A program made the translations under genes and the position numbers. A DNA stretch of 36,140 nucleotides, from assembly GCA_947458335.1 (NCBI GenBank), contig CANGYW010000005.1, positions 1 through 36,140 on the forward strand, in the 5' to 3' direction. This document shows positions 1-36,140 of the stretch, in pieces. Position 1 is the stretch's first letter, and the number at the start of each line of letters is the position of its first letter. Source of the stretch: Chitinophagaceae bacterium. Lineage in GTDB: Bacteria; Bacteroidota; Bacteroidia; Chitinophagales; Chitinophagaceae. A model generated the notes under the pieces. It saw nothing but the letters and a program-made list of their open reading frames with translations, did not search any database and was not told the origin of the DNA.

Positions 1-459
1 GGCAAAACGCAACTTATTAATCATTTCGAGGTGGTAGGTACCGATAAAAAAAAATGGTACCTAGTTGACTTGCCCGGCTATGGCTATGCAGCCACCGTAT
101 CGCAAAAAGCTCGTAACAATTGGGGCAATATGATCGAATCATATATCCGTAAACGTGAGAACCTGGTTTCTTTATTCGTGCTCATCGACAGCCGCCATAC
201 ACCTCAGGCAATCGACCTTGAATTTATTAGACAACTTGGACAGTGGCAGGTGCCGTTTTCTATCATCTTTACCAAGACCGATAAGAATAAGCCCGGCGCC
301 ACTGTTCGTAATGTAGAGACGTTTAAAAAGGCGCTCTTGGAGGAGTGGCAATCGTTGCCACCTTTATTTTTGACCTCTGCTGAAAAAAGGGAGGGAAGAG
401 AAGAATTGTTATTTCATATCTGTTCGCTACACGATACGTTCACTGCTCCAAAACGCTAG
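1..459 (+). CDS. engB: Ribosome biogenesis GTP-binding protein EngB/YsxC (5' end outside window)
   Basis: GTPase of the TrmE-Era-EngA-EngB group that assists large ribosomal subunit assembly. The frame is open from base 1 and starts with GKTQLINHF, the end of the P-loop, so the N-terminus lies outside the window; the GTG at 31 in the ORF track is not the real start. The G3 motif appears as DLPGYGYA, a diagnostic EngB sequence, and G4 as TKTD. The C-terminus SAEKREGREEL resembles the G5 SA(K) region. The visible part is 152 residues of a protein usually near 200. A run of nine A residues encodes three lysines at bases 46-54. It converges on the YkuK-family gene with a 48-base gap. Identification is firm from G3 plus G4. 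Confidence 0.93.
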   Translation, partial: GKTQLINHFEVVGTDKKKWYLVDLPGYGYAATVSQKARNNWGNMIESYIRKRENLVSLFVLIDSRHTPQAIDLEFIRQLGQWQVPFSIIFTKTDKNKPGATVRNVETFKKALLEEWQSLPPLFLTSAEKREGREELLFHICSLHDTFTAPKR

Positions 460-507
460 AGGATGCTCTCAGTAGCGGAAACAATCTGTGTGGCTAACCA
501 ATGTTAC

Positions 508-981
508 TCAGTTAACAGCCTTGTTGGCACAGCTGCTGCTGGCAAAGGCTTCAGGTTTGGCTTTAAAGGCAAACCCCATACCAAGAATATATCCCATGGC
601 TTCTCGTAGTGCATCGTTGCTTTTGAATTGTGGGTTGGTATTGATATCAGCATGCACTTCCATATCCACTTCGTATTGGGTAAACAAGGGGCATAGTTGG
701 TAAGCAATATCGATGCTCTTGGCCACTTCGGTTAGCATTCTCTCTTTGATCGTAAAGGGCTGTTGCGTCTTTTCATTGTGCAAGAACATAAAGCCTCCTT
801 GACCTTCGCGTAAAAAAACAATAACAGTAGCAAACTCGGTCTCCTTTCCCTTAACCTGCGAGTCGGTCCCAATGCAAACTTTTAAGCGATGTCCTTTCTC
901 CGTTTCGCGGCAGATGGCTTTTTCTACGGCTTCGAAAAGGGGGAACTCCAGCGGATCTCCATTGAACTTTCTCCATTGCAT
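508..981 (-). CDS. YkuK-family (DUF458) RNase H-like protein
   Basis: Small soluble protein of about 157 residues resembling the B. subtilis YkuK/DUF458 family, predicted to have an RNase H-like fold; no substrate is established that I know of. The family signature is the CIGTDSQ stretch followed by a hydrophobic strand (FATVIVFL), then an acidic EVDMEVHADIN stretch. The ORF track begins at a TTG at 999, but the in-frame ATG at 981 (MQWRKFNG) matches the usual family N-terminus and is preferred. It is the last gene of a minus-strand run after the CoA-binding protein, but an 80-base gap with an inverted repeat (1033-1051) separates them, so it may have its own promoter. Family call is good; function is unknown. 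Confidence 0.8.
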   Translation of the reverse strand: MQWRKFNGDPLEFPLFEAVEKAICRETEKGHRLKVCIGTDSQVKGKETEFATVIVFLREGQGGFMFLHNEKTQQPFTIKERMLTEVAKSIDIAYQLCPLFTQYEVDMEVHADINTNPQFKSNDALREAMGYILGMGFAFKAKPEAFASSSCANKAVN

Positions 982-1032
982 AAACGAGTGTTTATACAAT
1001 TTACTATATAGCTACTTGCTTTACGGGTTCGC

Positions 1033-1051
1033 TGTGCACAAAATATGCACA
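1033..1051. repeat. 19-bp inverted repeat upstream of the YkuK-family gene
   Basis: The sequence TGTGCA-CAAAATA-TGCACA has perfect 6-bp arms around a 7-bp centre. Read on the minus strand the centre is TATTTTG, one T short of the Bacteroidota -7 element, so the arms would flank a promoter element of the downstream gene exactly. No good -33 element is seen. It could be an operator for a dimeric regulator, or chance. Confidence 0.4.
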
Positions 1052-1061
1052 CAACATTAAT

Positions 1062-1439
1062 TTAATAGAGGGAATATTGCCCTGTTTGCAACAAGACCAG
1101 GGTGCAGGCCTCTTGCGTTACAATACCGGCCAGCCGGGCTTTTTCTTCAAAAACCGGATTTTCGGTGCCTGGATTAAAAATAATTCGTCGAGGCCGCAGC
1201 GCAAGGATGTCTTCGTAGTAGGCTTGCTGAAGGGTAGGATTCAGATAAAGAGTGACTGTATCGATCGTCCAATCCGAAGAAATAGAAGTGACAATGGGTA
1301 CATCTTGTATTTGCCCGCTTTTTCTTCCTACGGCATAAACGGGGTGATGCTGATTAGTTAAGAATTCAACGGCTCGATAGCTGTACCGCTCCGCATTTTC
1401 GGAGGCGCCCAACACAAGCGTTACTACTTTCTTTGACAT
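1062..1439 (-). CDS. CoA-binding-domain protein (YccU-like)
   Basis: 125-residue single-domain protein of the CoA_binding_2 (YccU-like) type: a Rossmann fold that binds CoA, related to the nucleotide-binding domain of succinyl-CoA synthetase alpha. The N-terminus reads VLGASENAERYS, the expected glycine-containing loop, followed by a strand-turn pattern (HPVYAVGRKSG) and the late IIFNPGTEN motif. Length fits the family. Its physiological role is not known. The ATG at 1439 is preceded at 4 nt by a perfect -7 box TAGCTTTG, supporting both the start and independent transcription, although it lies 76 bases downstream of the PDH E2 gene in the same direction. Confidence 0.85.
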   Translation of the reverse strand: MSKKVVTLVLGASENAERYSYRAVEFLTNQHHPVYAVGRKSGQIQDVPIVTSISSDWTIDTVTLYLNPTLQQAYYEDILALRPRRIIFNPGTENPVFEEKARLAGIVTQEACTLVLLQTGQYSLY

Positions 1440-1443
1440 ATTG

Positions 1444-1476
1444 CAAAGCTACGCGATTCGAAAGCTGTTTCTAAAA
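1444..1476 (-). promoter_or_regulatory. Predicted promoter of the CoA-binding protein gene
   Basis: On the minus strand a perfect TAnnTTTG element (TAGCTTTG, 1451 down to 1444) is preceded at 21 bp by TTTT as a -33 element. The box ends 4 nt before the ATG at 1439, so transcription would begin at or next to the start codon. The motif is seen directly; activity is inferred. Confidence 0.6.
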
Positions 1477-1515
1477 GGCTCAAGCTACCTGTAAGCTAAA
1501 CCAATAGAGATTCTC

Positions 1516-3201
1516 TTAGAGGAATAACCGAACCGGATTTTCGAGGAATCGTTTTACCGTTTGCAAGAAGGCAGCACCAGTGGCTCCATCCACACTGCGA
1601 TGGTCGCAGCTAAGCGTCAGTTTCATGACCTGGGTGGCAGCGAATCCCTCTCCTTTCCGAACGATCTTTTCGCTAATGCGGCCTACGGCCATAATGCAGC
1701 TATCAGGCGGATTGATAATAGCCGTGAACTCATCGATATCCATCATCCCCAAATTAGAAATGGTAAACGTGTTGCCGGTAAATTCGTTGGGTTGTAATTT
1801 TTTGCTCTTAGCTTTTGCAGCAAGTTCTTTGGTTTCGGCCGCAATTTGAGGAAGTGTTTTTTGATCGGCAAAGCGAATAACAGGAACTATGAGACCATCT
1901 TCTATGGCAACTGCTACACCTACATGTACATGCTGATAGCGTCTTATCTTGTCGCCCATCCACGAAGCATTGACAGCGGGATGTTCCCGTAGGGCCAGCG
2001 AGACCGCTTTAACAATCATATCGTTAAAGCTTACTTTAACAGGGCTGAATTCATTTAGCTGGGTTCTGGCAGAGATGGCGTTGTCCATATTCACTTCCAT
2101 CTTTAGATAGAAGTGAGGAGCACTAAATTTACTTTCTGCCAATCGCTTGGCGATAATACCGCGCATTTGCGAGTTAGGAATATCGGTATACCCTTCGGTG
2201 GCTTGTCCGGTAAATGGCTGTAGCGAAGCCGTTGTTAGGGTTGCCGCGGGGGCAGCAGTGGCGGCCGGTTCAAATCGATCAATATCCGATTTGATGATGC
2301 GTCCGCCGTCTCCACTTCCTTTGAGCAATCGAAGGTCTACTCCTTTTTCTTTCGCTATCTTCTTAGCCAGTGGCGATGCAATGATGCGTCCGTTAGAAAC
2401 ACTGGACAAGGTCTCGGCCATGGGCTGAGCAGCTAAAGCAGCAGGAGTTGAAGTGTCTACAGTAGAAACAGTGGCAGCCGAAGCCGTGGCGGTAACAGTG
2501 GGGCTAGAGGTAGCCGTTGTGGCCATCGCTTGTGCAGCAACAATAGCATCTATATCTACTTTCCCTTTTTCTCCAATGATGCAAAGAAGACCATTGACAG
2601 GAATTTTTTCGCCTTGCTTGGCGCCAATATAGAGCAGGGTTCCATTTTTGTAACTCTCGAGCTCCATGGTGGCTTTATCGGTTTCGATATCTGCCAGCAC
2701 ATCCCCCTTTTTAACGGTATCTCCAACCTGTTTATTCCAGCTGGCAATAACGCCCGCTTCCATGGTATCGCTTAATCGCGGCATTAGTACCACTTCTTCG
2801 ATCTTGGAAAGGTCCAGTGATTGTGTAGTCGCACCGACAGTTGTGGCAGCGGCGGCTGGGGTGGCAGGAGTTGCAGTAGGTTTCAACGAGGAATCAGACG
2901 AAGATTCAATAGCTGCGGCTGGAGCAGGCTTTGAAGCAGAAAGTAGCGAGCTGATATCTTCGCCACTTTTTCCAATGATGGCCAGCAGGTCGTTGACTTG
3001 CAGTTTGGATCCTTTGTCTGCACCAATATGTAATAAGACACCGTCTTTGTAACTCTCAAGTTCCATTGTGGCCTTGTCGGTCTCCACCTCTGCCAGTAGG
3101 TCTCCTTTTTTTACCGTGTCGCCCACCTTTTTGTGCCAGGCGGCGATCACCCCTTCCGTCATGGTATCACTCAACCGGGGCATTAAGATCACTTCTGCCA
3201 T
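1516..3201 (-). CDS. pdhC: Pyruvate dehydrogenase complex E2, dihydrolipoamide acetyltransferase
   Basis: Core subunit that transfers acetyl groups from lipoamide to CoA. 561 residues, in order: lipoyl domain 1 (about 1-80, lipoyl-Lys43 in DKATMELES), an Ala/Pro/Ser/Thr-rich linker, lipoyl domain 2 (about 136-213, Lys176 in the same motif), a second flexible linker, a peripheral subunit-binding domain (about 271-310, starting GRIIASPLAKKIA), and the catalytic domain ending with DHRSVDG (His534, Asp538). The two lipoyl domains are recognisably similar in DNA too, an internal tandem duplication. E1 and E3 genes are not in the window. It lies 53 bases after dnaX on the same strand. A 2-oxoglutarate dehydrogenase E2 is less likely because two lipoyl domains and the PDH-like catalytic sequence favour PDH. 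Confidence 0.9.
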   Translation of the reverse strand: MAEVILMPRLSDTMTEGVIAAWHKKVGDTVKKGDLLAEVETDKATMELESYKDGVLLHIGADKGSKLQVNDLLAIIGKSGEDISSLLSASKPAPAAAIESSSDSSLKPTATPATPAAAATTVGATTQSLDLSKIEEVVLMPRLSDTMEAGVIASWNKQVGDTVKKGDVLADIETDKATMELESYKNGTLLYIGAKQGEKIPVNGLLCIIGEKGKVDIDAIVAAQAMATTATSSPTVTATASAATVSTVDTSTPAALAAQPMAETLSSVSNGRIIASPLAKKIAKEKGVDLRLLKGSGDGGRIIKSDIDRFEPAATAAPAATLTTASLQPFTGQATEGYTDIPNSQMRGIIAKRLAESKFSAPHFYLKMEVNMDNAISARTQLNEFSPVKVSFNDMIVKAVSLALREHPAVNASWMGDKIRRYQHVHVGVAVAIEDGLIVPVIRFADQKTLPQIAAETKELAAKAKSKKLQPNEFTGNTFTISNLGMMDIDEFTAIINPPDSCIMAVGRISEKIVRKGEGFAATQVMKLTLSCDHRSVDGATGAAFLQTVKRFLENPVRLFL

Positions 3202-3254
3202 TCGCCGTTCAATTTTAAGGCTCGAAATTAAGGAAAATGCGGTATTGGCGGCTA

Positions 3255-5066
3255 TCAGTAATCCAGCTCAAGCCGAAGCCGGTCCTTTAGTTCCTGTACC
3301 AGCGGATATTGTTTGACTATTTCCTGAAATTGTTCTTTACTGCTCAGCATTCCTTCGGACGGGGATTGTTGGCCTGCTGGCTCTTCTACCAGCACGGTAA
3401 ATTTGAGGCCACTGACCTGCAGATGTTGCTGCAAAAACTGAAAAAGGGAGTTGCGTTCTTGTTCAATGAACTTTTGCTCAATGTTATTGGCGGTAATCAC
3501 CTCAAAGCTATTGCCATCACTAATGCGTAACTGCGCTGCTTCGAAGGGTTGAGCCGCAGGGTTGCGTTGCTGACGAAGTTGTTCCGTATACTGCGACCAT
3601 ACGGTGGTTAGCGTGGCAGCGTCAAGGGTATTATCTGTGGGTTTGTTGGTGTTGCCAGTACGCTTGAATTGCTGCCTGATTTGCTCGAGGGCACTTAGCC
3701 GGGGTGTTTCGATGGTCAGCCGCGCTGCAGGCTCTTCGCTAATGGGTACTGTAATTTGCGAGGTATCGGGAACCGTAGCAGCAGAGGCCGAACTTTCTAA
3801 TTTAGCAGGAGCTTTAGGGGGTTGGGGTATAGCCGAGGTAGAGCGAGGAGTCGACGCTTGGGGGTGGGTTGTAATACCGGTATACAATCGTATAGGCGTA
3901 GTTCTGAACCCCAGCGGCGCGTCAGCTATTTTTTTTTTGACCAGCCCCGATCCGTCGGTAGCCACCGAGAGGGCTTGTTGCAGATAGGCTAGTTTGATGA
4001 GTGCCATTTCTACATGTAATCGCTTGTTGCGGGCCGCTCGGTAATTGATCTCGGCTTCACTGATAATATTGAGGGCACTCACCAGGTAAGCGGCACCAGT
4101 GGTAGAGGCCGTTTGTACATATTGCTCTTTAAAATGCTCGACCGTGTCGAGTAAAACTGCCGCTTGTTTGTCTTTGCACACTAAGAGGTTTCTAAAAAAT
4201 TCTGCCAGCCCATTGAGTACCAGATCACCCTCGAATCCTTTTCGATTAATCTCATCGTAAAGCAAGATCATCCCGCTCAGATCTTGTTGCTGCATCATGG
4301 CAAGTAGCCGAAAGTAATAGTCTGCATCCAATATATTCAAGTGCTCCAGCGTGGTGGCGTACAGTAAATTTCCATTGGAAAAACTCACGATCTTATCGAG
4401 CATGCTTAGTGCATCTCGCAGACAGCCCTCGCTTTTTTGAGCAATCAACTGTAGCGCAGGTCTTTCGGCATTTACTTTTTCTTCTTTACAGATCTTTTGC
4501 AGGTGGGCCACCGTATCGTCGGTGGTGATGCGCTTAAAATCAAAGAGCTGGCAACGGCTCAGGATAGTGGGTAAAATCTTGTGCTTTTCGGTCGTAGCCA
4601 AAATAAAGATGGCATACGAAGGAGGTTCTTCGAGGGTTTTTAAAAAGGCATTGAAGGCCTGTTGAGAAAGCATGTGTACCTCATCGATTACATACACTTT
4701 ATAACGACCGGCTTGTGGGGCAAATCGTACTTGCTCGGTAAGTTGCCGAATGTCATCTACCGAGTTATTCGAGGCTGCATCGAGTTCAAAATAATTAAGA
4801 GAGGTTCCTTCGTTGAAAGAAGTACAGCTACTGCAGGTGTTACAAGCTTCGCCTTGGGCGGTGAGTTTTTCGCAGTTAATCGTTTTGGCGAGAATTCGTG
4901 CACAGGTAGTCTTTCCGACACCACGGGGTCCGCAAAATAAAAATGCATGCGCCAGCTGCTGATTTCGTATTGCATTTTTGAGCGTAGTGGTAATATGGTC
5001 TTGACCCAGTACGCTGTCGAACTGTTGTGGTCTGTACTTACGGGCCGAAACAATAAACCTCTCCAT
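3255..5066 (-). CDS. dnaX: DNA polymerase III subunit tau/gamma
   Basis: Clamp-loader ATPase subunit, 603 residues. Walker A GPRGVGKT at 46-53, a four-cysteine zinc site (C65, C75, C78, C81), Walker B VIDEVHML with D128-E129, and the SRC arginine-finger motif at 170-172. Domains I-III run to about 375; after that comes a low-complexity Pro/Ala/Thr/Ser linker and a tau-type C-terminal part (about 470-603). Exactly at the domain III boundary the codons for K377-K379 and the first base of I380 form a run of ten A residues; slippage in either direction gives a stop at once (see separate entry), so both tau (603 aa) and gamma (about 380 aa) may be made. The GNAT-like gene lies upstream, with a 66-base gap and a degenerate -7 box just before the ATG. 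Confidence 0.95.
   Translation of the reverse strand: MERFIVSARKYRPQQFDSVLGQDHITTTLKNAIRNQQLAHAFLFCGPRGVGKTTCARILAKTINCEKLTAQGEACNTCSSCTSFNEGTSLNYFELDAASNNSVDDIRQLTEQVRFAPQAGRYKVYVIDEVHMLSQQAFNAFLKTLEEPPSYAIFILATTEKHKILPTILSRCQLFDFKRITTDDTVAHLQKICKEEKVNAERPALQLIAQKSEGCLRDALSMLDKIVSFSNGNLLYATTLEHLNILDADYYFRLLAMMQQQDLSGMILLYDEINRKGFEGDLVLNGLAEFFRNLLVCKDKQAAVLLDTVEHFKEQYVQTASTTGAAYLVSALNIISEAEINYRAARNKRLHVEMALIKLAYLQQALSVATDGSGLVKKKIADAPLGFRTTPIRLYTGITTHPQASTPRSTSAIPQPPKAPAKLESSASAATVPDTSQITVPISEEPAARLTIETPRLSALEQIRQQFKRTGNTNKPTDNTLDAATLTTVWSQYTEQLRQQRNPAAQPFEAAQLRISDGNSFEVITANNIEQKFIEQERNSLFQFLQQHLQVSGLKFTVLVEEPAGQQSPSEGMLSSKEQFQEIVKQYPLVQELKDRLRLELDY
3929..3938 (-). promoter_or_regulatory. Candidate slippage site (A10) in dnaX for gamma production
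   Basis: The coding strand reads GTC followed by ten A residues, then TAGCTGA. In frame this encodes V-K-K-K-I-A-D. With nine A the reading becomes AAA AAA AAA TAG (379-residue product); with eleven it becomes AAA AAA AAA AAT AGC TGA (381 residues). Thermus thermophilus dnaX is known to make gamma by transcriptional slippage at a run of nine A; E. coli uses a ribosomal frameshift at A AAA AAG. I see no clear Shine-Dalgarno-like stimulator or strong hairpin here, which favours transcriptional slippage. Confidence 0.6.
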
Positions 5067-5132
5067 GACCGCAAGATAACAAACGGCACAACAAGTGCAG
5101 AATAACAGGGCAGGTTGTGAATAAGTAAACGG

Positions 5133-6296
5133 CTACAGAGTGGGATGTCTTTCTATTGTCCTCGAAGGGTCGAATGCATACCGCCAGGTAATCAGCTTGC
5201 GGGTAGGGTAGGTATCTCCCAATCCCTGCGCCACGTTAAGCATTTTGGGATTAAAGTCGCCGATCCATTGAAGCTCGTAGTAGGTGTAGCGTTGCAGGGC
5301 TTGGATCACAAATTTCGCTTCGTTGATCAGGTAGGCGTCTACTCCTTTGCCCTGAAATTCTGGAATTACTCCAAAAATGATGCCGGTAAAGCGTTTGTTG
5401 GGGCGGGTATGTTTGATGTATAAGAATTTCAGCTTGTGCCACCAGCTGAATTTTCCATTCAGGTACTTGAACCACTGGTTGAGGTCGGGAATATTTATAA
5501 AAAAGCCGATAGGGTCCTCGTTGTAGTAAACGAACCAAACGATTTTTTCGTCCATAACCGGCTTCATTCGTTTAAAGAGTGCAATGGCAACTTCTTCTCG
5601 CATCTCTTTAAGCCCGCCATGACCGGCCCAGGCTTTGTTATAGATGGTGGTAAAATCGTGAGCGAATTTTTCGAGTTGATGTTTGTTGATGTAAATGGCC
5701 TTAAAAGCTGGATCTTGTTTGATGATCGCATGCCGGTCTAATAGCTTTTGACTGATTTCCTTAGTGGGGTCGAGCCCAAAGCAGATCTGGTCAAAGAAAG
5801 GCTTGAATCCGTATCCCTCAAAAAGCTGTCGGTAATAGGGTTTGTTGTAATTCATGCAGTAGAGTGGAGGCTGAAAACCCTCTACAATCAAGCCCCACCA
5901 GCGATCTCTTTCTCCGAAGTTGATGGGCCCATCCATCCCCTCCATGCCGCGGGCTACTAACCAGTCTTTGGCTGTATCGAAAAGAAGATTAGCAGCGCTC
6001 TGGTCATTGACGCAATCAAAAAACCCTATACCACCCACGGGGTATTGATCTCCCTTGGTGCGGTAGCGGCTGTTGACAAAGGCGGCGATACGGCCTATTT
6101 TTTCGCCATTTTCATCCATCAATATCCAGCGAATGGCTTCTCCGAACCGAAAGGCTTTGTTTTTTGCAGGGTCAAACACCTCTTCTACGTCTTTGTCGAG
6201 GGGGCGAATGTAATTGGGGTCATCGGCGTATAGCCTCACATTGACCTCCAAAAAAGCAGCGCGCAGCCGGGGGGTATTTACTTCTAGTACCTGCAC
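5133..6296 (-). CDS. GNAT-like protein of the YghO type, function unknown
   Basis: 387-residue soluble protein resembling the YghO-like family with a GNAT acyltransferase fold. The N-terminal region (ADDPNYIRPLDKDVEEVFDP) and the centre (GPINFGERDRWWGLIVEGF) are recognisable for that family; the C-terminal part has VIPEFQGKGVDAYL, resembling the acyl-CoA pyrophosphate-binding motif of GNAT enzymes. The substrate is unknown. The start is a GTG at 6296, supported by a perfect -7 box (TACCTTTG) 5 nt upstream. It is the first gene of the minus-strand run leading to dnaX and is divergent from atpD. No signal peptide or membrane segment is seen. Confidence 0.72.
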   Translation of the reverse strand: MQVLEVNTPRLRAAFLEVNVRLYADDPNYIRPLDKDVEEVFDPAKNKAFRFGEAIRWILMDENGEKIGRIAAFVNSRYRTKGDQYPVGGIGFFDCVNDQSAANLLFDTAKDWLVARGMEGMDGPINFGERDRWWGLIVEGFQPPLYCMNYNKPYYRQLFEGYGFKPFFDQICFGLDPTKEISQKLLDRHAIIKQDPAFKAIYINKHQLEKFAHDFTTIYNKAWAGHGGLKEMREEVAIALFKRMKPVMDEKIVWFVYYNEDPIGFFINIPDLNQWFKYLNGKFSWWHKLKFLYIKHTRPNKRFTGIIFGVIPEFQGKGVDAYLINEAKFVIQALQRYTYYELQWIGDFNPKMLNVAQGLGDTYPTRKLITWRYAFDPSRTIERHPTL

Positions 6297-6301
6297 AGCG
6301 A

Positions 6302-7944
<1,643 letters not shown>

Positions 7945-7962
7945 TGCGCAAAGCTCAAAACT

Positions 7963-8217
7963 ATGAAGATCGAGATACTCACTCCCGAAAAGAAACTGTT
8001 TAGTGGCGATGCCTATGGTGTTCAAATGCCAGGGCTTACCGGATCGTTCGAAGTGTTAGAGAAGCATGCTCCGCTGATCAGCGCACTTAAGGCGGGTGTT
8101 GTAAAGGTGGTGGGAAACAAGCAACAAGATCTCGCTAAGTTCTCTATTCAGGGCGGATTTGTAGAAGTTCTCAATAACCAGGTTACGGTATTGGTAGAAG
8201 GGGGCGTAGCTCTTTAA
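7963..8217 (+). CDS. atpC: F1 ATP synthase subunit epsilon (short form)
   Basis: 84-residue epsilon subunit, beginning MKIEILTPEKKLFSGDA, the typical N-terminal beta-sandwich that couples gamma and the c-ring. It lacks the C-terminal helical hairpin that inhibits ATP hydrolysis in the roughly 138-residue E. coli protein; the ORF ends right after the sandwich (VTVLVEGGVAL). Short epsilon subunits are common in Bacteroidota, so this is probably not a truncation. Co-transcribed with atpD. Its TAA overlaps the TAA of the convergent YqgE gene in the tetranucleotide TTAA. Confidence 0.93.
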   Translation: MKIEILTPEKKLFSGDAYGVQMPGLTGSFEVLEKHAPLISALKAGVVKVVGNKQQDLAKFSIQGGFVEVLNNQVTVLVEGGVAL

Positions 8218-8765
8218 TTGAGTTGCGGATCGATGGGAAAGTTGACCATCATGGCGTAGTCATCTCCCATGCTCTTGATGGTTTCGCTCCAAATCTCTTG
8301 CGGCTTTTTGTAAAATACTAGCGAAGTCTTTGCTTTGGTGATAAGCCAAGTATTTTGTTGCAATTCCTCATTAAGTTGACCTTGTTCCCAACCCGAATAG
8401 CCCAGAAAGAATCGCAGTCGACTTGGCTCTAGTGCATCCTCTTTTAGTAGATTAATGACGGTACTAAAATCACCGCCCCACCAAATTCCTTTTGTTATTT
8501 CGCGGCTTCCGGGAATCAACCGTGGGTATTGATGAATAAAGTGCAGTGAATCAGTCTGTACGGGACCTCCATTAAACAACGGCCATTTTTTGTTCTGAAG
8601 TTCTGGAACCAGTTCGCCTAGTTGTTGTTTGTGCCGTTTATTCAAAACAAATCCGACAGACCCGTCGCTGCCATGTTCACACAACAAGACCACCGTGCGT
8701 AAGAAGTTAGGATCTTTTAAAAACGGTTCGGCGACCAATAGGGTACCCGGAATTATGGATGGCAT
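8214..8765 (-). CDS. YqgE/AlgH family protein
   Basis: 183-residue member of the UPF0301 (YqgE/AlgH) family. The N-terminus GTLLVAEPFLKDPNFLRTVV followed by LLCEHGSDGSVGFVLNKR is the family signature, and FLGYSGWEQGQLNEEL matches the later conserved block. The biochemical role is unknown; in Pseudomonas a homologue was linked to alginate regulation. Length is typical (about 180-190). The ATG at 8765 follows a -7-like TATATTG by 4 nt. Its stop overlaps that of atpC by four bases. Confidence 0.92.
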   Translation of the reverse strand: MPSIIPGTLLVAEPFLKDPNFLRTVVLLCEHGSDGSVGFVLNKRHKQQLGELVPELQNKKWPLFNGGPVQTDSLHFIHQYPRLIPGSREITKGIWWGGDFSTVINLLKEDALEPSRLRFFLGYSGWEQGQLNEELQQNTWLITKAKTSLVFYKKPQEIWSETIKSMGDDYAMMVNFPIDPQLN

Positions 8766-8769
8766 ATTT

Positions 8770-8799
8770 CAATATACCGTTTTTTGCTGATATTGCCAA
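8770..8799 (-). promoter_or_regulatory. Predicted promoter of the yqgE gene
   Basis: On the minus strand TTGG (8799-8796) is followed after 19 bp by TATATTG (8776-8770), one T short of TAnnTTTG. The box lies 4 nt before the ATG, suggesting a leaderless mRNA. Confidence 0.4.
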
Positions 8800-8834
8800 C
8801 TAGTTAAAAAAATGTGAAGGCCTTTGTTGAAGTT

Positions 8835-8863
8835 CTTGAACTGAGACACAGGTAGTACTTTTA
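8835..8863 (+). promoter_or_regulatory. Possible promoter of the histidine kinase gene
   Basis: CTTG at 8835-8838 and TACTTTTA at 8856-8863 are spaced by 17 bp. The second element departs from TAnnTTTG only in the last base and ends 6 nt before the GTG start codon. Weak by itself, but it fits the pattern seen at other starts in the window. Confidence 0.35.
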
Positions 8864-8869
8864 TCGGCT

Positions 8870-10204
8870 GTGAAAAAAGTTTTCTCCCTTATTACACTCC
8901 TGATCAGCTTGTCGTTGATTGGTATCATTTTCTTACAGGTCTCTTGGATCAGAAACATGGTATTGGTTAGACAAGAGCAGGTCAAGTACCAGGTTATTGA
9001 GGTGGTCAAAGAAGTAACCGATGATATCATGCAAAACAAGGGAGCTTTTCAGCCCGGCAGTCCACGACGCAACTGGCTCGACGGATTAGGCTGGGAATCT
9101 TTTAGCCCCAGCTCAGTAGCCAGTCGGTATTCGGTCGAAGATCTTGACCGTAAGTTCCGTCTCGCGTTTAAAAAAAGTAAGCTGCCCGATTTGACCTACG
9201 AATTTGCACTGGCCTCTTTTGACCGAATGGGATATAATGTTTACGAAAAGGTAACACCCGGTTTTTTTGCAGCCAAAGAGGATACCGTTCATAATTTTAG
9301 CGTCAACAGGGGGTTTACTCCGTTTAGTGGAACTATCGGGGAGAGTTTGATGGCCAGTGAGGTATTGTTTGTGGTAGTGCCTGACCTGCAGCAAGTGGTA
9401 CTGCGTTCGTTGCGTTGGAATATTGCCGCTTCTGTTTTGTTTACGCTGATTATTGTGTTGGCCTTTTATGTAACGGTCAAAACGCTCTTGCAGCAAAAGA
9501 AACTCAGTGAGATCAAAAATGATTTCATCAATAACATGACGCATGAATTTAAGACTCCGTTGGCCACCATTTCGCTGGCGGTGGATGCCATGCGTAACGA
9601 AAAGGTTATGCAAGACCGGGAGCGACTCGCTTATTTTAACGGAATTATCAAAGAAGAGAACCTGCGCATGAATCGCCAGGTAGAAACGATATTAAAGGCC
9701 TCTCAGCTAGAGCGTAACGAGATACAGCTAAGTATGAAGCCGGTGTCATTACATATCATCGTAGAGCAGGTGGTCTCTAATTTCGGCTTACAACTCGAGA
9801 ATGCGCAGGGAAAGATTGATCTGCAGTTGAAGGCCACATCCGATCGAGTAGTGGCCGACGAAATTCATTTGTCTAACCTTATTAACAACCTTATCGATAA
9901 CGCCATCAAGTATGCGAAAGAGGGAGTGCCGCCCCATATTCGAATCAGTTCTGCCTTACAAGGAAAGCAGGTTCTGCTTTTTATCGAGGATAACGGAATG
10001 GGTATGAGTCGTGATACTCTCAAACGGATTTTTGAAAAATTCTATCGAGCCCACACGGGTAATCGTCATAACGTAAAAGGATTCGGACTTGGACTGAGCT
10101 ACGTAAAAACAGTCACCGAAGCAATGGGCGGGCAGGTAAAGGCCGATAGCACGTTAGGAAAAGGCAGTCAGTTTACGATTTCTTTTCCGCTGGCTGTTTA
10201 TTAA
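8870..10204 (+). CDS. Sensor histidine kinase (no adjacent response regulator)
   Basis: 444-residue membrane histidine kinase. Two membrane segments (about 5-24 and 183-204) enclose a periplasmic sensor region of about 155 residues that I do not recognise. There is no obvious HAMP domain; TM2 leads through a short linker to the HisKA domain, NNMTHEFKTPL, with phospho-acceptor His225. The ATPase domain shows the N box (LINNLIDNAIKYA), G1 (IEDNGMGM), F (FEKFYR) and G2 (GFGLGLSYV), so it should be active. Neighbours are YqgE (divergent) and queA (convergent); the usual partner regulator is absent. The start is GTG. Its stop overlaps that of queA in TTAA. Confidence 0.92.
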   Translation: MKKVFSLITLLISLSLIGIIFLQVSWIRNMVLVRQEQVKYQVIEVVKEVTDDIMQNKGAFQPGSPRRNWLDGLGWESFSPSSVASRYSVEDLDRKFRLAFKKSKLPDLTYEFALASFDRMGYNVYEKVTPGFFAAKEDTVHNFSVNRGFTPFSGTIGESLMASEVLFVVVPDLQQVVLRSLRWNIAASVLFTLIIVLAFYVTVKTLLQQKKLSEIKNDFINNMTHEFKTPLATISLAVDAMRNEKVMQDRERLAYFNGIIKEENLRMNRQVETILKASQLERNEIQLSMKPVSLHIIVEQVVSNFGLQLENAQGKIDLQLKATSDRVVADEIHLSNLINNLIDNAIKYAKEGVPPHIRISSALQGKQVLLFIEDNGMGMSRDTLKRIFEKFYRAHTGNRHNVKGFGLGLSYVKTVTEAMGGQVKADSTLGKGSQFTISFPLAVY

Positions 10205-11421
10205 ACGTTTCTCCAAAGCAGGCTACCATCTCCATAACTCAAGAATCGGTACTCATTATCGAGGGCGTGCTGGTAGATCTTTCGCCAGTCTTCTCCTACC
10301 AGTGCCGCAATTAGCAATAGCAGCGTAGAGCGGGGCTGGTGAAAGTTAGTCAGCAGCCCATCAACAACCTTACAAGGATATCCTGGAGCTACTAGCAGAG
10401 AGGTTTGCGTAACAAAATGGCTCAGTTTTTTTTGTTTCATCCAGGCGATCAAGGCCTCTAATACGCTAGCCAGCGGAGCCGCCTCTTGTTGCAGTGTATA
10501 ACATTCCCATTGCGAGAGTGTCGGAGGTTGTTGATGATCTTCTTTCATTATTTTAAGACCAAGCCAATACAAACTCTCGAGGGTGCGTAGCGAGGTGGTA
10601 CCTACTGCAATCAATGGTCTTCCGAGTTGTGATCTCCAGTTCTCTAAAAAAGAAAGTGTTACATCAATCCATTCTGCGTGCATATCATGCTCTTGCATGG
10701 TGGCCACCTTGACTGGTTTAAAGGTTCCGGCTCCTACGTGTAGGGTCAAAAAATCAATTCGTATAGAACGCGCTCTCATGCGTTGCAGTAATTCGTCTGT
10801 GAAATGCAGTCCTGCTGTTGGAGCAGCTACCGATCCTTCATTTCGGGCATATACGGTTTGATACGCAGTGCGATCCAGTTTGTTTGCAGGTCTTTTTATA
10901 TAGGGGGGAAGTGGTGTGGCACCCGCTATTTCGAGCACGTTGGCCAATGAAAGTTCCGCAGGGGTCCAGCTAAACTCAATTAGAAAATAATCTTTTTCTT
11001 TTTGCAGTACCCTTGCATGCAATTGCAAGTTGTCAACTTGTTTCGTAAGTGTAATTCCAGATTTCCACTTCGAAGCACCGCCTACCAAACATTGTAATAC
11101 TACTTTTTGGTTAACCAGTAATGCTGCACTCATTTCTCCATAGGCAGCATCGGGTTGCAAACAAAAGATCTCGATCTGTCCACCTGTACTTTTTTCGAAC
11201 ACCACTCGGGCCGGTATTACTTTGGTTTCGTTAAAGACAACAAAACTTTCTGCAGGCAACAACTCCGATAGTGACAGATAGCGATAATCGTTGATGGTTC
11301 CGTTTTTGTAGCAAAGCAATTTCGACTCGTGGCGAATAGCCAATGGTGCAGCGGCGATTCTCTCGGGGGGCAACGGGTAGTCAAAATCGTCTATCGATAA
11401 AAGGCGGGGGTCTTTATTCAT
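10201..11421 (-). CDS. queA: S-adenosylmethionine:tRNA ribosyltransferase-isomerase
   Basis: Enzyme of queuosine synthesis that transfers and isomerises the ribose of SAM onto preQ1 in tRNA, giving epoxyqueuosine. The N-terminus LSIDDFDYPLPPERIAAAP, the central YQTVYA and AAPTAGLHFT, and the C-terminal LLTNFHQPRSTLL are typical. The track ORF starts at 11493, but the first 24 residues (MENLCVAQKG...) have no family counterpart and the ATG at 11421 (MNKDPRLLSIDDF) is preferred, giving 406 residues, longer than the 356 of E. coli. A degenerate -7 box (GATATTTG) lies about 22 nt upstream of that ATG. No other queuosine gene is nearby. Confidence 0.93.
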   Translation of the reverse strand: MNKDPRLLSIDDFDYPLPPERIAAAPLAIRHESKLLCYKNGTINDYRYLSLSELLPAESFVVFNETKVIPARVVFEKSTGGQIEIFCLQPDAAYGEMSAALLVNQKVVLQCLVGGASKWKSGITLTKQVDNLQLHARVLQKEKDYFLIEFSWTPAELSLANVLEIAGATPLPPYIKRPANKLDRTAYQTVYARNEGSVAAPTAGLHFTDELLQRMRARSIRIDFLTLHVGAGTFKPVKVATMQEHDMHAEWIDVTLSFLENWRSQLGRPLIAVGTTSLRTLESLYWLGLKIMKEDHQQPPTLSQWECYTLQQEAAPLASVLEALIAWMKQKKLSHFVTQTSLLVAPGYPCKVVDGLLTNFHQPRSTLLLLIAALVGEDWRKIYQHALDNEYRFLSYGDGSLLWRNV

Positions 11422-11485
11422 ACAACCAACTGTTGATGGGCTGCAAATATCGGAAAAGCCCTCCCCTTTTTGGGCTACGCACAGG

Positions 11486-11515
11486 TTTTCCACAGCAATT
11501 CACATGCTATCCACG
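11486..11515 (+). other. Pair of DnaA-box-like sequences upstream of the dcw cluster
   Basis: TTTTCCACA at 11486-11494 fits the DnaA box consensus TTWTNCACA exactly, and CTATCCACG at 11507-11515 fits with two mismatches, in the same orientation with start points 21 bp apart. A third, inverted near match (TTATCCCCA on the minus strand) is at 11587-11595. The 259-base gap between queA and mraZ also holds the mraZ promoter and operator. Whether DnaA binds is unknown. Confidence 0.35.
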
Positions 11516-11611
11516 GGAATATCTTAAAATAACTACTCCCACACGCTAAAAGCTAAGCCAGTAAAGGGTTTCAGCGAATTATTTAGTGGGGATAAATTAA
11601 GAAGGTCAAAA

Positions 11612-11644
11612 TTTGGTATCATGGTGGGAAAAAGTGTTATTTTG
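11612..11644 (+). promoter_or_regulatory. Predicted promoter of the dcw cluster
   Basis: TTTG at 11612-11615 and TATTTTG at 11638-11644 (one T short of TAnnTTTG), spaced by 22 bp, form the best promoter candidate before mraZ. The start site would be near 11650, giving a leader of about 30 nt. It overlaps the putative MraZ operator. Confidence 0.45.
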
Positions 11645-11650
11645 TGGTAA
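11621..11650 (+). promoter_or_regulatory. Putative MraZ operator: three 10-bp direct repeats
   Basis: Three adjacent 10-mers share a GTG core in register: ATGGTGGGAA, AAAGTGTTAT and TTTGTGGTAA, with GTG at 11624, 11634 and 11644. E. coli MraZ is known to bind TGGGN repeats separated by 5 nt (10-bp period) upstream of its own gene, and mollicute MraZ binds AAAGTGKNN repeats, which the middle unit matches. A further GTGGGGA lies at 11586. The repeats cover the predicted -7 box, which fits autorepression. Confidence 0.6.
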
Positions 11651-11680
11651 TTCGAAAAAAAATTACTCAAATCACTGATA

Positions 11681-12139
11681 ATGACTGGCTTTCTGGGAGA
11701 ATTCGAGGCTACGTTAGACGCAAAGGGGCGATTTCTGCTTCCTGCCGGATTTAAGCGGCAGGTAAAGGAGGAGGAGTTGGGCCGCTTTGTGATCAATCGG
11801 GGATTTGAGCAGTGCCTGGCTCTTTATACGCTCAAGGAGTGGGAGCCTTTGTTCGAAAAGATCAAAGGCTTGAACGAGTTCGATCCCCGCCAGCGTGAAT
11901 TCCGCAGGGCTTTTTTGAATGGCGCCACCTATGTGGAACCCGATACCGCCGGACGTATTCTGTTGCCGCCGAATCTAAAGGCGTATGCAGAACTCGAAAA
12001 AGATATTGTGATAGCGTCTTCGGGTAACAAAATGGAAATCTGGGATAGTAATAAGTACAAAAAGTTCTTTGACTCCTTTTCTTCGGATGCTTTCAGCAAG
12101 CTGGGCAATGAAGTGATGGGAGGCGGACCCGCTAATTGA
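11681..12139 (+). CDS. mraZ: Transcriptional regulator MraZ
   Basis: 152-residue DNA-binding protein with two tandem AbrB-like half domains: GEFEATLDAKGRFLLPAGFK near the N-terminus and VEPDTAGRILLPPNLK at about 85-105. MraZ forms rings and represses the dcw operon in E. coli. It is the first gene of the division and cell-wall cluster, with matching 10-bp repeats 30-60 bases upstream. The start ATG at 11681 gives the standard MTGFLGEFE N-terminus. It is followed after 9 bases by rsmH, the usual order. Confidence 0.95.
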   Translation: MTGFLGEFEATLDAKGRFLLPAGFKRQVKEEELGRFVINRGFEQCLALYTLKEWEPLFEKIKGLNEFDPRQREFRRAFLNGATYVEPDTAGRILLPPNLKAYAELEKDIVIASSGNKMEIWDSNKYKKFFDSFSSDAFSKLGNEVMGGGPAN

Positions 12140-12148
12140 TCAGTTACC

Positions 12149-13057
12149 TTGCAGCCTTCGTATCACATACCTGTACTACTGGCTGAGGTGATCGAGGGTC
12201 TCTCCATCAAACCCGACGGCATCTATGTGGACTGCACTTTTGGAGGCGGTGGCCATGCACGCGCCATACTCGAGAAGTTGGGACCACAAGGTCGCCTGGT
12301 AGCTTTTGATCAGGATAGCGATGCTAGGGCTAACCTTCCGACCGATGATCGGATTGTTTTTGTGCCAGAGAATTTCAGATATCTGCATCGCTTTCTTCGT
12401 TTACACGGATTACTGCCGGTGGATGGTTTGCTCGCAGATCTAGGTGTTAGCAGTCATCAGTTCGATGAGGCGTCTAGAGGTTTTTCGACCCGCTTTGATG
12501 CTGCCCTCGACATGCGAATGGACCAACGGCTTTCTAAAACGGCTTTTTGGGTAGTAGACACTTATCAAGAGGCGAAACTGCACAAAATTTTTGAGCAGTA
12601 TGGAGAAGTGACCAACGCCAAGACACTGGCCAAGACTATCGTAGCTGCTCGTGCCACACAATCCCTTCGTACGATCGATGGATTTAAGCAAGCGATTCGC
12701 GATGCCGTAAAAGGAAATCCCAATAAATACTTTGCCCAGGTATTTCAGGCCTTGCGGATGGAAGTCAACGAAGAGCTCGATGCGCTCAACGAACTTCTCT
12801 CGCAATTATCGCAGGTCATCAAGCCTGGCGGCAGGGTGGCCATCATCAGTTTTCATTCGCTCGAAGACAGAATGGTCAAGCAGTTCTTTAAAGAGGGTAC
12901 CCTCGAGCAAAGACAGGATCACCCGTTTCTCTCTATCCCGTCAACATCTCCGTGGAAGCCGCTCACCAAAAAGCCTGTCGTAGCGGGCAGCGAAGAGTTG
13001 AAAAAAAATCCGCGGTCACGCAGCGCAAAACTGCGAGTGGCGCAAAAAGTAGCATAG
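12149..13057 (+). CDS. rsmH: 16S rRNA (cytosine(1402)-N(4))-methyltransferase
   Basis: SAM-dependent methyltransferase (MraW) that modifies C1402 of 16S rRNA at N4. 302 residues: N-terminus SYHIPVLLAEVIEGL, SAM-binding motif I VDCTFGGGGHARAIL, then LADLGVSSHQFDEASRGFS, and near the end IISFHSLEDRMVKQFF, all diagnostic. The start is TTG at 12149; no ATG lies closer to the conserved N-terminus. Second gene of the dcw cluster, co-transcribed with mraZ and ftsL. Confidence 0.97.
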   Translation: MQPSYHIPVLLAEVIEGLSIKPDGIYVDCTFGGGGHARAILEKLGPQGRLVAFDQDSDARANLPTDDRIVFVPENFRYLHRFLRLHGLLPVDGLLADLGVSSHQFDEASRGFSTRFDAALDMRMDQRLSKTAFWVVDTYQEAKLHKIFEQYGEVTNAKTLAKTIVAARATQSLRTIDGFKQAIRDAVKGNPNKYFAQVFQALRMEVNEELDALNELLSQLSQVIKPGGRVAIISFHSLEDRMVKQFFKEGTLEQRQDHPFLSIPSTSPWKPLTKKPVVAGSEELKKNPRSRSAKLRVAQKVA

Positions 13058-13066
13058 GAAGCTATC

Positions 13067-13402
13067 ATGCAAAACGGAACAAACGATAAGAAAATGAATT
13101 GGAGTCGCTGGTTTCATTACCAGTCGCTGGTGCAGCAGGTGCCTTTCTTTTTGTTTCTGGCACTGCTCGCCGTGCTGTATATCTATAACGGTCATTATGC
13201 AAACAAGACGATCCGCGATATCAATAAAACAGAAAAAGAAGTAAAAGAACTCAAATACGAATATAAAATGATCAAGGGAGAATTGTTATCGAGAACCAAG
13301 CAGAGCGAACTGATCAATGCCGTGGCCCCGTTGGGACTGCAGGAGTTGACTGTTTCGCCGGTGGTATTAGTGGACAGTCTTCCTAAGCCCGTGCAACAAT
13401 AA
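13067..13402 (+). CDS. ftsL: FtsL-like cell division protein
   Basis: 111-residue bitopic membrane protein: a cytoplasmic N-terminus of about 24 residues, one membrane segment (about 25-41, PFFLFLALLAVLYIY), then a heptad-like charged helix (about 47-77, INKTEKEVKELKYEYKMIKG) typical of a FtsL coiled coil, and a short tail. Sequence similarity to E. coli FtsL is minimal; the call rests on size, topology and position between rsmH and ftsI, the standard place. It should bind FtsQ and activate FtsW-FtsI. No separate ftsB is seen in the cluster. Confidence 0.82.
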   Translation: MQNGTNDKKMNWSRWFHYQSLVQQVPFFLFLALLAVLYIYNGHYANKTIRDINKTEKEVKELKYEYKMIKGELLSRTKQSELINAVAPLGLQELTVSPVVLVDSLPKPVQQ

Positions 13403-13407
13403 AACCG

Positions 13408-15540
13408 ATGCAGGTAAAACGCGACATATTGTGGAGGGTGTACATCAGCTTTATCGGCCTGGCCTTACTGGGTGCGGGGGTGGTGGGTCGTGCTTTTTAT
13501 ATTCAGCGCTTTCAAGGGGCCTACTGGAAGCGACTTAGTGATAGTTTGCACCAGCGGTATGTAACGCTCGATGCACAGCGAGGCACAATCTATTCCGAAG
13601 ATGGACAATTTCTGAGCACCTCCATTCCCACCTTTGATATTTATCTTGATCTCTGTGCCGATGGGCTGCGCGAAAAGAAAGGGCGTCGCTTTAAAGAAAA
13701 TATCGATTCGTTTTCCGTGGCCCTCTCAGGACTGTTTCAGGACCAAGCACCTGCCCAGTACAAAGCAGCCATTACAGCTGCCTACGAAAAGAAGTCACGG
13801 TATTATCCACTAAAAAAGAAATTAAGTTTTTCGCAATACAAGGCTTTTCGCGAATTACCCTTGGTAAGGTTAGGTCCTAATCGCAGCGGCGTAATTGTAG
13901 AGACGAACAGCAAGCGATTATTGCCCTATGGAATTTTAGCCGGTCGCACTATTGGATTGTCTCGCGAACATCTGGCCAGCGATGGTAAGGTCAGAAAGCA
14001 AAATGTAGGTTTAGAGAGAAGCTATGACTCGTTGCTCAGCGGAAAAGAAGGAGTGAGACTGGTGCGATTTATTGCAGGTGGAGCTGCGATTCCCATTGCT
14101 GGTTCGGAGACGGAACCGGAGAACGGAAAAGACATCTACACGACGATCGATCTGCCCATGCAGGATATTACCGAAACGGCCTTAATGCGGATGATGGTAC
14201 AAAGCGAGGCCCTATACGGTACGGCTATCGTAATGGAGACGGCTACCGGAAAGATAAAGGCCATGGCCAATCTGGGACGTAGACCCGATGGACATTATTG
14301 GGAAGATGATAACTATGCCCTGCGCGCCACCGAGCCTGGCTCTACCATTAAGCTAGCTACATTATTGGCTGTGCTGGAAAAGGGAACAAGTCGTATCGAT
14401 GATCCTGTAGAAATCGGAAGTGCAGGCCGCGCTATGGTGGGCCCTAAAATGGTAATTGATGCCGAGCGTTCTCCTAAGCCTTTTTTAACGGTCAAAGAAT
14501 GTTATGCGCATAGTTCGAACGTGGGCATGAGCAAACTAGCTTTAAAGGCATTTGGAAAGGATCCCCAGGAGATCAAAACATATTTCACCAAATTTCATCT
14601 CGACAAACGCGCACCAATCGATCTGAGCAATGTACCAAGGCCCAGCATGGCACCGCTCAACGAAAAGGGAAGTTCATTGGGAAATATGCTATGGATGAGT
14701 TTTGGCTATGCTATTCAGGTAAGTCCGTTACATACGCTTACTCTTTATAATGCTGTGGCTAATGGCGGTAAAATGATGAAGCCTTATTTGGTGAGCCGTA
14801 TTCAGCAAGGTGGAACACTATATCGTGAAGTAGAGCCTACTGTCTTAGAAGAACAGTTGTGTAAGCCCGAGGTGATAACAGCAGCACGCAGTGCCATGGA
14901 GTCTGTGGTTATTGAAGGAACCGCACGGCGCGCTTTCGAAGGTGTTCCGTTTGCCGTAGCCGGAAAGACAGGTACGGCGCTAGTGTCGGATGGCCCCATT
15001 AAATATGGAGATCGGGTATACCAGGCTTCTTTTGTTGGCTACTTTCCAGCCGATCGTCCCCAATATACTTGCATTGTAGTGGTACGTACTAAGCCTTACG
15101 CTGCTTCGCACTACGGAGGCACGGTGGCTGCTCCTGTTTTTCGCGAGATCGCTACCAAGGTCTATGCGATGTATGTCGATCGAAAAGATCCTTCTCAATT
15201 TGTAAAAAAGACCGACAGCACGCTTTTCTTCTATGCCGGAAACAGCAGCGACCTGCGCCAAGTATTTCAAACACTTCAATTACCCTATACCGATTCGATG
15301 CAGCAACAAGTGTGGGTCAAAGCCTATAATCCGCAGGGCAAGACCGTACTTAAGGCGCAACCCTTACGAAGCAAAGTAATGCCCAACGTTAAAGGAATGG
15401 GTTTAAAGGATGCGTTGTATTTGCTGGAGAATATGGGTGTAAAAGTGCAGGTAAAAGGCAGAGGAAGAATTGTGTCGCAATCGGTGGCTCCGGGTACGGC
15501 ACTAGATCGTCCATTACAGATAATACTTGAGTTGAGTTAA
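13408..15540 (+). CDS. ftsI: Septal peptidoglycan transpeptidase (PBP3/FtsI) with C-terminal PASTA domain
   Basis: Class B penicillin-binding protein of 710 residues that cross-links septal peptidoglycan in the periplasm. One N-terminal membrane anchor (about 9-31); a pedestal domain containing RGTIYSEDGQFLSTS; the transpeptidase with the active serine in STIK (S312), SSN at 369-371 and KTG at 520-522. The last 55 residues (from MPNVKGMGLKDALYLLENMG) form a PASTA domain, absent from E. coli FtsI but found in Firmicutes PBPs and many Bacteroidota. It starts 6 bases after ftsL and is followed by murE. All catalytic motifs are intact. Confidence 0.95.
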   Translation: MQVKRDILWRVYISFIGLALLGAGVVGRAFYIQRFQGAYWKRLSDSLHQRYVTLDAQRGTIYSEDGQFLSTSIPTFDIYLDLCADGLREKKGRRFKENIDSFSVALSGLFQDQAPAQYKAAITAAYEKKSRYYPLKKKLSFSQYKAFRELPLVRLGPNRSGVIVETNSKRLLPYGILAGRTIGLSREHLASDGKVRKQNVGLERSYDSLLSGKEGVRLVRFIAGGAAIPIAGSETEPENGKDIYTTIDLPMQDITETALMRMMVQSEALYGTAIVMETATGKIKAMANLGRRPDGHYWEDDNYALRATEPGSTIKLATLLAVLEKGTSRIDDPVEIGSAGRAMVGPKMVIDAERSPKPFLTVKECYAHSSNVGMSKLALKAFGKDPQEIKTYFTKFHLDKRAPIDLSNVPRPSMAPLNEKGSSLGNMLWMSFGYAIQVSPLHTLTLYNAVANGGKMMKPYLVSRIQQGGTLYREVEPTVLEEQLCKPEVITAARSAMESVVIEGTARRAFEGVPFAVAGKTGTALVSDGPIKYGDRVYQASFVGYFPADRPQYTCIVVVRTKPYAASHYGGTVAAPVFREIATKVYAMYVDRKDPSQFVKKTDSTLFFYAGNSSDLRQVFQTLQLPYTDSMQQQVWVKAYNPQGKTVLKAQPLRSKVMPNVKGMGLKDALYLLENMGVKVQVKGRGRIVSQSVAPGTALDRPLQIILELS

Positions 15541-15556
15541 AAAATAAACAGCGTCT

Positions 15557-17020
15557 GTGAAGCTGAGTGAATTGTTATACGGGGTATCGGTTGTATCGGT
15601 GAGTGGTTCTACCGCAGTGGAGCCGCTCAGCATAACTACCGACTCTCGTCAGGTTAGACCGGGTGCCTTGTTTATTGCTGTACGCGGCACCCGTGTAGAT
15701 GGACAACAATTTATTCAGCAGGCGCTAGAGCAAGGGGCTATCGCTATTGTTACTGAAACAATACCCACTTCTTGTGCGGTTGATAAGACCTTTGTGCAAG
15801 TCTCTGATGCAGCACTGGCATCTGCTTTGATCGCCTCGCAATTCTTTGGCAATGCAGCGGCTCGCCTAAAAGTGGTGGGCGTAACCGGCACCAACGGAAA
15901 AACCACTATTGCCACCTTACTGTATAAACTTTTTTCTGGCTTGGGCTTTACCTGCGGACTGATTAGTACGGTAGAGAACCGGATTGGCGATCACTCGGTT
16001 CCCTCTACGCATACGACACCCGATCCTGTTCAACTGCAGCACTTGTTGCATCAAATGGAACAGGCTGGTTGTACGCATGTATTCATGGAGGTCAGCTCTC
16101 ATGCCATTCATCAACACCGGATAGCCGGTATTTCGTTCGCTGGGGGCATCTTTAGTAACATCACGCACGATCACCTCGATTATCATAACACTTTTGATGA
16201 ATATATCCGGGTAAAAAAATCTTTTTTTGATACACTACCAGCCACCGCCTTTGCGCTAAGTAATGCCGACGATAAGCGAGGGGCCGTTATGTTACAAAAT
16301 TGTAAGGCTCGCAAACTTTTTTATGCGCTTCGTACGCTGGCCGATTATAAGGGTCGCTTGCTCGACAATGGGCTCGAGGGATTACAGCTTACTATCGATG
16401 AGGTAGAAGTGCATTTTCGATTGATCGGCACCTTCAACGCCTACAATCTGCTAGCGGTATACGGAGCGGCTTGTGCGCTTGGACTCGAAAAGATGGAAGT
16501 GCTCACCCAGCTCAGTCAGTTGCAGGGGGCACCCGGTCGCTTTGAATGTATTGTCTCGGCGAAGGAGCAGGTATTAGCTGTTGTAGATTATGCACACACG
16601 CCTGATGCATTGCTTAACGTACTCACTACGTTAAAGCAGTTGCGCAAGCCCGATCAACAATTGACGACCGTTACTGGCTGTGGTGGTGATCGGGATCGTA
16701 CCAAGCGTCCGTTGATGGCAGCGGCGGTGGCGGCGCACAGTGACCGCTTCATTTTTACCAGTGATAATCCCCGTTCCGAAGATCCCGCCTCTATTATTAA
16801 GGATATGGAAGAGGGGTTGGCAGCAGCAGATTACAAAAAATATATTCCGATTGTAGATCGTGATGCCGCCATCAAGACGGCAATCACCTTATCGGCACCA
16901 CACGATATTATACTGGTAGCTGGCAAGGGGCATGAGACCTATCAGGATATAAAGGGAACCAAAGAACATTTTGACGATCGCGAGACTGTTCGCAAATGGT
17001 TTGCGACACTCGATAAATAA
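15557..17020 (+). CDS. murE: UDP-MurNAc-L-Ala-D-Glu:meso-DAP ligase
   Basis: Cytoplasmic Mur ligase that adds the third stem-peptide residue using ATP. 487 residues; ATP loop VTGTNGKTT at 109-117, and the amino-acid specificity motif DNPRSEDP beginning at D403. DNPR is the form typical of meso-diaminopimelate-adding enzymes, so DAP-type peptidoglycan is predicted. Start GTG at 15557, giving [10 protein letters not shown]. Placed directly between ftsI and mraY; murF, which often comes next in Proteobacteria, is missing here. Confidence 0.96.
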
Positions 17021-17028
17021 AAGGAACT

Positions 17029-18306
17029 ATGTTATATCATTTTTTTGACTGGCTGGCCGAAGAAGGAATTCGCTTTCCGGGCAGTCGTGTCTTTGATTAT
17101 ATCACGTTCCGGACATTACTAGCCATTCTTTTATCGCTGTTTATTACGCTTGTGTATGGAAAGAAACTCATTACTTTTTTACAAAAAAGACAAATCGGGG
17201 AAAGTATTCGTGAAGAGGGGTTGGCTGGCGAGGCCAGTAAAAAAGGAACGCCAACGATGGGAGGTATTATTATAATCCTGGCGATTCTGATTCCTACTTT
17301 GCTATTGGCTGATCTAACCAAGGTGTATGTGCAATTGATGTTAGTGAGTACGGTTTGGCTGGGGATCATCGGATTTATCGACGATTATCTTAAACTCCGT
17401 AGTAAGCGGTTAGCCCAACAGCAAGGAAAAGAGTATAAGAAATCAAATGCCGACGGGCTGGCCGGTTGGTTCAAGATACTAGGTCAGGTAGGCTTGGGTA
17501 TTACCGTTGGCGCAACGTTGTATTTTAATTCCGAGGTGGTCATCTGGCGAGAGTACACCGGCCAGCGTCCGCAAGCAGACAGTACTGTCTTTGCTAAGAC
17601 TTTCAATGGCAAAACACATTATTATGTGTCGACCAAAACTCCCATTACCACCATACCCTTTGTAAAGAATCACGAGTTTAATTATGCAAAGCTGCTACCG
17701 ACCCAATGGCGCGAGTATACCTGGCTGCTGTATATAGCGATCGTCATCTTTATTATCACGGCGGTTTCTAACGGAGCTAATCTAACGGATGGGTTAGATG
17801 GACTCGCTACCGGAACTGCGGCACTGATCGGTGTTTTGCTGGGCATTTTTGCCTATGCCAGCGGTAATCTGGTCTTTGCGGACTATCTCAATATTATGTA
17901 CATCCCCGATCTGGGTGAGCTCTCTATCTACATTGCGGCACTGATTGGCGCTTGTATTGGCTTTCTATGGTACAATTCGTATCCTGCCCAATTATTTATG
18001 GGCGATACAGGCAGTCTGACGTTAGGAGGCATTATTGCAGCCCTATCCATTATTGTTCATAAAGAATTATTGATACCGATCTTTTGTGGGGTGTTTCTGG
18101 TAGAATCATTGAGCGTAATTATCCAAGTCGGCTACTTTAAGTATACGAAAAGAAAATTCGGAGAGGGACAGCGAATTTTTCTCAAGGCACCTATTCATCA
18201 TCATTACCAAGTTAAAGGATATCATGAGGTCAAAATTGTGAATCGATTTTGGATTGTAACGGTGCTCTTGGTGGTATTAAGTATCGTGACCCTAAAACTT
18301 CGGTAA
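17029..18306 (+). CDS. mraY: Phospho-N-acetylmuramoyl-pentapeptide transferase
   Basis: Integral membrane enzyme that makes lipid I from UDP-MurNAc-pentapeptide and undecaprenyl phosphate. 425 residues with about ten membrane segments; catalytic aspartates in FIDDY (118-119) and in NLTDGLDG (251-258), and the histidine-rich PIHHHYQ near the C-terminus. It is some 60 residues longer than E. coli MraY, largely because of a loop at about 168-232 ([10 protein letters not shown] to [13 protein letters not shown]) between two membrane segments, on the periplasmic side if the topology is as in E. coli. Such a loop is, from memory, normal in Bacteroidota. Confidence 0.96.
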
Positions 18307-18319
18307 GGCGAAGGCTTGT

Positions 18320-19660
18320 ATGGGAAAACGAGTTGTTATACTGGGCGGAGGCGAAAGCGGGGTCGGAGCCGCTTTGCTGGCCAAGCGAAAAGGATACGAG
18401 GTGTTTGTCTCCGACGGAAGTTCTTTGAAAGAAAACTATCGTAATGAACTGTTGAGCGAGGGCATTGCTTTCGAGGAGGGAATGCATACCCTAGATCGAG
18501 TGTTGCAGGCCGATGAAGTAATTAAGAGTCCGGGTATTCCCGAATCGTCTGCGGTGATGAAAGCTATTCGTGCCAAAGGTATTCGGGTGATTAGTGAAGT
18601 AGAACTAGCCTATCGTTATAAGGGAGATAGCCGGATTGTCGCCATTACCGGGAGTAATGGAAAGACTACAACTACCTCATTGGTCTACCAGCTATGCCGT
18701 TGTGCCGGACTCGATGTGGCATTGGTTGGAAATATCGGCTACTCATTTGCCCGACAAGTTGCCCTCGAGCCGCATGAACTCTATGTGGTCGAGATCAGCA
18801 GTTTTCAGCTCGATGATATTGATCAGTTCTGTCCTCATGTGGCGATCTTAACCAATATCACTGAAGATCATCTCGATCGTTACGATTACGTTTTCTTGAA
18901 TTATATCAATAGCAAGTTTAGGATCACCATGAATCAAGGCCCCGCCGATTTTTTTATCTACTGTGCCGATGATGCGGTGACCCAGACCTACCTTAAAAAT
19001 TTTAGTATATCATCTAACCAACTACCCATTAGCATGAAAAGAGAAGTATCACCTGGTGCATTTATCAAAGACGGAGACATGTACGTGCGGACCGGCAACG
19101 AAGTGATGACGATGAGCGTCTTCGACTTTGCGCTAAAGGGAAAGCATAACCAGTACAACACGATGGCAGCTTGTGTGGCAGCGGCAACGCTCGATATTCG
19201 CAAAGACAAGATTCGCGATGCTGTGCAGCATTTTGAGCAATTAGAACACCGTATGGAATATGTGGCTACGGTACGTGGCGTTGAATTTATCAACGATAGT
19301 AAGGCCACGAATGTGAATTCTACTTGGTATGCGCTCGAAAGTATGACAAGCCCTACCATTCTTATTTTAGGAGGTGTCGATAAAGGAAACGATTACTCGC
19401 TGCTGGCCGAAGGCATTCGCGATAAGGTAAAAGCCATTATCTGTCTTGGTAAAGACACTAAAAAGATTCATGAAGCCTTTGGTAAGATCGTTAATGTGTT
19501 GGTCGATACGCATAGCGCCGAAGAGGCCGTGCAAACGGCATTTCATCTGGCTGCCAAGGGAGATACAGTCTTGCTAAGTCCGGCCTGCGCCAGTTTTGAT
19601 TTGTTCAAAAATTACGAGGATCGTGGCCAGCAATTTAAAAAAGCTGTAAAAGATCTCTAA
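18320..19660 (+). CDS. murD: UDP-MurNAc-L-alanine:D-glutamate ligase
   Basis: Cytoplasmic Mur ligase that adds D-glutamate to UDP-MurNAc-L-Ala. 446 residues: an N-terminal Rossmann-like domain (VVILGGGESGVGAA), the ATP loop TGSNGKTTT at about 110-118, NITEDHLDRY in the central domain, FINDSKATNVNST and the C-terminal LILGGVDKG and LSPACASFDLFKNYEDRG, the last being the standard MurD ending. It lies 13 bases after mraY and 3 before ftsW. Confidence 0.97.
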   Translation: MGKRVVILGGGESGVGAALLAKRKGYEVFVSDGSSLKENYRNELLSEGIAFEEGMHTLDRVLQADEVIKSPGIPESSAVMKAIRAKGIRVISEVELAYRYKGDSRIVAITGSNGKTTTTSLVYQLCRCAGLDVALVGNIGYSFARQVALEPHELYVVEISSFQLDDIDQFCPHVAILTNITEDHLDRYDYVFLNYINSKFRITMNQGPADFFIYCADDAVTQTYLKNFSISSNQLPISMKREVSPGAFIKDGDMYVRTGNEVMTMSVFDFALKGKHNQYNTMAACVAAATLDIRKDKIRDAVQHFEQLEHRMEYVATVRGVEFINDSKATNVNSTWYALESMTSPTILILGGVDKGNDYSLLAEGIRDKVKAIICLGKDTKKIHEAFGKIVNVLVDTHSAEEAVQTAFHLAAKGDTVLLSPACASFDLFKNYEDRGQQFKKAVKDL

Positions 19661-19663
19661 TCA

Positions 19664-20941
19664 ATGGAAGCTCCCCGCGACATACGACTGACCGATCTGC
19701 GTAGCAGCTTTACCACCGATAATCTGCTCAGGAAGACCCGTGGTGATAAAGTAATCTGGGCTTTAGTGGTAGTGCTTACCCTGGTGTCGTTGCTGGCGGT
19801 CTACAGTGCGACTGGCTCACTGGCGTATAAAAATTATAAGGGAAATACCGAGGTATATCTGTTTAAGCAAGTCGTCTTTATTTTAGGAGGATTACTAGTT
19901 ATTTACTTCGCACATCTAGTCAACTATACCTTTTATTCTAAGGCAGCTCGTATTGTTTTTTTGATCTCGCTACCATTACTTTTTTATACATTATTCTTTG
20001 GGGTCAAGATGAACGAGGGCAGTCGCTGGATCAAATTGCCCATTATCAATATGACCATGCAGACCTCCGATCTGGCAAAGCTGGCCTTGTTCATGTATCT
20101 GGCAAGGCTATTGAGCAAGAAGCAAGATATGATCAAGGATTTCAAAAAGGGATATCTGATGGTTATTTGGCCTGTGCTCTTGACTTGTATGCTGATTGCT
20201 CCGGCCAATCTTTCTACCGCACTGCTGCTGGGGGCTAGTTGTTTGCTGCTACTTTTTATTGGAAGAGCCAGTGCCAAGCATCTCTTGCTTACTATGGGAT
20301 TAGCCATGATCCCGATCCTGTTGTTGATCGCTACGGCAGTCGTGCGCCATCACAGCGAAAGCAGCGAGGAGCCGACCTCGGTCAAAGCCTCTACTTCGGC
20401 GCTTACCGCTAGGGTGGATACCTGGATAAATCGAGTAGAGACCTTTATTTATGGTGGTCAGGATAGTGACACCGATGCCTACCAGGTCAATCAGGCTAAG
20501 GTGGCTATTTCGAAAGGAGGATTATTGGGGGTGGGTCCTGGTAACAGTACCACGCGCGACTTTTTACCGCAGGCCTATAACGATTTTATTTATGCCATCA
20601 TTATAGAAGAATACGGAATACTAGGAGGAAGTTTTATGGTCTTTATCTACTTGGTATTCCTGTTTCGTTGTATCAGAATATTTAAACGATGTCCGTTTGC
20701 CTTTGGAGCATTTTTGGCACTGGGGCTCAGTTTTACGCTGGTTATTCAAGCGTTGGCCAATATGGCGGTAACCGTCAACCTGTTTCCAGTAACAGGGGTT
20801 ACGCTTCCACTCGTGAGCATGGGAGGAAGTAGTTTCATTTTTACTTGTTTGGCCATCGGTATCATTTTGAGTGTAGCGCGAAATGTAGAACAACTCGAGG
20901 GAAAGGCAGAAGAGAAAATGGTTAAACCGGCTGCTGCATGA
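19664..20941 (+). CDS. ftsW: Septal peptidoglycan glycosyltransferase FtsW
   Basis: SEDS-family polymerase that extends glycan strands from lipid II at the septum together with FtsI. 425 residues, about ten membrane segments beginning at about 28 (VIWALVVVLTLVSLLAVYS), NEGSRWIKLP in the expected early loop, and KGGLLGVGPGNSTTRDFLPQAYNDFI, the SEDS signature with an acidic residue pair further on (IIIEEYG). LPLVSMGGSS closes the family pattern. RodA is the alternative but position within dcw points to FtsW. Its stop overlaps the murG start (ATGA). Confidence 0.95.
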   Translation: MEAPRDIRLTDLRSSFTTDNLLRKTRGDKVIWALVVVLTLVSLLAVYSATGSLAYKNYKGNTEVYLFKQVVFILGGLLVIYFAHLVNYTFYSKAARIVFLISLPLLFYTLFFGVKMNEGSRWIKLPIINMTMQTSDLAKLALFMYLARLLSKKQDMIKDFKKGYLMVIWPVLLTCMLIAPANLSTALLLGASCLLLLFIGRASAKHLLLTMGLAMIPILLLIATAVVRHHSESSEEPTSVKASTSALTARVDTWINRVETFIYGGQDSDTDAYQVNQAKVAISKGGLLGVGPGNSTTRDFLPQAYNDFIYAIIIEEYGILGGSFMVFIYLVFLFRCIRIFKRCPFAFGAFLALGLSFTLVIQALANMAVTVNLFPVTGVTLPLVSMGGSSFIFTCLAIGIILSVARNVEQLEGKAEEKMVKPAAA

Positions 20942-22032
20942 GCTCTAGAATTCTGATAGCGGGTGGAGGAACGGGAGGACATATTTTTCCTGCGCTGGCC
21001 ATAGCAGGAGCGATCAAGAAGCTAGAGCCTTTGGCATCGATCTTGTTCGTGGGGGCCAAGGGAAAAATGGAAATGGAGAAAGTACCCCAGGCTGGTTATT
21101 CGATTGTGGGGTTAGATATAGTAGGATTCGATAGAAGTTCTTTGACAAAAAATGTTGCACTGCCCTTTAAGCTGGTCAAAAGCTTTTGGCAAGTCAGAAA
21201 CATCTTGCGGCACTTTCGTCCGGATGCTGTACTGGGCGTGGGAGGTTACTCCAGCTTTCCGGTATTGCGTTATGCGCAGGTAAAGGGTATCCCGACTTTT
21301 TTGCATGAGTCCAATGCGTATGCGGGAAAGTCCAATCAATTGCTGGCTAAGCGGGCAACTGCCATTTTTACCGGCGTATCTGGTTTAGAGCGATTCTTTT
21401 CATCGCAAAAGATCTTTTTTACCGGTAATCCGGTCAGAGCCTCTATTTGTGGTGTACTGCCCGATCGAGAAACGGCAAGAGCTTTCTTTGGGCTGTCTGT
21501 ACATCAACCTGTGCTACTGGTAATGGGAGGCAGCTTGGGAGCCCGCTCTATTAACCAGGCCATTGATGACGGAATGGAACAACTAAAGCGCAACGGTATT
21601 CAATTGATCTGGCAAACCGGTAAGTCCTATGCAGAACAAGCAGCGAAGCGTGTCGCTGGTTATAGCGGGTGTTACACGGCCGACTTTATTCAACAAATGG
21701 AGATGGCCTATGCCGCTGCTGATGTAGTAATAGCTCGGGCCGGTGCCATGACAGTAGCTGAATTAGCGGTAGTCGCTAAGCCGGTATTATTCGTTCCGTT
21801 TCCCTTGGCAGCCGAAGATCATCAGCGAGTCAATGCCGAGCAGCTCGTTAGCAAGCAAGCTGCCTTGTTGATTGCAGATGCAGAGGCGGGTGTTTCGTTA
21901 GTTCCCGCTGCCATCGCACTTTGCCTAGATGTAACAAAGCAGCAAGTGCTCAGTAGGGCCATTGCATCGTTTGCGGTTCGGGATGCTGCTGAGAAGGTGG
22001 CGATAGAACTTATCAGGCAATTGAAAAAGTAA
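20938..22032 (+). CDS. murG: UDP-GlcNAc:lipid I N-acetylglucosamine transferase
   Basis: Peripheral membrane glycosyltransferase that converts lipid I to lipid II. 364 residues with the glycine loop GGGTGGHIFPA (9-19), GVGGYSSFPVL, HESNAYAGKSN, the second glycine-rich GGSLGARSIN and the UDP-binding RAGAMTVAELA. The start ATG overlaps the TGA of ftsW by 4 bases, so translation is probably coupled. murC follows after a single base. Confidence 0.97.
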   Translation: MSSRILIAGGGTGGHIFPALAIAGAIKKLEPLASILFVGAKGKMEMEKVPQAGYSIVGLDIVGFDRSSLTKNVALPFKLVKSFWQVRNILRHFRPDAVLGVGGYSSFPVLRYAQVKGIPTFLHESNAYAGKSNQLLAKRATAIFTGVSGLERFFSSQKIFFTGNPVRASICGVLPDRETARAFFGLSVHQPVLLVMGGSLGARSINQAIDDGMEQLKRNGIQLIWQTGKSYAEQAAKRVAGYSGCYTADFIQQMEMAYAAADVVIARAGAMTVAELAVVAKPVLFVPFPLAAEDHQRVNAEQLVSKQAALLIADAEAGVSLVPAAIALCLDVTKQQVLSRAIASFAVRDAAEKVAIELIRQLKK

Positions 22033-22033
22033 A

Positions 22034-23455
22034 ATGAGATCAACAATCGATACAACGCTTTTGCAAGAGTCCTTTCGGATAGGAGGAGGGCTACGCGAAC
22101 TCTGTTTTATTGGTATCGGAGGTATTGGTATGAGTGCACTGGCCCGATTTTTTCACGAGCAAGGTGTTAAAGTAACTGGCTATGATAAAACACCCAGTGC
22201 ACTGACCCGTTCGCTAGAAGATTCGGGTATAGCGGTGCATTATAGCGAAGATCTAGCAGCGGTGGCTCGTTCGGCCGATGCAGTGGTGTATACGCCGGCT
22301 GTTCCGTCTACGCATCTCGAGCTACGCTGGTATAAAGAAAATGGATACACGCTATGGAAAAGAAGCGATCTGCTACAACAGATCACTAATCGTTCTTTGA
22401 ATGTTTGTATAGCCGGTACACACGGAAAGACCACCACCTCTACTCTCGTGGCACATTTGTTGCGGCACAGTGGTTTTGGGGGGAATGCTTTTTTAGGAGG
22501 TATCGCCGCTAACTACGGAACCAATCATTGGAGTAGCCAGGTAAACTGTTGCGTTGTTGAAGCAGATGAGTACGACCGGAGTTTTTTAAAGTTGCTACCT
22601 CATATCGCGTTGATCAGTGCTATGGATCCTGACCATCTCGATATCTACGGAGATGTCGCTTCGATGGAACAGGCCTTTATTGATTTTAGTGCTCTGATCC
22701 CGAAGGGAGGGTTGCTGGTGTATAAGTGGGGACTACCCAGGGCTGGAGATCTTAAAGGACCGCAGAAGCTCAGCTATCACGCACGTAACGAAAGTGCCGA
22801 TTGCTATGCCGTAAATGCTATAGTATCCGATGGCGGCTATCGCTTTACCGCGGTAATTGATGGAGAACGGATCGGTGATCTTTTTTTACCGATGGGTGGA
22901 TGGCATAATGTCGAAAATGCCATTGGGGCCATTACGGTAGCAAGAGCACTCGGACTTAGTGTAGAGTCTATTCGCGAAGCACTGGCTTGTTTTAAGGGTG
23001 TGCAACGTCGCTTTGAAAAGCTCATTGATAACGATCGGTTGGTATTGATCGATGACTATGCGCATCATCCCGAGGAATTGCGGGTGTTGATAGAGGGCGT
23101 TCGTTCGCTGTATCCAACGGCAACTTGTACGATCTTATTTCAACCGCATTTATACTCTCGTACGCGCGATTTAGCCAAGGAGTTTGCACAGGCCCTGGCT
23201 ACTGCAGATCGGGTAGTGTTACTGCCGCTCTACCCAGCTCGTGAGTTGCCAATAGAGGGGGTAAGTAGCGAATTGATCGGATCGTTACTATATGATGTAC
23301 CACTGGTATATCTCGAGGGAGATGCCGTGGTCGAGTGGGTAGAAGAGGAATATCACCGGAGGAGATCGACCGGTCAACAGGTATTTGTTATAGCGGGCGC
23401 TGGCGATATTGATCGGTTGCCAGCATCGATAAAAAAAAGAATAGAAAATAGTTAA
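22034..23455 (+). CDS. murC: UDP-MurNAc:L-alanine ligase
   Basis: First Mur ligase, adding L-Ala to UDP-MurNAc. 473 residues: GIGGIGMSALA at 27-37, the ATP loop GTHGKTTTSTL beginning at G128, EADEYDRSFL and later DDYAHHPEEL and FQPHLYSRTRDL, all diagnostic of MurC. A run of eight A residues lies just before the stop (SIKKRIENS). It begins one base after murG and ends 14 bases before ftsQ. In the pathway it acts before murD although its gene comes later. Confidence 0.97.
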   Translation: MRSTIDTTLLQESFRIGGGLRELCFIGIGGIGMSALARFFHEQGVKVTGYDKTPSALTRSLEDSGIAVHYSEDLAAVARSADAVVYTPAVPSTHLELRWYKENGYTLWKRSDLLQQITNRSLNVCIAGTHGKTTTSTLVAHLLRHSGFGGNAFLGGIAANYGTNHWSSQVNCCVVEADEYDRSFLKLLPHIALISAMDPDHLDIYGDVASMEQAFIDFSALIPKGGLLVYKWGLPRAGDLKGPQKLSYHARNESADCYAVNAIVSDGGYRFTAVIDGERIGDLFLPMGGWHNVENAIGAITVARALGLSVESIREALACFKGVQRRFEKLIDNDRLVLIDDYAHHPEELRVLIEGVRSLYPTATCTILFQPHLYSRTRDLAKEFAQALATADRVVLLPLYPARELPIEGVSSELIGSLLYDVPLVYLEGDAVVEWVEEEYHRRRSTGQQVFVIAGAGDIDRLPASIKKRIENS

Positions 23456-23469
23456 ACAGGTATAAAGAA

Positions 23470-24474
23470 TTGAATTTTAAAAGAACCATACAACGCATTT
23501 TGTTTGTTGCCTTCTGGCTATCAGTAGGCACTGGTATGATATTGTTACTGGCCGCCGCTATTCGGGGTCGTAACAAAGAGAAGCTTCGCGCCTATACCAT
23601 CGAAATAAAGGCTGGACCTGGAGGTGCCTTTTTGACCGAAGGTGATGTAGAGGAATTATTACAACACTCCACGGCCGGTGTAAGAGGCGAGCGGTTGGGT
23701 CTCTTTAATCTTCGGCTGGTAGAACAAAAGATTAAATCGCATATCAGGATAAGGGATGCCCAACTGTATTTTGATAACCAGGATGTGTTACATGTGCAGG
23801 TACAAGAAAAAGTGCCGCTGGCTCGATTGTTTACCGTGAGCGGAGGCTCTACTTATTTGGATGAGCAAGGAAGGTTGATGCCCTTGTCTTTGATCAAGAC
23901 CATTAAGGTGCCCGTATTTACCGGACTCTCCGACTCGGTGCTTTCAAGAAAACCGGATACAGTTTTATTGCAACAGGTCTTTGCGATGGCACAGTATTTG
24001 GCACGTGATTCATTTTGGGCTTCGCAAGTGGCACAGATCGACTATACGTCTGCTCAAGAGTGGGAATTAATACCGGTCGTTGGTGATCACGTGGTAAAAT
24101 TGGGAAGTCTCACCGATATCGAAGCAAAGTTGCGTAGGCTGATGATCTTCTACCAACAGGTATTGAGCAAAACTGGACTGAGTCGCTACCGAATGATCGA
24201 TGTACGCTTTAATGGACAGGTCATAGCCGGTAGTATGAGCAGTGCTCGGGTAGATTCCTTACAATTAAGAAGAAGTGTAGAAAAATTATTACGAGATGCA
24301 ACGGAAGCCGAAAATGATACTATCGTGCGTGTTCTTCCTAAGCCTTTACAACCCTTATTGCCCGACGATCCCAATCCCACGCTCCTTGAATTAAAGACGG
24401 TCTTGCCAGGTGCCACAAAAACAGACACTACTCAATCGGTCATATCCATACAAAAAAAATCAAACAACAACTAA
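23470..24474 (+). CDS. ftsQ: Cell division protein FtsQ
   Basis: 334-residue bitopic protein linking the Z-ring to the FtsW-FtsI synthase. Short cytoplasmic N-terminus, one membrane segment (about 10-31), a POTRA-like domain (about 40-110, from TIEIKAGPGGAFLTEGDVEELL) and a beta domain ending near 270; then a Pro-rich tail of about 60 residues. Sequence similarity to model FtsQ proteins is low; the call rests on architecture and on location between murC and ftsA. The start is TTG at 23470. Confidence 0.9.
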   Translation: MNFKRTIQRILFVAFWLSVGTGMILLLAAAIRGRNKEKLRAYTIEIKAGPGGAFLTEGDVEELLQHSTAGVRGERLGLFNLRLVEQKIKSHIRIRDAQLYFDNQDVLHVQVQEKVPLARLFTVSGGSTYLDEQGRLMPLSLIKTIKVPVFTGLSDSVLSRKPDTVLLQQVFAMAQYLARDSFWASQVAQIDYTSAQEWELIPVVGDHVVKLGSLTDIEAKLRRLMIFYQQVLSKTGLSRYRMIDVRFNGQVIAGSMSSARVDSLQLRRSVEKLLRDATEAENDTIVRVLPKPLQPLLPDDPNPTLLELKTVLPGATKTDTTQSVISIQKKSNNN

Positions 24475-24484
24475 ACCACTTATT

Positions 24485-25864
24485 ATGAACAACGAAAACC
24501 CCATCATTGTCGGTCTCGACATCGGCACTACCAAGATTGCCGTGATTGCCGGTAGAAAAAATGAGTTCGGCAAACTCGAGATTCTCGGTTTTGGTAAAGC
24601 CAACTCTAATGGTGTCAAGCATGGCCAGGTGCTTAACATCGATGAAACAATCAAGGCCATTCGCACGGCCCTTGATAATTGTTTTGCCTCGAATCCTAAC
24701 CTCGATATTAATGAGGTATACGTAGGAATTGCGGGTCATCATATTAAAAGCTTGCAAACAAGAGGAGATATGGTCCGCCAGCGTACAGAAGAAGAAGTGG
24801 CCCAGCACGAGATCGATAAACTGGTCGATGATCAGCGTAAGACCTACATTCCTGCAGGCGATCAGATCATCGATGTAATTCCACAGGAATTTACAGTTGA
24901 TAATATTCCCAACATCGCTAACCCTATTGGTTATGGAGGCGTTAAGATCGGTGCTAATTTTCATATTATAACCGGCGATAAGAATGCCATTCGTAATATC
25001 AACAGGAGCGTAGAAAAAGCAGGATTGATCACCAAAGACCTGGTGTTGCAACCCCTGGCCTCTTCTGCTGCCGTTATGGGGCAAGAAGATCTTGAGGCGG
25101 GGGTAGCTATTGTGGATATTGGAGGGGGTACCACCGACCTGGCTGTCTTTAATGAAGGTATTTTGAAGCATACGGCCGTGATTCCTTTTGCCGGTGAGAA
25201 TATTACCAATGATATCAAATCAGGATTAGGTGTATTAAAGACGCAAGCAGAGCAGATGAAAGTGCAATTCGGAAGTGCCCTTGCCAACGAGGCCAAGGCC
25301 AATGCCTATATCACTATTCCCGGTTTGCGGGGTATGCCTGCCAAAGAGATCAGCGTAAAAAATCTGGCGAATATCATTCAAGCGCGCATGAGTGAGATTA
25401 TGGATTTTGTAACCTATCATCTCAAACAGGTCGGGTTAGATAATAAAGCGTTGAATGGAGGTATTATCTTAACCGGTGGAGGTTCACAACTAAAGCATTT
25501 GATTCAGTTAACCGAATATGTAACCGGACTCAATGCTAGGATCGGATTTCCAAATGAGCACTTGGCCGCTGGTCATATCGAAGAACTATCCAAGCCTACG
25601 TACTCTACTTGCATCGGCCTTATCCTAAAAGGGTATGATGATTATGAGCACAATCGCAAAGATTTTGAAAAGGGATATCGTCAAGTACAAGTACCCGATG
25701 GACTGCGTCGTGGTCAGACCGTAAATACACCAGAGACGCTAGAAGCTGAGGGTGTGAGTGAAGACCAGATGAAACATCGTCGTAACCTCACTGGCTTCTG
25801 GAGTAAGTTCAAAGACCGTATCATTGATTTATTTAAAGAAGAAGAGGACAAACACCTCGGATAA
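24485..25864 (+). CDS. ftsA: Cell division protein FtsA
   Basis: Actin-like ATPase that tethers FtsZ to the membrane. The track ORF starts at 24410 inside ftsQ, but the ATG at 24485 gives MNNENPIIVGLDIGTTK, the normal N-terminus, and 459 residues. The phosphate-1 loop is GLDIGTTKIAV, phosphate-2 is IVDIGGGTTDLAVF (D211), and the adenosine motif is ILTGGGSQL. The C-terminus (FWSKFKDRIIDLFKEEE) is an amphipathic helix, the membrane-targeting element. A 243-residue antisense ORF over this gene is a shadow. ftsZ follows after 47 bases. Confidence 0.96.
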   Translation: MNNENPIIVGLDIGTTKIAVIAGRKNEFGKLEILGFGKANSNGVKHGQVLNIDETIKAIRTALDNCFASNPNLDINEVYVGIAGHHIKSLQTRGDMVRQRTEEEVAQHEIDKLVDDQRKTYIPAGDQIIDVIPQEFTVDNIPNIANPIGYGGVKIGANFHIITGDKNAIRNINRSVEKAGLITKDLVLQPLASSAAVMGQEDLEAGVAIVDIGGGTTDLAVFNEGILKHTAVIPFAGENITNDIKSGLGVLKTQAEQMKVQFGSALANEAKANAYITIPGLRGMPAKEISVKNLANIIQARMSEIMDFVTYHLKQVGLDNKALNGGIILTGGGSQLKHLIQLTEYVTGLNARIGFPNEHLAAGHIEELSKPTYSTCIGLILKGYDDYEHNRKDFEKGYRQVQVPDGLRRGQTVNTPETLEAEGVSEDQMKHRRNLTGFWSKFKDRIIDLFKEEEDKHLG

Positions 25865-25911
25865 AAATCAATCCCACTAACCCATTCGAAATATTCCAAA
25901 ATCTAACGCTC

Positions 25912-27951
25912 ATGATTCATTTTGATCTGCCCACCGAAAAGTCCTCTATCCTTAAGGTAATTGGTGTAGGAGGAGGCGGAAGTAATGCAGTCAACTACAT
26001 GTTCAATCAGCAAATTGAAGGTGTCAATTTTGTCATCTGTAATACAGATGCTCAAGCGCTGGCAGCCAGTGGTATTCCCAACCGTGTACAGCTTGGGCCT
26101 CATCTTACACAGGGTCTTGGTGCTGGGGCTAATCCCGAGATCGGTCGACAGGCTACCGAGGAGTCGCTCGAGGAGATCAGAAAGATCCTCGAGGTCAATA
26201 CCAAGATGGCCTTTATCACCGCCGGGATGGGCGGTGGTACCGGAACGGGTGGAGCACCCATAATTGCCAAGATCTGTAAAGACCTGGGTATACTAACCGT
26301 GGGCATTGTGACCACTCCGTTTGCCTATGAGGGAAAGAAAAGATTACAGCAGGCAGAAGAAGGTATTCGTCAACTGCGTCAGCAAGTAGATACATTATTG
26401 GTTATTAGTAACGACAAACTTCGTCACCAGTTTGGTAACTTAAAAATGCGGGAGGCGTTCGAGAAAGCCGATAATGTGTTGGCTACGGCTGCGCGCTGTA
26501 TTACGGATGTCATTAACAGTACTGGGCAAATCAATGTGGACTTTGCGGATGTATGCACCGTAATGCGCAACGGCGGACGTGCTATTCTGGGACACGCCGA
26601 AGTAGCGGGCACCCATCGGGCTCAGTTGGCTATCGAGGAAGCTTTGAACTCTCCACTTCTAAACGATAATGAGATCAATGGTGCAAAATGGATCTTGATT
26701 AATATCAATTCTGCACGCGGTGAGTATGAGTTTACGATGGATGAAGTAGAAGTCATTCAGCAGTATCTGTTGACCAAGGCCGGAGAAAACACAGATGTGA
26801 TCTTAGGAATGGGATATGATGATCTATTGGGCGATAAGCTGGGTATTACACTCATTGCTACCGGATTTGAACATAAAGACACGATAAGTGTAACACCACT
26901 TAAAAAAATAGCTCCAGAAGAGGAGAAGATTGTTATGGTACTGGGCCAGCCATTCGAGTCTTCGACAACTGCAACAGACGTAGTATCGACAGACGCGCAA
27001 CCAAGCGCCTCCACATTGTCGTCTGATGCAGTAACTACGGTTCCTGTCACCAGCATTGAATCACCCGATGTAACAGTAGATACTTCTGTGCCTGATCCGC
27101 TCATGCCACGTCTGGTAGAAGAAGTAGCTCCGGTAGCTGCACTGCAAAATCCTGTTGTGTCTACTGAAGAGACTATCATTCATTTTGAACTTTCTGCTGA
27201 GACAGCAGCTACTGATGCGACCGAACCAACTACTCCGTCTGTTCGCCCAGCGGCCATTCTCGAAACAGATGCCAGCTATTTGGCGGCAGCCACTACTGCT
27301 ATTACCGGGCCCGCAGCGGGAGGGTATCTAACTCGTCCTGCCAATATCTATGCCGAGCCTCCTATGCCGGTAGCGCAATCCATGCCGGCTTCGGTGACCT
27401 CAGCTGTTGAGGCACCTGCTACTGCGATTACGCTTAATGAAGTAATACACGAGCAGCTACCCGTATCTGCTGTAGCATCGAGCGAGGTAATTGCGCAGTC
27501 GTCAGCGTTGCCAGAAAAAGTAGTTAGAGAAGAGTCGGCATCTGTCTCGGCTATGGCCGCTTCTACCACAGAGGAACCTGAGGAAATGCAAATGCAGCTG
27601 ATCGAGAAAGAAGAGTTGGCTGATATACCAACACCTTTGCTCTATGAGATCCATACCGCTGCTCCTACTATGCGAGAAGAAGGTATTAGCATAGAGGATA
27701 CGCTCGAGCAACAGCGACGTGCTGCAGATCGCTTGCAAAAGTTGCGTAATCTTAGCTACAATGTCAATGCGGCCGATCCAAATAATGAGTTTGAAACGGT
27801 TCCTGCATATATACGACGTAATATGGAGTTGTATAATAGTTCGTCACAGATCGAAAATTTCTACAGTAGTTATGAGGTCAAAGAAGATCCTTCTAATCAA
27901 GGACCGATTAGCACTCTCAATACTTTTCTAAATGGCAAAAAGCCTGATTAA
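25912..27951 (+). CDS. ftsZ: Cell division protein FtsZ with very long C-terminal linker
   Basis: Tubulin-like GTPase that forms the Z-ring. 679 residues, against about 380 in E. coli. The GTPase core (about 1-325) is standard: GGGGSNAVNYM at 20-30, the G-box GMGGGTGTGGAP at about 105-116, and the T7 loop NVDFADV at about 208. From about 330 to 625 is a Thr/Ala/Val/Ser/Pro/Glu-rich, presumably disordered linker. Then VPAYIRRN at about 630, like the C-terminal peptide that binds FtsA, followed by some 40 further residues ending STLNTFLNGKKPD. No frameshift is seen and the reading frame is continuous. Last gene of the dcw cluster, ended by a clear terminator. Confidence 0.96.
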   Translation: MIHFDLPTEKSSILKVIGVGGGGSNAVNYMFNQQIEGVNFVICNTDAQALAASGIPNRVQLGPHLTQGLGAGANPEIGRQATEESLEEIRKILEVNTKMAFITAGMGGGTGTGGAPIIAKICKDLGILTVGIVTTPFAYEGKKRLQQAEEGIRQLRQQVDTLLVISNDKLRHQFGNLKMREAFEKADNVLATAARCITDVINSTGQINVDFADVCTVMRNGGRAILGHAEVAGTHRAQLAIEEALNSPLLNDNEINGAKWILININSARGEYEFTMDEVEVIQQYLLTKAGENTDVILGMGYDDLLGDKLGITLIATGFEHKDTISVTPLKKIAPEEEKIVMVLGQPFESSTTATDVVSTDAQPSASTLSSDAVTTVPVTSIESPDVTVDTSVPDPLMPRLVEEVAPVAALQNPVVSTEETIIHFELSAETAATDATEPTTPSVRPAAILETDASYLAAATTAITGPAAGGYLTRPANIYAEPPMPVAQSMPASVTSAVEAPATAITLNEVIHEQLPVSAVASSEVIAQSSALPEKVVREESASVSAMAASTTEEPEEMQMQLIEKEELADIPTPLLYEIHTAAPTMREEGISIEDTLEQQRRAADRLQKLRNLSYNVNAADPNNEFETVPAYIRRNMELYNSSSQIENFYSSYEVKEDPSNQGPISTLNTFLNGKKPD

Positions 27952-27955
27952 TGAG

Positions 27956-27974
27956 TTCTCTGCCTGGCAGAGAA
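27956..27974. repeat. 19-bp near-perfect palindrome just after ftsZ
   Basis: TTCTCTGCC-T-GGCAGAGAA has perfect 9-bp arms around one base and begins 4 bases after the ftsZ stop. In RNA it would form an 8-bp stem with a CTG loop. It has no T-run, so it is not itself a terminator; it could protect the 3' end of the mRNA or be a protein-binding site. Confidence 0.6.
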
Positions 27975-27999
27975 AGTCCGATGATGTGTTTTAGTTGTT

Positions 28000-28030
28000 C
28001 CTCCCGGTGTAAGCCGGGAGGTTTTTTTTT
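28000..28030 (+). terminator. Intrinsic terminator of the dcw cluster
   Basis: CCTCCCGG and CCGGGAGG form a perfect 8-bp GC-rich stem with a six-base loop (TGTAAG), followed directly by nine T residues. It lies 48 bases after the ftsZ stop, and is the only strong intrinsic terminator I see in the window. Confidence 0.92.
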
Positions 28031-28102
28031 ATAAGAAGCTTGCCAGGGGGTATCTATTGCTAAACAATTCGCGTATCACAGTGTTATTGTCACATTATTC
28101 GT

Positions 28103-29032
28103 ATGGCAAAGACTGTTTTGATTACCGGAGGCACAGGATTGGTAGGAATGGCATTAGTGCCGGCATTATTGCAGCAAGGTTACCAGTTGATCTTATTGAC
28201 TCGTAGCCGTCAATCGCATTCACTGCCCTATGCCACGCATCCTGCAGTTCGTTACTCTTATTGGAATCCCAGTAGTGCCGAGCTCGATACCGATGTGCTT
28301 ACAAAGGCCGATCATATTGTGCATTTAGCAGGCGCTAATGTAGCTGACAAGCGCTGGACCGCTGCCAGAAAAAAAGAGATCGCCAGTAGTCGGGTACTTT
28401 CGGGTCGCTTACTGGTTGATCGGCTAAAAGAAATTACGCATCGCCCCCTTTCCTTTGTGGGGGCCTCCGCTATAGGATGGTATGGAGCCGATACCAAAGA
28501 TCATCCTGCGCCCTTTGTGGAGAACGATCCGCCCGATGCTAGTTTTCTTGGCGAGACCTGTCGCCAGTGGGAAGAGAGTACCGCACCCTTGACTGCCCTG
28601 GGTATTCGTCGCGTTATCTTGCGTATAGGAATTGTGCTTAGTAGAAAGGGTGGGGCGCTTCCCGAATTTGAAAGGCCACTTCGTTTTGGTATCGCTCCGA
28701 TACTTGGCTCTGGAAAGCAGATGATCAGTTGGATTCAATTGCAAGATCTGGTAACGATGATTATTTTCTCACTCGAGCAAAGCACCCTTCAGGGGGTTTA
28801 TAACGCTACCTCCCCTAGGCCTGTTTCTCAGTATTCATTGATGAAGGCGCTAGCCAGACAGCGAAAGCAATTTTTTATTCCGGTCCCTGTCCCTGCCTTT
28901 TTCTTAAAAGTCCTAATGGGTGAAATGAGTATAGAGGTCTTAAAAAGTACAACGGTAAGTGCCAGCAAGATAGAGCAGTGTGGATTTTGTTTTCAATATG
29001 ATACTATAGAAAAGGCCCTCCCCATTTGCTAG
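28103..29032 (+). CDS. TIGR01777-family NAD(P)-binding epimerase (YfcH-like)
   Basis: 309-residue extended short-chain dehydrogenase-like protein. The N-terminus VLITGGTGLVGMALVPALL is the cofactor-binding motif; HIVHLAGANVADKRW and SAIGWYGADTKDHPAPFVENDP with FLGETCRQWEE are the signature of the TIGR01777 family (E. coli YfcH, plant SulA-like). Its substrate is unknown. It follows the dcw terminator and is presumably transcribed alone; I see no good promoter motif in the 70 bases before it. Its TAG overlaps the TAG of the convergent fusion enzyme in the palindrome CTAG. Confidence 0.9.
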   Translation: MAKTVLITGGTGLVGMALVPALLQQGYQLILLTRSRQSHSLPYATHPAVRYSYWNPSSAELDTDVLTKADHIVHLAGANVADKRWTAARKKEIASSRVLSGRLLVDRLKEITHRPLSFVGASAIGWYGADTKDHPAPFVENDPPDASFLGETCRQWEESTAPLTALGIRRVILRIGIVLSRKGGALPEFERPLRFGIAPILGSGKQMISWIQLQDLVTMIIFSLEQSTLQGVYNATSPRPVSQYSLMKALARQRKQFFIPVPVPAFFLKVLMGEMSIEVLKSTTVSASKIEQCGFCFQYDTIEKALPIC

Positions 29033-31407
29033 TTACGAATTGGTTTGCCCGAGGTGAGTACGCTTTGAATTCGCTCCAGTGACTTTTTCTCACCACAAAG
29101 CGATAAAAACGCCTCTCGTTCGAGGTCGAGCAGGTATTGTTCAGAGACTTGTGTTCTTTCGCTGAGATCACCACCGCACATAACATAGGCTAGCTTTTTG
29201 GCAATGAGGGCATCGTGCTGCGACGCATAGCCTGCCGTCTGCATAGCATGAATGCCGGCGTATAGCACGCCCAATCCGGCTCTTCCTAATACGTTAATGT
29301 CTTTTCTTTCAACAGGCCGATTATAGCCTGCTTGTTGCATGGCTAGCACCGATCGTTTGGCGGCAGCTATGCGACGATGACTATTGTAAATAACCTCATC
29401 GGTTCCCTTGCGATAGATACCCATGCTAAAGGCTTCGGCTGCAGAGGTGGCCACCTTTGCTGTGGCAATAGACATAAATCGATGTTTGAGCGTATTGGTA
29501 TCCGGTTCGTCGGGATGCATCTCATCGGAGGCTCGTAGTGCAAATTCTTTGGTGCCTCCGCCTCCTGGAATAAGTCCTACTCCCAATTCAACCAATCCCG
29601 TGTAGGTTTCTGCTGCTGCACAGCATTTGTCTGCATGGAGGGTAAGTTCACAGCCCCCTCCTAATGTCAATCCGTGTGGAGCTACTACTACCGGTATAGA
29701 GGAGTAGCGCGCTCGCATGGTGGTTTGTTGAAACATTCGAATCGCCAGATCGAGTTCGTCATATTCTTGCTCTATGGCCATCATAAAGATCATGCCCACA
29801 TTAGCACCGGCCGAAAAATTGGCACCTTCGTTGCCAATGACTAAGCCGCGGTAGGACTGTTCTGCTTTTTCGATGGCTGTTTGTATACCACTGAGTACAT
29901 CCCCGCCAATGCTTCCCATTTTAGTTTGCCATTGCAACCCTAAGACTTCATCTCCCAGATCGTATAATTTACAGGAGCTATTTTTCCAGACGAGTTTTTC
30001 TTTATGATGACTCATCACTAAAAAGTCGGTACCACCTGGCAAGGGTTTATACGACTTAGATGTGGGTTCATAGCAGTAGCGGATTCCTTTTTCGTTCTTG
30101 TAAAATTGAGTATGCCCATTTGCGATCATCTCATTTACCCAAGGGGCAGGCGGTATACCCGCTTTCTCCATCTCGGCCGCCATCGTAGCTACGCCCAGCA
30201 CATCCCACGCTTCAAAAGCGCCTATCTCCCAGCCAAAGCCCGCCATCATGGCATCATCTACCCTATAAAGTTCATCGCTGATCTCGGGAATTCGGTGCGA
30301 GATATAAGAAAAGATGCGGTAATGAAGTAAGCGATAGAATTCTCCTGCTTTGTCTTTTCCTTTTACTAAGCTGATCAGTCGGGTAGAAAGATCTTCAATG
30401 GGTTTGGCAGCTTCTAGCGTGACAAACGAGGCTTTCTTACGAGGTTGGTAGGTAAGCGTTTCTAGGTCTAGGGTCAGGATTTCTTTTTTGCCAGCCTCAT
30501 TTTTTGTTTTCTTAAAAAATCCTTGACCGGTTTTATCGCCTAGCCAATTGTTATCGACCATTTTTTGTAGCCAATCGGGAATTGCAAAAAGCGAATGCGC
30601 CTCGTCGTGAGGACAATTGGCGGCTACCCCCCCGGCTACTTTAACCATGGTATCGATACCCACTACGTCGGCCGTGCGAAAGGTAGCCGACTTCGGTCTT
30701 CCGATGATGGGGCCGGTGAGTGCATCTATTTCGTCGATGCTAAGTTGTAGCTGTTGTTTTAAGTGCATTATGGCCATAATGCCAAATACACCAATGCGGT
30801 TGGCAATAAAGGCTGGAGTGTCCTTACATTTAACGGTAGTCTTACCTAAGTGCAGATCGCCATATTGCATCAAAAAATCTACGAGTGCGGGATCGGTGTC
30901 GGCGGTGGGAATAATCTCCAGCAATTTTAAATAGCGGGGCGGATTAAAAAAGTGCGTACCGCAAAAATGCCGGCGAAAATCATCGCTTCTGCCCGCCGCC
31001 ATCATCGAAATAGGAATACCCGAGGTATTAGAGCTAATGATGGTGCCGATTTTTCTATAGCGCTCTACTTTTTCGAATAATTGTTGTTTGATATCGAGTC
31101 TTTCTACCACCACCTCTATGATCCAATCACAGGTACCGATATCTGCAAGGTTATCGTCGAAGTTGCCGGTACGAATCCGTTTAACGACGTCCTTTTCATA
31201 CACAGGCGAGGGATTACTTTTTATGGCAGATTGTAAGGCCTCGTTAACGATTCGGTTACGAGCCGCCGCTCCGTCGGTGATGGCTACACCCGAAGGAACA
31301 ATATCGAGTAATAGAACATCTAGACCAACCCCTGCAAAATGACAAGCAATTCGAGAGCCCATCACACCACTGCCCAACACAGCCACTTTACGAATGATTC
31401 GATTCAT
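29029..31407 (-). CDS. fadN: 3-hydroxyacyl-CoA dehydrogenase / enoyl-CoA hydratase fusion (FadN type)
   Basis: Bifunctional beta-oxidation enzyme, 792 residues. Unlike E. coli FadB, the dehydrogenase comes first: NAD loop VLGSGVMGSRIACHFAG, then SSNTSGIPIS and the catalytic histidine in GTHFFNPPRY, followed by 3HCDH C-terminal segments. The C-terminal crotonase part has an oxyanion-hole region (FSAGANVGMI), LTLGGGCELTLHAD with a glutamate, and GLVELGVGLIPGGGGTKEF with the second glutamate, so both hydratase glutamates seem present. The order matches B. subtilis FadN. The thiolase and acyl-CoA dehydrogenase genes that usually accompany it are not in the window. It starts 70 bases after metG; a weak promoter (TTTC-N20-TAATTTAG) lies in that gap, with an inverted repeat near the start codon. 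Confidence 0.92.
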   Translation of the reverse strand: MNRIIRKVAVLGSGVMGSRIACHFAGVGLDVLLLDIVPSGVAITDGAAARNRIVNEALQSAIKSNPSPVYEKDVVKRIRTGNFDDNLADIGTCDWIIEVVVERLDIKQQLFEKVERYRKIGTIISSNTSGIPISMMAAGRSDDFRRHFCGTHFFNPPRYLKLLEIIPTADTDPALVDFLMQYGDLHLGKTTVKCKDTPAFIANRIGVFGIMAIMHLKQQLQLSIDEIDALTGPIIGRPKSATFRTADVVGIDTMVKVAGGVAANCPHDEAHSLFAIPDWLQKMVDNNWLGDKTGQGFFKKTKNEAGKKEILTLDLETLTYQPRKKASFVTLEAAKPIEDLSTRLISLVKGKDKAGEFYRLLHYRIFSYISHRIPEISDELYRVDDAMMAGFGWEIGAFEAWDVLGVATMAAEMEKAGIPPAPWVNEMIANGHTQFYKNEKGIRYCYEPTSKSYKPLPGGTDFLVMSHHKEKLVWKNSSCKLYDLGDEVLGLQWQTKMGSIGGDVLSGIQTAIEKAEQSYRGLVIGNEGANFSAGANVGMIFMMAIEQEYDELDLAIRMFQQTTMRARYSSIPVVVAPHGLTLGGGCELTLHADKCCAAAETYTGLVELGVGLIPGGGGTKEFALRASDEMHPDEPDTNTLKHRFMSIATAKVATSAAEAFSMGIYRKGTDEVIYNSHRRIAAAKRSVLAMQQAGYNRPVERKDINVLGRAGLGVLYAGIHAMQTAGYASQHDALIAKKLAYVMCGGDLSERTQVSEQYLLDLEREAFLSLCGEKKSLERIQSVLTSGKPIRN

Positions 31408-31416
31408 AAAAAATAG

Positions 31417-31432
31417 TTAGTTATGCAACTAA
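31417..31432. repeat. 16-bp inverted repeat before the fadN-type gene
   Basis: TTAGTT-ATGC-AACTAA has perfect 6-bp arms and lies 9 bases upstream of the fadN-type start codon, downstream of the possible -7 element at 31443-31450. It could be an operator for a fatty-acid-responsive regulator, or a hairpin that shields the ribosome site; chance is not excluded. Confidence 0.35.
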
Positions 31433-31477
31433 TTTACTCCTACTAAATTACGGCGTTTGCAGTTTGAAAAGAAAAAC

Positions 31478-33598
31478 TCAGCTAACGATAGCGCCCGGAT
31501 CAATAGGTTGTGCCGGTTGAATAAATACGAGTTTACCGTTCGCGTCCTCGGCCATCAAGATCATACCGTTACTTTCGATGCCTTTCATTTTTCGGGGCGC
31601 CAGGTTGGTGACCACTGTAACGGATTGGCCAATGAGGGTCTCGGGGGCATAGTGCAGGGCAATGCCACTAACGATAGTGCGGGTTTCGCTTCCCAGATCT
31701 ACCTGCAGGCAAAGTAATTTGTCGGCTTTCTCTACTTTTTCGGCAGCACGAATAACACCAGTCTTTAACTCTAGCTTGGCAAAGTCATCGTATTGAATGG
31801 TGGCTTTTGCAGGGGCTATGGATTTTTCTGCTGGCAGGGCCGAACCGGTATCAGGCGTAGACATAGTACGTTGCTTTAATTTTTCTAACTGGGCCAAGAT
31901 CTCTTGATCTTCGATTTTTCTGAATAGTAGCTGTGGGGCACGCAGAGAATAACCTGTCTTAAGTAAGTTGACCTTGCCGGCATTTTCCCACTGCAACATT
32001 TTTTCGACCACCTTCATTTGATGCAGCAGCGTTTTGGCCGCATGGGGCATAAAGGGATTGATTAGAATGGCCAGATTGGCGGTAAGTTGCAAACACAAGT
32101 GCAGGCAGTTATCGATGCGAGTCTGGGCGCTGGGATCCTGTTCGATTTGTTTAGCCACAATCCAGGGCTCCTTCTTTTGCATGTATTGATTTCCCTTACG
32201 AGAAAGATCGATGATCTCGAAAAGCGCTTCTCGGAATTTATATTGTTCGAGTAGTGCTTCAATTTTTTGGGGAGCTTCGGTAAGAGCCTTTAGTAATTCC
32301 TCGTCTATCTCATCTTTGGCAGTTGCATGAAAAGGAGGCACTTTTCCCTGGCATAGTTTATGCATTAGTACCCAGGTGCGATTGATAAAATTACCAAAGA
32401 CGGCTACGAGTTCGCTATTCACTGCTTCTTGAAATCCTTTCCAGGTAAACTCGCTGTCTTTCGTCTCTGGCGCGATCTGCGTAAGGTAATAACGTAGCAT
32501 GTCTACGCACTGCGGTCCTCCATTGGGGGCTTCTACAAAATCTTGGATGTAGTCACGCATGTCGAGTTTCCAGTTACGGCTGGTACTCATCTTGTCGCCT
32601 TCGAGATTTAGAAACTCGTTGGCAGGTACATTATCTGGTAAAATATACCCATGCAGTTTTAGCATTACCGGAAAAATAATGCAGTGAAACACAATATTGT
32701 CCTTTCCAATAAAGTGAACCAATTTGGTTTCCTTGTCTTGCCAATAGGGCGTCCAGTCTTTTCCATGGTCTAGTGCCCATTGTTTGGTAGCACTAATGTA
32801 GCCAATGGGGGCATCGAACCAAACGTAGAGTACTTTGCCATCGGCTCCTTTTATTCGGGGGGGTAACGATACTCCCCAGTCTAAATCGCGTGTAACGGCC
32901 CTGGGTTGTAGTCCTCCTTCGATCCAGCCCTTGCATTGCCCAACTACAGTGGGGCGCCAATCTTTTTGATGTTGCTTAAGGATCCAATCTTGTAAGAAGG
33001 CTTCGTGTTGGTCAAGAGGCAAGTACCAATGCGTCGTTTTTTTCTTAACAGGGGGTTGTCCACTTAATGTGCTGACGGGGTTCAGTAACTCCTCAGGACT
33101 CAACGAACGTCCACAGGTTTCGCACTGGTCACCAAAAGCGCGATCACTGCCACAGGCAGGGCAGGTGCCCTTAATATAGCGATCGGCTAAAAAACTCTGT
33201 GCCGCCTCATCGAAAAATTGTTCGGTCTCTTTGGTTTGCAGCGCCCCTTGTTTTTCGAGTGTGTCAAAAAACTCCGTAGCTGTTTGATGATGCAGGGCGG
33301 CACTGGTTCGGTGATAGATGTCGAAGCTGATGGAGAGTTTTTCAAAGTCCTCTTTCATCGCTTGGTGATACTTATCGATGATGGCCTGGGCCGTGGTGCC
33401 TTCTTTTTTAGCCTGAATGGGAATGGCTGTTCCGTGCTCGTCACTTCCGCATACAAACACCACGTCTCGTTGCTGTGCTCGCAAGTAACGAACATAAATA
33501 TCGGCAGGAATGTAGGCGCCGGCTAAATGCCCTACGTGTTTTAGTCCGTTAGCATAGGGTAAGGCCGAGGTAATCAGGTATCGTTTGGGTGCGCTCAT
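31478..33598 (-). CDS. metG: Methionyl-tRNA synthetase
   Basis: Charges tRNA-Met. The track ORF starts at 33652, but the ATG at 33598 (MSAPKRYLITSALPYANG) matches the family and follows a strong promoter, giving 706 residues. The Rossmann fold has the HIGH-type motif as HVGH (21-24) and the KMSKS motif as KMSTS; a zinc knuckle has the paired cysteines CPACGSDRAFGDQCETCG. The last 110 residues form a tRNA-binding OB domain (FAKLELKTGVIRAAEKVEKAD), as in E. coli MetG. A linker of about 30 residues precedes it. It is divergent from the LD-carboxypeptidase gene. Confidence 0.97.
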   Translation of the reverse strand: MSAPKRYLITSALPYANGLKHVGHLAGAYIPADIYVRYLRAQQRDVVFVCGSDEHGTAIPIQAKKEGTTAQAIIDKYHQAMKEDFEKLSISFDIYHRTSAALHHQTATEFFDTLEKQGALQTKETEQFFDEAAQSFLADRYIKGTCPACGSDRAFGDQCETCGRSLSPEELLNPVSTLSGQPPVKKKTTHWYLPLDQHEAFLQDWILKQHQKDWRPTVVGQCKGWIEGGLQPRAVTRDLDWGVSLPPRIKGADGKVLYVWFDAPIGYISATKQWALDHGKDWTPYWQDKETKLVHFIGKDNIVFHCIIFPVMLKLHGYILPDNVPANEFLNLEGDKMSTSRNWKLDMRDYIQDFVEAPNGGPQCVDMLRYYLTQIAPETKDSEFTWKGFQEAVNSELVAVFGNFINRTWVLMHKLCQGKVPPFHATAKDEIDEELLKALTEAPQKIEALLEQYKFREALFEIIDLSRKGNQYMQKKEPWIVAKQIEQDPSAQTRIDNCLHLCLQLTANLAILINPFMPHAAKTLLHQMKVVEKMLQWENAGKVNLLKTGYSLRAPQLLFRKIEDQEILAQLEKLKQRTMSTPDTGSALPAEKSIAPAKATIQYDDFAKLELKTGVIRAAEKVEKADKLLCLQVDLGSETRTIVSGIALHYAPETLIGQSVTVVTNLAPRKMKGIESNGMILMAEDANGKLVFIQPAQPIDPGAIVS

Positions 33599-33606
33599 GC
33601 AGGTTG

Positions 33607-33637
33607 CAAAAATACCGTAATCGAACCTTGTCCCAAA
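33607..33637 (-). promoter_or_regulatory. Predicted metG promoter, full consensus match
   Basis: On the minus strand TTTG (33637-33634), a 19-bp spacer, then TATTTTTG (33614-33607): both elements match the Bacteroidota consensus exactly. The -7 box ends 8 nt before the metG ATG, so the leader would be only a few bases. It excludes the longer ORF start at 33652. Confidence 0.75.
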
Positions 33638-33660
33638 ATGCGATGCGCTCATTACCTTTA
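33628..33660 (+). promoter_or_regulatory. Possible promoter of the LD-carboxypeptidase gene
   Basis: TTG at 33628-33630 and TACCTTTA at 33653-33660 (one base from TAnnTTTG) are spaced by 22 bp. It interlocks with the divergent metG promoter, so the two would compete for RNA polymerase. Confidence 0.4.
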
Positions 33661-33680
33661 TTCTTTTTTATACCTGCACT

Positions 33681-34589
33681 ATGACACAACCTCCTTATTT
33701 GCAACCGGGCGATACGATCGCTCTTGTTTGTCCGGCCGGTTATATGCCCGCGGACAAGGTACAGACCTGTGTAAAGGTCTTGGGCGAATGGGGATACAGG
33801 GTGGTGGTCGGGTCAACGGTAGGTGGAAACTCCACCACTTATTTTTCAGGCTCCGATCAAGAGCGCTGCACCGATCTGCAACGTATGTTAGACGATCGCT
33901 CGGTTCGCGCCATTCTCTGCGCCCGTGGGGGGTATGGTACTGGCCGCTTGATTGAGCAGCTCGATTTTTCTGTTTTTATCGATCAACCTAAATGGATCAT
34001 TGGTTTTTCGGATATCACCATTTTACATGCACATATTTATCGGCATTTTGGTATTTGCAGCCTGCATGCTCCTATGGCGGCTGCTTTTAATGATGGGGGC
34101 TGGCAATTGGACGCTGTGCAATCACTTCGTGAAGCATTGCAAGGCTTTAGTTTAGCATGTAGCGGTCCGGAACATTCCTTTAATCGGTTTGGGATTGCTA
34201 AGGGTACCTTGGTGGGAGGCAATTTAGCCTTACTGGCTCATTTGGTGGGCACCTCCTCTGATGTAGATACGAACGACAAAATCTTATTTATAGAGGATGT
34301 GGGCGAGCAGTTGTACAATATAGACAGAATGATGTGCCAGCTACAGCGAAGTGGAAAGCTCGAACGATTAGCTGCGTTGGTGGTGGGCGGATTTAGCGAA
34401 TGCAAAGACACGGACCGGCCCTTTGGCAAGACGGCTTATGAAATTATACATTCGTGGGTAAGCGGTTATAAGTATCCGATTTGCTTTGATTTTCCGGTCA
34501 GTCATACCGAGCGCAATATGACACTCAAGCACGGAGCCGTTTATGAGATTAAGATTGATGCCACCGGATCGTTACTGGCGGAGTGGTAA
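33681..34589 (+). CDS. ldcA: LD-carboxypeptidase (peptidase family S66)
   Basis: Serine peptidase that removes the terminal D-Ala from murein tetrapeptides during peptidoglycan recycling. 302 residues; ARGGYGTGRLIEQLD and GFSDIT are family signatures. A Ser-Glu-His triad can be placed at S110 (GFSD), E205 (FIEDVGEQ) and H275 (VSHTERN), in positions like the S115-E217-H285 of the Pseudomonas enzyme. No signal peptide is seen, so it should act in the cytoplasm. MccF-type microcin immunity proteins belong to the same family and are an alternative. Not linked to other recycling genes here. Confidence 0.9.
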   Translation: MTQPPYLQPGDTIALVCPAGYMPADKVQTCVKVLGEWGYRVVVGSTVGGNSTTYFSGSDQERCTDLQRMLDDRSVRAILCARGGYGTGRLIEQLDFSVFIDQPKWIIGFSDITILHAHIYRHFGICSLHAPMAAAFNDGGWQLDAVQSLREALQGFSLACSGPEHSFNRFGIAKGTLVGGNLALLAHLVGTSSDVDTNDKILFIEDVGEQLYNIDRMMCQLQRSGKLERLAALVVGGFSECKDTDRPFGKTAYEIIHSWVSGYKYPICFDFPVSHTERNMTLKHGAVYEIKIDATGSLLAEW

Positions 34590-34652
34590 GAGGGAACCCG
34601 CTGCCATTGGTTCTTCGACACGATAGCGCTTTACCGCGCTCAGCTTCGAGAT

Positions 34653-35483
34653 TCACTGCCTAAGTGTTTGCGATAACCACTCTATGGTTTTTGGAAAACG
34701 ATAAAGATCGTTATGTGAACCTTCTTCAATTACGACCAGTCGGTCTTGTGGCTTAAATAGCGTCGATAATTTTTGGGATTGTGTAAAAGAAACTATGCCA
34801 TCTTTTGTTCCGTGTAATAAAGTGATGGGTGCCGCAACCCTGGGCAGGTGTTGATAGGTGGGTAACTGGTAGTGTAACAACAGTGCCATGGGATAGAGCG
34901 GTAAGAAACGTTGAAGCACATCAGAAAATTGGTAGTAGGGTGTTTCTAAGATAAGTTGTTTGCAATCGCGGCGCGAAGCCAGTTGAGCCGCGATTCCGGT
35001 GCCCAGGCTTTTCCCATAAATAATGAGGCTGTCGGCCGCATAGCGTTTACGAGCTATCTGGTAGGTAAGTGTAGCCCATTCGTAAAGTTTTTGCTCCGAC
35101 AAGGCCCCTTTACTTTTACCATAGCCCGGATAATCGGGCATCAATACTTCGAAACCATTTTTGGTAAAGTAAGGAACGAACTTCTCGTACCAAGCAATAT
35201 TTTGACGATTACCATGAAAATACAATACCAGCCCTCGGACGATACCGCTATCGGGTCGGTACAAGACAGCATGCAAGGTGTCTTGTTTATTAACGGGAAC
35301 TGTTATCTCGCGGTGGGATATTGTGGTAGCGAATTGATATGAAGCCGGCAGCACGCGAGAACGAAAGATGAGGGTCTCCTGAAAAAAATAGATCAGCAAT
35401 GCGCCACTTAGGTATACCAACAGCAAGATGCTGATGATCTTTTTAGTGCGCGGGCTGCGGAGTTTTGAGCGTACAGAAGCCAT
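34653..35483 (-). CDS. Membrane-anchored alpha/beta hydrolase (BEM46/ABHD13-like)
   Basis: 276-residue serine hydrolase with an N-terminal membrane anchor (about 15-35) that places the catalytic domain on the far side of the membrane. LYFHGNRQNIAWYE is the oxyanion-hole region; the triad is S159 in YGKSLGTG, D228 in HGTKDGIV and H257 in EGSHNDLY. The substrate is unknown; thioesterase or esterase activity on membrane lipids is possible. Its ATG overlaps the TAA of the upstream paralogue by one base (TAATG), so the two are translated together. Converges on ldcA with a 63-base gap that holds only a weak 5-bp stem. Confidence 0.85.
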   Translation of the reverse strand: MASVRSKLRSPRTKKIISILLLVYLSGALLIYFFQETLIFRSRVLPASYQFATTISHREITVPVNKQDTLHAVLYRPDSGIVRGLVLYFHGNRQNIAWYEKFVPYFTKNGFEVLMPDYPGYGKSKGALSEQKLYEWATLTYQIARKRYAADSLIIYGKSLGTGIAAQLASRRDCKQLILETPYYQFSDVLQRFLPLYPMALLLHYQLPTYQHLPRVAAPITLLHGTKDGIVSFTQSQKLSTLFKPQDRLVVIEEGSHNDLYRFPKTIEWLSQTLRQ

Positions 35484-36140
35484 TAGTATTTTAAAATATC
35501 GCGGATAAAATTGTGATACTCGTCAAAGGAGGGTAGGTTATTATGTCCGCCACCTTCGATACGAATCAACGTGCATTTGCGAGGATTGATCTTTTGCAGA
35601 TTCTCGCTGTGTCTAATAGGGATCAGCCGATCGCGCGTACCATGAATGATGTAGGTATGGCATTTCACCAATGGAAGCCATTGGTCGGAGCGCAGGTGAT
35701 AGCGAAGTACCAAACGCACCGGTAATATTGGCAAGAATCGCTCGATTACTTTTCTAAAATTAAAGTAGGGAGCATCGAGTATCAGATAACGAGGGTGATT
35801 GTCAGAGGCTAGCTTGGTGGCAAAGCCGCTACCGAGACTTCTGCCATAAATAATAAGGTGGTCTTCGCTATAGGTTTCGAGTAAACGGTCGTATACGAAC
35901 TGCATATCACCCAGCATTTCTTTTTCGCTTCGCTTGCCCGTGCTTTTACCAAACCCGCGATAGTCGACCAACACTACATCATAGTCGTAGCGATAAAAAT
36001 CCTTTGCGTAGCGTGCCCACCCCTTGATACTTCTGGTATTGCCATGAAAGTACAGGATAAGTCCTTTTGGCTGCTCTCTGTAAAAATGCAGTCCATTGAT
36101 GCGAACCCCTGGACCCACCTCAAAAAAGTACTCTTTGAAC
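35483..36140 (-). CDS. Alpha/beta hydrolase, paralogue of its neighbour (5' end outside window)
   Basis: The frame stays open to the window edge (reading FKEYFFEVGPGVRING), so the GTG start at 36118 in the ORF track is probably false and the N-terminus is cut off. The visible 219 residues have LYFHGNTRSIKGWARY, the nucleophile motif YGRSLGSGFAT, the acid in IHGTRDRLIP and the histidine in GGGHNNLPSF, an intact triad. It aligns along its length with the next gene, including VDYRGFGKS and RFLPILPVRLVLRYHL, so the pair arose by tandem duplication. Whether it also has a membrane anchor cannot be seen. Confidence 0.85.
   Translation of the reverse strand, partial: FKEYFFEVGPGVRINGLHFYREQPKGLILYFHGNTRSIKGWARYAKDFYRYDYDVVLVDYRGFGKSTGKRSEKEMLGDMQFVYDRLLETYSEDHLIIYGRSLGSGFATKLASDNHPRYLILDAPYFNFRKVIERFLPILPVRLVLRYHLRSDQWLPLVKCHTYIIHGTRDRLIPIRHSENLQKINPRKCTLIRIEGGGHNNLPSFDEYHNFIRDILKY

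Follow-up and report, generated by a model that had tools for sequence, protein, structure and literature searches.

A ten-adenine tract conserved in Bacteroidia dnaX as a predicted transcriptional slippage site around which the tau reading frame has repeatedly switched

The dnaX gene of a Chitinophagaceae bacterium carries a run of ten adenines (A10) immediately after the part that encodes clamp-loader domain III, with a stop codon next to it in each of the two shifted frames. We consider it likely that this run is a programmed slippage site by which one dnaX gene would supply both clamp-loader forms, tau and gamma, a confidence that counts slippage acting alone and slippage acting together with ribosomal shifting alike. 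The tract and its two stops are conserved among relatives, and across the class Bacteroidia the frame that encodes tau has switched repeatedly around a tract of 9-11 A's. The comparisons with near relatives, with class genomes and with a second A run in the same stretch of DNA argue that the tract is maintained by selection. The stretch analyzed, referred to as the window, comprises 36,140 nucleotides (contig CANGYW010000005.1, positions 1 to 36,140), and its dnaX features are as follows:

3255..5066, minus strand: dnaX, gamma/tau subunit of DNA polymerase III, the complete tau ORF being 603 aa (ORF call, Pfam, E. coli tau structures with E 7.9e-71)
3930..5066, minus strand: segment common to tau and the predicted gamma, codons 1-379 (frame reading)
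3975..4331, minus strand: clamp-loader domain III, DNA_pol3_gamma3, residues 246-364 (Pfam)
3929..3938, minus strand: A10 tract, the candidate slippery site, codons 377-379 and the first base of codon 380 (sequence, conservation, sole run of ten or more A's in the assembly)
3926..3928, minus strand: stop codon TAG of the +1 frame, 0 nt from the tract, to which losing one A or gaining two would lead
3922..3924, minus strand: stop codon TGA of the -1 frame, 4 nt from the tract, to which gaining one A, losing two or a ribosomal shift by -1 would lead
3255..3929, minus strand: tau-specific linker and C-terminal part, absent from the predicted gamma (sequence and ORF, C-terminal homology across relatives)

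On the minus strand the dnaX frame runs through the site as GGG CTG GTC AAA AAA AAA ATA GCT GAC; the run appears on the plus strand as T10 at 3929-3938, and the bases following it on the minus strand are TAGCTGA. The first-pass annotation had described codons 377-380 as GTC-A10-TAGCTGA, with TAG and TGA closing both shifted frames, and the sequence confirms this description. It had placed the site at 3927-3940, an interval that does contain the run but also takes in flanking bases, the run proper being 3929-3938. Removing one A (or adding two) gives KKK-TAG and a product of 379 aa and 42.6 kDa, while adding one A (or removing two) gives KKKNS-TGA and a product of 381 aa and 42.8 kDa; the shifted products therefore measure 379-381 aa and about 42.6-42.8 kDa, against 67.6 kDa for tau (all masses computed). 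Pfam ends domain III (residues 246-364) near residue 364, placing the tract just beyond it, and E. coli gamma structures align as far as DnaX residue 359. Accordingly, the shifted products keep the whole clamp-loader core and little else, in agreement with the earlier claim that they end where domains I-III end. The window gene thereby presents the arrangement of the Thermus type, namely an A tract of at least nine in the linker after domain III (A10, codons 377-380), nearby stops in both shifted frames (at 0 nt and 4 nt) and tau in one 603-aa ORF. The two-ORF arrangement, in which the zero frame ends at the tract, is not that of the window, where tau is in frame.

The run stands out within its genome. 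As had been noted, it is the longest homopolymer of the window, the next being A9 at 46-54 and T9 at 28022-28030. Searching both strands of the window's assembly (1,731,308 bases) for A9 gave 32 places, with dnaX alone reaching ten, and in four relatives (G002, G006, G007 and G016) the sole run of ten or more A's per whole assembly likewise lies in dnaX. The paired stops had been judged unlikely to be accidental, a judgment that holds: only 2% of control positions in the same linkers have both shifted frames closed within 5 nt.

We then compared the site among near relatives, using dnaX genes of same-genus genomes together with those from a scan of named genomes, which left 53 Chitinophagaceae-type genes once near duplicates were removed. 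A tract of A9-A11 was present at the same codon in 49 of these (A9 in 28, A10 in 16 and A11 in five), the remaining four having A8, A7, A6 and none. The first-pass annotation had proposed asking whether relatives encode the same lysines with AAG; run on these genes, this check showed that the lysines are not broken up by AAG. Lysine codons at the site number 148 AAA against 7 AAG, while AAA averages 69% of lysine codons elsewhere in the same genes. Under each gene's own usage this excess has a probability of ~10^-23 if lineages are taken as independent, which they are not fully, making the figure indicative only. The flanking stops are kept as well: 96% of near relatives have a stop in the -1 frame no more than 8 nt away (22% of controls), and both shifted frames are closed within 15 nt in 78% (8% of controls), the controls here being positions in linkers of the same genes, whose composition may differ from that of the site. 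The exact unit A10-TAGCTGA is common to the nearest lineages, at 76-88% protein identity. Two Chitinophagaceae-type genes without a long tract, L052 (at codon 372) and L060 (at codon 377), contain an in-frame A_AAA_AAG with a -1 TGA 6 nt further on; judging from their sequences, these may represent a move from transcriptional slippage to ribosomal frameshifting of the E. coli type.

A second A run in the window served as an internal control. The gene engB, which encodes a ribosome-biogenesis GTPase, has an A9 run at 46-54 (plus strand) coding for KKK. In 29 relatives this run is never A9; it is A8 in two, and in the others it is interrupted by AAG or other codons, indicating that long A runs are readily lost where no purpose maintains them. 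If slippage is indeed efficient in this host, some EngB should be lost at this A9. The engB gene is partial at the window start, and its first 49 codons (window 1-149) are also found at the end of contig C15 (G000:C15:3-149) with 100% identical protein, so the contig break falls inside engB and the two contigs overlap.

For the wider survey, genomes were sampled evenly across the class and the phylum; this yielded 180 dnaX regions, in each of which the frame was read around the longest A run. The class, here called Bacteroidia on the ground that the nearest named relatives of the window are Chitinophagaceae, is represented by 140 genomes from 59 families. A run of nine or more A's was found in 121 of the 140 class genomes (86%), representing 51 of the 59 families. 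Tract lengths were sharply distributed (nine in 20 genes, ten in 89, eleven in 11 and twelve in one), with none at eight and the rest at 0-7. Among the 121 tracts all three codon phases are occupied (81/22/18), implying that it is homopolymer length that is kept rather than a framed heptamer. Both shifted frames are closed within 15 nt in 71% of class genes with tau in frame, as opposed to 12% at control positions, and the -1 stop is more tightly constrained than the +1 stop (within 15 nt in 99% versus 72%). The tract is missing from ~14% of class genomes. It has been lost, with tau kept in frame, in L163, L166 and L177 (f77), L149, L155 and L168 (f87), L223 and L226 (f92) and parts of f73 and f68; in such families and genomes gamma would be either dispensable or made another way. 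Within one family, L138 (G235) has A7 and L140 (G266) A10 in surroundings that are otherwise nearly the same; three A's have dropped out without a change of frame, which, going by the sequence, would leave L138 with tau only.

Tau is read in the zero frame, as in the window, in 83 of the 121 tract-bearing class genes. In the other 38, from 20 families, gamma is in frame, the zero frame ending within a few codons of the tract, and tau lies in the -1 frame in 34 and in the +1 frame in four. With one gene from the named genomes, L070, those with tau in the +1 frame number five (the others being L154, L182, L211 and L241), and all 39 Chryseobacterium loci are of the gamma-in-frame form. When a tau C-terminus profile built from in-frame genes was compared with 48 gamma-in-frame genes (the 38 of the class and 10 from other classes), the shifted frame matched it in 47, indicating that these genes are not degraded. 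A FastTree phylogeny built from 251 sequences of DnaX (residues 1-350) requires no fewer than 27 changes of tau frame, compared with about 50 when labels are shuffled, and no fewer than 22 changes in tract presence. Among the closest pairs with unlike frames, most have exactly A10 on both sides and differ in flanking indels, and one family, f21, includes all three frame states. Single-base assembly errors could fake some of these switches (e.g., L268/L271, with A9 and A10 at a distance of 0.01), though not the whole pattern. A G directly follows the tract in 26 of the 34 genes with tau in the -1 frame and in 28 of the 83 with tau in frame (L110-L249), an excess that may stem from shared descent or from an influence on slippage.

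The observations fit a process by which a long A tract populates every frame irrespective of codon phase, and this favors slippage at transcription, as in Thermus. RNA polymerase transcribing the T10 template would realign the A:T hybrid, producing mRNAs with 9, 10, 11, 12 or more A's. Transcripts that are unshifted or differ by three would be translated into tau (603 aa), while those with one A more or less would run directly into TGA or TAG and give gamma (379-381 aa), which would keep domains I-III, responsible for ATPase activity and oligomerization, and be without the tail that tethers polymerase and helicase. The RNA:DNA hybrid is 8-9 bp long, which fits a lower edge of tract length at nine, where the hybrid could realign fully. 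Nine is also the length at which slippage by bacterial RNA polymerase is described (PMC1088944, PMC5009743). Shifts in both directions, moreover, occur here within one gene family, and such a pattern is what Antonov et al. take as the criterion for transcriptional realignment (PMC3711429). The length threshold of nine, the use of all codon phases, the stops in both frames and the relatives with tau in the -1 or +1 frame thus lend comparative support to the original proposal that this organism makes gamma by slippage. What the sequences show directly is the tract, its two stops and their conservation, the domain boundary and the switching of the tau frame; slippage at the level of transcription, how efficient it is, and a gamma that accumulates and functions are inferred.

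The same two products could be envisioned to arise at the ribosome, by programmed -1 frameshifting at an A_AAA_AAA within a faithfully transcribed tract, in a manner resembling E. coli. The window does contain a zero-frame A_AAA_AAA, and a -1 shift upon it would end at the same TGA; across the class the -1 stop is the more constrained of the two and gamma-in-frame genes mostly have tau in the -1 frame, and L052 and L060 retain their A_AAA_AAG and -1 stop despite having no long tract. However, insertion-biased slippage would account for the stop constraint and for tau lying more often in -1 than in +1, as would -1 ribosomal frameshifting, and other observations speak against the latter as sole mechanism. 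Seven A's would be enough for it, yet tract length is held at 9-11, and the five genes with tau in the +1 frame require a shift in the other direction. The efficient heptamer A_AAA_AAG is absent from the zero frame of the window (AAA AAA AAA ATA offers A_AAA_AAA only) and is in frame in only 30 of the 121 tract-bearing class genes, and was thus rejected as the real signal. Nor is a downstream stem-loop supported in the window: a 65-nt fold is no better than its shuffles (z +0.74), a longer stem in a 139-nt fold (z -2.18) was discarded since its GGCTAT pairing segment is absent in the 88%-identical L031 and others, and an Rfam search returned chance-level matches only. Upstream of the tract the window reads GACGGATCGGGGCTGGTC, without GGAG or AGGA; for a Shine-Dalgarno stimulator the class gave only a slight excess of 4-base Shine-Dalgarno-like cores upstream of its sites (17%, versus 9% of controls). 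Taken together, we regard ribosomal frameshifting alone as an improbable source of gamma. Class-wide, RNA downstream of the tract folds slightly more strongly than that of controls (mean z -0.54 versus -0.15), and along with the slight enrichment of Shine-Dalgarno-like cores this means that ribosomal shifting may contribute in some lineages. A combined scheme, in which slippage by RNA polymerase supplies every frame and the A-rich codons make ribosomes slip by -1 as well, is accommodated by the same sequence, by the -1 bias in stops and tau frame, and by the precedent that mechanism can differ between dnaX orthologues (Antonov et al., PMC3711429); as nothing observed here requires the second mechanism, we deem it unlikely, if worth bearing in mind.

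Explanations that give the tract no role in making two proteins fare considerably worse. That the lysine run is accidental, or the tract a mutational hot spot or an artefact of assembly, might be suspected given that homopolymer lengths are error-prone in assemblies and that this is a draft genome of 134 contigs. Yet the tract is conserved in many independent genomes, the 39 Chryseobacterium loci and further isolate records among them; synonymous sites retain AAA; both shifted frames are enriched in stops; and relatives interrupt the engB A9 found in this window with AAG or other codons. On the AAA bias, stop enrichment and engB control we reject the chance run, and we find this whole group of explanations almost impossible to credit. 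Alternatively, the tract might be a phase-variation switch, with replication slippage turning tau on and off within the population, as homopolymers are hypermutable and the frame has often switched in evolution. Against this, an essential role is expected of tau, the tract varies little in length (9-11), the stops are so placed that shifted products are a domain-complete gamma, and the switches mostly alter the flanks while the tract stays A10, making such a role very improbable.

Returning to transcriptional slippage, we lean, with moderate confidence, toward a broader reading in which slippage at Bacteroidia dnaX has such strength and age that the gene's tau-specific third is now nearly free to drift between frames 0, -1 and +1, and selection holds only the A tract, at 9-11; in roughly one tract-bearing lineage out of three, the tau of the replisome would then come only from transcripts that differ from the genome in length. 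The preservation of a two-form capacity through dozens of frame changes bears on the disputed role of gamma, and the lineages provide natural replicates (frames 0, -1 and +1, tract lost, A_AAA_AAG instead) for testing clamp-loader composition. On the practical side, gene calling that is blind to the shift would make roughly one in three tract-bearing dnaX genes look split or truncated.

The mechanism itself is already known, and the class-wide pattern is more interesting than the window gene. A 2012 review considered that most bacteria beyond enterobacteria and Thermus are without dnaX frameshift signatures and may not make gamma (PMC3290774), a view to be set against the 86% of sampled Bacteroidia genomes that keep the site. 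Within the open-access literature, which was partially covered, we found nothing on dnaX slippage in Bacteroidota or Flavobacterium beyond the papers cited here, and no paper on a Bacteroidia-wide site, on +1-frame forms or on repeated switching; the class-wide spread and repeated frame switching exceed the published cases found. Some Chlorobium dnaX cases are mentioned in PMC3711429 and PMC5009743.

The closest known system is the dnaX of Thermus thermophilus, in which transcriptional slippage at an A9 run yields gamma from length-shifted mRNA (Larsen et al. 2000, as cited in PMC1088944 and PMC5009743; also in PMC3711429). The window gene shares with it tau in one ORF, an A tract after domain III and adjacent stops in both shifted frames, with the route to gamma being predicted here; it differs in having A10 rather than A9, in its Bacteroidota host, in having relatives with tau in any of the three frames, and in being known from sequence. 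Antonov et al. (2013) described two-ORF dnaX in 17 genes of 12 genera, nine of them with 10 A's, in which tau needs a -1 shift and transcriptional realignment was proposed (PMC3711429). A10 occupies the same gene position in the window, and the two-ORF form is present in 34 of the 140 class genomes and all 39 Chryseobacterium loci; in contrast to those genes, tau occupies the zero frame in the window, and beyond them +1 versions exist and the 59-family survey shows repeated switching. With E. coli dnaX, a case of -1 programmed ribosomal frameshifting, the gene has in common the same two products (gamma being predicted), an A-rich shift site past domain III and an immediate -1 stop, but the window has no A_AAA_AAG, clear Shine-Dalgarno-like element or supported stem-loop, and a second stop guards its +1 frame.

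Follow-up and report, generated by a model that had tools for sequence, protein, structure and literature searches.

MraZ operators have been described from few groups, and the MraZ unit of Escherichia coli is TGGGN. The E. coli protein represses its own promoter, Pmra (Eraso, 2014, as cited in PMC7761207); by the same secondary account it is bound at repeats upstream of mraZ, with repression of mraZ and the dcw genes that follow. In Mollicutes the site is given as (AAAGTGKN3)3 (Fisunov, 2016, as cited in PMC5282649 and PMC8475190), and in Burkholderia cenocepacia the mapped dcw promoter, PmraBc, contains repeats that form a putative MraZ site (PMC7761207). Our literature search found no binding or expression results for any Bacteroidota MraZ.

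Here we describe a candidate MraZ operator at 11621–11650 of a contig from an uncultured member of the Chitinophagaceae ("the window," i.e., the whole stretch of 36,140 nucleotides that was analysed). As in the Mollicutes operator, three direct repeats of 10 bp, each with GTGK at its core, stand upstream of mraZ at the dcw promoter, and the class-wide repeat unit of Bacteroidia, AAAGTGGKAA in two to five copies, agrees with the Mollicutes unit AAAGTGK. Here, however, the setting is a walled member of the Bacteroidota with a full 13-gene cluster and a Bacteroidota-type promoter, the Chitinophagaceae −7 box lies inside repeats 2–3, and a DnaA-box-like neighbour is conserved. Unlike E. coli, the core is GTGK and a wider regulon was not seen at the stringency used, whereas PmraBc is a sigma-70 type promoter from a different phylum. 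To the picture of an operator built into the dcw promoter this locus adds class-wide conservation, a phase rule relative to the −7 box and the DnaA-box-like neighbour, with one operator form traced by sequence over a whole class. We propose that MraZ has its dcw operator at 11621–11650 and that it probably represses its own transcription there by covering the core promoter (probability roughly 0.85).

Repeat array and predicted core promoter upstream of mraZ

The features of the locus are as follows (repeats from direct reading and conservation; conserved blocks from 60 Chitinophagaceae promoters).
10201–11421, minus strand: queA, the divergent neighbour, with its start at about 11421
11486–11515, plus strand: distal DnaA-box-like cluster, with TTTTCCACA at 11486–11494 and worn copies to 11515
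11587–11595, minus strand: proximal DnaA-box-like element TTATCCCCA (family form TTWTCC[A/C]CA)
11587–11600: conserved block 1, TGKGGAWAAA plus an A-rich stretch
11608–11616, plus strand: conserved block 2, a separate block with the predicted −33 element AAAATTTGG (TTTG at 11612–11615)
11621–11630, plus strand: MraZ repeat 1, ATGGTGGGAA (relatives: TAAGTGGGAA)
11622–11652: conserved block 3, the repeats with the −7 box
11631–11640, plus strand: MraZ repeat 2, AAAGTGTTAT, a perfect AAAGTGKN3 (consensus from PMC5282649)
11638–11645, plus strand: predicted −7 box TATTTTGT of the form TAnnTTGY, with the predicted start at about 11649–11650, inside repeat 3
11641–11650, plus strand: MraZ repeat 3, TTTGTGGTAA (relatives: TTTGTGTCAA)
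11681–12139, plus strand: mraZ, two MraZ domains, 152 aa
12149–27951, plus strand: remainder of the dcw cluster, rsmH to ftsZ

Direct reading bears out the original prediction of GTG cores at 11624, 11634 and 11644 within three contiguous 10-mers, and of a TATTTTG (11638–11644) lying over repeats 2 and 3, its final G being the first base of the third GTG. The array thus has the at least three direct repeats of exact 10-bp period by which we recognise an MraZ operator. A further claim, that the repeats mix both known consensus forms, did not hold: there is a single form, GTGK in a 10-bp unit, present in all three repeats (GTGG, GTGT and GTGG). The TGGG of unit 1 is merely GTGG followed by G, and unit 2 is a perfect AAAGTGK; units 1 and 3 of the window carry no AAA of the Mollicutes unit, so that full AAAGTGK is found in unit 2 only here and in most units across the class. 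The bare pattern GTG-N7-GTG-N7-GTG occurs once in the 36-kb window and is weak evidence alone, because about one in five shuffles yields one (18 of 100 whole-window shuffles gave at least one; mean 0.21). For the 259-bp queA–mraZ gap the expectation is about 0.0015, by our own arithmetic scaled from the shuffles. A chance origin is excluded because the repeats are conserved in relatives.

The cluster was correctly described at the outset as spanning 16 kb: 13 genes run from 11681 to 27951 with gaps of at most 48 nt, in the order mraZ, rsmH, ftsL, ftsI-type PBP, murE, mraY, murD, ftsW, murG, murC, ftsQ, ftsA and ftsZ. No sigma-70 promoters or terminators were found at 11400–11720, and searches for RNA families and tRNAs returned none. 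The FtsZ at the end of the cluster (25912–27951, 679 aa) matches the FtsZ domains to about residue 320 and continues in a long low-complexity tail.

The predicted −7 box fits TAnnTTGY, a shorter promoter form in Flavobacterium psychrophilum (PMC9723704), better than TAnnTTTG; TATTTTGT is one base shorter than the latter, and the alternative reading TTATTTTG has one mismatch to it. In 60 Chitinophagaceae genomes the box is invariant except for T/C at 11640. TTTG, described as a −33 element (PMC7366714), lies at 11612–11615, 26 bp before the −7 box, and is kept in about 87% of the 60 promoters. In other Bacteroidia, 55 of 58 TAnnTTT[GA] boxes begin 4–5, 14–16 or 24–25 bp past the last GTG and 57 of 58 have a phase of 4–6 modulo 10 from it, counts that are inflated by shared ancestry and that come from a set in which 21 of 78 promoters have no TAnnTTT[GA] box. 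The Chitinophagaceae box begins at −6 from the last GTG, within the array and in the same phase as in the class; therefore, the array covers the box by whole helical turns. That the −7 box moves relative to the array by whole helical turns and by no other step limits the ways in which MraZ can meet RNA polymerase.

From this arrangement we infer that MraZ, as a ring-shaped oligomer, would contact three GTGK cores that recur at every helical turn and so face the same side of the DNA, and that once bound it would cover the predicted promoter from about −29 to +1. Because repeats 2 and 3 contain the −7 box, MraZ and RNA polymerase would be mutually exclusive. MraZ would then repress mraZ together with the dcw genes behind it, with mraZ to ftsZ (11681–27951) as the putative regulated unit.

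Conservation of the array and its tie to mraZ

Phylogenetic footprinting had been proposed as a check on the original prediction, with absence of the array in relatives to count against it. Across the upstream regions of Chitinophagaceae genomes and of genomes from the order and class, the array is kept through family, order and class. The 60 Chitinophagaceae promoters show three conserved blocks separated by variable stretches, and identity reaches 93% or more at 21 of the 23 positions in 11624–11646. Of 116 Bacteroidia mraZ promoters, 109 contain two or more GTG cores with a spacing of exactly 10 bp; these comprise 31 of the 33 non-redundant Chitinophagaceae and 78 of the 83 promoters from other Bacteroidia. 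Exactly three in-phase GTGs occur in 29 of the 33 and more than three in 2, while 61 of the 83 have runs of at least three; dinucleotide shuffles give runs of at least two in about 3% and runs of three in <0.1%. In the same promoter set, GTG periods of 9 and 11 bp gave almost nothing, and 10-bp GTG runs on the opposite strand did not match the forward-strand frequency. Upstream of mraZ in two Chitinophagaceae loci (L059 and L062), the middle core is one base out (AAATGGGAAAAGTGGTTATTTTGTGGG), breaking the exact 10-bp register.

In the window the array stands directly upstream of mraZ at the head of the dcw cluster; most of the encoded protein can be aligned with MraZ chains of solved structure, and its closest relatives are 97–99% identical. 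Six genomes from four families that have rsmH and no mraZ show no run of three before rsmH, although three of the six carry less weight because they belong to one family in which rsmH lies close behind another gene. Among 34 congeners, the 23-base site was present in 32 (once in 31; one has an additional weak match). It is missing from G033, in which mraZ was not detected, and from G005, which has mraZ and no match to the site within 3 mismatches. As to further MraZ targets, the window's own genome has one exact match, and its 10 matches at no more than 1 mismatch (5 in a reversed control) are unconvincing; no plasmid copies of the mraZ promoter were found. By these sequence comparisons, the repeats belong to mraZ and MraZ appears as a single-target autoregulator at the stringency used. 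That MraZ regulates itself by covering the −7 region, as first predicted, draws support from the conservation, the co-absence with mraZ, the roughly one site per genome and the fixed phase.

Could the conserved block be the core promoter and nothing else (−33 element, A-tract and −7 box), with the GTG spacing a by-product? In Chitinophagaceae the −7 box does overlap repeats 2 and 3 and belongs to the invariant block, but other Bacteroidia keep the 10-bp GTG repeats with a −7 box placed outside them, and the array is gone in MraZ-less genomes; we consider this reading very improbable. An operator at which MraZ activates, or has mixed effects, is unlikely, if less so. Overexpression of MraZ in Mycoplasma gallisepticum led to filamentation and raised FtsZ (PMC8475190), as an activator might, yet a M. 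genitalium mraZ mutant had a raised ftsZ transcript (log2 2.34; PMC8475190), which fits repression, and MraZ is a repressor in the account of E. coli cited above (PMC7761207). That the predicted site spans −29 to +1 and takes in the −7 box also favours steric repression, i.e., the autorepression proposed here.

A DnaA-box-like neighbour of the array

The original prediction missed a second conserved element, which is DnaA-box-like. Its proximal copy lies 37 bp left of the first GTG, a distance fixed in most Chitinophagaceae; the distal cluster is conserved among close relatives, which have a distal pair such as TTATCCACAGCTATCCACAGG. Against the exact consensus TTWTNCACA, the distal TTTTCCACA matches and the proximal TTATCCCCA has one mismatch, while relatives mostly match. 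In the 60 nt preceding the array, TTWTNMACA is present in 22 of 30 Chitinophagaceae (1.8 in shuffles) and 61 of 78 other Bacteroidia (4.7 in shuffles), class-wide in 83 of 108 promoters against about 6.5 expected, and an unbiased word count recovers the same upstream words. In other Bacteroidia its most frequent end point is 2–3 bp left of the array. Strict TTWTCCACA has a density of about 0.03 per kb (800 kb of two relatives). An AACA word is retained before rsmH, without the array, in two MraZ-less dcw promoters, both in genomes with Ala-type DnaA (see below). In another genome, G134, four TTWTCCACA and one TTTTTAACA lie within 120 bp upstream of mraZ (L327:372–488), and no same-strand CACA pairs turned up elsewhere in that genome. 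The queA–mraZ gap was considered as a replication origin and rejected for G093, in which the GC skew changes sign at about 1.35–1.45 Mb and mraZ lies at 0.67 Mb. In G168 the GC skew was too weak to place the origin.

Many relatives have GTGG inside the 9-mer, as a further MraZ unit would. That identity is scarcely credible and was rejected, since its 36-bp distance to the first GTG does not fit the 10-bp period, and the 9-mer occurs in either orientation and is kept without MraZ. An addition to the operator reading, to which we give about even odds, is that besides MraZ, DnaA binds the upstream 9-mers (11587–11595 and from 11486) and would tune dcw transcription to the replication state. The class-wide enrichment of TTWTNMACA beside the array, the retention of the word in the two MraZ-less promoters and the conservation of the distal cluster point this way, as does the fact that the CACA/AACA form tracks DnaA residue 435 both in promoters and in genome-wide pairs. 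DnaA also binds the ftsL promoter region of Bacillus subtilis (Goranov, 2005, as cited in PMC8203912), the likeness being a replication initiator at the same division cluster; in that cited account binding was by ChIP, whereas here the evidence is sequence conservation beside an MraZ array. On the other side stand the residue-435 association, which is nearly one evolutionary event, an Ala-type exception (G120, with TTTTCCACA), the one-base departure of the window's proximal copy from consensus and dnaA promoters without a clear split, and E. coli DnaA boxes upstream of ftsZ proved unimportant (PMC8203912). Whether division-gene transcription receives input from replication initiation is an old question, which the DnaA-box-like neighbour makes testable in Bacteroidota; according to a review, a major effect on division timing is yet to be shown in any bacterium (PMC8203912).

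DnaA residue 435 and the form of the box

Position 435 of E. coli DnaA lies in the helix that reads TnCACA (PMC5742627). In Ser/Thr-435 genomes the promoter word matches the DnaA consensus. Residue and word combine as Ala/AACA in 33 genomes, Ser/Thr/CACA in 27, Ser/Thr/AACA in 5 and Ala/CACA in 0; TTWTNAACA was found in 33 of 34 Ala genomes versus 5 of 32 Ser/Thr genomes with a single form. G181 follows the association, and G120 breaks it (Ala with CACA, TTTTCCACA). Genome-wide, same-strand box pairs in Ala genomes number 56 for AACA (reversed-pattern control, 23) and 9 for CACA (control, 16), and in Ser/Thr genomes 13 for CACA (control, 4) and 23 for AACA (control, 13). The DnaA tree separates the Ala type from the rest at essentially a single branch, so that the association amounts to little more than one event and is no proof alone of co-evolution; the dnaA promoters, in which the CACA/AACA split is not clear, are a weak check on box form. 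The window genome (an assembly 84% complete) gave no match to DnaA domain IV, and its type was therefore taken from congeners with RDHTTVIHSC.

Tentatively, and at slightly under even odds, we suggest that the Bacteroidia dcw promoter is a conserved two-protein module, with DnaA boxes and an MraZ array phase-locked to the −7 box, through which DnaA would feed division transcription directly. Within one large clade, a Ser/Thr-to-Ala change at residue 435 would have gone hand in hand with a CACA-to-AACA change in the box, the mraZ and hup promoters having the new form.

AACA box pairs were also tried as origin markers and rejected: in an oriC search, 9 of 11 loci were hup promoters. In nine Ala-type genomes (L312–L320, about 1–1.6 kb in), a TTWTYAACA pair 19–20 bp apart stands before the gene for HU (hup), upstream of a promoter-like region; the hup promoters of Ser/Thr-type genomes showed no consistent boxes. 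The GC skew of G115 was uninformative. A possible replication origin was noticed in a complete genome (L324:9562–9853): four consensus DnaA boxes stand within about 290 bp, flanked by a nadA-like and a nadB-like gene, at a point where the sign of the local GC skew reverses.
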